Source of the DNA: Paragorgia papillata
Taxonomy: Eukaryota > Cnidaria > Anthozoa > Scleralcyonacea > Coralliidae
Direction: 5' to 3'
NCBI GenBank assembly: GCA_035771165.1
Contig: JAWNZC010000311.1
Location: 286,001 to 350,000, forward strand
DNA: 64,000 nt
The notes under the pieces are model-generated. The model saw only the letters and a list, made by a program, of their open reading frames with translations, was not told the origin of the DNA and searched no databases. Shown here piece by piece: positions 1 through 64,000 of the stretch. Each line of letters begins with the position of its first letter. The first letter of the stretch is position 1. The position numbers and the translations under genes were made by a program.

Positions 1-1520
1 ATAAGCCTAACCTGAACCTTGATAAGAACTTTGTGCAAGACTTGAACACATATTTTGGCAAACTCTGTTATGATGACAGCTATGTCAATCCTACACCTAC
101 GGAAATACCGGACAATGCTACAATACCGAAACTTACAACGTATACGGTCTTTAAGGCTCTATCTAAAATTAAGAGGACGGCTGTAGGACCAGATGATATA
201 CCCTATTGGGTATGGAGGGAGCATGCCGCTATTCTAGCTCCAGTTGTCAATACAGTATGGAACTTGTCATTATCAACGCAAAGTTGGCCACGGACTTGGA
301 AGGAGGCAAATATAAATCCGCTAGCAAAAGTTGAAGTCCCAGTCGAAGATGCAGACTTTAGAGGAATAAATATAACTCCTGTGATTGCACGAGCATTTGA
401 AAGAGTTGTCTATAATACATTCAATAAGAAGGATATTGAGGCGTACTTATGTCAAAATCAATTTGCGTACCGCACTGGTGGAAGCTGTATTAATGCTCTT
501 CTTAAGATGCAATATAATATTCTGAATGCCCTGGACAACCCGAGAAATAAGGCTGTAAGATTGTTTCCAATGGATTTTTCTAAGGCTTTCGATAATGTGA
601 AACACCACTTATTGGCTGAGAAAATGAAGACAAGCCCGCTGAGTCCACACATGGTAAACTGGTACATAAGTTTCTTGTCCAATCGAAGGCAAAGAGTATT
701 ATACAACGGAATGGTTAGTGAATGGAAAGAGGTAAACAAAGGTACTGTTCAAGGGAGCGTGAGTGGGCCCTATCTTTTTAACATTTTCTTAAATGATTTG
801 GATATTGCAGAACTTGAAGCTGTATCCTTAACAAAGTATGCTGATGATTCAAATTTACTGGCTACTGTTAATGAACATGTTGATAATTCTGATAGGGCAT
901 TACTGCAGTTTTTGGACTGGACCAAAGAGAATGAGATGACCTGTAACACCGATAAATGCAAAGAACTGATTATCAGGAAGAAGTGTAACACCACTGAATA
1001 TAGAGAAAAAAGTAATATAATGCAGTATGAACAATTGACAATTCTTGGTGTCACTTTCCAGTCTAACTGCATGTTTACCAAGCACATTAAGATAAAACTA
1101 AGCGAAGCTAACAAATGCCTATATGTAATTAGGGGATTAAGAAAAGAAGGCTATAGTCAGGATGAAATTGATTTACTTTTTAAAGCAATTGTTCTTCCTA
1201 AGTTAACGTATGCTCGTGTAGTGTATGGTGCAAGTGAAGCAAATTTAAACGACATTCAATGTTTTTTGAAGAGATCTTTTAAGAGACGATATATTTCTGA
1301 ATTACTGAATATTCGTGAATTGTTAGAGAAATACGATAAAAGATTGTTTACCAAAATTAAGAGAGATAGTAACCACCCACTGTATCCACTTCTCCCGAAA
1401 GTTAAAGAATCTTCGCTTAGACTTAGACACAGAACCAGTCAACTCCCTCAAATAAACACCGAAAGATACAAAAACAGTTTTGTAAATAGATTACATTTTA
1501 GATACAAATTAGCAATATAG
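1..1520 (+). CDS. Non-LTR retrotransposon reverse transcriptase (CR1/L2-like), 5' end outside window
   Basis: About 500 residues of a LINE reverse transcriptase, which copies element RNA into DNA at the insertion site. The reading frame is open to the left window edge, so the start and any endonuclease domain are missing. The palm motifs are in order: a SKAFD motif near residue 185, a GTVQGSVSGP motif near 240, and the catalytic KYADD motif near 268. A thumb/C-terminal region follows and ends with a normal stop. The remaining ORF shows no internal break. A long TTA microsatellite follows, as is usual for LINE 3' tails. The CR1/L2/Rex group is my best placement from general sequence character; the exact clade is not certain. 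Confidence 0.85.
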   Translation, partial: KPNLNLDKNFVQDLNTYFGKLCYDDSYVNPTPTEIPDNATIPKLTTYTVFKALSKIKRTAVGPDDIPYWVWREHAAILAPVVNTVWNLSLSTQSWPRTWKEANINPLAKVEVPVEDADFRGINITPVIARAFERVVYNTFNKKDIEAYLCQNQFAYRTGGSCINALLKMQYNILNALDNPRNKAVRLFPMDFSKAFDNVKHHLLAEKMKTSPLSPHMVNWYISFLSNRRQRVLYNGMVSEWKEVNKGTVQGSVSGPYLFNIFLNDLDIAELEAVSLTKYADDSNLLATVNEHVDNSDRALLQFLDWTKENEMTCNTDKCKELIIRKKCNTTEYREKSNIMQYEQLTILGVTFQSNCMFTKHIKIKLSEANKCLYVIRGLRKEGYSQDEIDLLFKAIVLPKLTYARVVYGASEANLNDIQCFLKRSFKRRYISELLNIRELLEKYDKRLFTKIKRDSNHPLYPLLPKVKESSLRLRHRTSQLPQINTERYKNSFVNRLHFRYKLAI

Positions 1521-1642
1521 AAGACTTAAGATTGTAGCATTAAGCCTCTAGTTTTTACTTTTTAATAATTAATTGTAAACATATTTAAATAATTATTTTA
1601 CCTGTAATGTTTGATATGTATTTTATCAAAAGAATAAAGACT

Positions 1643-1972
<330 letters not shown>

Positions 1973-2165
1973 TATTTTATGTGGAATGTACAACAATCTC
2001 ATTTAAAACAACGTATTGAGTTGAGAGGTGAAAGTGCTTCAGTTCGGTCTAGCAGGCGACCTGAGACTAGGCCGGCCTGAACAGGATCTCAGACAGGACT
2101 CATGAAAATGATCTATAGTAAAAAACATTACAACCGCCGGAATCAGTCCGGCTTTCGGGCCGACC

Positions 2166-2530
2166 TCATGTAAACATCCCCTTACTAATCCATTCTTCTA
2201 GCGTTCTCCTCACCAAACCAAGAGGCCTTACTATAATTGGAACAATTGTACACTTGCAACCCCAGATCTTGCAAAGTTCTCTCTTCAGATTTTGAAAGTT
2301 ATCTATCACTTCTTGCTGTTTCTGTTTTAGCCGTACATCTCACGGAATTGCAATGTCTATTATGATGCATTCCCGCGATTTCTTTTCGAGCATCACTATT
2401 ATATTGCGGTCTAGGTCTTTATCAGTTTGTATACCAAAGTCCCATAGCCTTTTTGCATCTTTACTTTCAACAACACCTTCTGCTTTATGTTCATACCATT
2501 TTTCTGCATGTAGTACGCCAAACTATTTGC
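2166..2530 (-). pseudogene. C-terminal fragment of a LINE ORF2 protein
   Basis: The minus strand encodes a segment with the pattern LWDFGIQTD, then IIDIAIP, then a C-terminal stretch ending near LEEWISKG. This resembles the region after the reverse transcriptase in several invertebrate LINE polyproteins. An in-frame TGA at 2340-2342 interrupts it. The upstream side is cut by the poly-C run. It is a dead fragment, recognised from the family pattern only. Confidence 0.55.
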
Positions 2531-2573
2531 AATATCTCCAATGTATACAATCCTTGCACCCTCGGCAATTTCG

Positions 2574-2631
<58 letters not shown>
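2574..2631. repeat. Poly-C homopolymer, 58 bases
   Basis: An uninterrupted C run (G on the other strand). Its true length is hard to sequence. The proline- or glycine-rich ORFs that cross it are artefacts. Confidence 0.95.
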
Positions 2632-2633
<2 letters not shown>

Positions 2634-4050
2634 CCCCAAAATACAGCCAGTTAGGCAGGCTAACAAAACTCCAATTATATGAAAATGTTTACCTTCGTAG
2701 TGCCTTCTATCAAAGCTTTCTGTGCCAACGCTTTGGGTCCACGTATAGTTACACCATCGTCCAATGGCCCCCAACTGTTTGAGAATATGTCAATCTTCTT
2801 AACTAATGAATCCCCTGGGTAAAATGCTTTTGCTTCAAGCGCGTCTGTTGCCAGAAGATTTTTTAAAAGGTGAATTCCTGAAACAAATAGACAGAAAATT
2901 AACAATAAAAGTAACAACGTCAATAAAAATAAGCATGAACAATGAGTGTAACAAGAAAATCCAGTTCAGACAGACGATGATCATACTCAGCTCAGGCCGT
3001 CAAATCGAACATTTAATTGTTTCACAAAAACCGGGTAGTAGGATAAATAGCTCGAAAAAACTGCGAACAGTATCTGGAAAGTTGGAGAGACTCAAGAGAC
3101 AAAATCTTAACAAAATCCTAATTTGATCTAGATTCTAGACTGTGGCAATGACAACTATATATTGTTTGCAATCGAAAACAATGAAAACTGAAGAGGCGTT
3201 TCTTTACTTTACATATTGAACTGACCAACAATCACGTAAAACCCGCCGCTTGGTGAACGTAAAAACGTAAAACCAAAATTGCATAGCATTCGTGCAGGCT
3301 CTCCTGCACTCTCCGCCGAGCTTGCACGCATGTAGCACTATACTTTTTTTTTACACTTTCCAGAAAATTCGACGGAACTAACCTGCTATCTTCGACTGAA
3401 ATGCTACACCAACTCCACACAAACCATTACCTCCTGCTGCAGAAATCACACCAGCGCACATCGTTCCGTGGCTTAAAATAGATGTAAGATTTTCACCATC
3501 AACCAAGTCTAAACTTGAAGCTTTATCCTAAATTAAATGTATAAAGTTTTACACAACTGACATCAATTTTGACTACTCCAGTTCCAAGCCCACTTTTCCC
3601 CCGCATGCACATGCGTCAGCCAAGTCCAATCAATGCGTTTGCGCTGGGGAAAAAACTTTCATCTATCACCCAGTGCGCTTACTAAAATCAAGAGAGCATA
3701 AAGGTTAGAGAGGGGATGTATAGTTAGAGATGTAGTTCTATCCTAATTCCTCTTAAGTTATTTTTAGACACAGCTATCTTAGGTTTTGCGTGAACATCTA
3801 CATGGAAGTCTTCCAGGAATAGACCACTGTTCTCTATATAAATTGGATAGGGCATTCCCTATGGCCAGCAGTCAAACATTTCGTGCCAGTCGCCGCCATC
3901 TTACGTAGTGGAGCATATTATGCATTGCGGCCTTAGAACTTGTTCCAAATCCCAAAGTTGACTGGCATAAGCAATCTTGGCATTCCCCAATTAAATCAAA
4001 ACAAACCAAGAATTTGACCGCTCCTTGGTTAATATGCTCAGATTCCAGCC
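2632..4050. other. Gene-free stretch
   Basis: Short ORFs on both strands lack domains and biased codon use. I see no repeat structure except loose A/T-rich tracts. Confidence 0.6.
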
Positions 4051-4111
4051 GTTGGGTCTCGGTGCACCCGCGAGCCCTCGCCCTACCAACGCCTGGGCGC
4101 ATCGGCTTCAT
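4051..4111 (+). repeat. Dispersed repeat segment (inverted partner at 34.57-34.63 kb)
   Basis: About 60 bp, GC-rich. It matches 34,571-34,630 in reverse complement, sharing the GGGTCTCGGTGC side and the GCGCATCGGCTT side with scattered changes. Two copies of one interspersed repeat are the simplest reading. Confidence 0.6.
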
Positions 4112-4280
4112 CTTGGTATAAATCGACCAATCATATGTCACTCGTAAATGACGTAACGTAAATAATCCCCGAGCCCGGGCGTAGGGCCGAGGGTCCGGAG
4201 CCCCGTGAGGGTGCTAATCTCGACATGCGTGGAGTCCATTTTACACGCGTGTAGAAAAAGCGAGGGAGACGAAATCTGTG

Positions 4281-4288
<8 letters not shown>

Positions 4289-4349
<61 letters not shown>
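4289..4349. repeat. (TA)n microsatellite
   Basis: About 30 TA dinucleotides. Confidence 0.95.
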
Positions 4350-4352
<3 letters not shown>

Positions 4353-4639
4353 TGGAACGACGTCACGCGGTAAGAATTGTTGGGCACTGGCGACTAGCGA
4401 CGAAGAAACTATAAAGTATAAACTCTCACACAAATGGTATTTTGCGTTCGTTTTATATCTAAACGAAACGAAATGGAGCACGAAGAAATGAAGGATACAA
4501 ACAAGCCGTTTAATATATCTTGAAGAGAAACGAGAGAACCTGAAGAAATCAAACGCCGTATGGTAAACAAAAACTCGATCAGAATTGCAGTGTTTGAGGA
4601 TCAACGGTAGGATTCTTGTTGTTTTCAAGTTTTCACTTA

Positions 4640-5859
4640 ACCTAAACGATATACAGCTTCACGTTTTCGCGCTTTCATTTTGCTCGTCCAAACCATAAAT
4701 CACCTTAACTAAAGCTACCTTAAAACACTACATTACATTTACAGCTTATGTAGACGTGATGTTTTTCATTGGCATTGCATGCACTTTTTATTATGGGCTT
4801 TGGTGAATTTTTAGCTGTATTTCCAAATTGTCTTTTGAAACGTTGTCTGTTTAATACTTCTTTCTAGAATCCAATTCTACTGAATTGTTTTTATCTCGGA
4901 CTCTGAAATTTAATTTGAGCTGTTGACTTTTAAATCTGCCTTTGCAAAACATGTATGCATCCGGAAGCCATTTAGGCTTGTTAAAAATAATCCCTTTTGA
5001 AACCTCCTAAAAACATATTTTGTACAACCAGATTTAATAATGGAATCTAAGTTCTGCTTTGATATGTTAAATCAGTTTAGTCATCTTATCCATAAATTAT
5101 ATAATTATCTTGAGGATTATCATTTGTTTTTATATCTGTTTGTTTTTATATTGGCTGTATATCAGGAGTGCTTAATTTAATCAGGGTGGGTGTTTCAAAA
5201 AAGCATTTAATAAAAGCGGGCGAGGGGTTGTTGCATTCATGTATTTCTAGTTATATCCTACGGTAAGTACGATTAGCGTAACTTGGGTCAATCGATCACT
5301 CTCTGGCTTTCGATGAAAAAAAAACCCACTCCACAAAGGGCGCAAAAACTGTTATTGAATTATAAATGCCTGGTTAGTTGTTACACCAATTTTGTTTATG
5401 CAGTCTGGAATGCTGGTTTTTGTTTTGTTATCCGCGAGATGCATGCAAGCCATGATATATATTGATGCAGGTGCCGTTGAGTTTTCACTATGACACACTC
5501 TAGGTTAGGTTAGATTACTTTACGTTTGGAATCGCATTGGAGTAAGTGTAAAATCTTCGGTATTCGCTATTTAGCAGTTCACACAAGTGATTATAAGTCG
5601 CATCCGTTAATAAAATGTGAATAAATTATTAACCACAAAAATTGTTAGTGGAAAACGCTCTTTACCTGGATACTACAATCACGAGTTTAGCGTAACAAAC
5701 GGCTAGTTTTGTGACACAATTTAGCTGCTTCCTAAAGTAAATTAGCGGCGAGTCGCCGTTGCGAAAAAAATAAAATTGTTGATGATCTCATTTGAAATCT
5801 GAATTGACCGTGGAACCACTTGGATGTGATTGGCCAACGGCCCGACGCATGATATAAAT
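4640..5859. other. Gene-free A/T-rich stretch
   Basis: No domain-bearing ORF on either strand. I see no inverted or tandem repeats by eye. Confidence 0.6.
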
Positions 5860-6200
5860 AGAAGAGTTCGGCAAAACCACAGAGCAGAAGGGCCACTCGG
5901 GTCGGAACGTTTGAAGTTTATGTCCCCGCGCTGGTTACTGAAAACCACTTCCGGAAAATCTCGCAGCCAGTAAACCTCGGCCAGGTCAACAAGGAGTGCA
6001 ATGGCGAAATACGGAGTTGGATCACTAAAATCGCTATATCTCACAAACTAGTCGCTCGATTTTTACGCTACAACCAGTAATAATAGAGGAAATGTAGATG
6101 ACAATATACATTTTGCCATTTAGAAGGTATGGGAAACATTTGAAAGTGAAAATTTACGGATTAAAACGAACTCGAACCGCCACTGTGTGAAGCTATTTAG
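5860..6200 (+). repeat. Dispersed repeat, inverted relative to 11.39-11.71 kb
   Basis: About 340 bp that reappear as the reverse complement at ~11,390-11,710 with many substitutions. The best block is around GATATAGCGATTTTAGTGA read on the opposite strand. The pair brackets the Penelope and Crypton sequences. It could be two solo MITE copies or the arms of one old element. Confidence 0.6.
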
Positions 6201-6602
6201 AGCATTACTGTCTACTTTAAACTTGCATTTGCAAGCAAAAATAAGAGCAGACTATCTTTGAAAACAGTTTAAACGTTAAATATAAAGATTAAACTGCACA
6301 TATTTTCTGTTATTTCTTGAATGGGATGAGTAATTTTGAAGAAAGAAGCAATTCTATTAGTTGACGTTTTACAAGTACTAGTAATACTTGAAAATAAGGT
6401 CAGCTGTTGTTTTATATCATAGGGATGCAACAACATATATTTTTTTCATAACTCATGTTTAAATTACTGCTTGGTGTCACCACCTTTGAGTTTGCTGTCA
6501 TGTTGTTTGACATCAGTGCAATGTATGTTTTAATAACCAATTCTGCAGTTAAAAAACTGAATTACAATGGATTAACAATGAATGAATAAACAAACTTTCT
6601 AT

Positions 6603-6606
6603 TATA

Positions 6607-6700
<94 letters not shown>
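6603..6700. repeat. (TA)n microsatellite
   Basis: About 49 TA units. It flanks the outer (3') side of the left Penelope copy, mirroring the TA run next to the right copy. Confidence 0.95.
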
Positions 6701-6702
<2 letters not shown>

Positions 6703-6792
6703 TGAGTTTTGGTTCACGAAATGTTAGAGAGTGCTCAATACCATATATAGATAGAGCAAAATACAAAGTATGAAGTATAGTTTTACCTTAAA

Positions 6793-6840
6793 GTCTTCGC
6801 TACCAGAGGTTTCACCCTAAACAGGATCATCAGGCGACTG
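6793..6840 (-). ncRNA. Candidate hammerhead ribozyme of left Penelope copy
   Basis: On the minus strand the order is TCGC, CTGATGA, a short stem-loop, GAAAC, a three-pair stem III closed by TCT, then GTA followed by GCGA. TCGC and GCGA pair as stem I. The core CUGAUGA and GAAA boxes and an A at the cleavage position are all present. Stem II has CC/GG pairs with a weak U-U at its base, so activity is uncertain. Hammerhead motifs are established in Penelope-like elements. Confidence 0.6.
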
Positions 6841-7685
6841 AAAAATATCGGTTAGTGGGCTGCTTAAATGCGTTAGTTGGGGCGTGGGTGTGGGCGTCGA
6901 AATGTCCGGCGCATTCATTTGGAGCGTGGGTGTGGGCGTCGAAACGTTGCGCGCATTCCTTTCATTGTTTAGGTTGATGATCCGAAATTTATTTTTGTGC
7001 GGACACGTCGAAACTATTTCTGATCTTTTGTTTAGTAAGAGTTGTTTGTCTGCCTTCATGATGAAAAGTTTTTCGTCCAAACATAAATTGCATCTTTTTT
7101 ATCCTCCCGTGTAAGAAATTGAGTGTTTTAGTATAGACCAGGTTATGTCGAAACTTTGGTTTTTTTCTTTTAGATTCCAAATGTATTTCGAAAGTTCCGT
7201 CTCATTTGAATACTTTTTATTCTGGAAAGATTTAGTATGGTTACGATATCGCTCTTTAAATGTACTTGCTGTCATGCCAATGTATTGCTTAGTGATGTTC
7301 GTGTTGCTTATGGAAATAGATGCCTTGTATACTATGTTGTTTGTCATGCATTGCACACGTAGGGGGCAATTGTCCTTAATCCTGCAATTGCAACTGCTTG
7401 TAACTATGCTTCGTGGCTTGCTTTTCCTGATTGTGCGTGAATTATGTTTCGTGATAATAGACTTGACGTTGTTCATGCAACTATAACTAATCTTGACTGT
7501 GTTTCTGTTAAAAAGTTGGTGAAGCTTGTCTCCTGGTGGAAAGTGCTTGTCAATAAGGCTAAGAAAGTTGCGTCCTATGTTTGTTTTGACATTTTTGTTA
7601 AATGGAGGGTTAAACCAGATGATATTGCGGTGTCTATTTCTGCGTGTTTGCTGTGCTTCTTGTGTGTAGTTTAGCTCATGGTTGA
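6817..7685 (-). pseudogene. Penelope-like element protein, C-terminal part with GIY-YIG endonuclease (left copy)
   Basis: The encoded segment starts with the connector motif IIWFNPP and an FNRNTVKISYSC motif typical of Penelope-like reverse transcriptases. A cysteine-bearing linker and a GIY-YIG endonuclease follow, with YKA, QYIGMT, a catalytic arginine in FKERYRNH and a glutamate in ETELSKYIW. An in-frame TAA just before the KRCNLC zinc-binding-like motif breaks it; the right copy has a serine codon there. The reverse transcriptase core is missing. Dead copy, confident family call. Confidence 0.8.
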
Positions 7686-7706
7686 AATTGCTAACTGCTT
7701 GTAACT

Positions 7707-8309
7707 ATGCCACGAAGCATAGTTACAAGCAGTTGCAATTGCAGGATTAAGGACAATTGCCCCCTACGTGGGCAATGCATGACAAACAACATAGTATACA
7801 AGGCATCTATTTCCATAAGCAACACGAACATCACTAAGCAATACATTGGCATGACAGCAAGTACATTTAAAGAGCGATATCGTAACCATACTAAATCTTT
7901 CCAGAATAAAAAGTATTCAAATGAGACGGAACTTTCGAAATACATTTGGAATCTAAAAGAAAAAAAACAAAGTTTCGACATAACCTGGTCTATACTAAAA
8001 CACTCAATTTCTTACACGGGAGGATCAAAAAGATGCAATTTATGTTTGGACGAAAAACTTTTCATCATGAAGGCAGACAAACAACTCTTACTAAACAAAA
8101 GATCAGAAATAGTTTCGACGTGTCGGCACAAAAATAGATTTCGGATCATCAACCTAAACAATCAAAGGAATGCGCGCAACGTTTCGACGCCCACACCCAC
8201 GCTCCAAATGAATGCGCCGGACATTTCGACGCCCACACCCACGCCCCAACTAACGCATTTAAGCAGCCCACTAACCGATATTTTTCAGTCTCCTGATGAT
8301 CCTGTTTAG
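7707..8309 (+). pseudogene. Penelope-like element GIY-YIG endonuclease region (right copy)
   Basis: A 200-residue open frame nearly identical to the left copy but starting later, so it is more strongly 5'-truncated. It contains VYKA, KQYIGMT, FKERYRNH, ETELSKYIW and the KRCNLC cysteine pair, then an NKRSEIVSTCRH segment typical of Penelope endonucleases. Two short tandem PTPTP-like repeats sit near the C-terminus. The final codons and the TAG stop overlap the candidate hammerhead core. With no reverse transcriptase it cannot be autonomous. Confidence 0.8.
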
Positions 8310-8333
8310 GGTGAAACCTCTGGTAGCGAAGAC
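8286..8333 (+). ncRNA. Candidate hammerhead ribozyme of right Penelope copy
   Basis: Same layout as the left copy: CTGATGA at 8293-8299, GAAAC at 8313-8317, predicted cleavage after the A at 8325. Stem I has one mismatch here (TCTC opposite GCGA), so this copy is probably weaker than the left one. Confidence 0.55.
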
Positions 8334-8360
8334 TTTAAGGTAAAACTATACTTCATACTT

Positions 8361-8408
<48 letters not shown>
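8361..8408. repeat. (TA)n microsatellite
   Basis: TA run immediately after the right Penelope copy. Confidence 0.95.
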
Positions 8409-8412
<4 letters not shown>

Positions 8413-8596
8413 TTGGACAAGGGAATTGTTTTAGCAAAACTCTCAGTTGATGAATTAACATTCAAAAACTCATTAATAATTCATGAGCAAATCGTCAAAT
8501 CAGAGCTTGTAAATCGGTCACATGCACGCCTGTTTATACCCGATAAAGTATGATTATTCACCGGGACGACAATAGATCTCGTTATCAAACCTTTGC

Positions 8597-8701
8597 TCTT
8601 ATTAATATTCTTTATATAAAACATACTAATAAGGATCCTTATTAGTATATATGCTTTATATATTAGTATATATATGCTTTATATAAAGAATACTAATAAG
8701 C
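8597..8701. repeat. A/T-rich palindromic repeat
   Basis: Inverted arms built on TTCTTTATATAAA and ACTAATAAG, with a partial duplication inside. Probable foldback MITE remnant. Confidence 0.55.
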
Positions 8702-8988
8702 AACAAACCGTAATTCATCACAACATTAATCACACAAATAAATCAGTTTAATTCTTTATTTCAGACCATCATGCAATCAAACACTTCATTTAAGTTTCAA
8801 GATAACACAGTTCTATATCTCAATTTCCATGAAATAACTTACTTTTCGACAAAATTAAACGTACAGTTATTGAAAACAGATCTAGTAAGGGTCTCTCTTA
8901 CATACATATGATCGTCTGGTAATGGAATATTGCACAACACATCATCAGGAACTTCAAACTTAACGTCTGGCGCCATAAGCGAATCCGT

Positions 8989-10221
8989 TTAATTAACTGC
9001 ACGACATGCCTCAGCCTCTTCATTTCGCCTTATACCTTGAGGCGGACCTAAGATCTCGCTAACTTGAGTTTCCTGCTCAGCACTTATTTTTTCGTATTTA
9101 AACAATGCATTTGAGCGATGGCCTGTCCTTTCTCTTATCAATTTCTCCTCTACACCTTCTTGAAATAATCTGCTAGCGCATGCAACTCTTAAATTATGAC
9201 TGCTCCACATAACTTATCTGGCAAGATCTTATTCAAAGTATTAATTCCTACTGCCATTCTCTGGTAATTAAATATATCCTTGTTCGGAGTTGGTCTGAAA
9301 TAGAAGGCTTCAACTTCCTCAGCTAAATATTTGATTTTTTCGAAGTATAAAGAATAACAATTTACCAGACAAGGAAAATGATTTACATCCTTATCACTAC
9401 AACAGACGTGCTTTACTACACGAGGTGAATATTTCAAGTCTTTCAGACCCCCATGATATGTCTTCGTCACACTCTCAATCAACAATTTTAAAGTTATTAT
9501 ACCTCAGATCTCTATGTTCTTTTGCTCGAATGCCAAAATTTTTTCCGTTATAAAAATAAATGGTATGTAGCAATGACTGTGCTGTCGAACATCCAAGAAG
9601 ATTTTTCTCCCACAAAATCTTCTCTTCTTCTTCGCTAATGCCTTCTCTTTCAGGTTTCTTCATTTTCAGGTGGACACCTTCTACATTACTTTCTCTCATT
9701 TGTGCGTCCAAAGCCCGTCTAAAAGTGCTCAGTCTAACATAAAAATAAAAGAAATGTCAAGATAATCGTACATTCTGTGCTCTAGTTCTAAACGTTGATA
9801 AACCTCTTACAAGGAAACATTACCTTTGATCGTTCTTATTCAATATCTTTACAGCATCTGATCCATTACAGTCTTCTACATGCCGCGAAATGCCACAACA
9901 AATACTATATAACGAACGCGAAGGATATCGCTCTCCGTTATCTGTAGACACTTCTTCTACGAACTTCGTTAACCAAAAATTTAGCGATTCGGCGCTCATG
10001 TCAGCGACATCAGTGCCCAGATCGTCGACTTTAGTCACATCAACTTTGAAGCCAACTTGTTCTTCAAGACACCTCTTATCGCCCCTCGCCTCCTGCCATT
10101 CTCTAAAAATCTTGACGGCCCATTTAGTTACTGAGCGAGTTGATCTTGGTACGGCATCATCAAGCATTTTTTTTCCCTCTTCGGCAGTTTTCGCTTCACG
10201 AAACTTTCTCTTCGAAGCCAT
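8989..10221 (-). pseudogene. Crypton-type tyrosine recombinase (KIAA1958/DUF3504-like), broken
   Basis: Read on the minus strand. The likely start is MASKRKF at 10,221. An N-terminal DNA-binding-like helical region precedes a 90-bp intron (GT donor at 9823, AG acceptor at 9734) that keeps frame. The catalytic domain then shows FGIRAKEHR (first arginine), SSHNLRVACAS (the HxxR box), ERTGHRSN (second histidine) and a tyrosine in FKYEKIS. Such recombinases cut and join DNA through the tyrosine and move Crypton transposons. Single-base frameshifts near 9,480 and 9,200 split the domain. It could instead be a decayed domesticated relative; no terminal repeats are expected for Cryptons. Confidence 0.7.
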
Positions 10222-10368
10222 CGTACAAACTACAATTCGTATATCGCATTCACGCCCTAAGATTCCATGCATCGTAATTTCGTCGTGTTTTAGCATAATC
10301 TCTATATTCAATTCCTTGGAGATCTTTCAGTCTATTAGTCTATTGTTTCGAGATTCCTTTTTGAAGCT

Positions 10369-10470
10369 GTTCAATAAACTCGCATCACGTGTTTTATCGG
10401 GTCAAAAACCACTCGGGCTACGCCCTCGTGCTTTTAAACCCGATAAAACACTGCTGCTCGTTTATTAAAC
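10369..10470. repeat. Palindromic MITE
   Basis: Arms read AATAAACTCG and the TGTTTTATCGGGT block, mirrored at the other end. About 100 bp, hairpin-forming. Confidence 0.7.
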
Positions 10471-11390
10471 ATTACATAAACAAGTATGATTTAATTTGTT
10501 TTTTTTTTTTGGACTAGCCATTTATGTATTTACTAGATCCATCCAAACAACCAGCGCTGGAGACTGAAAATTAAACCTGACTTTTTACAGGAAAAACAGA
10601 ATTTCTCTGAATGACTTTGCTTGGTCATAATAATATGCAAAATTCAAAGTTAGTGCAAACTTGCTGTTGCACTGGTGCTGTTCAACAAGAAATTCAACCT
10701 CGAATGATAAACTTTTTTGTGCAATCAAAAACAGTCAATCCCAAATATTTATTTTCATATAGCAAAAAATATTAAAATAATTTACATTGTAGTGAAAATC
10801 AAGTGACCATCCAATAAAAAAAAATACTCCACTAAAATTATTGTTATACACCAGTCCTTGTTTTGATCTAAAATATATATGATCATTCAATTCCTCTACA
10901 TGAAATATTACAGCTTAGGTTAGCAACCCCAATCTTGGACTGAATTGCATATATTTCAGTACACTACTTTCAAGTTCAAGAAGATCAAGGGTCTGACAAT
11001 GACATGATATGAATATAAACAAGTTCAAGAAGAAGTACTGTATGCACGATTCAACTGTAATAAAAAATGAAACAAACATAAAAATCACAGCCACGCTTCT
11101 CAATATAAACATATCAAAGTTATCATTGCAGAACTATATAACTTTAGTTTTGAAAAGCGGGTTGTCTTTTAATTTGGAATACCGGTCAGCAAATTTCAGT
11201 GTCCAATTGCCCCAAATTCACCTAACAGAATTGCCTCGTTGTTCAGAGCTACTCGTCCAATTCAATAAATAACAATAACAAAAGTGTGATTTCATCTTTG
11301 TACTCAATGTTTGAAATGTTTTCAAAGAGTTTCTACTCTTTTTCTAGCTGCAGCTAGAAATGTAAAGGCAAGTTGAAAGTCGACAAGAAT
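10471..11390. other. Gene-free stretch
   Basis: Only short ORFs without recognisable domains. Nothing else seen. Confidence 0.6.
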
Positions 11391-11710
11391 GCTTTAGTGG
11401 CTCAATACCGTGGCGGTTTTAATTCCGTAAATGTTCACTTTCAGATGTTTTTCATATCTTCTAAATAGCAAAAATATTGTCACTTACCTTCTCTGAATCA
11501 CTACTGGTTGTAGCGCGAAGATCGAGCGACTAGTTCGTGAGATATAGCGATTTTAGTGAAGCAACTCCGTATTTCGCCATTACACTCCTTGTTGACCTAG
11601 CTGAGGTTTACTGGCTGCGAGCTTCGCAGACCTCGCGCATGCGCACTGAAAAATGGCGACACTTTTACCCTCGAGTGGCTGTTCTGCTCAGTTCTTTATT
11701 CTGTGGCAAA
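11390..11710 (-). repeat. Dispersed repeat, inverted partner of 5.86-6.20 kb
   Basis: Reverse-complement match to 5,860-6,200, sharing the tract around GAGCGACTAGTT and the CTCCTTGTTGACCT tract. Confidence 0.6.
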
Positions 11711-12193
11711 ACATCCCTCGCCAGCAAATGTCAAAACTTTATAAATTGCGATAAAATCGCGTTCAACTGATAATAAATTATACATCGTAGTTTATCAGGT
11801 GCTTTACGTCTTGAACAGAAATGCTATAAGGCCTGAAATAAGTCTTTCGTTTTCTAATCTTTTCCATTCATCAAAGATCAACAAGAGTCTGAAATCAGAA
11901 TCAAGACCGTCGCTCTATCGACGTAATCTTCACCCGTTCTTGTCTTACTACAACTGGGAGACTTAAAATATTCTCGATCAGTTTTATTGACAAAATTCTG
12001 TGCACTGTACATCCCACTGGCAGTTTTTAGTCAATAAAGAAGAGAGATGCTCTTTAGTGTTATTTGCATAATTAGCCCCTCGTGAACGTGTGGTTCGCGA
12101 AGCGGGCCTCGCGATCTCGACGGAGTGGGCGGTAAGTCCGGTCGGGGATTGTACCCATGTTGGCGTTTTTGAGGATCCATTTGTGTGTGTATT

Positions 12194-12271
12194 TAACAAT
12201 TAGACAACGAGACTGAGTTTTCTATCTTGACTATCTGCTCGTAGAAAACGAGGGCGAGTTGTCTAATTGTT
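12194..12271. repeat. Short palindromic repeat
   Basis: AACAATTAGACAAC and its complement flank a ~40-bp centre with TTTTCTA/TAGAAAA. Hairpin-forming. The 46.6 kb palindrome has a similar outer arm (AACAATTA). Confidence 0.7.
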
Positions 12272-12301
12272 TTAATATCAACCATAAACAACTTTTCTTT
12301 A

Positions 12302-12480
12302 ACATAATAACTACTTATTGACCGAGCGTGAGGTCTGAACTAGTGAAATATCGGACCGATGTTTTTTTAGTAAGGACCGAGACGAGCGCAGCGAGTTGAG
12401 GACTGTGCAAAAAACAGAGGTCCGATATTTCACTAGTACAGACCGAACAAGCGAGGTCAATAAGTAGTTTATTATATGGC
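12302..12480. repeat. Palindromic MITE, ~180 bp
   Basis: Nested inverted arms: CTACTTATTGACC outside and CTAGTGAAATATCGGACC inside, both mirrored around a ~60-bp centre. Confidence 0.8.
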
Positions 12481-13410
12481 CATAAATCTTGTGAACGTTC
12501 TGTGAAAACTCGATCCATCTTTCTTGCGAACTAAACGAAAATGGCACACATTTCCCCATTTTTAAAGTACTTTCCGTTGAGCTAGAATCTTGAACTTTCT
12601 ACCCCAAATAGTAATTTTCAATTGCTTTTGTTTGACATATTGCTCAAGATCGTACGTTAAGTAGTTTGAATAATACTTGTGAGAAGTAAATACGAACAAT
12701 GTTACGAACGTTTTGGACATTTTAAAAACTTTCACAAAACGTGGAAACTCGAACTATACATCAAATGAAAGCTTATAAAATTTCTAACAACATACCTGCA
12801 CGACATATTTCAACAATGAGTAGTTCTGAAATTATAATCCATCTTGTTGCCGATATACTGACATGACTGCCATTTTGTTCGTAAAATTAACTTACGGTCC
12901 AGAACGGCAGATTCCGCTCTGAGCGGGCGGATACGGGAAATATCCGACCGCTTATGAACCAATCAAGTTACAAGATTTCCGTATTCGGACCTCTCAGTGC
13001 TGCTGCCATATAATAAATAAGTCTTATCAAACATTGTTCCAAATTTTCAGACAGTTTTACCTTTTCGTTCGCAGAAGTCTCCCTATTCAGTGTAGAGTAG
13101 TTCGATGGCACATGATAAACAATCGCTCACAAAAACGAGATTGTAATTATTTTGCTTCAAGTTTGGTGTAGATATACTCCATAGGCATAAGCGAATTCAT
13201 TTTCTTATTCGAAAATGTCAAACTGAACAATTTTCCATTACTTTTGGGCCAATGTTTTCGTGATTTCGTCACTCGTATATAAATTTTAGCGGACGCCATG
13301 TTTGGCCTGGTTTCCACGTTTGGGTCGCAGCGTGAATATGTCGTGGCTTCTGATTTGTCAAAATAGGAGTATTCCAGCTATAAGCAGGTTTGTCATTGGA
13401 TAACCTACTA
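12481..13410. other. Gene-free stretch left of the Polinton
   Basis: No ORF with domain content. It ends at the 6-bp target duplication of the Polinton. Confidence 0.6.
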
Positions 13411-13416
13411 GTGGTC
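13411..13416. other. Target-site duplication (GTGGTC), left copy
   Basis: Six bases directly before the AGTAGT terminus. The same six follow the right terminus at 27,101-27,106. A 6-bp duplication is the known signature of Polinton integration. Confidence 0.85.
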
Positions 13417-13798
13417 AGTAGTGATAGACCCCCATTTGGAGGATTCATAATTAATTAGGTAAATTGAATTTTTAATGAGCTCTGTCAATATCTTCCTCAC
13501 GCTCCTTTGAGACCTCCTAACCCTAACCATATTATTTAAGCATACATCATTCATTCTCAGGCTCCTTCAGGACACCCTAACCCTAATCTCATTATTTATG
13601 CTTACGTCGTCATTTTATCCAACCCCCCTGGTTTTCACTATCATAACAATTTAATATTTACGCATACTTCATTATTTCTCAGGCTCCTTTGGGACCCCTT
13701 AACCCTAGCTTTTATCCAACCCCCCGTGTAATACGTCATAACCGATGGCTCTCCGAATGATTCCCAAAGTCACGTCATTATCAAAAAGGCATCCCACG

Positions 13799-14819
13799 CA
13801 ACCTCGTACCCAGGGTCTTATCTCCGCTCCCCGCCCACCACGCTACGAAAAGACCCTGGTTGTGGCTGGTCACGTGCCCCCTAAAAATTGGGGGGTTTTT
13901 AATTAACGATTTCAAAAATACTCAGGGAGGAGTGACAGGCACAATTACAAGTTTTCACCTTTGTTTATACAAATAATATATTACGTCTGGCATCGTCAGA
14001 CTGGCGTCTGATCGGGCTGTCTGATCGCAAAATATCTGTTAAAATGAAACCAACAAAAAACAAACGTACTCAGTGTTTATAACAAAACATATCTCGTGCT
14101 TTCTTCTGTGGTGTACGTTGTCAAAGATCATATCGAATCCAAACGTTAAAGAATCCCCGACGGCCCGAAGAAGATATAGCATCCTCTATTAAATGCACCG
14201 TCGAATACTCGTGTCGACTAGACTTTGAAATTGTCGCAGTGTTGGTGATGTGAAGTACCTTAAAAATTTGTACAGCAAGGCAAATTTTGAACTGCGTTAT
14301 TCGGCCGAAATGTTTTACCGCCAAAGACTTCCTCGCGACGATGCTCTTCCTCATTTAATCCTCGTTTAATCTGCAGGCCATGTGAAAGAGCCAAACCGCT
14401 TTCTCTCGCACTAAAATGCATTGCATTTCAACCTCTGCTCCGATAACCCCAGCGAAAAGTACTAAAAGAAGCGATTCGGCAAAGATTGCAACTATACAAC
14501 ATCAAGCCGATTGCCGTCCTTCCACTCGCATTTGTCATCAACAGAAACTCGGGTAAATACAGTTCTTCAATCGCGCTTTTCATTCTTTTTATTAAACTTT
14601 ATAGTTCGCCTAAATGGCTAAATCTAATATCAGATTTTAGAATACGAGCATTAAAACTGGACTTGTGTTGTAGCATTGATTGTGCAGCTTAATAAAGCTT
14701 ACCACCCCTCCCCTGATATAAAATTCGTTTACGCGGCACGTGACCAGCCGCAACCAGGGTCTTTTCGCAGCGCAGGGCGGGGGCGGGGGAGCGGAGATAA
14801 GACCCTGGGTACGAGGTTG
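13799..14819. mobile_element. hAT-like MITE inserted in Polinton left arm
   Basis: Both ends start CAACCTCGTACCCAGGGTCTT in inverted orientation, with ~85-bp imperfect inverted repeats. The flanking duplication is ATCCCACG (8 bp), or CATCCCACG (9 bp) depending on where the end is drawn. The other Polinton arm, near 26,735, shows the uninterrupted sequence. The interior carries no coding capacity I can recognise. Confidence 0.8.
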
Positions 14820-15073
14820 CATCCCACGTTCTTCCTTATAAGTATTAGTAAAATTTATAGAGACACTTTATATTTTTCATCTGAAATCTTGTCTTGATGA
14901 GTATAGAGAGTTTTGAGCAGACTAAGTGTCTGAATAGCGCTCTTGCTACTTTTGGTCAGCGGAGCGGCTCATTGCGTGAAAGCGAGGCTTGGGGGTGAAA
15001 GTGCAATGCAAGCAAATTTACAGTAAACTATCCGAAAAACTATCCCGCTGGGGGGGATTATTTAAATTTGACA

Positions 15074-16043
15074 ATGTGTTCAAGCGGAAATCTCACTGAA
15101 AAGGATGTAGTAGGAGCTTCCCTCTTTGATCGAACTCCTGAAGAATTAAAAGTGCCAGAACTAAAGAGGTGGCTAGTTTGCAGAGGGGCGTCTACGCGAG
15201 GCAAAAAGGCTGATTTAGTTGAGAGGTGAGAAATCTTATTGTAAACTCTGCTATAAATATATAAAGTGCTATCTCGTATTAAATCAAGCGATATTTCTTC
15301 ACTTTTAGAGTGAAAAAGTATACTGAGCTAGGATGGGACAAGAATACTATAGATCCTTGTGGAAGTGTACGAAAAAGATCAACCCCTCATGACGAGTTAA
15401 ACACAAATAGTGAAGAACTTATTAATAAAGAAAACGTTATTCCGTTTCCAAGCGACTCTGCCAATTGGCAAACAATTAAGGATGGAAGAAAACTTGTCCC
15501 AGAAGTTACTCTCCCAGCAATAATAAATTATTTTGTAACCAGAAAGTGCAAGGACAGCAAGTTGGCTGGTGATTTGAAAGGTCTAAACGATAGTTCATAC
15601 GAATTGTTTAAATTAGGACACATTCAAGAAATGTGTGTTTGCAAGCCAGAAGAAAATGTAGTATGCTTCAGGGGAGTATGTCTTCCACAGATGAAAAAAG
15701 ATAAACTTTATCATATAAAACTGACAATCTCAAGTGGATGTATAACTTATGCAGTGTGTGGTTGCCCAGCTGGAAAGGGACCCAATGGTAGCTGTAAGCA
15801 TATAGCAGCATTTGCTTATTCTCTTGAAGAGTTCACTAGACTGGGCCTGTACAGAGAGTTTGTCACTTGCACTTCCAGACTCCAAAAGCTAAATGTGGTC
15901 TGAAACCTTTTCCAAATGTGTATAGTGCTTTTCCAGTTGCCTACCAATATGGTAAGCAGGCTAACAAGGAACTGCGGTCTATACTTGAAAGTAAACTCCC
16001 ATCAGCAGCCATGTTGCATTGTCTCCATGATGATGATGATGAC

Positions 16044-16097
<54 letters not shown>

Positions 16098-16964
16098 GAG
16101 CCTTGTTTATCTGATATGGTTGATAAAAATGCTGTTGCTGAGAATGCAGATGTTACTTGTATCAACACTGATGAAAAAAATAAATCAACAGATACAACAA
16201 AAATTATTCTGGTTGAGGAGCAAGTAATTCAGTTGATGGAAAACCTTAAAGTACCAGCAGACAAAGTAAATGAGATTGAACTTCAAACTAGGAGTCAAGC
16301 TAACTGCTCTAACTGGCACCAGCTTCGTAAATCTAGACTAACTGCCTCTTATTTTGGTAAAATATGTGGAAGGTCTGTATCATCTGAAAAGTTGCGAAAA
16401 TCAGGTTTGTCTATCATCAAGAGTATTCTTGGAGAATACAAAGCTACAAGTCAACATCTGGAGTATGGAAAGATGCATGAAGCTCAAACCCGTGTTGATT
16501 ACATTAAATTCATGAATGAAAATAGTCACAAAGGTTTGGAGGCATCAGATTCAGGCTTTTTCATTGATGTGGAAAATGGCTGGCTTGGTGCCACACCAGA
16601 TGCAAAGGTTTTTGACCCCACTAGTAGTGAGTTCCATGGTCTGATGGAAGGAAAAGCCCCAACATCTCTCTTTGGTATGCAAAAGAAGAAAGCTGCAGAT
16701 GTATACAAACATTGTGTTTTTGATGCAGAGTCAAATACGTTAAAGCTTTTGCCAGTATCAGATTATTATAAGCAAGTGCAAGGTCAAATGGCAATAGCAA
16801 AATATTGCTGTTGTGATTTTGTTATATGGACCCCCCAGTGGATTAATGTTGAGAGAATACACTTTGATAAGGAATATTGTATCAAAATGATGAAGAAACT
16901 TACCTTGTTTCATAAGCAATGGTTTGGTCCTGCACTAGTTGAGAGGGATATGCATAAAATGTAA
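15074..16964 (+). pseudogene. SAP + SWIM zinc finger + YqaJ-type nuclease protein of the transposon
   Basis: Exon 1 (15,074-15,225) encodes a SAP-like DNA-binding helix pair (LKVPELKRWLVCRGAS). A GT-AG intron (15,226-15,308) rejoins the frame. Exon 2 carries a SWIM zinc finger (YAVCGCPAG then GSCKH). A frameshift near 15,880 leads into an acidic poly-Asp tract. Next comes a YqaJ/lambda-exonuclease-like PD-(D/E)XK domain: SRLTASYFGKI, then GATPDAKV, then MEGKAP in place of the more usual E-x-K-x-P surroundings, and YYKQVQGQMAI. Such nucleases trim DNA ends for recombination. Only the frameshift separates it from being intact. Confidence 0.8.
16028..16095 (+). repeat. (GAT)n coding microsatellite
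   Basis: Trinucleotide run that encodes ~22 consecutive aspartates in the frame of the YqaJ protein, with one GAC. Confidence 0.9.
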
Positions 16965-17318
16965 GCAAGTATATAAACATATTCTTTGATGGCAAATTTA
17001 ACAGTCAACTATATGAGATGCAGCTATTGTTAAAGAGAACTTAAGAAAACAGTGCAACCCTGGTATAGACTAACCAGGCATAAAGTTTTGAAACTGTACT
17101 TTTGACTTTAATATTATTTGATGTTCTATCCTTATCTATATATATTTATACAATACCCTGGTTGCTATGCGTGTTTTCATTGGTTGCTGGCCATGATCTA
17201 TTAGAGGACAGACACATGGTCACGTCAGATCACGTCAGCTGACTTGCTTCTTCCTTCTTCATGCCCCAAAATCCGGCAAGAGTTTCAACAAAAACCTTTT
17301 AAATTTTTATTGTATAAA

Positions 17319-17504
17319 ACAAATAGATTCCATTTTTTTGTTGTCTGTTCAGTTATAGATGCACAGAAGACGTCACAACGTGGTAAGAACATCAGTGACC
17401 CACTCGACTGCGTCTCGTGGGCCACTTTTTTGTTCTTACCACGTTGTGACGTCATCTGTGCATCTATAACTGAACAGACAACGGCAAAATGGAATCTATT
17501 TGTT
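17319..17504. repeat. Palindromic MITE, ~185 bp
   Basis: Long arms, starting AACAAATAGATTCCATTTT and continuing through TGTCTGTTCAGTTATAGATG and the CACAACGTGGTAAGAAC block, mirrored around a ~40-bp centre. Nearly perfect hairpin, lying in the intergenic part of the YqaJ transposon. Confidence 0.85.
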
Positions 17505-17558
17505 AAATATATATACAAATTTTGTTATATTATTAACAAATAAGTTCATTGTCACAGA

Positions 17559-17722
17559 AAATAAATATATGTTATTTACCGGCTGGGAGGTCCGTATAGA
17601 AAAATATTTGCCCGAGGTCTTAAAAAAGGCCCGAGGCCGGAGGCCGAGGGACATTTTTGAGACCGAGGGCAAATATTTTTCTATACGGACCGACGAAAAC
17701 GGTAAATAACATATTTATTTTT
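17559..17722. repeat. Palindromic MITE, ~165 bp
   Basis: Arms ATATGTTATTTACCG and GGTCCGTATAGAAAAATATT are mirrored around a GC-rich centre. Hairpin-forming. Confidence 0.85.
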
Positions 17723-18410
17723 TTGTTACATAATTAGATAAATTAACATAATTGAATTAAGTTGCGTAATCGAGATGACATTCACGTGATACTCAAAAGT
17801 CCAAAGTTTATCGTTCGACAGTCGTAAACAACCACCGACATGTAGTCTGACAAGGAACCTTGGAACCTTTTTTGTGATAAAAAAACATTCAAATCTTGAA
17901 GATCTAGTTACGCAGGGAAGTCAAAATGCAGTCAGTGTTTTTAAAGTTTAGTTGATAAAGATTCTTCGTCGTTCTTCTTCGTCGCTTGCTCGTTTTTGGC
18001 TGTTCGCTTGGAAAGTCGCTTTCAATATTTGGCTGACTGTATGAAAATTGAAAGTGTGTTCTTCGAGTTTGAAGACGAAAATGCTTGTAGTAAGCCATTT
18101 GTAATTTCAAGTTTCAAGGACATATGACACGATGAGGTTGGCATGTGGAAAATATTTGACTAAAATGTAATGAATTGTTGCGGTTTTGTTGAGTTTTATA
18201 GCGGTTGGATAACAGAAGAAAGACAGTTTAGTGTCAAAAGGTTTCAGCTTTTCTATCTTCTCGTGGTATGACTTTATATATATATATATACTTCTATATA
18301 GTTTCATTTAGTGATTCAAAATACTGTGTTCACAAGTTTATGTATGTTTTTCCTACCGTTTTTAAACTGTTTTGTTTATAAATATCGCTCGTAAATTTTG
18401 CTTTGTCACA

Positions 18411-18826
18411 GTTTTCCCAGCGTTTCTTTTAAAATTCGCTGTTTACACATGAACTTGTCAAAACCATTTGGATAATCAAAATCATATGCATCCCCGTAGT
18501 CTCTGTTCAATATATTTTTTCTGTGGCAAGCGAAATAGTTATGAAAATCGATCAATTTTAATGACAGAATGTAAAAAAATAACTTTTTGGAACGCGGTAC
18601 AAGATATCGTGAAATACCGTTTTCCCAGCGTTTCTTTTAAAATTCGCTGTTTACACATGAACTTGTCAAAACCATTTGGATAATAAAACTCATTTGCATC
18701 CCCATAGCTCTCTGTTGAATATATTTTTTCTGTGGCAAGCGAAATAGTTATGAAAATCGATCAGTTTTAATTATGACAGAATGTAAAAAAATAACTTTTT
18801 GGACCGCGGTCCAAGATATCGTAAAA
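18411..18826. repeat. Tandem duplication, two ~207-bp units
   Basis: Both units begin TTTTCCCAGCGTTTC and run through the CTGTGGCAAGCGAAATAG block to the AAGATATCGT end. A few substitutions and small indels separate them. No coding role seen. Confidence 0.85.
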
Positions 18827-18829
18827 AAC

Positions 18830-19219
18830 TGCCCGCTCACGTAGCCAATCAAATTGCAGGAAAGCCTAGGAATCGGCCCGCTCACGACTAATAAAAAAAT
18901 AAAAATATAAAATGCATTTTTTGCTCATTTTCCTCAACATTATTAGAGATCCACTAAATTTAAAATTTCAGATAAATTTAAAATTTCAGATTGAGTTTCA
19001 GCTTTTCAGCTGTACCAGTACTATAAACAGAACTCAAGTTTACAATGAAATAAGAGGTACATAGAACAAAAATCAGGGCTGGACAAATATGGTTGGGACA
19101 GGTTCCCTTGCAAAAAGGCTGTGAGAATTCTGGCCATGTATCATGCAATACTTATACATGTATCAATAGCATATACTACCTACAGGTACATTTTAAGTAA
19201 ATAGGTATTTAATTGTTCT
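18830..19219. other. Gene-free spacer of the YqaJ transposon
   Basis: A/T-rich sequence between the two convergent genes. Nothing recognisable. Confidence 0.5.
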
Positions 19220-20045
19220 TCAATAAATAAGGGGAACTTGAAAGTTTGACAACATTGCACACACAAAGAACATTTGATCAATGGTACCATTTTCCATCAT
19301 TTTGTTGGTAACCATGTCCAAAATTCGAAAATGTTTTATTCTTTCCATTGCACGTTCCACGTGAATTCGGACAGATGCTATCCTTCTTGTCTTAAGTAGC
19401 TCATTTTCTTCAAACTGATGTTTACCATTTAGAAAAGGAGGAATGTTGACAACTACACCATGACATACAAACAACTCTTGCACATCAAAGCCACGGTCTG
19501 CCATAACCATGTTATGTCTGTCCCACTGTTTTTCTAATATTCCACTTTGTATGGTTAACTCTCGGTCAGAGATTGATCAAACAAACAAAGTTGACACGAA
19601 TGATATACCCCTGAGGGTGTTATGCCAACTAGTGCTTTCAGAGTATTATGGTTCTTATAACTGGACCAGGTTAGCTGCTGTGCGTCTGGATTTTTTGGTT
19701 GTTCAATAAAAATTTCTGTTCCATCAATTATACACCTTAACTTTGGATATTCTTTTCTGACATGATTTGGCATGAAATTGTTGCACTGTTTTCTTGTAGG
19801 CCATATATCAAGTTGTTTAAAACGTTGATAAAGAAAATTAACCCAGGTAGTAATAATACGAGAGACATGGGATTTTGACAAACTGAATCTGCACGCCAAA
19901 TTCAGATGTTTGGTCCCTAGCACTTCCCCAGTATACAAGATTATGAACTGCAGGCCCCAAGAACTCGTAGACAACATCAAATTGCGATTTAGTGCAGCCA
20001 GTTTAAAATTTAAACATGTCCTCGTTTTTGGAGAGGTTCTCAAAT
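19220..20045 (-). pseudogene. DDE transposase (DDE_Tnp_4/HARBI1-like fold), broken
   Basis: On the minus strand: a helix-turn-helix segment (SLSKSHVSRIITTW), then CIIDGTEIF with the first catalytic aspartate, the SSYKNHNT block, VMADRGFD with the second aspartate, and RIHVERAMERIK with the glutamate. This enzyme would cut and paste the transposon ends. A frameshift near 19,575 separates the first aspartate from the rest, and the frame entering the 5' part is disturbed by a stop near 19,995. All three catalytic residues are still visible. Confidence 0.8.
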
Positions 20046-20591
20046 CGAAAATTTTAACTCATTCACAGTACTTGATAACGTAGAATTTTTCTTCATGTAT
20101 TCCTGTAATTCTTTTTCCAATTCCTTAACCCTCTCCTTTAGTTCCGTTTCTCGATTAACTGTAAAATCTGCGTTACCTTCCCGAGCTATCTCTTGGGTAT
20201 CTTCTGGCGCCAATGTTTCTTCGACACTTTCAGAGCACGGTTGTGGCAGAGGAGTCACACGAAATGTGGCTGACTGGTTAGTCTGTTTGGCTTGACGCTC
20301 TTTTGGACACTTTCGCTTCCGTAGGTCCTTTATAAATGCAAATTTAGTAGGATAGGATCCGTTCTTCAGCTTCTTGGTTGACTTAACGAGAACTTTTCGA
20401 ATGAAACAACTTTCCTCAAAATGGTCGCTGCATATACGAGCATGTTCGCTAACAGGGCTGTTTATCCGACGAATTTTGGCGAGCCATACTTTAAGTAAAG
20501 CTTTATCTTTTAGTGGCAAACGATGGAAGGAAAGTTCCCTATTCTTCTTTGACGAGTTATTGCATCCGTAGGCAATACACCAGTGAGGCAT
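20040..20591 (-). CDS. THAP-domain DNA-binding protein of the transposon
   Basis: A 183-residue ORF beginning MPHWCIAYGC. It shows the THAP zinc finger: CxxxxC at the start, a LSFHRLPL stretch, a tryptophan in KVWLAKI, and ARICSDHFEESCF with the last Cys and His. A basic segment and a C-terminal coiled coil (ELKERVKELEKELQEY) follow. In related transposons this is the N-terminal half of the transposase that recognises the inverted repeats. The transposase pseudogene follows directly, overlapping by a few bases, which suggests one original gene. Confidence 0.8.
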   Translation of the reverse strand: MPHWCIAYGCNNSSKKNRELSFHRLPLKDKALLKVWLAKIRRINSPVSEHARICSDHFEESCFIRKVLVKSTKKLKNGSYPTKFAFIKDLRKRKCPKERQAKQTNQSATFRVTPLPQPCSESVEETLAPEDTQEIAREGNADFTVNRETELKERVKELEKELQEYMKKNSTLSSTVNELKFSI

Positions 20592-20709
20592 ACTTGCTCA
20601 AATACACAGTATCAATGTATCAAATTATCAATCATCAGTGCTCTTCACCCCCAAGCCTCGCTTTCATGCAATGAGCCATTCCGCTGACCAAAAGTAGCAA
20701 AAGCGCTAT

Positions 20710-21588
20710 TGGCAGAGATAACGTATAGACTTGAATCAATAGCATGTCATGAATGATATATTAGAACCTAAATGTTCAAACAGAGTAAGCCATCCTAGAA
20801 TCATTGCTAACTAAACCTTTAAAACCATTCTAGGAAGATAGAAAAGATCGAAGATCGAAAAGCCGAACAAAAAGAACAATTTTAAATGTCGAACTATAAA
20901 CTAGAGGAAAAGGTATTTATTACTTTGAAACCGTTGCTACGCTTTCTGTTACTAAGTGTGATATTTGCATATTTATCCTCAGTGCACGTGCAGGAGACAA
21001 AAGAGAAACTCATTAGGGGTGATTAAGACGATTAAGCGCTTGGGCAAGTCTAGCCGAGAAGGTTATTAGCACTAGTGTACAACGTCGCGTCGCCTCATAA
21101 GACAGAACTCAAAGCATTCAGTTTAAAATATTTATTTAGGCTTTGGTTTAAACTTACACATATCAAAAACAAATTACGGTTACATATAAATAGTTCACAC
21201 CGACCATCTAGTAAGGTCTGCTTCTTAGATTATATTTAGGTGTTTTTATTTTAAAAGTAGCATGATAATCTTTCTTGTCTTTTGATGAAAATTGGGACAC
21301 ATCTTCTGTTGTCATGGGTAAATATTTTGATCTAGTCATCAATAGATGATGTTGATAGTCTTCTCTTTCATCCGGAGTAATCTTTGCCAAGTCTTTCTCT
21401 GTTGGGTCGGGTCGCCTAAACTTTCCCAGTTATGAAAGAAATTATGTGTAAGCATCGCTTGTTCAACGGTAGGAGGTGGTGTTAGGAAATAAGTTTTAGG
21501 TGTAGCAGGGAAACCCCACGGAGGATAGTCCGTTTCTTGCTTTATCTCCGGTGTCAAGTTTGGTGTATTTTTCCAAGGCTGAGTTTCG
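20710..21588. repeat. Inner part of Polinton left inverted arm
   Basis: Reverse-complement match to ~25,637-26,530, including the tract CGTAATTTGTTTTTGA and coding sequence of the terminal gene. The arm's outer part lies at 13,417-14,935. Confidence 0.8.
21208..21557 (-). pseudogene. Left-arm copy of the Polinton terminal gene tail
   Basis: Two overlapping frames encode PEIKQETDYPPWGFPATP, then NFFHNWESLGDP, then YQHHLLMTRSKYLPM and the ending KYNLRSRPY. The same segments occur on the opposite strand in the right arm after the ATPase. A frameshift near 21,400 splits it. The function of this tail is unknown; it is duplicated because the inverted arms extend into the gene. Confidence 0.65.
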
Positions 21589-21966
21589 CTTTCTTCGTCT
21601 TCGCTTTCGGATTCCCTCTTGATGTTCGTGACGTGCCAGCATGGTCAAAACTTGAACATTTTCAATGAGACTTTTATCAATTTTCAAATTTACTAGTCCT
21701 TTAACAACAATATCTAAATCAAGGGGCTCGGGAATCTTGGCATCGTATTCTGTAAGACATAATTCTATCAAATCAGTGATATTTGTTCTTGGTATAGTTC
21801 TTCCGTTATATACTATTTCCCCTCTTGAATTCCGCGTTTGAAGACTATGAGATATCAGCAAACTGTTTAGCAGAGAAGACACTTTCTCTTCATCGATTTC
21901 GTAGTGTAAATGTGATATTATTTGCTGGACGCGATAATTAGCGAGACTTGTTTCTTCCATGTTCAC
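21496..21966 (-). CDS. Polinton-associated protein of unknown function
   Basis: 156 residues. A central motif (GEIVYNGRTIPRTNITDLI) and a helical stretch (PLDLDIVVKGLVNLKI) resemble ORFs that I associate with virus-like elements in invertebrate genomes, but I cannot assign a function. A basic RKRRRRKRN patch follows, then the frame seems to slip, because the last ~25 residues do not fit. It lies just downstream of another small ORF on the same strand. Confidence 0.5.
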   Translation of the reverse strand: MNMEETSLANYRVQQIISHLHYEIDEEKVSSLLNSLLISHSLQTRNSRGEIVYNGRTIPRTNITDLIELCLTEYDAKIPEPLDLDIVVKGLVNLKIDKSLIENVQVLTMLARHEHQEGIRKRRRRKRNSALEKYTKLDTGDKARNGLSSVGFPCYT

Positions 21967-22001
21967 GCTTAAACTGACTATCGTAGAAACTTTTGGTTCT
22001 T

Positions 22002-22319
22002 TTATACCATTTCTGTGAGTCCTTCTAAAACAGGATCAAGCAACAGGCTTAGAAATTCTTCACCGTTTTGAAGCAGTGTTTTCTTTTTTCGTCTAAAACT
22101 TCGTCGGGGATCAACCAAAATGTGTAGATCGTCCTGGTAAGGGCCAAGTGTTTCAATCACCTGACGAGGTAGTTGGTAGTGCATTTGCCAAAAATTGTGC
22201 GAACACTCGCATATACATCGAACCTGCTCAGGGCTCGCAGACTCCAAAACAGCTAGCTGTTTTATGGGTTTTGAAAGACACAAAAACTGAAGAAATGCCC
22301 TTTGTTCGTTGGTAAACAT
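22002..22319 (-). CDS. Small helical/basic protein of the Polinton
   Basis: 105 residues. The pattern CICECSHNF, then a LPRQ segment, then RSFRRKKKTLLQNGEEFLSLLLDP with a lysine/arginine cluster before the terminal helix, matches a small ORF commonly found beside packaging ATPases in similar elements. Function not known; a small virion DNA-binding protein is possible. It precedes the 156-residue ORF by 35 bp on the same strand. Confidence 0.5.
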   Translation of the reverse strand: MFTNEQRAFLQFLCLSKPIKQLAVLESASPEQVRCICECSHNFWQMHYQLPRQVIETLGPYQDDLHILVDPRRSFRRKKKTLLQNGEEFLSLLLDPVLEGLTEMV

Positions 22320-22439
22320 CTCTATCTGACAGTCAGTGTCTAAATGAGGAAATCTCTATCAGAACATGTCTATATATTTTGGATTTGTGACAGATATCCT
22401 TGAGGAGTCTGGGACTGAAAATTGGGAAAATAAGGCCGA

Positions 22440-24655
22440 TAAGCGAAAGATAAAAGGAAGATAATGAAGGTAAAGGGAAGATAAAGGGAAGTTAAGGAAG
22501 ATATAAAGAGGACCCTAAGAGGCAGCTAAAGAAGATAAGAGGAATTAAGGGAGATAAGGAAGATAATGGGAAGATAAGAGGAAGAGAAGGAAGATAAGAG
22601 AAAGATAAGGAAGATAAGAGAAAGATAAAGGGAAGATAAAGGTTAGATAAGGAAGATAATGGAAAGATAAGAGGAAGATAATGAAGAGAAGAGAAAGATA
22701 AGAGGAAGATAAGAGGAAGATAAAGGGAAGATAAGGGAAAGACAAGAGGTAGATAAGGAAGAGAAGAGAAAGATAAGAGAAAGATAAAAGGAAGATAAGA
22801 TGAAGATAAAGGGGAGATAAAGGGAAGATAAGAAAGATAAAAGGAAGATAAGGAAGACAAGAGGAAGATAAGAGGAAGATAAAGGGAAGATAAGGAAAAG
22901 ATAAGGAAGATAAGTGGAAGATAAAAGGAAGCGAAGGAAGATATAAAGGGGAAGATAAGAGGCAGATAAGGAATAGAAGAGAAAGATAAGAAAGATAAAA
23001 GGAAGATAAGAGGAAGATAAAAGGAAGATAAAGAAAAGATAAGAGGAAGATAAGGGAAAGATAATAGGAAGATAAGGAAGGGAAGAGAAAGATAAGAGGA
23101 AGATAAAAGGAAGATAAGATGAAGATAAAGGGGAGATAAAGGGAAGATAAGAAAGATAAAAGGAAGATAAGGAAGACAAGAGGAAGATAAGAGGAAGATA
23201 AGAGGAAGATAAGAGGAAGATAAGAGGAAGATAAAGGCAAGATAAGGAAAAGATAAGGAAGATAAGTGGAAGATAAAAGGAAGCGAAGGAAGATATAAAG
23301 GGGAAGATAAGAGGCAGATAAGGAAGAGAAGAGAAAGATAAGAAAGATAAAGGAAGATAAGAGGAAGATAAAAGGAAGATAAAGAAAAGATAAGAGGAAG
23401 ATAAGGGAAAGATAAGAGGAAGATAAGGAAGGGAAGAGAAAGATAAGAGGAAGATAAGAGGAAGATAAGAGGAAGATAAGAGGAAGATAAAGGGAAGATA
23501 AAGGGAAGATAAGGGAAAGACAAGAGGTAGATAAGGAAGAGAAGAGAAAGATAAGAGGAAGATAAAAGGAAGATAAGATGAAGATAAAGGGGAGATAAAG
23601 GGAAGATAAGAAAGATAAAAGGAAGATAAGAAAGATAAAAGGAAGATAAGGAAGACAAGAGGAAGATAAGAGGAAGATAAGAGGAAGATAAAGGCAAGAT
23701 AAGGAAAAGATAAGGAAGATAAGTGGAAGATAAAAGGAAGCGAAGGAAGATATAAAGGGGAAAATAAGAGGCAGATAAGGAAGAGAAGAGAAAGATAAGA
23801 GAGATAAAAGGAAGATAAGAGGAAGATAAAAGGAAGATAAAGAAAAGATAAGACGAAGATAAGGGAAAGATAAGAGGAAGATAAGGAAGGGAAGAGAAAG
23901 ATAAGAGGAAGATAAAAGGAAGATAAGATGAAGATAAAGGGGAGATAAAGGGAAGATAAGAAAGATAAAAGGAAGATAAGGAAGACAAGAGGAAGATAAG
24001 AGGAAGATAAGAGGAAGAAAAAGGCAAGATAAGGAAAAGATAAGGAAGATAAGTGGAAGATAAAAGGAAGCGAAGGAAGATATAAAGGGGAAGATAAGAG
24101 GCAGATACGGAAGAGAAGAGAAAGATAAGAAAGATAAAAGGAAGATAAGAGGAAGATAAAAGGAAGATAAAGAAAAGATAAGAGGAAGATAAGGGAAAGA
24201 TAAGAGGAAGATAAGGAAGGGAAGAGAAAGATAAGAGGAAGATAAGAGGAAGATAAGAGGAAGATAAGAGGAGATAAAGGAAAGATAAGAAAGATAAAAG
24301 GAAGATAAGGAAGATAAGAGGAAGATAAAGGGAAGATAAGAAAGATAAAAGGAAGATAAGAGGAAGAAAAAGGGAAGATAAAGAAAAGATAAGGACGACA
24401 AGAGGAAGATAAGAGGACGATAAAGGGAAGCTAAGGGGAAGATACGAAAGATAAAAGAAAGATAAGGAAGACAAGAGGAAGATAAGAGGAAGATAAGAGG
24501 AAGATAAAGGGAAGATAAGGAAAAGATAAGGAAGATAAGAGGAAGATAAGAGGAAGATAAGAGGAAGATAAGAGGAAGATAAGAGGAAGATAAGAGGAAG
24601 ATAAGAGGAAGATAAGAGGAAGATAAGAGGAAGATAAAGGGAAGATAAGAGGGGA
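22440..24655. repeat. Polypurine satellite (GGAAGATAAGA-type), 2.2 kb
   Basis: Degenerate 9-12-bp units of GGAAGATAA(G/A) fill the centre of the Polinton. The plus strand is almost entirely purine with regularly spaced T. A longer block (starting GGAAGCGAAGGAAGATATAA) recurs at about 22,928, 23,281, 23,735 and 24,068, giving a higher-order repeat of roughly 330-450 bp. The very long minus-strand ORFs rich in Leu, Ser, Phe and Tyr are repeat artefacts. Confidence 0.95.
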
Positions 24656-24843
24656 AAAAATTGAAATAAATTGTCCCAATATACTTTGAAACAATCATTT
24701 TACTCCTAATCGTGAAATAGTCAACATGTAGCACTTGCGGAAAAACGTTTTGGACAAGAGGCAATTTTCAACGTCATATTAAAAATTCCCATCAGGAAAG
24801 TAATACCGGGCATGTTTCCCCGGTTATCGATGGATCTACAGTC

Positions 24844-26011
24844 ATGCAGCATCCTTTTACGTGCATTGTTGCAGAGTGTACTCAGAGCGGCAAAACAGTA
24901 TGGGTGAAGACACTTCTGGAAAACGCCAAAACTACGATTAATCCTCCTCCCGAACGTATCATTTGGTGCTATGGACAATGGCAGCTCATGTCTCTTGAGA
25001 TGATCAAAACAATACCAGGCATCGAATTCTACGAAGTCTCTCAACGTAACCTGATCGTCCTCGATGATCTTATGGCTCAATCAGGGATAGATAAACGTAT
25101 TACTAGTCTATTTACTAAAGGTAGTCATCACCGGAATTTGTCTATCATCTGTACTGTTCAAAATATTTTTCATCCAGGCAAAGAAACCAGGAACATTAGC
25201 CTCAACGCACACTATATCTTACTCTTCAAGTCTCCGAGGGATAAATAGCAAATTTCTGTCTTGGCTCGATAGGTGAACCCGGGTCATATTCAGGAATTTA
25301 TGAAGAGTTACGAGAAAGCAACAAGCCGCCATCATGGTATATTTATGCTAGATCTAAAGCCTACAACAGATGACGATCATCGTCTCAAGACCAATGTTCT
25401 ACCTGGAGAAAGTAACTCCACCCTGCAGCAGCAACTTGGTAGTTTCATACAAAAGCAATCTTATCAGCAACCTCCGATCGTTAACGCCATGTACAATACA
25501 GAACAAAAAATGCAAGATATTGTACAAGCTCCACAGCTAACAACAGAAGAAAAGAGCATACTCTACTCGAATCAGCTCGGACGTTTTCTAACGTTTCAAA
25601 ATCAACTGCAGAATCAGCTTCAACCTCTAACTAATATTGAAACTCAGCCTCGGAAAAATACACCAAACTTGACACCGGAGATAAAGCAAGAAACGGATGA
25701 TCCTCCGTGGGGTTTCCCTGCTACACATAAAAACCTATTTCCTAACACCACCTCCTACCGTTTAACAACCGATGCTTAAATATAATTTCTTTCATAACTG
25801 GGAAAGTTTGGGCGACCCGACAGAGAATTACTTGGCAAAGACGACTCCAGATGAAACAGAAGACTATCAACATCATCTATTGATGACTAGATCAAAATAT
25901 TTACCCATGACAAAAGATGCGTCCCAATTATCATCAGAAGACAAGAAAGATTATCAAGCTACTTTTAAAAAAACCCCACCTAAATATAATCTAAGAAGCA
26001 GACCTTACTAG
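24844..26011 (+). pseudogene. Polinton genome-packaging ATPase (A32/FtsK-like), nonsense-mutated
   Basis: The protein starts MQHPFTCIVAE with a Walker A CTQSGKT, a Walker B LIVLDDLM, then ITSLFTKGSHHRNLSI and SLNAHYILLFKSPRD. This matches packaging ATPases of double-jelly-roll viruses and Polintons, which pump DNA into capsids. Two in-frame TAG stops (25,246-25,248 and 25,270-25,272) fall where glutamines are expected. A frameshift near 25,770 precedes the tail ending KYNLRSRPY. The tail lies in the inverted arm and is mirrored at 21.2-21.6 kb. Confidence 0.8.
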
Positions 26012-27100
26012 ATGCTCGGTGTGAACTATTTATATGTAACCGTAATTTGTTTTGATATGTGTAAGTTTAAACCAAAGCCTAAATAAATATTTTAAACTGA
26101 ATGCTTTGAATTCTGTCTTATGAGGCGACGCGACGCTGTACACCAATGCTAATAACCTTCTCGACTAGACTTGCCCAAGCGCTTAATCCTCTTAATGACC
26201 CATAATGAGTTTCTTTTTTGTCTCCTGCACGTGCACTGAGGATAAATATGCAAATATCACACTTAGTAACAGAAAGCGTACCAACGCTTTCAAAGTAATA
26301 AATCGCTTTGCCTTTAGTTAATATTTCGACATTTAAAATCGTTCTTTTCATGACTTCTTGAAGTGATTCCTCATTCTATCTTCCTTCACTTATAAACGAG
26401 GGTTTAGTTAGGAATGATTCTAGGATGATCTACTCTGTTAGGTTCTAACCCTAATATAATATTCATAGCTTGCTCAGATAATATTCAAGTTAAGTTAACT
26501 CAGCAGATTCAGTCATTTAGAATCTTCGAAACTCTCTATACTCATCAAGATAAGGTTTCAGATAAAAAATATAAAGTGTCTCTATCAATTTCTCGCTCGT
26601 TCCCTGTAAAGAAGGACTATTTTGGTTAAAGTTTGCACTACGCATGCTCTACATATCCCACAGTCGTTTGACTATCATTTACGCTAGGTGTATAAATCAA
26701 ACGGTAATTACTAATACTTGTAAGGAAGAAAGTGGGATGCCTTTTGATAATGACTTAACTTCGGGAATCAGTCGGAGAGCTATCGGTTATGACGTATTAC
26801 ACGGGGGGTTGGATAAAAGCTGGAGTTAAGGGGTACCAAAGGAGCCTGAGAAATAATGAAGTATGCATAAATATTAAATTGGTATGACGTAGTGAAAACC
26901 AGGGGGGTTGGATGAAACGACGACGTAAGCATAAATAATGAGATTAGAGTTAGGGTGTCCTGAAGGAGCCAGAGAATGAATGACGTATGCTTAAAGAATG
27001 AGGTTAAGGAGCCTGAGGAAGATATTGACAGAGCTCATTAAAAATTGAATTTACCTAATTAATTAATTATGAATCCGCCAGATGGGGGTCTATCACTACT
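25637..27100. repeat. Polinton right inverted arm, uninterrupted
   Basis: About 1.46 kb matching the left arm in reverse complement and ending at the AGTAGT terminus. It keeps the empty sites for both insertions: around 26,735 for the MITE and around 26,527 for the YqaJ transposon. Confidence 0.8.
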
Positions 27101-27106
27101 GTGGTC
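27101..27106. other. Target-site duplication (GTGGTC), right copy
   Basis: Matches 13,411-13,416 exactly. Confidence 0.85.
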
Positions 27107-27680
27107 TATCACCAATAGACCAAATTTAGTTTAGTTTTATATATATATGCAATGATCAACGGAGACCATGTCGGGGATCCGCGGCATGATAGTGGTTAAA
27201 AGGGTACAATTGTTTAAGTGTAGTTTTGCTATTTTACGTCAAAAAACATCATCATTTTCGTCTGAGTTTGAGCCTTTGAGTACAAAAGCTTCGCAGAAGA
27301 AAAAATTATTTATAGCCTAGAAATGTTGAGACATATTCAAGGGAAAGACAAGACAAAGAAACAAGCGAACGAACGAACGAAGGGAACAGCGCTAGGCTAG
27401 AGCAATAGTCAGACGAGTTACAAGGAGAACTACAGTATACTAGAAGTTACTATCGCAAGTGAAGTGCTGCCTCGTTATTAAGATGAAAACGGCGTGCCAC
27501 GCGGCTACTCCTACCTGATATGAGCTATACTGAGCGTCTACAGTAGCTTGACCTTCTTCCCTTAGTCTATCGGAGAGAAGTGAAGGACTTATCCACGTTT
27601 TACAAAATGAAATGTGGATATTATGACTACAATATTGAATCATATGTAGAGTGCTGGAAGTAGGCTGAGGTCATTTTCCC
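27107..27680. other. Gene-free stretch
   Basis: No ORF with domain content. A short GAAC-rich run lies near 27,365. Confidence 0.5.
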
Positions 27681-27685
27681 AAGGT

Positions 27686-27883
27686 AAACTAAAATTAGCA
27701 AAATGTAGACCTGAACTCTTTAAAACAACATTTTTTAATAGAATACCCTACTTATGGAACAAACTACCACAGGACTTAAGAACTTCGAATTCTACTCCTT
27801 CGTCGTTTACCAGAAATTGTAAACAGTATTATAAGACCAAGATTTTCGACCCCGATAGGGCACATGTAAATTGGACAATTTAG
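27686..27883 (+). pseudogene. C-terminal fragment of a CR1-like LINE reverse transcriptase
   Basis: Sixty-five codons ending in TAG. The segment FNRIPYLWNKLPQDLR followed by TRNCKQYY is the characteristic end of CR1-like LINE proteins. The rest of the element is absent on the 5' side. A T-rich 3' UTR follows. Confidence 0.65.
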
Positions 27884-27999
27884 TGTATGTATGATATGTT
27901 GGGTTTTTTTTTAAGTTTTAGTTAATTTTATTTATTTCCTTTCTTTTCCTATCTTTTTTTTTTTTAATTGTATTTTGTTATTATTCAGGGTGAACTGTA

Positions 28000-28251
28000 C
28001 AATCAGTGCAAAAAATGTTGAAACGAAAGGTAATTCAACTGGTGCATCCCCCCCCCCCCCCCAATTCAATGTTGATCTGAGCTTAATTTTCCATTTTCAT
28101 ATCTTCAAGATATGTTAAAGGGATATTCTTTCATTGCCATCATCAACATTGCAACATTGAACGGGGGGGGGGGGGAATAGAAAATTTCAAATTAGTAAGG
28201 AATTGAAGGATCATTTGTATGAAGCGTTTCAACGAATAAATGCACTGATTG
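28000..28251. repeat. ~250-bp MITE-like unit with mirrored C and G runs
   Basis: Ends CAATCAGTGCA and TGCACTGATTG, with GTTGAAACG subterminal on both sides. A 14-15-base C run and a 13-base G run flank AATTCAATGTTGAT and its near complement, so the centre is itself an inverted repeat. It lacks TA on its right side. Confidence 0.6.
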
Positions 28252-28440
28252 TCTGAAAATCAGTTCGTACATCCTCGAATAATCAATGCCCTGTATTTGT
28301 CGCATTATGTACGCTCCGCTTACCAAACTAATCCGTGCATGTAATTGAAGTGTAACATTAACGAAATTCAAAAAATAATTAATTTTAATGATTAGATTAC
28401 GTCATAATACCATTATTGTGAAATTACATAAACGTCCAAT

Positions 28441-29541
28441 ATGGTTTTTAAACAATACTTGAGCGGCAAACAGCTTGCATTGGCAAAATTTCTTTGGCTA
28501 GAAAAAAAATATTCGTTTGCGGAGATAGGAAGAAAGAGAAAGACAAATATGTCAAAGGCAAGTGCTTGGAGAGCAGTACAAGAAAAGCAAGTTACAGATC
28601 CAAAAACAAAAGGGAAAAGGAAACGTGGCAGGCCTGAATGTTTAAGTTTGTGTGACAAGAGAAAACTTAAGCGAAGTATAATAAAGTTAAGGAAAGAACA
28701 TGCCAATTTTACTGTTATGGAGGTAGTGCAAGAGAGTGGCATTTCTCCTAACGCGGCCAAGTACAGAACGTTTGTGAACAACATACAGAAATTTGGATAC
28801 AAATTTTTACAGAGAAGAAGAAAAGGTATTTTGACAGAAAAAGACTACAAACGACGTCAACAATTTGCTCGAAATATGTTAAAAAAAGTTGAGTCTTATT
28901 GGAAAAGTGACGTTGCCTTTTACTTGGACGGTGTATCTTTCGTTTACAAAGCTAATCCGATGAGTGATGCATTGAAACCAAAAGGGAAAATATGGAGGAA
29001 AAGGAATAATAATGAAGGGTTAACAATCACAACAAAAGGAAGTAAGGATCTGGCAGGGGGAAAGATACTGCATTTAATAGTTGCAATAGCCTACGGAAAA
29101 GGTGTAATATGTGCGGAGCCTTACGAGAAAATGAACGGGTCCTTCTTTGCGCAATTTGTGAGAAGAAACTTCCCAACGCTTTTTGAGATAGCAGGAAAGA
29201 CGTCAAATGGGCCAAAGTTGTTTGTAATGGACAACGACCCATCACAAACGTCAAAGAAAGCAAAGGATGCCATGACAGATATTGGTGCTGCAATGGTAGG
29301 CATTCCAGCAAGATCCCCTGATATCAACCCTATTGAAAATATGTTTCATATCGTGAGGAAACGTTTACAAGCACAAATTCGAGAGAATAACATCACGCAT
29401 CAGACTTCGGAACAATTTACAGACGCTGTAAAATATAATGTCTGGTCCGTATCAAAAGAGTACATAGACAAAACTATTTCTTCAATGTCTACGAGAGTAA
29501 GAGATATCGTTAACTCCAAGGGAAGACCAATAAAATATTGA
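28441..29541 (+). CDS. Tc1/mariner-family transposase, DD34E, intact
   Basis: 366 residues from ATG to TGA with no break. An N-terminal helix-turn-helix region (LWLEKKYSFAEIGRKRK) is followed by a basic GRPE linker and a second helical domain. The catalytic core has FYLDGVSF (first Asp), FVMDNDPSQ (second Asp) and SPDINPIENMF (Glu), with 34 residues between the second Asp and the Glu. It would cut the element ends and insert at TA. The full-length open frame suggests recent activity. The candidate element ends are described separately; I could not find closer terminal repeats. Confidence 0.85.
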   Translation: MVFKQYLSGKQLALAKFLWLEKKYSFAEIGRKRKTNMSKASAWRAVQEKQVTDPKTKGKRKRGRPECLSLCDKRKLKRSIIKLRKEHANFTVMEVVQESGISPNAAKYRTFVNNIQKFGYKFLQRRRKGILTEKDYKRRQQFARNMLKKVESYWKSDVAFYLDGVSFVYKANPMSDALKPKGKIWRKRNNNEGLTITTKGSKDLAGGKILHLIVAIAYGKGVICAEPYEKMNGSFFAQFVRRNFPTLFEIAGKTSNGPKLFVMDNDPSQTSKKAKDAMTDIGAAMVGIPARSPDINPIENMFHIVRKRLQAQIRENNITHQTSEQFTDAVKYNVWSVSKEYIDKTISSMSTRVRDIVNSKGRPIKY

Positions 29542-29734
29542 TATTGTCATTACACACTTGAAGGAAATATTCAATAAAATATCTTGAGTTAATGAGTGGT
29601 GTCAAGTTGCACAACGTCTTTCCCTATATATATATATATATATATAACAAAATGACGTAAAAAACGGAACTTACAACATTTCAAAGTGATTTGTGTATGT
29701 AAATCATTTAACAGGGAAAGAGCTTTCACTTGCG

Positions 29735-29875
29735 CACACTTTACCATGGATAGACTTAAAAATACTACACTTTACCACACTTTACCACACTTTACCGCTC
29801 AGTAATAGAGATACAAAGAAAATAATCTTATTAAATGCTGGAAAATGGTAAAGTGTGGTAAACTGTGGTAAAGTG
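29735..29875. repeat. Hairpin of repeated CACTTTACCA units
   Basis: Three direct CACTTTACCA units at 29,767-29,796 face two or three complementary units at 29,846-29,875 across a ~50-bp loop. It lies between the transposase and the Rep gene, so it could be a terminus, an origin-like hairpin or a MITE. Confidence 0.7.
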
Positions 29876-29985
29876 AGATAAAACCGTCAGGAAGGGTGCT
29901 AAAGTGCGTCAATATATTACATATATTGCTCTAAGTTTAAATAAACCAGTTCTTGTCCCCAATTTCTCTGCCTAACAGCCTAAGT

Positions 29986-31326
29986 TTACCTAATAATATC
30001 ATTGAAGTATAAGACGCGCAAAACATGAAGGACAAGCGTAGCAGTAATCTCCTTTTGCTCGCTACAGGGGATCTGTCCGTAGAAGTTAAAAACCTTCCAT
30101 CGCACAGCCATCATTTCTGTTTCTCGTTCATCGACCCCGCCGTTTCGAACATAAACCAAAGGCCGCTTGCCGGTACAAAATATTGGCGTATCTCTATCGA
30201 ACACGCTGTCTTTAGCGAAGTGGGATTCCGGAGCCGGCAAATGCACTAACTGACCTTCTAACATGAGAAGGAGATCATGCCACGCTATGATCTGTGGAGA
30301 CCACCTGAAGTCATTGAGAAAACTTATTTCAGCTTTCTCCGCGCCGACCCAGGCAAAACTAGTGGATGCGGGATTGGTAAAAGTCTCGTAAATTTTGTTC
30401 AACGGATTTAAGAGAAATGTTTTACGGCAGTTTGCCGGCCCCGTCAACATTATATTGCGATATTTTCCTCTTCCCTTTTCCAGCAGCTCTCTCGTACTGT
30501 TAACGAATGCCTCTTCAGAAATTCCATTGTTGGCCAAACGTTCTACAGCACAAGCCATCCACTCCCTTTCTTCCTGACAAATACACTTCTCCGCATATGC
30601 ATTGCGCAACAAGTCCATGCTTGATTTCTCCCTCCGCTTTTGCATGACTTCTGCGTTGGCCATCTCCCAGGCATTTCTCAATAGTTCGTTAACAACTTTA
30701 CTGCCCCGATTGATAATGAACTCTGCCAAATCAGTTTTCCCCTCACGTTTCTGCATATTTGCAAAAGCTAACAAAGCTGTTCTGTCACGAAGATTTTGAG
30801 ATATTATAATTTTGGAAACCTGGAAAGCACTGAGACGTTTCCGCTTTTTCGAAACCCCTTTCTTTTGCCCCTTTGCCTGTATGCATTCTCCCATTTCTCC
30901 CTCCGACTGCTCTTCTCACTATTTCCAAGTTCGTTGTCGCGCACTCTCTTATTCCTTCGTTTCTGAATGGCTTCATGAGCTTTTGTTGTTGATGGGCCTT
31001 TACTATCTCTCAAATCTGGGTGATTGTCACTTTGTTGAAAGGTGCTATCTTCTTTCGTTACATATTTCCACGCCGTGTAATAATTTGCATGGACGGTGGG
31101 AAAATGCACTGAAATGCCATGATGCTGCCCTACATATCTCTTCGAAGGTAGGCATCGTTGAACTCGGTCTAGGTTCAAGCACACGTGGTAATGAACCCCA
31201 GATCTTTTGTGTGATTCTTTTGAACAACACCAGTGTTTTACCCTGGCGGTGCCGCATGAGAAAGAAGCAACAACGGCGTTGGCAAAAGATTCCCTGGTTG
31301 GAAACTTTTCGGTGTTTGCCTGGCAA
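29986..31326 (-). pseudogene. HUH endonuclease - SF3 helicase Rep-like gene, decayed
   Basis: The N-terminal part shows the metal-binding HYH motif near 31,190 and an YYTAWKYVTKED stretch with the candidate tyrosine/lysine motif, as in Rep proteins that nick DNA to start replication. The C-terminal part is a superfamily 3 helicase: MLTGPANCRKTF (Walker A), AWHDLLLML (Walker B) and PIFCTGKRP (motif C). The Walker A glycine before Lys is Arg here, which should impair ATP binding. At least two frameshifts, near 31,200 and 30,830, break the frame. The affinity is parvovirus/CRESS-like; parvovirus-like transposable elements have been reported from lower animals. Confidence 0.75.
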
Positions 31327-31362
31327 AATTTTAAATTAGTAAGGAATTGAAGGATTATTTGT

Positions 31363-31363
<1 letters not shown>

Positions 31364-31420
<57 letters not shown>

Positions 31421-31434
31421 GATTGATTGATTGA
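31364..31434. repeat. (TTGA)n microsatellite
   Basis: Tetranucleotide run at the 3' end of the reversed LINE, so probably its tail. Confidence 0.95.
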
Positions 31435-31584
31435 AAACATTATTTTAAGAGGGTAACACGTGACAGTAAAGAAGAATACTGATGAACTAGTGGCCCTCTA
31501 GCAATGTTTACAGTTTATAAATTTCAAATGTTAAAAATAATTAATATACAAAAATTACTATACAAAACATTTACTAAGTAGAAC

Positions 31585-31619
<35 letters not shown>

Positions 31620-31635
31620 ATATATAGATATATAT
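31585..31635. repeat. (TA)n-rich tract
   Basis: Imperfect TATATA run in the LINE 3' UTR. Confidence 0.9.
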
Positions 31636-31814
31636 TAGAAACAACAAGAAATCTTTTGATTATCTAAAATAGATTTAAGGAGATTTCTTTTAAAACATTT
31701 AACATTGGTGCTTTTTCTCAGTGCTGTGGGTAGAGCATTCCAGTCTTTGATTGTTCTAACACAAAAAGTACGGCCACCTTCAGTAGTCCTTTTAAAGCTT
31801 GGACATGATAAATT

Positions 31815-32213
31815 TTAGTTTGAAAATCTATTGTTTCTTGAGCGAACGTCTGAGTTTGTTTTTAAAAGTAAGTTTAAATAACTCGGCGTCAGACCATTTA
31901 CTCTTTTATAGGCCAACACACATCGATTTATATACGCTTCAGTATAAAAAGGAACCCAGTCAAGTTTGTTGAACATTGTCACTGATGGAGTGGTTCGTTC
32001 AGCTTCGAGGATGATACGAGCGGCCCGTTTTTGCATTCTCAAAACACATTGGAGGTTTACTTTATTGCTCGATGACCATACTGTGCTTCCATAGAGCAAA
32101 GTGGGTTTGATTACGGCCATATAATAATTAACTTTTTGGCTTTGTCTCAAATAAGGGCTGATGTGACGTAAAAGTCCCAAGCGTTTAGCTAGTTTTTTTG
32201 CACAACTCGTCAA
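31815..32213 (-). pseudogene. LINE reverse transcriptase C-terminal fragment
   Basis: 132 residues. The YMAVIKPTLLYGSTVWSSS motif followed by MQKRAARIILE is the standard region after the palm domain in CR1/L2-type enzymes. Palm motifs are missing through 5' truncation. Confidence 0.75.
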
Positions 32214-32555
32214 CGTGGGCTTCGTATGTCAGATCTTGATCGAGATTTATGCCCAACAATTCATGGTTGGAAACTTCTTCGATATTAGTATTGTTTAAGT
32301 TAATATTTAGACTCGTTTCAACGAATAAATGCACTGATTGTAGCTAGTATGGTTCCTTTGTTCCTTTCTGGTCCTTCCCCACTGCATTTATCTAATTATT
32401 TATTTATTACTTATTTATTTATTATTTATTTATTTTTATTTGTTAACATTTGTACGCAGTGAAAATGGATTAAATTAAATTATAAATTAAAACCTTTAGC
32501 GTACTCCACAGGCAACTCTGTGCAGTCTGTGGCCCAAGTAACACTCTCTTGCCCA

Positions 32556-32975
32556 CTCCAGTAACACCACACGAGTTTGCCCACTTCACCTGAGTTTGCC
32601 CACTCCTTCCGAGTTTGTCCACTCCACCCGAGTTTGCCCACTCCACCCAAGTTTGCCCACTCTGCCCAAGTTTGCCCACTTCACCTGGGTTTGCACACTC
32701 CACCCGAGTTTATACACTCCACTAGAGTTTGTCCACTCCACCGGAGTATTCCCACTCCACCCAAGCTTGCCCACTCCATCCGAGTTTGCCCACTTCAACC
32801 GAGTTTGCCCACTTCACCCGAGTTTGTCCACTCCACCCGAGTTTACCCACACCACCCAAGTTTGTCCACTCCACCCGAGTTTGACCACTGCACCTGAGTT
32901 TGTCCACACCACCCAAGTTTGTCCACTCCACCCGAGTTTGCCACTCCACCCCAGTTTGCCCACCCCAATATATAT
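32556..32975. repeat. 18-bp minisatellite (GAGTTTGCCCACTCCACC-like)
   Basis: About 22 units with C/T and A/T variation. The unit length is a multiple of three, so several frames stay open and give spurious repetitive ORFs on both strands. Confidence 0.95.
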
Positions 32976-32989
32976 TAATATTTAACCCA

Positions 32990-34890
32990 GGCATGAATAG
33001 AATACAAATGAACCTTGAATCCACGCCATTCTTGTGTTGGATAATCCATGATGCTCTCATAGATTTGAACCGAGTTGGACTTTATAGATTTGACATTGTC
33101 TTCATACGTTGAACTTGTGACGAATTTGTGATGGGATTTAAGCTAAATAATTAGATTTGACTCGACACAAGAGCAACGTCTATAAAACTGAGTCTTTACT
33201 CTCCAATAGTATTGCTATTTATATTATATTATTTTTTTAACTCTTGATTGTGATCGATGAGAACTTTGTGAGAAAACTTTATTTCCACTTTTATACATAT
33301 TAGCCGTACACTAATAAGTTAGAGATCGAGGATTTTCATCGACATGATATAAACAATGGTAAGTTGGTTTATATATAAAAGTTTTTCAAAGTCAGCAACA
33401 CACAATCATAATATTTATACACGCGGTTGTCTTTTACCTTCACAAGAAAATCTTTTAACGCTGCAATTCAGCTTGAATTTAATCAATGGTCAGCTTGTTC
33501 AGAAAATCCCCTGGCGGTGGTGGCGAGATTCGAACTGCTATTAAATTCAGATTATTTACTTTTGTACAATCTTCCTGTTTGAATACACTGTATGAGCGCC
33601 TGTACGCAGGCTAGGAATCATTCGCGATGCGATTGCGTAATATACGAAAATCTTTCCGTTTTCCATCCGTCTATCTGTATGTACGTACGTGCAAATAAAC
33701 ACAATTTTCAACCAAGTACTATACATAGCTCGGGAAATGGACTGGGCACGAGTAAAGACACAGCTTACCCAAGACCAACGCCAAGAATAGTGTGCTGCCT
33801 CGCCGACGCTCGGCAGCAATTAAAGCGAGTTGAGGAAAACAAAACACAGCGTCTAAAATTACATCAGAGTTTATAGCCCAAGAAACGAACTGTGCGTTTT
33901 TATGTGTGTAGGGCATTGCTGTTGTGTTGGGCATTTGCCAAAGCTGAAAACATTTTGGTTTCTATAGTCACATACTTGCTGTGGTATAATAAGCCGATTA
34001 AACAGCAATACAAATGGGTTGTCAAAAATATTGTATTTCGTGCAAAAAGACAATATAATTTATACTGGTATGCTACAATGGGAGTAAAAATTCAGACAAA
34101 TTGAAGGCTTGGGAGGTGCGAGACTCCCATATATTGACTATACAGGGATGTGCCACTGGAAAGGGTATGGTTTTCATTTTTGCCATTTTTAGTTTGGAAC
34201 AGGGTACTGGTGTAATAATTACCACGCTTTTGATCTGGTGCAAGGCCTGTTCTTATATGCTGGCAGTTATTTAGGCTAGCACAAGGTACCATATGTTTTC
34301 CTTTCTGTCAGTTTGGAATAGGGTACCATTTTTAGCCATTTTGTGTGAAACAGGGTAAAAAATATGCAATTCCTTTGTCTGGAATAACAACATGGTTTTA
34401 AGTGTTCAGTGGAACACGCATATCCTGAATGTGAAGGAGTAGCCCTTCCCTGGGATTGAAGGCAGGGTGCATTAATAATAATAAACAATGGACACGAGGG
34501 GTTTGCATTAATGTATTTCTGGTAAATTATTTAAATATTAGCCCATCACGTCACGTCACGGACAAGGAATAAAGCCGATGCGCCCAGCCCTTCGTAGGGT
34601 GAGGGATCGCGGGCGCACCGAGACCCAGCTGATATCAAACATCTAATGCACGAAAGAGACAGATTCATTGAAACGAATAGCTATAATAAAAAATGCTGAA
34701 TAGGATTCAGCAGCTTAAAGACATGCTTGAAATCATGTAAATATTTCCATAAAAAAGAACAAGACTCGTTATTATATTATTATTGTAAATTTACCACAAA
34801 TACGAGTAATATGCGTAGAACTAGAACTTGGAAGAGAATAAATTATATCCTGTCCAATAGTAAGTCTAACGTGGGAACCTATCAAACTTG
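32990..34890. other. Gene-free stretch with old dispersed repeats
   Basis: No domain-bearing ORF. A loosely repeated GGAACAGGGTAC / GGAATAGGGTACC motif occurs between 34,190 and 34,360. The segment 34,571-34,630 is the inverted partner of 4,051-4,111. Confidence 0.55.
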
Positions 34891-35323
34891 AAATCAATGG
34901 AGAAATTGTACAAAATCCGGTTGATATCAGCAATGCTTTTAATCAACATTTTGCCAACATTGGGCCAAAGCTGGCTTCCTTAGTCCCATCTCCAAAATTC
35001 GAATTTCCAAAACTACGTAAACCAAGCTAATTCTACTTTTGAGTTGAAACAATTATCTCAGGCTGAATTAGTGAAATTATAAATAGTTTGCAAACTAACA
35101 AAGCCAGTGGCCTTGATACTATTCCTGCAAACCTGTTGAAACTTAGTTCTGCTCATATCTCTGCATCCTTAACGCATACTTTGAATCTGTATCTCGACAC
35201 TGGCATTTTACCTTGTGATTGGAAAAATGCCAGTGTCTCCTATTTTTAAAGATGATTCTAAATCAGACCCAAATAACTATCGCCCCATTTCAGTATTATC
35301 AGTTGTGATCAAGGTGCTCAACC
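34890..35323 (+). pseudogene. LINE reverse transcriptase fragment A
   Basis: One frame encodes a stretch containing NAFNQHFANIGPKLAS, and after a shift another encodes DPNNYRPISVLSV. These are the pre-palm and first palm segments of a CR1-like enzyme. It is interrupted by the MITE at 35,324. Confidence 0.65.
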
Positions 35324-35611
35324 AAGGGCGGCGGAACAGTTTAAGTATAGGGGGGCGAGAATCGAGGGCCGTAAGGCCCGAGACATCTAGGGGGTCCGGG
35401 AACATGCCCCTCCCCGGGAAATGTTTGAATTAGCAAGTCTCGGAAACAGCATTTCCTGCATTTGGGGAAATTTCCTGCGTTTTGAATAGTCATTTTGCAG
35501 GCACATGGATGATGGAATGACAATAATTAATAAATTATGAGTATAAGGCTGGGCTAAATCGTGGGGGCGATGCCCCACACTTTAGGTTTGCCCCCCGCTT
35601 CCGCCGCCCTT
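35324..35611. mobile_element. 288-bp MITE with 10-bp target duplication (Mutator-like?)
   Basis: Inverted ends AAGGGCGGCGGAA, flanked by GTGCTCAACC on both sides (35,314-35,323; 35,612-35,621). A 9-10-bp duplication points to the Mutator group. It splits the LINE reading frame. Confidence 0.8.
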
Positions 35612-35621
35612 GTGCTCAACC

Positions 35622-35830
35622 AGTTATACAGTTATCTAACTCGTAACATAATTTTATCTAGGTTTCAGTCGGGCTTTACACCTTTGCACTTATAGATGCC
35701 ACAAACGAATGGTTTTTTAAAAGAGACACAAAGGCTTAACTAATGCAGTTTTTTTCTCGATCTTAAAAAAGCGTTCGATGCTATCGATCATGATATCTTC
35801 ATAACTAAAACTAAACATTCTTGATTTTTT
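35622..35830 (+). pseudogene. LINE reverse transcriptase fragment B
   Basis: Continues fragment A: SRFQSGFTPLHL, then after a shift a DLKKAFDAIDHDIF motif with the first catalytic Asp of the palm. Confidence 0.6.
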
Positions 35831-36205
35831 TTTCTAATTAATAAAATGAACGTGATACGCCATTGAATTCTTACGCGATTTAATTGATCAGTTGCTTAGT
35901 TTATAAATTACGTGAACCAACAACTTATTGTTATTGCTCTGATGAAGGCCTGAGTCAACAGAAATATTTTAAGTGGTGTTTCCACAAAACGTATCTATAT
36001 TATATAAACTAAACCTCTATGGGATACAATCAAAAGCATTATCATGGGTTGTAAATTATCTATCTCAAACTCATTAATAATTCATGAAGAAAACACAAAG
36101 GAAATCAGTACCGTGTCGGTGGTTTGTATATCGGAGGAAGGAATTACATAAATTAAGCAAACTTTCATCTTGATTTTCTCTTAAAATACTGATTTGTTTG
36201 AGATG

Positions 36206-36352
36206 CTATATCATACACTCGGAGGAGTGTTTCATCAGGATATACAAACACCTCGAAGTTTGTTCAAAAACCTCGGTTTCGCCTTGGTTTTCAACAAACG
36301 TCTCGGTGTTTGGATATCCTGATGAAACACTCCTCCTCGTGTATGATATATT
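36206..36352. repeat. Palindromic MITE, ~147 bp
   Basis: Arms begin ATATCATACAC and continue through GAGGAGTGTTTCATCAGGAT, mirrored around a ~70-bp centre. It falls between two LINE fragments. Confidence 0.8.
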
Positions 36353-36420
36353 ACTTCAAATCGCACTCAAAAAACAAAAAAATAATGGCATTTTATCTAA
36401 TTTTCATATTCTCAAATTAT

Positions 36421-36517
36421 TCTACATTAATGACTTGCCTAATTGTAATTTATCATCTAGAGCACGAATGTATGCTGATGATACCAATCTTACATATACT
36501 TCTGATGACCAAAATTA
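36421..36517 (+). pseudogene. LINE reverse transcriptase fragment C (YADD box)
   Basis: Encodes FYINDLPNCN then MYADDTNLT, the catalytic box of the palm, consistent with continuation of fragments A and B. Confidence 0.65.
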
Positions 36518-36520
36518 AAT

Positions 36521-37004
36521 TTAAAGTGCCCCTGACCTCGACAGTTTTTATTGTCTTATTTGAAAGAACTTTTAAAATGATAAAGTAACTTCTTTGGAAG
36601 ATTTTCGCTTTTTCGCTTTGTTTTTGAGATATTTCATTTTGTTTGACATGCAAATGTCCGGAATTTACGTCGCACATGCATAATGACTTATCGAAGAAGT
36701 TTGTGTTTCTCTTTCATTCTCCAACGAAATCCTTTAAAATCGAGAAGTGTCGTGTTGTGGGAGAAACACGCACACATGTTATTCATAATTTAGTGTTTTT
36801 ATTTGATGAACGCAAAGATATATAACATTCTCTGATAAGTCATTATGCATGTGTGACGTAAATTCCGGACATTTGCATATCAAACAAAATGAAATATCTC
36901 AAAAACAAAGCGAAAATGCGAAAATCTTCCAAAGGAGTTACTTTATCATTTTAAACGTTCTCCCAAATAAGACAATAAAAACTGTCGAGGTCAGGGGCAC
37001 TTTA
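36521..37004. mobile_element. ~484-bp MITE with ~180-bp inverted repeats
   Basis: Ends TTAAAGTGCCCCTGACC and the reverse complement, with arms about 180 bp long at roughly 95 percent identity by eye. The insertion sits in a TTAAAT context; piggyBac-like TTAA targeting is possible but not proven. No coding capacity. Confidence 0.75.
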
Positions 37005-37007
37005 AAT

Positions 37008-37530
37008 GTCAATATACCGAGATCGGGAAGCCATTCATGAGTGGCTGAAAGCCAACAAACTTAGTCTAAGTGTAACCAAAACTAAATATGTTAATAGGGA
37101 CTCGTCACAAAGTTGCATCTCTGCAAGCTAGCCCATATATAAATTTGGATGGTATGCAAATAGAGAAAACAAACTCTTTCAAGTGACTTGGTGGTAAATT
37201 TGATGAAAACCTTACTTGGAAATCTCACATAACTTATATTTCTAAGAAAATTGCTAAGGTTCTTCGGGGTATTACGCAGATTAAAACCGTACTTGTCTGG
37301 AGATATCGTAATAGTAATTTACAAATCGTTAATTCTACCCCATTTTGATTACTGTAGTGAGGTGTTGGGTAACATGATTAAAACGTCCACAGCTCAACTA
37401 CATACAAAACAGAGCGGCTAGAATCACTGCCAGTTCAAGTTACGACATAAGATCGGACACTATATAACAAGTTGCTAGGTTTCGTTCAAAGAACATTGAT
37501 AGAAGTGCCAAACCAACAAGTCCGACGAGC
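37008..37530 (+). pseudogene. LINE reverse transcriptase fragment D
   Basis: Contains EWLKANKLSLSVTKTKY, then FDENLTWKSHITYISKKI and LPHFDYCSEVLG in different frames. This is the thumb and C-terminal part of the same enzyme type as fragments A-C. Confidence 0.65.
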
Positions 37531-38295
37531 CTTATATCTGTCATTATTATATAGCATGCTATCGGATAGAGCTTTTGCGTAATCTGATTGGTTCCCTACT
37601 ACTAGGCTATCAGCTCATATCATGCTAGTTGAGGAAAAACAAGATGGCGGCATGTTTTTTTTAAACTGCCGAAAAGAGTTGAAATTGACGGATTTTTATA
37701 CAGAAAAACATCAACACCCTCTAACGAATGTGTAAAAAAAAAAAACATTGTGTAAAAATACATTAACAAACACACAATTTAGCATGTCAAATGGTAAAAT
37801 TCACCTAAAAATTACGTCTTTTGACTTCAAAAACACGACTAAATTAGCGGGTTGATATTAATTTGTTGCCAAACAAAGAAACTCACGGTTAAAATCAAGC
37901 TTACAACACACATTTCGTAGGAGATCACCAGTAAAGAGACTTTTTTTATTTAGATAAGCATTTGGAGTAGTACACCTTTGGCCCTGCATTAAAGTAAAAC
38001 AAACGTCCAATTGCACTCTTTAAAATAACAATAGAACTTTAGAATATTCATTAGCGCGAAACGACATTCAATAACGTTTTGGTCACATCAATAGCATTTA
38101 TTACATATGCATGACAAATAGTCCTGTGTCAAATCCATTAACAAAATACCAATATCACTTATACACATTCATTTACAACAAAGGCGTATTCATTAAAGAT
38201 CATACGTACGATCAATTAAGTGCGTCAGAGAAGCAAAGAATGCAAACTACAAGTAATGCCAAAGGAGGTTCAGTGTCAGTATTAACTTATCGAAC

Positions 38296-39162
38296 ATGGC
38301 ACATCATCACAGAAGGCAACGCACCAGTCAGGAAAATCGAGAACGTTTAGTGAGAGCCTTTGACGACCCCGAACAAGACTATGTATCTGTTGCCGATACC
38401 CTTGGCATCAACCGTTCGACAGGAAGGGGTATTGTTAGAAGATATATAGAGGAAGGACGTATGAACGAAAGAGCTCGTGGCGGGCGAAACCATGTCAAAG
38501 TTGATGAAGAAATGAGGCGATGTATTGCGGCTATACTCGACGAGAATCCCGTTTTAACTCTGCATGCGATAAACATAACGCTGCGAGAAAGGTTGCCTCA
38601 AAAGCCCCATGTTCATTCACGAACAATTGGCAAAATTTTAGACGGTATGTTATACACCATTAAACTGGTTCGTCGATGCCCTGCTGAACGAAACAGACCA
38701 GATGTAATCCAGAAGCGTCGTCAGTATGCAGCCTGGTTTCTTGAAGAAGCTATTCGCAACCAGGTCGTATTTGTTGATGAATGCGGCTTCAATATATGGA
38801 CGGCCAGAAGTCAAGGAAGAGCTCTACGAAGACAGAGAGCATATCGTCAGGTGGCTGGTCAAAAAGGAAACAACGTCACCATCACCCTTGCAGTTTCATC
38901 TACATTTGGGCTGGTACATCACTCTATGCACATCGGGGGCACAACTTCTCCCAGCTTTCAAGCGTTCCTACAAGAGTGTGCAGAACATTTGCCTGAAAAT
39001 GAAACGATCATTATTTTCGATGGTGCACCACCTCATCGCCCGGCACAAACTCCCGCAGAACATATTGAACTGCGAATTCTTCCACCGTATTCTCCATTTT
39101 TAAATATAGTCGAAAATGCCATAAGTGCGTTAAAAGCTGCTATAAAGGCCGATATTTCATGA
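38296..39162 (+). CDS. IS630/Tc1-mariner-type transposase, copy 1
   Basis: 288 residues. An N-terminal helix-turn-helix (VSVADTLGINRSTGRGIV) is followed by a second DNA-binding region and the DDE core: VVFVDECGFN, IIIFDGAPPH, and LPPYSPFLNIVEN. I count 30 residues between the second Asp and the Glu, shorter than the 34 usual in Tc1. The frame stops at TGA, but downstream codons continue to resemble protein for ~75 residues. That continuation carries one further TAG in this copy and is cut by the insertion of copy 2 at 39,294. Confidence 0.85.
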   Translation: MAHHHRRQRTSQENRERLVRAFDDPEQDYVSVADTLGINRSTGRGIVRRYIEEGRMNERARGGRNHVKVDEEMRRCIAAILDENPVLTLHAINITLRERLPQKPHVHSRTIGKILDGMLYTIKLVRRCPAERNRPDVIQKRRQYAAWFLEEAIRNQVVFVDECGFNIWTARSQGRALRRQRAYRQVAGQKGNNVTITLAVSSTFGLVHHSMHIGGTTSPSFQAFLQECAEHLPENETIIIFDGAPPHRPAQTPAEHIELRILPPYSPFLNIVENAISALKAAIKADIS

Positions 39163-39618
39163 CCCATCGTTCAACAGCAGATGAATGACAGCCTACGAGC
39201 ACAACAAGACCACATTCCGTAGGGCGAATATAGGAAAAGAGTTTTGTTGGCTGCCGCCGAAAGAAACATCGCTACCATAACCGTACCGAAGTGTACACCT
39301 TTGGCCCTGCATTAAAGTAAAACAAACGTTCAATTGCACTCTTTAAAATAACAATAGAACGCTAGAATATTCATTAGCGCGAAACGACATTCAATAACGT
39401 TTTGGTCACATCAATAGCATTTATTACATATGCATGACAAATAGTCCTGTTCAAATCCATTAACAAAATACCAATAGCACTTATACACATTCATTTACAA
39501 CAAAGGCGTATTCATTAAAGATCATACGTACGATCAATACACAACAGATGAACTACATTACATTCATGCATGAAAACACTTTCATTCAGAAATGCGAGAA
39601 AAGTCCTAGAGTCTTAAA

Positions 39619-39801
39619 TTAGCCTTCTACAAACTCGCCTTTAAGGCAACGGGGCAGATAGGTTTGCATGTGCCTGAACCACGCATTACACTTCGGTACG
39701 GTTATGGTAGCGATGTTTCTTTCGGCGGCAGCCAACAAAACTCTTTTCCTATATTCGCCCAACGGAATGTGGTCTTGTTGTGCTCTTAGCCTGTCATTCA
39801 T
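39619..39801 (-). CDS. Possible C-terminal extension of transposase copy 2 beyond TGA
   Basis: Sixty codons after the shared TGA, in frame with the transposase. It contains EYRKRVLLAAAERN and WFRHMQTYL and has no stop before its end. Copy 1 has the same sequence with an added TAG and is cut by the nested insertion. Whether it is translated is unknown. Confidence 0.4.
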   Translation of the reverse strand: MNDRLRAQQDHIPLGEYRKRVLLAAAERNIATITVPKCNAWFRHMQTYLPRCLKGEFVEG

Positions 39802-39819
39802 CTGCTGTTGAACGATGGG

Positions 39820-40686
39820 TCATGAAATATCGGCCTTTATAGCAGCTTTTAACGCACTTATGGTATTTTCGACTATATTTAAAAATGGAGAATACGGTGG
39901 AAGAATTCGCAGTTCAATATGTTCTGCGAGAGTTTGTGCCGGGCGATGAGGTGGTGCACCATCGAAAATAATGATCGTTTCATTTTCAGGCAAATGTTCT
40001 GCACACTCTTGTAGGAATGCTTGAAACCTGGGAGAAGTTGTGCCCCCGATGTGCATAGAGTGATGTACCAGCCCAAATGTAGATGAAACTGCAAGGGTGA
40101 TGGTAACGTTGTTTCCTTTTTGACCAGCCACCTGACGATATGCTCTCTGTCCTCGTAGAGCTCTTCCTTGACTTCTGGCCGTCCATATATTGAAGCCGCA
40201 TTCATCAACAAATACGACCTGGTTGCGAATAGCTTCTTCAAGAAACCAGGCTGCATACTGACGACGCTTCTGGATTACATCTGGTCTGTTTCGTTCAGCA
40301 GGGCATCGACGAACCAGTTTAATGGTGTATAACATACCGTCTAAAATTTTGCCAATTGTTCGTGAATGAACATGGGGCTTTTGAGGCAACCTTTCTCGCA
40401 GCGTTATGTTTATCGCATGCAGAGTTAAAACGGGATTCTCGTCGAGTATAGCCGCAATACATCGCCTCATTTCTTCATCAACTTTGACATGGTTTCGCCC
40501 GCCACGAGCTCTTTCGTTCATACGTCCTTCCTCTATATATCTTCTAACAATACCCCTCGCTGTCGAACGGTTGATGCCAAGGGTATCGGCAACAGATACA
40601 TAGTCTTGTTCGGGGTCGTCAAAGGCTCTCACTAAACGTTCTCGATTTTCCTGACTGATGCGTTGCCTTCTGTGATGATGTGCCAT
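39820..40686 (-). CDS. IS630/Tc1-mariner-type transposase, copy 2
   Basis: 288 residues differing from copy 1 at about nine positions. All three catalytic residues are kept (FVDECGFN, IFDGAPPH, NIVEN). The same TGA ends the frame at the same codon. Downstream, 39,619-39,801 is an open 60-residue stretch (start MNDRLRAQQDHIPLG) in the same register, ending in a normal stop. So the true C-terminus may extend past the TGA, or both copies descend from a truncated parent. Confidence 0.85.
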   Translation of the reverse strand: MAHHHRRQRISQENRERLVRAFDDPEQDYVSVADTLGINRSTARGIVRRYIEEGRMNERARGGRNHVKVDEEMRRCIAAILDENPVLTLHAINITLRERLPQKPHVHSRTIGKILDGMLYTIKLVRRCPAERNRPDVIQKRRQYAAWFLEEAIRNQVVFVDECGFNIWTARSQGRALRGQRAYRQVAGQKGNNVTITLAVSSTFGLVHHSMHIGGTTSPRFQAFLQECAEHLPENETIIIFDGAPPHRPAQTLAEHIELRILPPYSPFLNIVENTISALKAAIKADIS

Positions 40687-41399
40687 GTTCGATAAGTTAA
40701 TACTGACACTGAACCTCCTTTGGCATTACTTGTAGTTTGCATTATTTGCTTCTCTGACGCACTTAATTGATCGTACGTATGATCTTTAATGAATACGCCT
40801 TTGTTGTAAATGACTGTGTATAAGTGCTATTGGTATTTTGTTAATGGATTTGAACAGGACTATTTGTCATGCATATGTAATAAATGCTATTGATGGGACC
40901 AAAACGTTATTGAATGTCGTTTCGCGCTAATGAATATTCTAACGTTCTATTGTTATTTTAAAGAGTGCAATTGAACGTTTGTTTTACTTTAATGCAGGGC
41001 CAAAGGTGTAATGCGTGGTTCAGGCACATGCAAACCTATCTGCCCCGTTGCCTTAACGGCGAGTTTGTAGAAGGCTAATTTAAGACTCTAGGACTTTTCT
41101 CGCATTTCTGAATGAAAGTGTTTTCATGAATGTAACGTAGTTCATCTGTTGTGTATTGATCGTACGTATCATCTTTAATGAATACGCCTTTGTTGTAAAT
41201 GAATGTGTATAAGTGCTATTGGTATTTTGTTAATGGATTTGAACAGGACTATTTGTCATGCATATGTAATAAATGCTATTGATGTGACCAAAACGTTATT
41301 GAATGTCGTTTCGTGCTAATGAATATTCTAACGTTCTATTGTTATTTTAAAGAGTGCAATTGAACGTTTGTTTTACTTTAATGCAGGGCCAAAGGTGTA

Positions 41400-41875
41400 A
41401 AAAGCATGTTCTTTTTCAAAAACAACCAACTAAGTCATTTAGTTTCACTGCCGAAGGTGTTTCAGTTTCATTTTTGCATGAAATGAAAAATTTTTTCACG
41501 ACAGCAACGCTAATATAAACAACTGACCCACCTTTTGACTTCATAAAGGTACCTTTTAATCTTTTTTGTTGATCTGATTAACACATTTTTTGCCTCTCGA
41601 GTAACATTTATACAACATTTCGAAGCTGTTTACCGAACAGCTCAGTGAGAAACTCTGTGTGAATGCAATCAATGCATCATTACGCATGGCGGAAGTATTA
41701 GTTGCCTATGCCGGAAGTTTGTTGTTTCAAATATTTCGCTGTAATTTTGGTCTCTTGTACAGTGCTTGGCTATATATTCGCTCTCGTCGTATACGAACTA
41801 ATAGGTAACTCGGCGAAGCGCCTCGTTGGCTATGAGCTCATATACGACTCGAGCTCATGGTATAACTGTTAAATA
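41400..41875. other. Gene-free flank of transposon 1
   Basis: No ORF of note. A short GAGCTCATAT inverted motif lies near 41,833. Confidence 0.5.
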
Positions 41876-41879
41876 GTCT

Positions 41880-42245
41880 ACCCACACTTTGGATATGCCA
41901 CCCAAGTATGGTCTCCTCAATCCGTACAGTTATTGAGAAGAATAGAGTCAGTTCAAAGACGGGCTACCAAAGTAATTTTAAACCTTCCCTTCCGCTGTTC
42001 ACATACCTAAAAGATCACTTTCTGGCATAAATACCTCGATTTAATCTTCTTCTTTAAAGCTATCAACGATCTTGCATGCGTCTATCCTGAAGTTTTACCT
42101 ACTCCATATACCTCCATCAAGAAAAACCAGACTTACTGACAATCCAGATCTTTTACTATTTTGTCAACCAAAATGCAGAAAACTTACTCACTAGCGTTCA
42201 TTTTGCAGAAGAATGGCTAGGACATGGAACTTTTACTCGTTTAGT
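41880..42245 (+). pseudogene. LINE C-terminal fragment
   Basis: Broken frames encode EYATQVWSP-like and RRIESVQRRATKVILNLP segments, the usual region after the palm in CR1-type enzymes. It overlaps functionally with fragment D, so it is probably a separate LINE. Confidence 0.55.
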
Positions 42246-42444
42246 TTATGGACCGCAGTAATTGGCATATACGCTGTTGCGTTTAACATGCCACACTTTT
42301 TTCATCTTGGCGTTCCTTGTACATGTCCTCTTATATAGTGGTTTTATGTACTTTATAAATATATTCATGTATTCATACATATGTATGTGAAAGCTAGCTA
42401 CAAAGCGCAACAACCAAACAAGTAAATAAGCGCATAAGCACATA

Positions 42445-42620
42445 AGCACACGTAAGTACGTAAGTACGTAAGTACGTAAGTACGTAAGTACGTACGTAAG
42501 AACGTAAGTACGTAAGTACGTAAGTACGTAAGTACATAAGTACATAAGTAACAAGTACCACAAGTACATAAGTACACGAGTACACAAGTACATAAGTACA
42601 TAAGTACATAAGTACATAAG
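42445..42620. repeat. (GTAA/GTAC)n microsatellite
   Basis: AAGTACGT and AAGTACAT units. Confidence 0.95.
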
Positions 42621-42840
42621 TAAACAAACAAACGAACAAACGAACAAACGAACAAACGAACGAACGAACGAACGAACCAACCAACCAACCAACCAACAAA
42701 CAAACAAACAAACAAACAAACAAACAAACAAACAAACAAACAAACAAACAAACAAACAAACAAACAAACAAACAAACAAACAAACAAACAAACAAACAAA
42801 CAAACAAACAAACAAACAAACAAACAAACAAACAAACAAA
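42621..42840. repeat. (CAAA)n microsatellite, with CGAA/CCAA start
   Basis: Begins with ACGA and ACCA variants, then ~35 pure CAAA units. The cysteine- and leucine-rich ORFs here are artefacts. Confidence 0.95.
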
Positions 42841-42844
42841 TATG

Positions 42845-42945
42845 TAAATAAGTGCATAAGTGCATAAGCAAATAAGTAATTAAGTAAATAAATAAACAAA
42901 TAAATAAACAAATAAACAAATAAATAAATAAATAAATATACCATC
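42845..42945. repeat. (AAAT)n-like microsatellite
   Basis: AATAAATA and AAACAAAT units that continue the preceding run. Confidence 0.9.
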
Positions 42946-43702
42946 GGCTATTGCTTAAACTTTAACACAAAATTATATTTCCACAATCCCAGGGCATATT
43001 TTACTGCATTCACAAAGTTGGAACCAACTGAAATTTATTTTTCCATTTCCGATCGAGTACGCAAAAAGAGCTTAGCAACCTTCTGAAAAACGTGATAGTG
43101 GTTGCGCATGCGCAAGCAAAAGACTGGACCATCTTTCTTCGCGGAGGGAAAGTGGGTAAGGAACTGGACTACTTTCTGATATGAAACAGATAAATGTACA
43201 AATCGGAATCATGTAACAACAGGTGAATAACTACAATTGTTATATACCGAAGACTTTCGTTTGCCAAAGATGAAATCCTATTGGTCAAATCATGGTCACG
43301 TGTTGTTCAACAAACTCAATGTTTCCCTGTGACGTCAGCTTTAATCACGCGCTGTTCACGTGAATACACAACGATTATTGCATCAGATCAAGAGCTTAGG
43401 ACTTTTCGGAATATTTTGAAAACAAGAGGTGTTTCGAGCTTGTTACAAAGGTAAGAATATCTATACATATCTTCAAAGAATGTCTGAAGAAAATCTGCAT
43501 AAATTTAAAGCTGTTCCTTGTACTTGTTGAGTCTGGTGTATTTGTTCAGTTGAATTGAAATACGAAGACAAAGTCAAAGTGTTTTGGTAAGTCTTTTTGC
43601 CTTTTTCAAGTTTCGAAGTGTTTTGGTAAGTCTTTTTGCCTTTTACACGTTTCGAGTCAGTTTGGTATTTTGTATTTTAAAAGTCTTTGGTATATAACAA
43701 AA

Positions 43703-43858
43703 CGCTTGTTGACTTTTGCCTGGAGAAACATCGAGTTTTACGGTCCCGAAGGCTTCAATGTCACCCAAGGGCTGTTTCTCGAGTAAAGCCCTCGGGTGAC
43801 ATTGAAGCCTTCGGGTCCGTAAAACTCGATGTCTCCCTCGGCGTCAGTCAACAAGTGT
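43703..43858. repeat. Palindromic MITE, ~155 bp
   Basis: Arms with CTTGTTGAC outside and ATCGAGTTTTACGG...CCGAAGGCTTCAATGTC inside, mirrored around CTCGAG. Nearly perfect hairpin. Confidence 0.85.
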
Positions 43859-44107
43859 ATACTGTATTTCATTTTATTATATTGTTATCTACGTAGGCAA
43901 ATAGGCTCACTAGCTTTTAAGGTAGCTCCCATAGTAACCTTAAAAATAGACTGGGAACAAGTATGTCCTGGTCATGACGTTAACCTGTATCCGCCTGCTG
44001 CCTTGCAGGTAGTGCCTCTTTAGGCAAAGGCTAAGGGTCCTCCCCTGAAAGGTTGGCGTCAGGAAGGGCATGCGGCCATAAAATCTCAGCCTCAAAAAGT
44101 ACTCAAT

Positions 44108-45684
44108 ATGGCAGTTAAAAAGCATGAGCAGGGTGTAGCCCGAAGTATTACGTGGGAATCCCCATTTCCTCTCGTTAAAACTCAAGATGGGGAACCCGAG
44201 AGAAGCGTGGGTGGGATAAACCCCATGGATGAAGCCAACACGCCTGATGTACCGCGTGGACCTCGGCTTATAAGGTTTGGGTCATGGAATGTAGGGAGCA
44301 TGACATGAATATCGTGTGAAGTGGTGGAGGTATTGGAAAGGCGGAGAGTTGATGTATGCTGTGTGCAGGAAATACGATGGAACAGTGGAAGCACAATAAT
44401 GGTGAGAGGAAAGAGTGGCCGGTACAAGTTTCTGTGGCAAGGATGTCCGGAAGGGATTCATGGTGTGGGGGTGTTAGTGTCAGGGGAGTTCGTGGATAAG
44501 GTAGTTGAAGTGAAGCGTATGAGTGAACGTTTGATGATGGTGAAACTGGTGACTGGGGAATGTCTGATGAATGTGATCTCGGTAGAGTAGGATGCATTCT
44601 GGAATGCTGTGTATGACTTAGTGGGAAGGCTGAAGAAGGAAGAGATGGTGGTTCTCGGTGGAGATTTGAATGGGCATGTTGGTCGAGAGAGCGATGGGTA
44701 TGAAGGAGTACATGGAGGGTTCGGCTATGGTATGAGAAACATGCAGGGTGAAACGATCTTGGAGTTTGGAGATGCAATGGAGATGATTGTGTGTGGAACG
44801 CAGTTTAAGAAGGATGACAACAAGCTAGTGACATATTCGACTAACACGGTCGACTACTTGATGTGTAAACAGGACAGGAAATGCCTCTGGGATGCGAAAG
44901 CAATTCCTGGAGAAGAGGCAGTATCACAACACCATCTGATGCTGGCCGACATGAAAGTGAAGAGTGCAGTGAAAGCTCAGAGGAAGAAATTCTGTCCGAG
45001 GAGAAGGGTCTGGAGGCTGAAGGACGAAAATGTGCGAAGGCAATTCCAGGCTAAGTTGGTTCTGCAAGAAGCCGGGGAGGGTGACGTGAACGAGGTATGG
45101 GAGAAGACGAGAGATGGTTTGTTGAAGGCGGCAAGTGAGGCATGTGGGTGGACAAAAGGCCCACCAAACATGGTGGTGCAAACATGGTGGTGGAATGAAG
45201 AGGTTGGGAAGACGGTGAGTGAGAAGAAGTTGAAGTTCAAGGCGAGGTGTCAGGCAAAGGGTACTGCTGAGGAGAAGGCAGCGTTGAAGGAGTATGTGGT
45301 AGCGAAGAAGATTGCAAAGAAAGTGGTCGCTCGGGCTCAGCAGGAGGAGAGAAAGAGATTATGAGAAAAACTCAACACAGAAGAAGGGCAGAGATTTGTG
45401 TTCAGGATAGCAAAGCAGATGGTGAACTGGTGGGTGAGATTATCCGTGAAGCTCGTCAGGTAGGGGTGAAGAAGATGACGTGGATTTGTAATATGGTGGT
45501 GGACGAGGAAAAGATACCAAGGGACTGGGAGCTGAGTAACCTTTTACCCATATATAAGGGAAAACGTGATCCATTGGAGTGTGGGGCACATCGGGCAATA
45601 AAGCTGTTAGAACATGAGATGAAGGTATTGGAGAGGGTTCTGGAGAAAAGGTTGAGAGAGAAAGTAAATATTGATGGCATGTAA
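44108..45684 (+). pseudogene. RTE-like LINE polyprotein: apurinic endonuclease and start of reverse transcriptase
   Basis: Frames together encode an exonuclease/endonuclease/phosphatase-family domain. FGSWNVGSMT and CCVQEIRW carry the early catalytic residues, VVLGGDLNGHVG the Asp/Asn pair, and SQHHLMLADM the final histidine region. A linker rich in Lys/Glu and IPRDWELSNLLPIYKGK from the first reverse-transcriptase segment follow. Lesions: a frameshift near 44,305, an in-frame TAG at 44,588-44,590 and a frameshift near 45,361. The LINE nicks target DNA with this domain; this copy is dead. Confidence 0.8.
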
Positions 45685-45900
45685 TTTGGATTGATGCCAG
45701 GGAAGGGGACGACGGGTGCGATCTTTGTGGAACGGCAGATACAGCGGAACCAGTTGAGATGGTTGGACATGTGCTGCGGAAAGACGATGGTGACTGGGTG
45801 AAGAAGAGCATGTCGCTCGAGGTGGAAGGTACAAGAGGACGAGGAAGGCCGAGGATGACTTGGAGTCAGGTGGTGGAAAGGGATAAGAGTGTGGGTTGAA
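45685..45900 (+). pseudogene. RTE-like LINE C-terminal remnant after internal deletion
   Basis: A MPGKGTTGAIF-type reverse-transcriptase segment runs directly into a C-terminal segment with GHVLRKDDGDW-like and RGRGRPRMTW motifs, skipping the catalytic palm. Confidence 0.65.
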
Positions 45901-45989
45901 AAGGGAGGATGCTGCGGAGAGAGAGTAGTGGAGGAAACTGATGTGGGGAGCCGCCGGCCAACCCCCGCGGGGAAAACGGCCGTAAAACG

Positions 45990-45994
<5 letters not shown>

Positions 45995-46051
<57 letters not shown>

Positions 46052-46066
46052 GGTTGTTGTTGTTGA
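45995..46066. repeat. (TTG)n microsatellite
   Basis: The LINE 3' tail, followed by a short TA run at 46,067-46,081. Confidence 0.95.
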
Positions 46067-46607
46067 TATATATATATATATACGCCGTACTAATACTTTT
46101 ATTTTCTAACTTACGTAACGGCCGCTAAATTCTTTATGTGTGCCTCTTACTCCATCGTCAATAACAGCGATTGTAATACCCTTTCCGGTAATTCCCTTAT
46201 TCCAAACAGATTCCACACGACTAAATGCGTCTTTTTTCTGAAAAAATAATGATCATACTCAAGATTAAAACACAGCGACAATCATTAAAGGGAAACTCCA
46301 GTAAAAAACTAAATAACGTTTAAGTAAAAGGCCTCAAAGTATCATATTTAAAAGTGTTGGTCGTTTTTCAATGTCTGCTTTTTGTATTTTCCGGTATACA
46401 TGTCGGGACCTTACAAGAAATTCAATGTCTGGTAAGCCATTTTTCTCTCCGGAGGCAAATACTAATAATTTTTAGTATTAACCAACTAGTGGACTATTAC
46501 AAATTCTGCATTCTAATTGATTGAGCTACTCACTGTCTATTCGTCACAGACCATAACAATAGCGAATAAGTCAATAATAGTTTGCCCAATTATTTCGTTT
46601 ATACTGA

Positions 46608-46760
46608 AACAATTAAACAACTCGTTCTCGTTATCTAATTGTTAAATAGACCCGAAGCGAAGGGAGTTCATGAAATATTACCCTGAAGTATGATATATCT
46701 CAAGAGGGATATATTATGACGAGGGGTAATACCTCGTCGAATTTCCCGAGCGAAGGGTCT
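46608..46760. repeat. Palindromic repeat, ~150 bp
   Basis: An outer small hairpin AACAATTA...TAATTGTT and an inner palindrome AGACCC...GGGTCT with (T/A)TCGCT-type arms. Same style as the other hairpin MITEs. Confidence 0.7.
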
Positions 46761-47455
46761 ACGAATGATATATTATAGCGAAAGATCTTTACCGAAAAAC
46801 TTAAACATTTAAAAAAACTTTAGTTCAATTATAGTCCAACCTTGTTCCCAGGGCCTTTTTTGAAATTGTGCGGGCGGCAAATGGCCCTGGCATGTGCTGG
46901 TGAATTCTATGTTTTCATTGGTTGATCGGTTTTCTAAAGAAATTGTTCCGGACAAATAATTATGCATGACTTTGGGGATTTGGCAAGTTGTCATCAGTTA
47001 GCGGCGACGCATAGTAATCTTTTTAGCAACGAGTATATAGCGTATAATATGGAAATATCAACTCCAAATAAGATTGCTGCTCGGAGTTCAATTTGTCGGC
47101 TTTGCGGTTATTCATACGAAGGTCGTCATGTGTTGCGAGTAGTATAGAAGTCGGCGGTATCAGGTAAAAATATATGGTAACATTAAAGCATTGGGCAATT
47201 TTGTGCCAAATGGCTTGTATATAGTCCAGAGTGAACTATGCATCAGCTTTTAAGCTTAGTGCTGTCCACACGCGGTATTCAGTTTGGTTCACCTCACCAC
47301 AATACACAGTTAGTTGTGTCACCGCCGGTAATAATCTTTGCCACAATACTATGGTCACATAGAATAGTATAACAAATTATAGTTACAATATTCTGTGTCT
47401 GTTTGTTTGTTTAAGCGGGTTCGTGAATAAATTATAGTTACTTGTTGTTAGGTGA
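46761..47455. other. Gene-free stretch
   Basis: No recognisable ORF or structure. Confidence 0.5.
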
Positions 47456-47459
47456 AATG

Positions 47460-47590
47460 TTGACATTCCATTTGGCGTAAGCAACCACCAGTTTCTTAGC
47501 GCTGGAATTTTTTTTTTAAAACTTTTCAAAATATTTTTTAGATTTGTAAAGCGTCAGTTGCTAACGCCAAATGGAGTGTTGTTTACTCAG
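47460..47590. repeat. Imperfect inverted repeat
   Basis: CATTTGGCGTAAGCAAC and GTTGCTAACGCCAAATG face each other across ~80 bp. Confidence 0.65.
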
Positions 47591-47599
47591 GATGTTTGT

Positions 47600-49670
47600 T
47601 TTAGCGAGAGTTAGTTACGCGTTCGTGAATAACTAATTAGATTACAACACAGTCTGCGTTTTGTAGTGTCCGTATGCGTAACTTCTTATTCCGTCCTCAA
47701 GTAGGCATCGTTTATCATCAAAGCAGAGGAGGTACGAAGCTCTTCCCACAATGCAGTGCGTTTAGTTTTCATCCCTTAGCTCGGAGCGTGCCAGTCGATG
47801 ATCAAAGTATAGACATTTTCGTTGGCGCTGTTTCGATTGAAAAACTGCGGTTCAAAAGGTAAGATCTTTATATGATATTAATAAGATATTCCAAAATATG
47901 TTTCTCTGGTTTGTTTTGTCGTAGCGTACAGGTTTCGGCTCAATAACCAATGTTATGTTTTATGCTTTTACGGGTCACTGAACTTGGCCGAAAAGTGGCG
48001 AGTGATTATATGTACGTATTTGACGTTATATAGAAGCAACAAGAACCCTAATTAGCTTATTATAACAAGCAGGAAATTATCTTTATCGCTTCCTTTAATC
48101 AACACTAATTCTGGCAATTCCTTGTCATGATGAGCTCTGTTTTCTGTGCTTAAGCTTTTACGCAATAAACCAGTCAGATACCGATTGGAATAATTATGGC
48201 AATGTGCGTTAGCACATGCCGGTTTATTAATTTTTGTAATCAATAACATAATTATTAATATAACAAATTATTAAGAAAAGTAATTAACAGTTCGCACAGA
48301 AAAGGTGGGGGTAATACAAACGCCCACTATACTAAGAAACTAATATACATGTAAAAGAAAATTGCGTCAAGAAAACGGGGAGGAGGGTGGGTAAAAACTT
48401 GATTTCAGCTAGAGACTCTCTAATCCTGCTGTAGCCAACGTGCAGAGCAGAATGAACCAATCTCGCATTCCACACCAGATAAATACCGCGAACTCCTATC
48501 CGTTTTCCCGCGCATTACATTCATGTGATCACAAACATTCCGGGGAAATTACCCATGTGATCCCTGACACATTTATCTACTTTTATCTATTTATAAATTT
48601 TAAGTGCAGGAAGCAATAAAATCTTTATTGGTATGCCAATAATTCCTTTCTGTGGGTATAAAAACATTCCTTGTTGCTCCAGGAACTAAAGAACTGTTTA
48701 CTGTTGAAAATCACCTAAATTTTCAATTTTCTGAAAATCGTAAGAGCATAAGCTACGTTAAATTGGCTAGAAAAAGTGGCCTTTTGAACGTGAAATTTGT
48801 GTAGATAATATTTGAAGTCTTGTACTTTGTCATTATTGTCATTTGGCACTCTCTAGGAGTATATTAGTAACGTAATATTGGTTTCTTCACAAGCACTATT
48901 TTCAGTCGCTGATTATGACGCGTTTAGTTACCTCAAACAATTCAAACGTATTTATCTTAATATTTGACAAACCTCGAAAAAAATTTGCCTCGTTTAAACA
49001 TGAAATAATTCGCTTTCTTTTGGTAGGAAAATTTCTCTTGTTGCTCCAAAATTGTCGAGATGAGCGTTGTTTTGATTTCGCGCTTTGTTTTCTTTGATTC
49101 CGTAGCTCATTTGAAAGCCCATTTCATAATTTAGCTCTATTGTATTAAACTAGGACTTTTACATGTACTGATGGTGTATTTTTTTTATACATAGGAATAA
49201 TAAAATCCTGTTGTTTTAATTCAATCAATTATGTGGTGCCAACTTTTGTACTTTGGGCTATCTAGCTATTTCTTCATTCAACAAATTATGTGTGCATGCT
49301 GTCCATAGATCGCTATAGGAGTTGTAATTGTTCTTAAGTTCATCCTGTGACAGCAAGTTGTCTTGTGCATGAATTTTCACTCCACATTACCCCCATGACA
49401 CACCATTTGTTGTTGTGAAATACAGAGATATACTGAGTAATCGTCCTTATTTCATGTTTACAGGTTCATGCTCAATTTTTGTTCCTACAGAAAGTTTTCT
49501 GGAAACCTTCTTCATGAAAAACATTTCATACCAGGTCCCAACACATGCCGGTTTCACAAATTAAAGAGAAGGGGAAAGTGGATATTAAAGTTGCACAACA
49601 GAATTGCCTCGGTCACTTGAGTTTTATTTTGGGATCTTTTACATTACTTTAAAATACATTTTAAAGCTGT
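47600..49670. other. Gene-free stretch left of the second Polinton
   Basis: Only short, domain-free ORFs. Confidence 0.55.
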
Positions 49671-49853
49671 GTAAGTAGTAGGATTATGCCGATTCTGGCT
49701 CATTTTTGGTTGTCATCCGCTGACCGCCTTTTAACCAACAATTCGCGGGCTCATTTTTAGAACCACTTTAGAAAACCGCTTAGAACCGGTTCCCATTTTA
49801 AGTAAAAAAATATAAATTTTTTTAAATTTATATTTTCCCGGGGATTTCCCTTA

Positions 49854-49907
49854 TTCCGAAAAAGTGAGCCAGTAATTATTTCCGGAAAAGTGAGCCAGTA
49901 ATTATTT
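49854..49907. repeat. Two direct 26-bp repeats near the Polinton left end
   Basis: The unit contains AAAAGTGAGCCAGTAATTAT and lies just before the PolB stop, within the presumed terminal region. Confidence 0.8.
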
Positions 49908-49915
49908 TGTTTTGC

Positions 49916-52009
49916 TCAGTCGCCTTTGGCTCGGTGCCCGTATGCCAAAGTTTGGATTTTGTTTTCGCAAATGATTCGCTTGTCGTCGTCTGCCGAAAGT
50001 GCTATTTTGTTTATGTGTTCGGTGTAAATTTCGTGTTGTCTTGATCTGAAAGTGTTCATGCCTTTTAGAATGTTTTTCTTTGTGAACAAACATTTTTTGT
50101 AATCTTGGAATGTTATTTCATTTTTTACCACACCTTTCTTAACTCCTTTACATTTTTTCTCTTCCTTGTTTTCATCCGCCATTTTGTAAGCGTATAACTT
50201 ACTTCTTAGTCCAACAAATTCGGAAATTTGCTTACCTCCCGTTTCGTCTTTCATCATCCCAATTACCTTTTTGTTAATTCCGGTTGGAATTTTACTAGAA
50301 TGGTTTTTAGGGAAATTACTTGTGTCAAACTTAGAGCTAACATCGTTGCTAATATCTTTGTAAAAATCTCCGGTTTTAATTTCATAACATAATGAGTCTG
50401 TATCTGTAAATAACAAACTAGCTTTGTCGCCGTATTTTGACTTAATATAATTGTAGTGGAAATCATACATTAAAGTTTTGCTAAGATCTAAAATGCTCAT
50501 CCCTAAGTATATTGGCTTATTAAGTTTAACGGAGGTTTTTTTCATGTGAACGGCAACAAGGTTTTCTGAAAATATGTTTACACCGTTGAAGTTAGCTTTA
50601 CTAGCTAGTTTTTCTAACTGGTTACCGTTTGTGGTTAGTCTTACGTCTATTCTGTTCCTAACGTTTTCCATCGTTTTTCCAAAAACGGAGTTATTCATTA
50701 ATTTGAAAAAATCCTTTTCGAAGTCTGTTGTTGCGGCTGTTCTTAAATCCGTGTTTAACTTAATGTATTTTGCTAACCAGGCTTTTTCAACAAATGTAAT
50801 TCCCCGATGAATTTTAGTTAATTTTAAACCTAAACTTAAACATTGCTTTAATGCTTCGTGGTGAATTACGTATTTTTCTTTGTTATTAAGATTTGGTATT
50901 AATTTTTTAACTTTGTTGACTACTATTTGTTCCGCAGCTAATGGGTATTCATTATGAAAATTATGTAGTTCGTGCGGATATTCTAAGTCTACTTCTAAAA
51001 TGCATGACGTTTTTTCCCAGTTGTTAAGGTCTTTTTTAGAAATCCACTTAAAATTTTTAACTGGAAGTGGTTTACTCATCGCCCAGCCGTAAAGGTTGTT
51101 GGCGTCTAAATACGGAATAAATATGTTTTCTTCTTCCTGGTTGTAGTTTTCCATATACTTATTATTAGCTTTGGCGTATCTTTTGGTAATAGTGGAAATT
51201 CCCCCTCGGATTCCTTTTTCTACCATTAAATACATGTCTGGATCCGAAATAAGATCCAGTTCTACTCCGGTTAACTTTAAAGCCGCATCCCAAGCTAATC
51301 CTGGAGAAGTATAGTACCATAATGGATCTAATCCATAATTTAGTTTACAAACTTTTCTAAAGTTTTCCATAACATCCGCTAATAACAGGACATCGGTTTT
51401 TAAATACAAGTTGTGGTAATCTCTCATTGTTTTACATTCAAAGGATTTCCACACATTTTGCGCGTGTTCGTAATCTTTGTTAGAAATATGTGTATCGTTA
51501 AGTTTACTGTAAAACTGGTTTTTTGTTGGAAGTTTGTCGTAACTTAACTTATCAAATTCTGACATAAATTCATAAGGAAAAACCCCTTTTTTCTTTAACA
51601 ATGATATTTGTTCCTTATTAAAAGATTTTTCCATTTCCTTGGTTGTTGTTATGAACTGGTCTTTTCCAAGATTTTTAACCAGGTTGTCTAGTGAGCTTAA
51701 CGTAAACTTAAGGGAGTCAAGAAATCGTAGTTCGTATTTGAGTTCCCAGGTTTTTCCTTTGTTGTTTGTTTGTGTTTCCATTACAAATTCTTTTGAAAAA
51801 CTTATGTACTTTTCATCTGTTTTGGGAATGCAGTTAATTTTTCCCTCAGAAAGTCCAAGACTTTTGACAAACAAATGGGAGTCGTATCCTTCCAAATTAT
51901 GGAAAAGAACCGGAATGAAACTAGGTTTTTTCATTTTAAGGTTACACATGTTGTTTGGCAGCGCCTCGGTATTTTCCGGTAAGATGGCAGTGATCTCTAA
52001 CTCGGTCAT
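49916..52009 (-). pseudogene. polB: Protein-primed DNA polymerase B, exonuclease II/III and polymerase domains
   Basis: 697 residues, the C-terminal two thirds of the polymerase. Visible are exonuclease II (FHNLEGYDSHLF), exonuclease III (YHNLYLKTDVLLLADV), the region PLWYYTSPGLAWDAALK, polymerase motif A (YLDANNLYGWAM), motif B (KLMNNSVFGKTMEN) and motif C (LFTDTDSLCYE). The normal C-terminus ends shortly before the element's left end. The enzyme would copy the element from protein-capped termini. All catalytic residues seen are kept. A frameshift near 51,960 separates it from the upstream part, so the gene as written is broken unless this is an assembly error. Confidence 0.9.
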
Positions 52010-52250
52010 CGCCTAATCTTTTTTTGCAAGCACAGCAGGTTTTAGCGGATTTAAAAGCTTCTTCTTTGTTTTTACTCATAACAATGGGTTTGTTAACTTT
52101 TGTTATTTCGTAAATTTTTCGCATTTCCTGTTCCACGGATTCTACAAACTTTTTTCCAATGTCTTCTCCTTCTTTTTCCATTGTGTAAAGTACGGTTTTG
52201 GTTTTGTAAACATTTTCGTCAGTGCATTTTACCGTGTAACAGAAACCACT
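51942..52250 (-). pseudogene. polB: PolB middle segment with zinc-binding CxxC/HxH block
   Basis: About 100 codons between the two frameshifts (near 52,255 and 51,960). It carries CCACKKRL followed by RDHCHLTGKYRGAA, a Cys/His block found in this position in related element-encoded PolB proteins. It belongs to the same gene as its neighbours. Confidence 0.8.
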
Positions 52251-53781
52251 TGGGTTGTGTTTTTTGGTATGCTGTTGTATGACTTACGTTGTTGTCTTTC
52301 TGCACGGTTTCAATGGGAAGTATAAAACTTTCGAAATCTGCGTAAATTACAAACGGCACGTCCGTTGTTTTGTGGTATTGTTTGAAATAAACTTTGTCTT
52401 CTTCTTTTGGATATTCTTGTCTTTGGAAATCATGGGTATTACAGATTTCTTTGTGAAAGTCTAGTAAAATTTGGTTACCAAAGCCGTTAAGGCAACGGAT
52501 GCAAATGTGTGAATGATGACCGTGTTTACTGAGTTGAGGACCAATAAGCCTACTTAGACTTTTGATAACACTGTAGTGGTTGTCGTACAAAAACAGGTTT
52601 ATACTGTCTTCGTCTTCATTTTGACTAATTCTTAGTGGATATATTTTTTTAATTTCGTCGTCATAACTAAGAACATTTACGCTAAGTTTGTTTGCTTTTT
52701 CAAACTTGTGAATATCCTTAATTGCTGTTGGAAACACCGTTTCATTCCAGTTAAGTTTTTTTGCTTGTAATTTTAATAACTTAGTTACCCTTTCACCATT
52801 TTTTTCTGCTGGGTTGAGTGCTCTTGTTATGGACCATTTAAAACACATGTTATCATCGTTTTTTATGTTGGTGATTGCTTTTTTTCCTGTTAGTCCTTTT
52901 GGAAGAGGTTTGTAGCTTTTACCCTTTAATGGTTTAAACTTTGTAATAAAAATATCTAGTTTGTCAACATAAAGTAATCTCCAGCCGGATCCTTCTTTTT
53001 GGAACTTGGATAAGTTTTCCAACATTTTTTCTCTCATTTGGGTGTAACTATTTGTGGTGTCTTCTTCTGAAATTATGGTGTGGGTCCAACTTCTGAAATG
53101 GTGGGTGTTTACTACATCGACAGTTTTAGAATTTACTAGCGTACAAATAAGAACGCAGTTTACCTTTTTTCCAACGCTATCCGTATTATTAATTAGGTTT
53201 TCAACTGCGGGTCTGGAGTCATTTAAAAAGACTGCTGGGTCTTTGTAATTAAAGCCGGGAATAACCCACATTTCCGTATTTCTTCTGTAAGCGCTTGTGA
53301 TTAACATTGGTCTGGTAAGTTGAAGTCTTCTTGCTTCCGGGCTATAAATTTTTGAGAGCTTTGTTTGTATTGTATCGGCTGACACATTTTTACCAAATAA
53401 TCCCATTATGCTTTCCTTTAGGGTTTTAAAAGAATATGATACATTATCTTTAATAGTTTTAGGAACATGGTTGGTTAACCATTCGTTCCAGGTTTTCATT
53501 CTTTCATCGGCTTTTGTGTCCTGGTAATCAGGAACATACTTTGTTGGTTTTAATGGAGGAGGTAATTTTGGGACAGTTTTTTTGTTAAATAGACCCATTA
53601 TATTTTCCTTTATGGTGCTAAAAGCGGATGCAACATTTTTTTAAACTTTTTTAGGCGCGTATTTAAACCAGTCATTCCATGATTCAGTTTTAACTTTTTT
53701 AAAAGTAGGAACATACTTTGTTGGTTCTAATAGCGGAGTGGAATCTGAAACATTTGAGTTTAATAAACTTTGATTGTTCAT
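52219..53781 (-). pseudogene. polB: PolB N-terminal region and exonuclease I
   Basis: The probable start is ATG at 53,781, directly after the conserved promoter-like block. An in-frame TAA at 53,641-53,643 stops it after 46 residues; the frame then continues from 53,598 or upstream. The N-terminus carries two copies of a ~60-residue module (PTKYVP, then W-N-x-W, then MGLF). Further on are a globular region, a Cys/His pair (HGHHSHICIRCL) and exonuclease I (FVIYADFESF). The 3' end of this frame is a frameshift near 52,255. Confidence 0.8.
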
Positions 53782-53835
53782 ATCTCTCTTTATTATATAC
53801 TCCAAAAAAAAAGTTTCTGATTTCCTATAAGGTAA
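53779..53835 (-). promoter_or_regulatory. Promoter/leader block upstream of PolB, duplicated at 63.13 kb
   Basis: About 55 bp, read on the minus strand: TCAGAAACTTTTTTTTTGG, then AGTATATAATAAAGAGAGAT just before the ATG. Almost the same sequence precedes the acidic ORF at 63,135. A TATA-like core (TATATAATAA) lies ~15 bp before the start. Confidence 0.6.
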
Positions 53836-53919
53836 GTTATAGGAAATTTAAAAAAGGAATGTATAAAAATGGCAGATGCATCAAAGCGTGGAAATTTATG
53901 GATATTTATTTGGGTGGGG

Positions 53920-54237
53920 CTATTTAGTAACAGAGTACAAACTCCCCTTTATTAATACAGTTTTTTCTTTTATGAATTTGTAGATGTAATTTGGATTTAC
54001 GTTGAGGTATTTTGCTGCTTTGTAAATACTTGGGAATTCTATGGTTTCATCTGAGACTTTGTTTTTGAAAATAATACGGACCGGTTTTCTAATTTTATCT
54101 TTGTTATGTGTGTCAAATGCTAGGTTTCTTACTAATGGAATACCAAGTTTTTCACACAAGGTTTGGCTATTCATTTTTGAAAAGTATTTGATTCCTCTTT
54201 CTTTTCCCATTTGTCTTAGTTCTCTTATTGTGTACAT
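53920..54237 (-). CDS. Small protein with NUMOD1-like DNA-binding motif
   Basis: 105 residues. The C-terminal half (FPSIYKAAKYLNVNPNYIYKFI) resembles NUMOD1-type helix-turn-helix modules found beside homing endonucleases. The N-terminal half (IRELRQMGKERGIKYFSKM) is SAP-like. No nuclease domain is present. It may be a regulatory DNA-binding protein or the remnant of a larger endonuclease. It lies between PolB and the acidic ORF on the same strand. Confidence 0.55.
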   Translation of the reverse strand: MYTIRELRQMGKERGIKYFSKMNSQTLCEKLGIPLVRNLAFDTHNKDKIRKPVRIIFKNKVSDETIEFPSIYKAAKYLNVNPNYIYKFIKEKTVLIKGSLYSVTK

Positions 54238-54254
54238 TGTTATTTATTATAGTA

Positions 54255-54349
54255 TCTTTTTATTTTTCTTTATACCAATTTTTTTTAATATTTTTTTAAT
54301 ATTTTTTTAAATATTTTTTTAATATTTTTTTAAATTTTTTTTAATTTTT
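54255..54349. repeat. T-rich tandem tract
   Basis: Repeated TTTTTTTAATA-like units just after the 247-residue ORF on the minus strand, where a transcript end would be expected. Confidence 0.7.
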
Positions 54350-55093
54350 TTATACGTTGTTTGTTGCTAGTATTCCACCAAGTTCTCTTAGTTCTTCATC
54401 TGTAAGTTGTGTTCTGTCAACCGCGTTATTGTTAATTGCTATTTCATCTTGAATGCTGTTAATAATATTTGCTCTAATTCCGTTAACATTTGGTGTACCA
54501 GGAAGGCTACCAACAATTTCCTCAATGGAACCATTTGCGGTTTTACTATGTTCGTAACGCGCTTTTTCCATAAGATGGGTGTATTCTTGTACAGCGGCTT
54601 TTGCTTTTTCACTCCCACTTAAAACAAAGTCATTTCCTTTTTTTACAACAACTCTTGTTCCATCGTAAAGAATTCCATTTACCTTTCCAGTTTTTTCACT
54701 TATTGAAATTAAACTTTTGTTTATTAGTTTTCTTGAGGCGGGTCCATCTTTCATTACAACCTCTTGATTAAAATTGTTTTTTAAAAATGTTTTTCGTGTT
54801 CTTGTAATTCTTTGTTTTTCAGCGGTTTCCCACCGTTTTCGTCTGTTCTTCAAGGTGTTTTCTTCTACATTTTCTTCTTCAGTTGTGTTTACATCCCTTG
54901 CTTTTAACCACGCATCCGGATCAAACGGATCTAAATTTGGTCTTCCTTCCAGATCAATGTTTTCATCGTAGTCATCGTCATCATAACCACCAAAGTCGTC
55001 ATAATCATTGTCTATGAAGCTTGTTTCCTCTTCGCCACGCATTCGCTCCGCTTCATTGTTATCGTTAAAAGTGTCAAATTCAAATCCTTCCAT
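54350..55093 (-). CDS. Acidic N-terminal protein of unknown function
   Basis: 247 residues. The first ~80 are very acidic (NDYDDFGGYDDDDYDEN). A basic stretch (KNRRKRWETAEKQRITRTRKT) follows, then a mixed C-terminal domain. No family recognised. The start ATG sits in ACTAAATAAAATGG, matching the element's start context. It is intact and lies between the integrase and the NUMOD1-like ORF, all on the minus strand. Confidence 0.75.
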   Translation of the reverse strand: MEGFEFDTFNDNNEAERMRGEEETSFIDNDYDDFGGYDDDDYDENIDLEGRPNLDPFDPDAWLKARDVNTTEEENVEENTLKNRRKRWETAEKQRITRTRKTFLKNNFNQEVVMKDGPASRKLINKSLISISEKTGKVNGILYDGTRVVVKKGNDFVLSGSEKAKAAVQEYTHLMEKARYEHSKTANGSIEEIVGSLPGTPNVNGIRANIINSIQDEIAINNNAVDRTQLTDEELRELGGILATNNV

Positions 55094-55114
55094 TTTATTT
55101 AGTTCGACTACGTC

Positions 55115-56080
55115 TTATTTTTGTATAACTCGGACTAACTCTTCATCGTAAAACTTACCAATAACATTTTCACCTGAGTTGTCCTCAATGTTGTACATGA
55201 CAGGATTACCACGAAACACAGCTGTTATTTTAAAAACTTCACTTGTAAAGTTTGGATCATACCCCTTTGCAAAATTTTTTTTGTATTTGTATATTCTTAC
55301 ATGGTCGCCAACCTTAAATTTGGGTGTTGGAAATTTTGTCGGTGGTAAACCGTATAAAGTTAAAAATACCTCACCCTGATTATTTGAATTAACACTATTA
55401 GGTTTTCTTTTGATGGTTGAGTGAAATGTGTTGTTATAACTTTTGGTGAGTTTGTCTAAAACATCTGTCCAAGTTTTGGTTTGTTTAAATGTAAAATATT
55501 TCCACATTCTTGTTTTTAAGGTTCTGTTGAATCTTTCTACAATAGCTGCTTTACGTTCTGAAAGTGTTGAAAAATACTCTATGTTATGAGATTTTAAAAG
55601 GGTTTTTACTCCAACATTGTAAAATTCATTACCATTATCAAACTGAACAACCTCGGGATATTTTTTAAAGTGATGTTTAAACTCCTCAAGCATTTTACCA
55701 ACACCTTCCACCATACTTTCTGTATTTTTTCTGTGCACAGGAACGGTAAAAGCAAACCTACTTAAAATTTCAACTCCTGTTAAAATCCAGTTAAATCTTT
55801 TGTTTACAGAACTAAACTTAGCCATATCCACTAAGTCCATTTGAAGCTGGTCGGCTAAATTTTTAACAAAGGTTCTTTGCGTTTTACGTGGTTTTCTTAG
55901 CGGTTTATGTAATGTGTATGTACTTTGCGAAGATAACCACTCCTTAACTAATTTTCTTGTAACTCCTTTTACATTTTCTTCAACCGCCTTTTGGTAAAGC
56001 TTTTCCGCACTTTGGTAACCAGAAATAGGATTGTAGTAAATATCTCTTAATTCAAGGTCAAGTATTAATTTAGTTGACAT
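55115..56080 (-). CDS. int: Retroviral-type (RVE) integrase of the Polinton
   Basis: 321 residues from the ATG at 56,080, chosen over the one at 56,101 because it follows the TTTAAATAAAATG context used throughout the element. The catalytic core has QMDLVDMAKF (Asp), VVQFDNGNEFYN (Asp) and ERKAAIVERFNRTLK (Glu), the DDE triad of retroviral and Polinton integrases. A C-terminal SH3/chromo-like segment (KFKVGDHVRIYKYKK) follows. It would insert the element and create the 6-bp duplication. Intact. Confidence 0.9.
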   Translation of the reverse strand: MSTKLILDLELRDIYYNPISGYQSAEKLYQKAVEENVKGVTRKLVKEWLSSQSTYTLHKPLRKPRKTQRTFVKNLADQLQMDLVDMAKFSSVNKRFNWILTGVEILSRFAFTVPVHRKNTESMVEGVGKMLEEFKHHFKKYPEVVQFDNGNEFYNVGVKTLLKSHNIEYFSTLSERKAAIVERFNRTLKTRMWKYFTFKQTKTWTDVLDKLTKSYNNTFHSTIKRKPNSVNSNNQGEVFLTLYGLPPTKFPTPKFKVGDHVRIYKYKKNFAKGYDPNFTSEVFKITAVFRGNPVMYNIEDNSGENVIGKFYDEELVRVIQK

Positions 56081-56102
56081 TTTATTTAAATTAGCTTTCA
56101 TG

Positions 56103-56261
56103 TTTTAGTTTTGAATACACCCGTAGCGAGTTAATACGGGTGTTCGCTTTTTCTAAATGTTTGTTTCTTAATTTAAGGTCAAGTAATAATATGTTTTGAA
56201 TACAGTTAAGCTAAATTAGCTTTGGTGTTCGCTTTTTCTAAATGTTTCATAAGTAAATAAA
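56103..56261. promoter_or_regulatory. Divergent intergenic region with a partial direct repeat
   Basis: Between the integrase and the 497-residue ORF. GTTTTGAATACA and GTGTTCGCTTTTTCTAAATG each occur twice. A hairpin, ACACCCGTA...TACGGGTGT, lies in the first copy. Probable two-way promoter region. Confidence 0.5.
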
Positions 56262-57755
56262 ATGAACGCAAGAGAAATTAAAGCATTAAAGGATTATTAT
56301 GGTGAAAACTACCAAAAAGTTATTAAAAATAGCGAAGTGGAAAAAGAAAAACTTAAAGAAAAGTTTTTAACTGAATATCCAAATGCAGATGTAAAAAGAT
56401 TTGAATTCGATGTTTCATTTAATCAAGATGGAACGGTTGGCGATAAATCCATATTTTTTCAAGATCCAAATAACAGTATGTCTTCTTTCGATATAACTTC
56501 AGAAGCTTTTTTAAGTGACCCTGATTGGGTAAATTATTTATACTGGCCAAAAAAGTGGACAGTCACTCAAAATTTACCTGATTTTGTGCTTAACGAAAAA
56601 TTCTCATTAAATTTAAATGTTATCTCTATTTTTGTAACTGAAAAGAAAAAGTTTACCGCACATTTTGAAGAACTAGATACAACTTATGTAAATCCTGTTG
56701 TTGAGGAAGGTGAAGCGGAAAAGAAACCATATGCAAAAGAGGAATTTGACTACCTGGGTAATCCATATTTTACTGCAATAGCAGCCACTTATGTAATTAC
56801 AAATTTGTGTGGAATTTCAGCAGAACATCTTTTAAACAAAATTCCAAGAGCTAGCTCAAATATTATTACAAGTATTGTTCAGTATCATTTCGCATATCAT
56901 TTAAGAAGGTTTTTAAGAGAACCCACAAAACTTAAAAAATATACAACCGGAAAACATCTAAATTTTCTACAAGAACATACACCAGTTAGAAAAATTTGGA
57001 GAACACAATACAGTAGCACAACCATGAAACTAGAAGATTTTCAAAAACAGCAAGACAACCTTGGTTATATCACAAAAAATATGAGATGTGTAAAAGATCA
57101 CGCTAATTATATTAATTACGGGGCAAACATAAAATATGAAAAATATATGGGAGGAAAACCAAAAAAAGATAATGACTTTTTACTTTTTGTTCCAAAAACT
57201 TCAAAAGGAATAACTCCTTTAGGTCAAAAACTATTTCAACAATCCATAGAAAGTTATGTTTACTGCATTTTAGGTGCACAAGCAAAAACCAGATGGAGTA
57301 TCATAGAACAAGGAGCAAAAAGCACGCAAACACAAGATGTTTTTTTAAAACTCGTGAAAGATACGGTGGCACAAGATGATACAACTGTTGCCATTTCAAA
57401 TATGCGAACAGCTATTAAAAGTACCAATGTAATTCTAAATTTTGCTATTTCACCGGGTTTAATTCTTATTCCATCGGATATGAGAATCCTTATTAATCCT
57501 ATTAGTGGTTACAACAACACACTAACACTAGCAACAGGTAAGATGACATTTGGTAACAATAAAAATATTAACAAAGTGGTTAATATTTCACAAAATAGGG
57601 TAAAACAGCAATTGCCAGTAACCCCACAGCAAAGCGTAACAACTCAATTACCAGCGAACAAAATACCTTATAACCAAGATTCACCGCTTGTGTTACCATT
57701 AGTTTTCGGTGTTTCCCTCGCTGGTACTTTCCTGGTGTTTAACAAGTTTTTTTAA
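56262..57755 (+). CDS. 497-residue protein with C-terminal membrane anchor
   Basis: No family recognised with confidence. The N-terminus is lysine-rich and helical. The middle has a hydrophobic ITNLCGISAEHLL stretch and several conserved-looking aromatic segments. The C-terminus is a transmembrane helix (LVLPLVFGVSLAGTFLVF) ending two residues before the stop. Size and anchor suggest a virion or membrane-associated protein. It starts in AGTAAATAAAATGAACG, shares a divergent promoter region with the integrase, and is intact. Confidence 0.75.
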   Translation: MNAREIKALKDYYGENYQKVIKNSEVEKEKLKEKFLTEYPNADVKRFEFDVSFNQDGTVGDKSIFFQDPNNSMSSFDITSEAFLSDPDWVNYLYWPKKWTVTQNLPDFVLNEKFSLNLNVISIFVTEKKKFTAHFEELDTTYVNPVVEEGEAEKKPYAKEEFDYLGNPYFTAIAATYVITNLCGISAEHLLNKIPRASSNIITSIVQYHFAYHLRRFLREPTKLKKYTTGKHLNFLQEHTPVRKIWRTQYSSTTMKLEDFQKQQDNLGYITKNMRCVKDHANYINYGANIKYEKYMGGKPKKDNDFLLFVPKTSKGITPLGQKLFQQSIESYVYCILGAQAKTRWSIIEQGAKSTQTQDVFLKLVKDTVAQDDTTVAISNMRTAIKSTNVILNFAISPGLILIPSDMRILINPISGYNNTLTLATGKMTFGNNKNINKVVNISQNRVKQQLPVTPQQSVTTQLPANKIPYNQDSPLVLPLVFGVSLAGTFLVFNKFF

Positions 57756-57764
57756 AAAGTAGGG

Positions 57765-58280
57765 TTAACCATACTTTTTGTACATCCAGCTAAGACCCAT
57801 TAATAGACAATCCGCCATATCGTCCGCTTTTTTAGCATTAAGCAAAAGTAAAGTTTCCTGATCTCCACGTTGTTCCATTATTTTTCTAATGTATTGTACA
57901 ACCCACTTTTTACGTGATCTGTAATCAGCAAGCTTCACCCCAAACACACTTGTTTTAAATTTTGGGGAGTATAACTCCAGTTCAACGTTAGGAAATAACA
58001 AAGAAACTAAGGTCCAAACGTGTTGCATTAACCGGACACAGTTTGTGTTTTTAGGAATTTGTTTTTCTATTAAAACATTAGTAACCGCAAATCTTTTAAA
58101 AATATCCTGAATAATACCAGAAACACTATTAAAAACTGCGGTAGAAACTTCTTTTCTTCCATCTTCTGCTAAACAAGAATTTTTTAGTTCTTTCACACAA
58201 CCGGAAAGTGGATGTTTCGTAAACTCTTCCACACTGTAACAGAAATTTTTTATTCCAATATCTATGGATAATATTAACAT
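57765..58280 (-). CDS. Holliday-junction resolvase, poxvirus A22/RuvC-like
   Basis: 171 residues. The RNase H-like fold is marked by ILSIDIGIKNF (Asp7), VLIEKQ (Glu72), the KKWVVQYIR helix and KKADDMADCLLMG (Asp154 and Asp157). This is the four-acid site of RuvC/A22-type resolvases, which cut branched DNA formed during replication or recombination. Poxviruses and giant viruses encode relatives; it is not part of the usual Polinton core. It starts in ATAAAATAAAGATG. Its upstream side is the 54-bp repeat array. Intact. Confidence 0.85.
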   Translation of the reverse strand: MLILSIDIGIKNFCYSVEEFTKHPLSGCVKELKNSCLAEDGRKEVSTAVFNSVSGIIQDIFKRFAVTNVLIEKQIPKNTNCVRLMQHVWTLVSLLFPNVELELYSPKFKTSVFGVKLADYRSRKKWVVQYIRKIMEQRGDQETLLLLNAKKADDMADCLLMGLSWMYKKYG

Positions 58281-58306
58281 CTTTATTTTATAACTTTTTA
58301 AAAAAT

Positions 58307-58996
58307 AACTAGCTATTGCACGTTTTTAAACAAATTATAGCAAAAAATAGCTAGCTGTATAACTAGCTATTGCACGTTTTTAAACAAATTATAGCAAAAA
58401 ATAGCTAGCTGTATAACTAGCTATTGCGTGTTTTTAAACAAATTATAGCAAAAAATAGCTAGCTGTATAACTAGCTATTGCGTGTTTTTAAACAAATTAT
58501 AGCAAAAAATAGCTAGCTGTATAACTAGCTATTGCACGTTTTTAAACAAATTATAGCAAAAAATAGCTAGCTGTATAACTAGCTATTGCGTGTTTTTAAA
58601 CAAATTATAGCAAAAAATAGCTAGCTGTATAACTAGCTATTGCACGTTTTTAAACAAATTATAGCAAAAAATAGCTAGCTGTATAACTAGCTATTGCGTG
58701 TTTTTAAACAAATTATAGCAAAAAATAGCTAGCTGTATAACTAGCTATTGCACGTTTTTAAACAAATTATAGCAAAAAATAGCTAGCTGTATAACTAGCT
58801 ATTGCACGTTTTTAAACAAATTATAGCAAAAAATAGCTAGCTGTATAACTAGCTATTGCGTGTTTTTAAACAAATTATAGCAAAAAATAGCTAGCTGTAT
58901 AACTAGCTATTGCACGTTTTTAAACAAATTATAGCAAAAAATAGCTAGCTGTATAACTAGCTATTGCACGTTTTTAAACAAATTATAGCAAAATTA
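58307..58996. repeat. Tandem array: 12 full and one partial 54-bp units
   Basis: Each unit begins AACTAGCTATTGC and ends AATAGCTAGCTGTAT. Adjacent units create AATAGCTAG-N8-CTAGCTATT inverted repeats at every junction. Units come in two versions, GCACGT (eight) and GCGTGT (five), mixed along the array. It lies between the divergent resolvase and 118-residue ORFs. A replication origin, recombination site or bidirectional regulatory region would all fit. Confidence 0.95.
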
Positions 58997-59014
58997 CAGC
59001 AAACTAATTAATAA

Positions 59015-59371
59015 ATGAGTGAACAACAAACTATTACAAAAACTGAAGACTTAAAAAGGGTAAAAAATCCAAAAAGAGTTGCACAAGGATATAGACTAGC
59101 TGAACTAAGTAAAAACGCAAAAGCAAGAAAAAAAGAATCTCAACAACAACAAAAATATGATGAAGAAAGCTTAATACAATTACCTGGATTATCAACATCT
59201 TTAACCATAGTTGGTGTTGTAACAGGTGTAATAGGAACTTACATAGCATGGCAACAATACCAACAAACACCCACAGAAGAAAAACAAGTAGTAAAAACTA
59301 ATAAATCTCCAACTGCATCACCAAAACCAACAAAAGTGGTGTTTAACAATCTTGATAACGATGACATTTAA
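59015..59371 (+). CDS. Small membrane protein, 118 residues
   Basis: A basic N-terminal half (KNPKRVAQGYRLAELSKNAK), then one membrane segment (TSLTIVGVVTGVIGTYIAW), then a polar tail. Start context TTAATAAATGAG. Probably a virion membrane or DNA-condensing component by its place before the capsid gene; no family recognised. Confidence 0.7.
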   Translation: MSEQQTITKTEDLKRVKNPKRVAQGYRLAELSKNAKARKKESQQQQKYDEESLIQLPGLSTSLTIVGVVTGVIGTYIAWQQYQQTPTEEKQVVKTNKSPTASPKPTKVVFNNLDNDDI

Positions 59372-59449
59372 CTTTTTTTAAATAAAATTACATAGCAAAA
59401 ATGTTATGTAATTTTTTACTTTTTTTTTTACTTTTTTTTTACTATAATA

Positions 59450-60658
59450 ATGAATAAGGAAAGACAAACTAAGTTAAAACCAGGTTATAAACGTTTACAA
59501 AAAAGTGAAATAACCGGTGAACGAACAAGACATGTAATAACATTTAATCCCAACAAAGCCAATCCTGGTGAAGAAATTTACATTCAAATTCCAAAACTAA
59601 AACCTGGTACATCGCTTGTACCAGACAAAATGTCATTAAATTTTGACTTTAAAAATGCAAATACCAAGTCGTGGTTTAACAACAACCTAGCAAAACAACT
59701 CCAAAAGCAATTAAAAATTAAATTTGCAGGTGAAATTATATACGACAACTCAGGAGAAAGTTTACTTAGAACTTACGAAGATTTGTGGTTGGACGCAGAT
59801 GTTCGTGCAAATATGATTGAAGATGGTGTTGCAACTGAAAACCAACGTAAAGTTGTGTCAAAATCTGATGATGCTTCATCAGATGCATATGCCTCATTAT
59901 ACGGAACAAAACAGAGAATTCAGTTAGGAAAAATCTTAATGGACCATGGCTTGTACGCCCCATACAACATGGCAAATGATTTACAGTACATTATCACTCT
60001 CCCCCAAGCCACTGAAATCATGCAGGCCCAAAGTGGACAGGCAGTAGCTGGTTACAGCTTGGAAAACATGGAGTTGGAATACGAAACCATTTTTAATGCT
60101 GATTTGGTTCGAGAGGTAGAAAGTGGTTACAACGCTGGAAGATCCCTTAGTTTCGAACACGTCACCCTCTTTAAAACTGTGGAGTGGGGTAAGTCAACAA
60201 CTCTCATTAATGAAACCATTAACCTTCCAAGAAAAAGTATGAAGGCTGTTGTTATGCTCTTCACCAAGAAAACCCGTGGTCAGTCCGAAGAGTATGTTTT
60301 TCCAAACATTGAAAATGTTAAAATTACTATAGAAGGCATCCCTAACAGTGTTTACTCACAGGGATTGGTTAAAAGAAGACTATTTGAAGAAACCGAAAGA
60401 CTATTTAGACAAAATACCAGAGCAGTTACGGCAACCAACTTCTTTGTTGGAGACATGTTCGCCCTGGTAATCGACCTCAGAGCTATTGATGACAACGAAC
60501 TATATGGTCATGGAACCAAGCTCATGTCAACCCAGTCTGGAATCATGCTTGAAATAACCAAAAAAGCAACAGCTGTAGATCTTAACTGCAATATTTTCAT
60601 CATCTCAGATGGTGTTCTAAAGGTTCAAGCTGGAGAATTCCGAGGTGTAAGCTACTAA
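59450..60658 (+). CDS. Major capsid protein candidate (double jelly-roll type)
   Basis: 402 residues, predominantly beta-rich. Segments such as LVPDKMSLNFDFKN, IKFAGEIIYDNSGES, TYEDLWLDADVRANMI and NFFVGDMFALVIDLRAI resemble capsid proteins of Polinton/adintovirus-type elements. The call also rests on position directly before the packaging ATPase and the penton-like gene. It would form hexagonal capsomers. Intact, with a start in TACTATAATAATG. The fold cannot be proven by reading alone. Confidence 0.75.
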   Translation: MNKERQTKLKPGYKRLQKSEITGERTRHVITFNPNKANPGEEIYIQIPKLKPGTSLVPDKMSLNFDFKNANTKSWFNNNLAKQLQKQLKIKFAGEIIYDNSGESLLRTYEDLWLDADVRANMIEDGVATENQRKVVSKSDDASSDAYASLYGTKQRIQLGKILMDHGLYAPYNMANDLQYIITLPQATEIMQAQSGQAVAGYSLENMELEYETIFNADLVREVESGYNAGRSLSFEHVTLFKTVEWGKSTTLINETINLPRKSMKAVVMLFTKKTRGQSEEYVFPNIENVKITIEGIPNSVYSQGLVKRRLFEETERLFRQNTRAVTATNFFVGDMFALVIDLRAIDDNELYGHGTKLMSTQSGIMLEITKKATAVDLNCNIFIISDGVLKVQAGEFRGVSY

Positions 60659-60676
60659 ACAAAGCAAGGTAAATAA

Positions 60677-61273
60677 ATGACACCCTTTAACATGATAATA
60701 GTTGGAATGACTGGATGTGGTAAAACTCATTACCTACTAAAAATGCTAGAAGAAAAACATAAAAAAAATTTTGAAAATATATTCTTAATTTGCCCAACGT
60801 TTGAGTGGAATAAAACTTATTTAAACTGGACTCACTTACATGATCCAAATTTCTTTGTTATTCCTTGTGATCAGGATCAAACAGATGAGCTTTTAAAATT
60901 TGTTGTAAACTTTTGTAAAGGTAGTCCATCACTAATTATACTTGATGATTGTGCATCAGGACAGTCAGTAAAAAACCGAACCAGTGAGTTGGTAAAACTT
61001 GGGTTCGGAGCAAGACACATGCATATTAGTACAATAGTAATCACACAACAACTTACGAGTATAGCAAAACCATTTCGAGAAAATATATCCAAGCTAGTGT
61101 CTTTTTACAATCCAAACAGAAAAGATATGCAAGTTATTTTGGATGACTATTTAGACGTTGGTAAGGAAGAAGAAAAAAAAATTAAAGAAACATTAAAAGA
61201 AAAAAAATACAGTAGATTAGAAATTAATTTAATACATCCTTACAACCATGAAATAGTAACAACAGAAAATTAA
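60677..61273 (+). CDS. Genome-packaging ATPase (A32/FtsK-HerA-like)
   Basis: 198 residues. Walker A is VGMTGCGKTHYL at the N-terminus, Walker B LIILDDCA near residue 87, and a sensor-like STIVITQQ near 120. This is the compact form typical of viruses with double-jelly-roll capsids. It would drive DNA into the capsid. It lies 18 bp after the capsid gene with start context GGTAAATAAATGAC. Intact, and clearly a different lineage from the broken ATPase at 24.8 kb (CTQSGKT type). Confidence 0.9.
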   Translation: MTPFNMIIVGMTGCGKTHYLLKMLEEKHKKNFENIFLICPTFEWNKTYLNWTHLHDPNFFVIPCDQDQTDELLKFVVNFCKGSPSLIILDDCASGQSVKNRTSELVKLGFGARHMHISTIVITQQLTSIAKPFRENISKLVSFYNPNRKDMQVILDDYLDVGKEEEKKIKETLKEKKYSRLEINLIHPYNHEIVTTEN

Positions 61274-61320
61274 TACCGTACAAATCATATGTTAAAAAAC
61301 ATATGATTTTTTTAAAATAA
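61274..61320 (+). terminator. Short hairpin after the packaging ATPase
   Basis: CATATG...AAAACATATG with ATCATATGTT-type arms followed by TTTTTT. It could end the transcript, though no termination mechanism is known for this element. Confidence 0.35.
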
Positions 61321-61959
61321 ATGAGTCTTTTAAGAATTTTTATGAAAAAAAACAATGAACAAGAAACCATTATTAAATTTGATGAACCCTTAGTTATTGA
61401 AAACAATACAATGACCGTAAAGTGTGCAAGTGTGTTTTGGGATTTTAATAACGTACCACATTTTGTTAATGCACTTCATGGAAAAACCAAAGTAAGATTT
61501 GAATCTGGGTATTGGACAGCTAGTATGATTATTGAAAAACTTAAGGAAAACAACGTAAAAGCAAAGTTACTTCACCATTCATCAAAAATAGAAATTTTAC
61601 CAACAGACGACCTTTCCATGTTGAATTTAGCACCATTGCTAGGTTTTTCCAAGGAAAGAGGAAGAATACCAAAAGGAAGAACCATAGTTTCAGATTTTCC
61701 TGTTAATGTTAACCTTGGTTTAAAGTATATTAACATTGAGTGTAATGCTGTTAACAAAAACGAAACATCATTTCAAGGTCAGCGGGATGGTTCCATCGCA
61801 ATTCTTCCAATTACCACAACACAATCCCTAAAGGGGACCGTTACACACTATGATAATATCAATAGTGAAACCAAATTAAACAACGGAACCTACAACGAAC
61901 TAAAGTTTTCAACAAGTCATGAGATTGGTGATATACTATTAGAAATAACAATAAAATAA
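61321..61959 (+). CDS. Minor capsid (penton-like) protein candidate
   Basis: 212 residues. The C-terminal half (LKYINIECNAVNKNE, then GSIAILPITTTQSLKG, then FSTSHEIGDILLEI) follows the strand pattern I associate with single-jelly-roll penton proteins of Polintons and adenovirus-related viruses. Its position after capsid and ATPase supports this. It would close the five-fold vertices. Start context TTAAAATAAATGAG; intact. Confidence 0.65.
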   Translation: MSLLRIFMKKNNEQETIIKFDEPLVIENNTMTVKCASVFWDFNNVPHFVNALHGKTKVRFESGYWTASMIIEKLKENNVKAKLLHHSSKIEILPTDDLSMLNLAPLLGFSKERGRIPKGRTIVSDFPVNVNLGLKYINIECNAVNKNETSFQGQRDGSIAILPITTTQSLKGTVTHYDNINSETKLNNGTYNELKFSTSHEIGDILLEITIK

Positions 61960-61992
61960 TGTTAAAAAAGTGTAAAAAATTTGTACTAATAA

Positions 61993-62220
61993 ATGGGTGA
62001 TACTAAAAATGAAGTAATTCAAGATTTATACAATGCTGCATTAGTTACCGCAGGAGCCGTAGCAGTAAGTATGGTTTCCAAGCGTTTAGCAGGTCAACCT
62101 TTAGCTGCACCAGCTAGTTTAAAGGAAGCCGCAAAGTTAGCTGTTGCTGTTGCAGTTGGTGGTTTTTTAGTTAAAAAAGGCCAATCCGCTGGGTACATTC
62201 CCAAAAATTTAAAGACCTAA
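61993..62220 (+). CDS. Small Ala/Val-rich virion-type protein, 75 residues
   Basis: Two hydrophobic stretches (LVTAGAVAVSMVS and KLAVAVAVGGFLV) with interspersed lysines. It resembles small hydrophobic ORFs downstream of penton genes in related elements; the role is unknown. Start context ACTAATAAATGGG, 33 bp after the penton-like gene. Confidence 0.65.
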   Translation: MGDTKNEVIQDLYNAALVTAGAVAVSMVSKRLAGQPLAAPASLKEAAKLAVAVAVGGFLVKKGQSAGYIPKNLKT

Positions 62221-62247
62221 GTAAAGCTTTAGCGAAACCATAAATAA

Positions 62248-62646
62248 ATGGTATCAATGGTTGTAGGAGGATTATTTAACGCAGTTGCCTTTGCAGGAGC
62301 CGGTTATTTGTTCTCAACATTTAACAAAACAGATTACCAAGAAGAAACCAAAAGACACAATCTTGCAACGGAAAAACTTAACAAAGCAAAAGAAAATTTT
62401 TATGAAAAGGAAACAGCACGAAAAGATAGAAAAAAAGAACTACAAGAGGAACTCTACAATGCAAAAAGTGACATAAAAGAAACAAACAAGGCATTAGTAG
62501 AATTAAAAAGAATCCGTGACGAACAAAATATTCCACCACCGCGGTTAGAAGACTTTTACCAACCATCGGATGAGATGAAAAAATATCAAATCATGGCAAT
62601 GGGATTAGTTGGTGGAGGTGGCGGGTGGTTATTACATGTATTGTAA
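62248..62646 (+). CDS. Membrane/coiled-coil protein, 132 residues
   Basis: An N-terminal membrane segment (VVGGLFNAVAFAGAGYLF), a charged coiled coil (~residues 30-95, rich in Lys/Glu), a proline hinge (IPPPRLEDF) and a C-terminal glycine-rich hydrophobic segment. Likely a structural or membrane-bridging protein. Start context CATAAATAAATGG. Last plus-strand gene of the cluster. Confidence 0.7.
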   Translation: MVSMVVGGLFNAVAFAGAGYLFSTFNKTDYQEETKRHNLATEKLNKAKENFYEKETARKDRKKELQEELYNAKSDIKETNKALVELKRIRDEQNIPPPRLEDFYQPSDEMKKYQIMAMGLVGGGGGWLLHVL

Positions 62647-62691
62647 ATTTTAAATTCCTATTCAAAAAGAATAGGAAATTACAACCAAATT
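62647..62691. terminator. Inverted repeat between convergent genes
   Basis: ATTCCTATTC...GAATAGGAA hairpin between the plus-strand cluster and the minus-strand acidic ORF; a plausible shared transcript end. Confidence 0.45.
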
Positions 62692-63135
62692 TTATAGTTC
62701 ACTAACAGTTCCACAACTTTCTATAAAAAATTTCTCTTCGTCTAATTGATCGGAAGAATTTAACCAATCTTCTAAGTCACTGTCTAATTCTTCGTCATTT
62801 TCATCATCCAAAATGGCGTACGCTCCGTTATCAGGATCCCATAACGCACGGTCTCCAAACCTTTCAAAGATTTCACCTAATGAACTAAACCAAAATGTGT
62901 TTTCTTCACAAAAGTCAATAACCATGTATCCATCCCTGCTTCTGTATTGTAGTTCTTCATCACAAACTTCACCCCAGCTTTCATCAATAAAATTTATTTC
63001 AAAATCATTCATTAATCCTTCAAATTCTTCTGTTTCATCTAAATAATCATCATAGTCTTCATCACATTCATCGGATTCGGTTTCATAACTTTCGTCTATT
63101 TCAAAATCTAGTACGTTATTGTAAACAGTGTTCAT
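62692..63135 (-). CDS. Highly acidic protein, 147 residues
   Basis: Asp/Glu-rich throughout (ESDECDEDYDDYLDETEEF near the N-terminus) with a more ordered centre (YMVIDFCEENTFWFSSLGEI). No family recognised. A DNA mimic or histone-binding protein is possible from composition only. It starts directly after the promoter block shared with PolB. Confidence 0.65.
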   Translation of the reverse strand: MNTVYNNVLDFEIDESYETESDECDEDYDDYLDETEEFEGLMNDFEINFIDESWGEVCDEELQYRSRDGYMVIDFCEENTFWFSSLGEIFERFGDRALWDPDNGAYAILDDENDEELDSDLEDWLNSSDQLDEEKFFIESCGTVSEL

Positions 63136-63187
63136 CTCTCTTTATTATATACTCCAAAAAAAAAGTTTCTGATTTTCTATAAGGTGA
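63133..63187 (-). promoter_or_regulatory. Promoter/leader block shared with PolB
   Basis: The same TTTTTTTTTGGAGTATATAA block and AATAAAGAGAGATGAAC start region as at 53,779-53,835, differing by two inserted bases near the ATG and a few changes upstream. Confidence 0.6.
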
Positions 63188-63188
63188 G

Positions 63189-63395
63189 TTAAGCATAGTC
63201 AACAAGGTAATCCCAGTATTCAAGACAGTAAAATTCGTTAAAATTTTCTCGGTCGTATTTACTGTACATCAACCAAAGACGGTATCCTTCGTCGCTGCCG
63301 TCTGTAAGTTTAAAAATAAGTTTACCAATGTCAAACCAGGTTTTACTCCTAAATTCGCATTTTGTTGCAAAATTTAAATTTTCATTAACTAACAT
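63189..63395 (-). CDS. Small protein, 68 residues, unknown
   Basis: Rich in aromatic residues and Asp/Glu (TWFDIGKLIFKL, EFYCLEYWDYLVDYA). The start follows CTATAAATAAAGAGGT. Spacing and strand fit a minus-strand cluster with its neighbours. Confidence 0.55.
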   Translation of the reverse strand: MLVNENLNFATKCEFRSKTWFDIGKLIFKLTDGSDEGYRLWLMYSKYDRENFNEFYCLEYWDYLVDYA

Positions 63396-63405
63396 ACCTC
63401 TTTAT

Positions 63406-64000
63406 TTATAGTTTTCCTTGACGGTTAAGGGAATCAACTATATCAAAACAATCCGCGTTGCATAGTTCGTTAAAAAGTTTCTTTTTTTCTACTTTTGGTT
63501 TTAGTTTTTTCCGTTGTTCAGCAGTTACCTTAAAATACCTTGGTGTACAACCAGCGTTGTCAAATGATCTTAAGTAATTAGTTGTTTTTTCTAGCCAAAG
63601 TGGGTCGTTGTTAAGGTAAGGTTTAATGTTTGTTGCTCTTGGGTTTGGTTTTTCTTTTTCATCGCTGTTATGCCAGCTAATAATGCTGTTAATATCGCAG
63701 TTAAACCTAAAACATTGATGTTTCCATGTTGAGGTAAAAATGTTTCTTAATTCTCTGTCTTTAATCCGCTTACAAATTTCTGTAAGTGCTTGTTCGTCTT
63801 TTCCTTCCGACATGGTATACACCGCGGAACAAAGGTTGTTAAGTGCTGTGTTGTTTCGCATTCTTCGGATTGAAAGTTTAGGGATAATGGTGTTGTACAC
63901 AAAGTTTCTTACGTCTTCGTCTTCTACTATTTGGTTTTTACTTGGATTGTACGTTGTTCCACCGTCTTCGTATATCATTGGCACAAGTAATCTTATTGCG
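63406..64000 (-). CDS. Unknown protein, at least 192 residues, 5' end outside window
   Basis: The frame is open to the window edge, so the start is not defined; an internal Met codon exists a few codons inside. Features: a basic C-terminal region (RKKLKPKVEKKKLFNEL), scattered Cys, and a helical centre (LTEICKRIKDRELRNIF). No family recognised. Fourth minus-strand gene of the right-hand cluster or beyond. Confidence 0.6.
   Translation of the reverse strand, partial: AIRLLVPMIYEDGGTTYNPSKNQIVEDEDVRNFVYNTIIPKLSIRRMRNNTALNNLCSAVYTMSEGKDEQALTEICKRIKDRELRNIFTSTWKHQCFRFNCDINSIISWHNSDEKEKPNPRATNIKPYLNNDPLWLEKTTNYLRSFDNAGCTPRYFKVTAEQRKKLKPKVEKKKLFNELCNADCFDIVDSLNRQGKL

Follow-up and report, generated by a model that had tools for sequence, protein, structure and literature searches.

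Does a Holliday-junction resolvase gene that borders a tandem array of palindromes form a dedicated module with it, or are the two merely neighbors? The question arises from the right end of a 64,000-nucleotide stretch of Paragorgia papillata DNA (the window), where the initial annotation had placed such an enzyme and its possible substrate side by side inside a Polinton-like element. We somewhat favor the answer that the resolvase and the array are adjacent without forming a dedicated module, the former being a generic resolvase and the latter an amplified palindromic spacer with a possible regulatory role.

The element and its genes

The Polinton-like element spans roughly 49.8 kb to past 64.0 kb and is cut by the right edge of the window. 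From left to right, the polymerase pieces, a 105-aa ORF, a 247-aa ORF and the integrase lie on the minus strand, followed by a plus-strand 497-aa ORF, the minus-strand resolvase, the array, a plus-strand block of 118-aa, capsid, ATPase, 212-, 75- and 132-aa ORFs, and finally minus-strand ORFs up to the edge (Table 1).

Table 1 Features of the Polinton-like element and its gene gaps, in window coordinates.
Feature	Position	Strand	Remarks
Palindrome	49803..49836		3′ of polymerase gene
Family-B DNA polymerase gene, broken	49916..53598	-	Pieces 52219-53598, 51942-52283 and 49916-52012
Palindrome	53820..53847		3′ of 105-aa gene; overlaps 58-bp direct repeat 53782-53839
105-aa ORF	53920-54237	-	NUMOD1 E 6e-5, 23.6 bits against cut-off of 22.8, barely passing
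rve-type integrase	55115..56101	-	rve E 3.1e-8, 34.2 bits (cut-off 32.6); DLVDM, FDNGNEF, ERFNRT
Palindrome ACACCCGTA-N9-TACGGGTGT	56117..56143		Other divergent gap, integrase / 497-aa gene
497-aa ORF	56262..57755	+	Convergent with resolvase
Palindrome	57754..57779		Spans convergent stops of 497-aa gene and resolvase
A22/RuvC-type Holliday-junction resolvase, 171 aa	57765..58280	-	Open ORF; start context TATAAAATAAAG-ATG
Tandem array, 54-bp units	58305..58993		12.8 copies, 97% match (TRF and unit tables)
First of 12 junction palindromes, AATAGCTAG-N8-CTAGCTATT	58346..58371		Recurs every 54 bp up to 58940-58965
118-aa ORF, function not assigned	59015..59371	+	First gene right of array; start AATAAATG
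Palindrome	59384..59415		Interval between 118-aa gene and capsid gene
Major capsid protein, 402 aa	59450..60658	+	Double jelly-roll by structure comparison (AF2 model and Foldseek)
A32-type packaging ATPase, 198 aa	60677..61273	+	Pox_A32 E 2.3e-15; Walker-type motifs
Palindrome	61282..61309		3′ of ATPase gene
Palindrome	62655..62677		Between convergent 132-aa and 147-aa genes

The ORF left of the array was confirmed at the level of sequence as a Pox_A22-type resolvase, a predicted junction cutter. Its residues 1-167 matched positions 1-141 of the 143 in the Pox_A22 profile PF04848 (E 4.9e-14, 53.1 bits, cut-off 22), Ydc2-catalyt was matched as well (E 3.1e-9, 37.3 bits, cut-off 23), and a sequence search of the PDB returned chain 6p7b, described as 'Holliday junction resolvase', at E 3.6e-4. 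Four acidic catalytic residues are expected in resolvases of this class, and D7, E72, D153, D154 and D157 are present here, with chain 6p7b having N at the position aligned to D157. A single-sequence structure model, intended as a check of the RNase H fold, failed (mean pLDDT 39.3). No relatives of the resolvase were retrieved from viral contig, genome contig or phage collections, and none of 25 candidates from the protein database matched at E 1e-3 or at E 10, which may reflect rarity or too few shared exact words and does not imply absence.

The neighboring integrase, ATPase, capsid and polymerase motifs support the assignment of the element, from its predicted proteins, as Polinton-like. 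Both the resolvase and the Polinton-like setting proposed for it in the initial annotation were thereby borne out. The three polymerase pieces lie in three different frames and the gene is therefore broken in two places; motifs A, B and C, all in the last piece (49916-52012), fit family-B patterns, and the gene is probably a family-B polymerase. Beyond these motifs it was recognized only by a resemblance of the middle piece to Endonuclease_7 below the cut-off (E 8.3e-4), and the large piece had no match in Pfam, NCBIfam or PDB searches. Searches with the ATPase, a polymerase piece and the integrase found no relatives in the viral contig collection.

The capsid protein had no Pfam or PDB sequence match, nor DNA-level relatives in viral and genome contig collections. 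A protein search returned 238 homologues with E of at most 1e-3. The best 120 of the 238 are 46-64% identical, and among these 120 listed matches the organism named was Paramuricea clavata, an octocoral. An AlphaFold2 model (pLDDT 82.6), built on an alignment of 38 sequences comprising the window protein and 37 of the 120 listed homologues, was compared by Foldseek with the PDB, where NCLDV capsids led the matches (8hif of Singapore grouper iridovirus at E 1.1e-17, followed by PBCV-1) and the mavirus capsid stood at rank 39 (E 3.4e-12). In BFVD, the first two rows were unnamed, the named top matches were mostly NCLDV capsids and an Adintovirus 'penton' protein took rank 10. The modeled capsid thus ranks closest to NCLDV capsids, a Foldseek rank being no phylogeny. 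The element is best explained as carrying an NCLDV-flavored gene set, made up of an A22-type resolvase, an A32 ATPase and an NCLDV-like capsid.

Pfam scans of the 118-aa ORF, the 497-aa ORF and the remaining scanned ORFs of the element gave no family above cut-off. The NUMOD1 domain matched by the 105-aa ORF is associated with homing endonucleases. Among 17 proteins and pieces of the element, whose right end lies beyond the window, Pfam detected no cysteine protease, minor capsid (penton) or VLTF2/VLTF3 family. No convincing terminal pair was seen among inverted repeats of at least 20 nt between 47000 and 64000, the element exceeding the window, and neither Rfam at the gathering threshold (46000-64000) nor a PHROGs search with six element proteins gave anything useful. 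A 58-bp direct repeat, 97% identical, occurs at 53782-53839 and 63134-63191, 9.35 kb apart; each copy sits where a minus-strand ORF begins, TATATAATAAAGAGAG preceding the ATG, and we propose that it is a duplicated promoter or a product of gene conversion.

Gene starts and the tandem array

A start motif recurs across the element. Between 49916 and 64000, AATAAA lies in the 14 nt that precede the ATG (whose A can double as the last of the motif) at 11/15 gene starts, compared with 6/447 other ATGs (p 3.5e-15), gene starts being the first ATG of each ORF, chosen without the motif and less certain for small ORFs. When only ORFs of at least 100 aa were considered, the counts were 9/13 and 8/449 (p 6.7e-12). 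The stricter form, AATAA followed by 0-2 A and ATG, marked 7/15 starts and 1/447 other ATGs, the latter being Met8 of the integrase. This Met8 (56080), possibly the true integrase start, is one of the six non-start ATGs with AATAAA, as is the ATG at 63395 (minus strand), codon 3 of a 70-aa stop-to-stop ORF (63189-63401). The motif is missing from the starts of the polymerase, the integrase (first ATG), the capsid and a 190-aa ORF at the window edge. Five gene starts read TAAATG, which is also the poxvirus late promoter core.

As a mere poly(A) signal of the preceding gene, AATAAA would fit the co-directional pairs capsid/ATPase, ATPase/212-aa, 212-aa/75-aa and 75-aa/132-aa; this interpretation was rejected because the motif is also found ahead of integrase Met8 and of the 497-aa and 118-aa genes, each of which has a divergent neighbor upstream. 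A Kozak context was likewise discarded, position -3 in AATAAATG being T, which would not suit it. Virophages have late promoter motifs in common with their helpers, according to the available text of two reports (PMC10945749, PMC6723459). Dependence of the present element on a helper virus is speculation, since no helper was identified.

The array comprises twelve full 54-bp units and one partial unit and fills the divergent resolvase / 118-aa gap, ending 24 bp from the resolvase ATG and 21 bp from the ATG at 59015. It had been described as 13 repeats whose junctions form inverted repeats; the array and its palindromes were recovered, with the palindrome at 12 junctions and not 13. Chance cannot account for such an array. 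Units 1-12 are identical save for a linked two-base AC to GT variant in units 3, 4, 6, 8 and 11, and the array is therefore recent or homogenized. Because the unit was amplified, the 12 junction palindromes count as a single observation, and the palindrome of one unit is mildly unusual: perfect inverted repeats with arms of at least 9 and a loop of 3-12 nt appeared in 113/20000 base shuffles and 103/20000 order-1 Markov units (about 0.5%). The junction-centered unit folds into a hairpin of -7.1 kcal/mol (DNA parameters). No further copies of the unit were found in the window, where the best off-array scores did not exceed those of shuffled queries. The sole variation within the full units, CACG to CGTG, replaces the tetranucleotide by its own reverse complement and resembles a tiny inversion.

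The resolvase has an AATAAA start motif of its own, as has the 118-aa gene. Both motifs lie outside the array, in which AATAAA is absent from both strands, and the array is therefore an upstream spacer of two divergent genes. With both start motifs outside it, a role as core promoter of these neighbors was ruled out. The palindrome was also considered as a virus-wide signal and rejected: six IMG/VR loci with the exact pattern had one copy each, with other loop sequences. A tblastn search of these loci with the resolvase, capsid and ATPase found nothing beyond a 24-aa match (E 0.93). With the array region, blastn gave short matches at the palindrome in L006 (27 bp, 85%, E 0.011) and L003 (30 bp, 80%, E 0.14), with other weak short matches at E 0.48 in L006 and L005.

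Gap palindromes and the explanations weighed

Palindromes are a common feature of the gene gaps of this element. Perfect hairpins with arms of at least 8 and loops of 3-12 formed seven clusters in the gaps against 1.03 expected, and none of 500 dinucleotide shuffles reached seven. The gap set consisted of 17 segments (1526 bp in total, extended by 12 nt apiece, the array being reduced to a single unit) and took in 209 bp between polymerase pieces (0/7 hairpins) and 216 bp left of the polymerase (1/7). Coding sequence was not enriched (4 hairpins over 11735 bp, where 3.18 would be expected on the basis of 100 shuffles). Placement at gene 3′ ends was not significant, with 6/8 hairpins no more than 110 nt from a stop and 5005/20000 random placements matching this. 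Two divergent gaps are in view, integrase / 497-aa and resolvase / 118-aa, each with a palindrome of 9-bp arms. Identical 24-bp direct repeats (56139-56162 and 56224-56247) are also found in the former.

That the array is the substrate of the resolvase, as a cruciform site for concatemer resolution, origin function or recombination, is very unlikely in our estimation, even though the two adjoin, the unit can form the hairpin described above and A22 has a role in concatemer processing in poxviruses. Adjacency is weak evidence here, because only two divergent gaps are in view and the resolvase borders one of them: the array would be expected to border the resolvase with about an even chance if divergent gaps are favored, falling to roughly 1 in 7 should every gap be eligible. 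These two gaps, together with the structure-selective cutting that characterizes Pox_A22-type resolvases, make the substrate interpretation weak; gap palindromes are enriched in general, and a linear replicon would probably not keep the supercoiling that extrudes cruciforms with 9-bp arms and 8-nt loops. The enzyme-substrate module put forward in the initial annotation is accordingly unsupported, the array being one amplified spacer among palindrome-rich gaps.

A different function is conceivable, in which the array is an hr-like element, that is, selected tandem palindromes acting as enhancer and/or origin through a dimeric regulator, with the resolvase a bystander. The hrs of baculoviruses are enhancers with a tandem layout, present as several dispersed arrays of palindromic repeats. 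The available text of PMC6669502 describes them as 30-bp imperfect palindromes of high AT content and postulated origins, and the 54-bp AT-rich intergenic units, each with a 26-bp palindrome, resemble them in layout and in lying outside genes. The array occupies the whole upstream region of two divergent genes, as such an element might, but it is the single array in the visible part of the element, no IE1-like regulator was identified and the other divergent gap has one palindrome. Protein-primed replicons start replication at their termini, and one of this kind would be expected to do so at its ends and not at an internal array. On balance we consider the hr-like interpretation unlikely. In an extension of it, an NCLDV-like helper would express the element, itself a virophage-like virus integrated in an animal-type genome, and the array would serve as an hr-like enhancer or origin, its amplification helping it compete for helper factors. 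The uniform AATAAA/TAAATG-type starts, the gap hairpins, the NCLDV-like capsid, the A32 ATPase and the A22 resolvase point in this direction; we nevertheless give it little credence.

We thus lean towards a generic resolvase beside an amplified spacer. The A22-type enzyme would be one gene of the NCLDV-flavored set of an integrated Polinton-like virus, most likely trimming four-way junctions born of recombination as the linear genome replicates. The array would be a recent, homogenized amplification of one palindromic spacer, like the other gap palindromes, within the common upstream region of two divergent genes and outside both start motifs; if functional, it would most likely be cis-regulatory, as copies of a dimer-binding site, rather than a substrate of the neighboring enzyme. 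On the other side, an array conserved in relatives would point to function, selection on the locus could be what keeps the resolvase ORF open near a broken polymerase gene, and the array sits so snugly between two start motifs that design, more than tolerance, could be at work. The no-function half of this explanation, whose probability is contained in that of the whole and does not add to it, is minisatellite growth after integration, an accident of host replication or repair at a palindrome in a dying copy. Taken singly it is possible rather than probable: the polymerase gene is broken, and the copy may therefore be dead; the identity of the units suggests recent growth; and the window is rich in further tandem repeats (39 rows, with some overlap). 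Decay is slight, however, since the element's other ORFs are open.

Relation to known systems and to other loci in the window

In its near full-length profile match and acidic residues, the enzyme is like the Pox_A22/NCLDV resolvases, from which it differs in that its gene lies in an integrated element of small size, equipped with an rve integrase, instead of in a large virus, its activity being predicted. With Maverick/Polinton elements and adintoviruses the element shares an rve integrase, polymerase-B motifs, a packaging ATPase and a double jelly-roll capsid; it differs in the A22 resolvase, which is not standard there, and in a capsid model that ranks nearest NCLDV capsids in the PDB. The view that a resolvase is no standard Polinton gene is in accord with a network study in which the A22 family is assigned to 'Megavirales' and some Caudovirales (PMC4981718), although some polintons have a resolvase among their NCLDV genes according to the accessible part of PMC12721341. 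Of the two reviews cited there for the latter statement, one, in the text available, mentions resolvases four times, always for NCLDVs or an NCLDV protein cluster (PMC8715426). Resolvase, Holliday and RuvC are not mentioned in the Polinton or PLV papers PMC4642659, PMC12220804, PMC10120064 and PMC8097293, and PMC5718144 names resolvases solely as RNase H-fold enzymes.

A PF04848 resolvase, called uncommon, is present in OmPLV, the polinton-like virus of Oxyrrhis marina, which also resembles the present element in its A32-type ATPase (PF04665), pPolB and major capsid protein and differs in having a tyrosine recombinase, no rve integrase detected by its authors, a helicase-pPolB fusion and a dinoflagellate host; the terms 'tandem repeat' and 'palindrom' are absent from the main text as available (PMC12721341). 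Mriyaviruses are also small viruses with a capsid protein, a packaging ATPase and, in nearly all of them, a conserved A22-homologous RuvC-like resolvase, but their genomes are of 35-45 kb and encode VLTF2 and VLTF3, according to the text available (PMC11253617). No named animal element with both an rve integrase and a resolvase was met in a literature search over partial texts, and an earlier description is possible. Polinton-like elements are seen as bridging transposons, large DNA viruses and virophages. A further link would be supplied by an element that combines an rve integrase with an NCLDV-like capsid, an A22-type resolvase and uniform gene-start signals, and it would become testable whether some animal-genome elements depend on a large-virus helper. 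The array by itself carries little weight unless conserved.

Other mobile or virus-like sequences were seen elsewhere in the window. The ORF at 24721-25248, with a zinc-finger-like stretch at its start, is a weak second A32-type ATPase-like sequence (Pox_A32 E 2e-4, slightly below cut-off) and is possibly a remnant of another viral element. Two minus-strand ORFs at 29986-31439 resemble, by eye, Rep and helicase pieces; one matched REP_ORF2-G2P below cut-off (E 1.3e-3) and the other had no match. Tc1-like transposases lie near the element and, together with the octocoral relatives of the capsid, suggest an animal host; a near-identical pair of transposase ORFs occurs close together in opposite orientation at 38257-39162 (DDE_3, E 2.9e-16) and 39820-40725. 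On the minus strand at 19220-20597, a DDE_Tnp_4 ORF (19220-19576) and a THAP ORF (20040-20597) presumably constitute a Harbinger-like pair.
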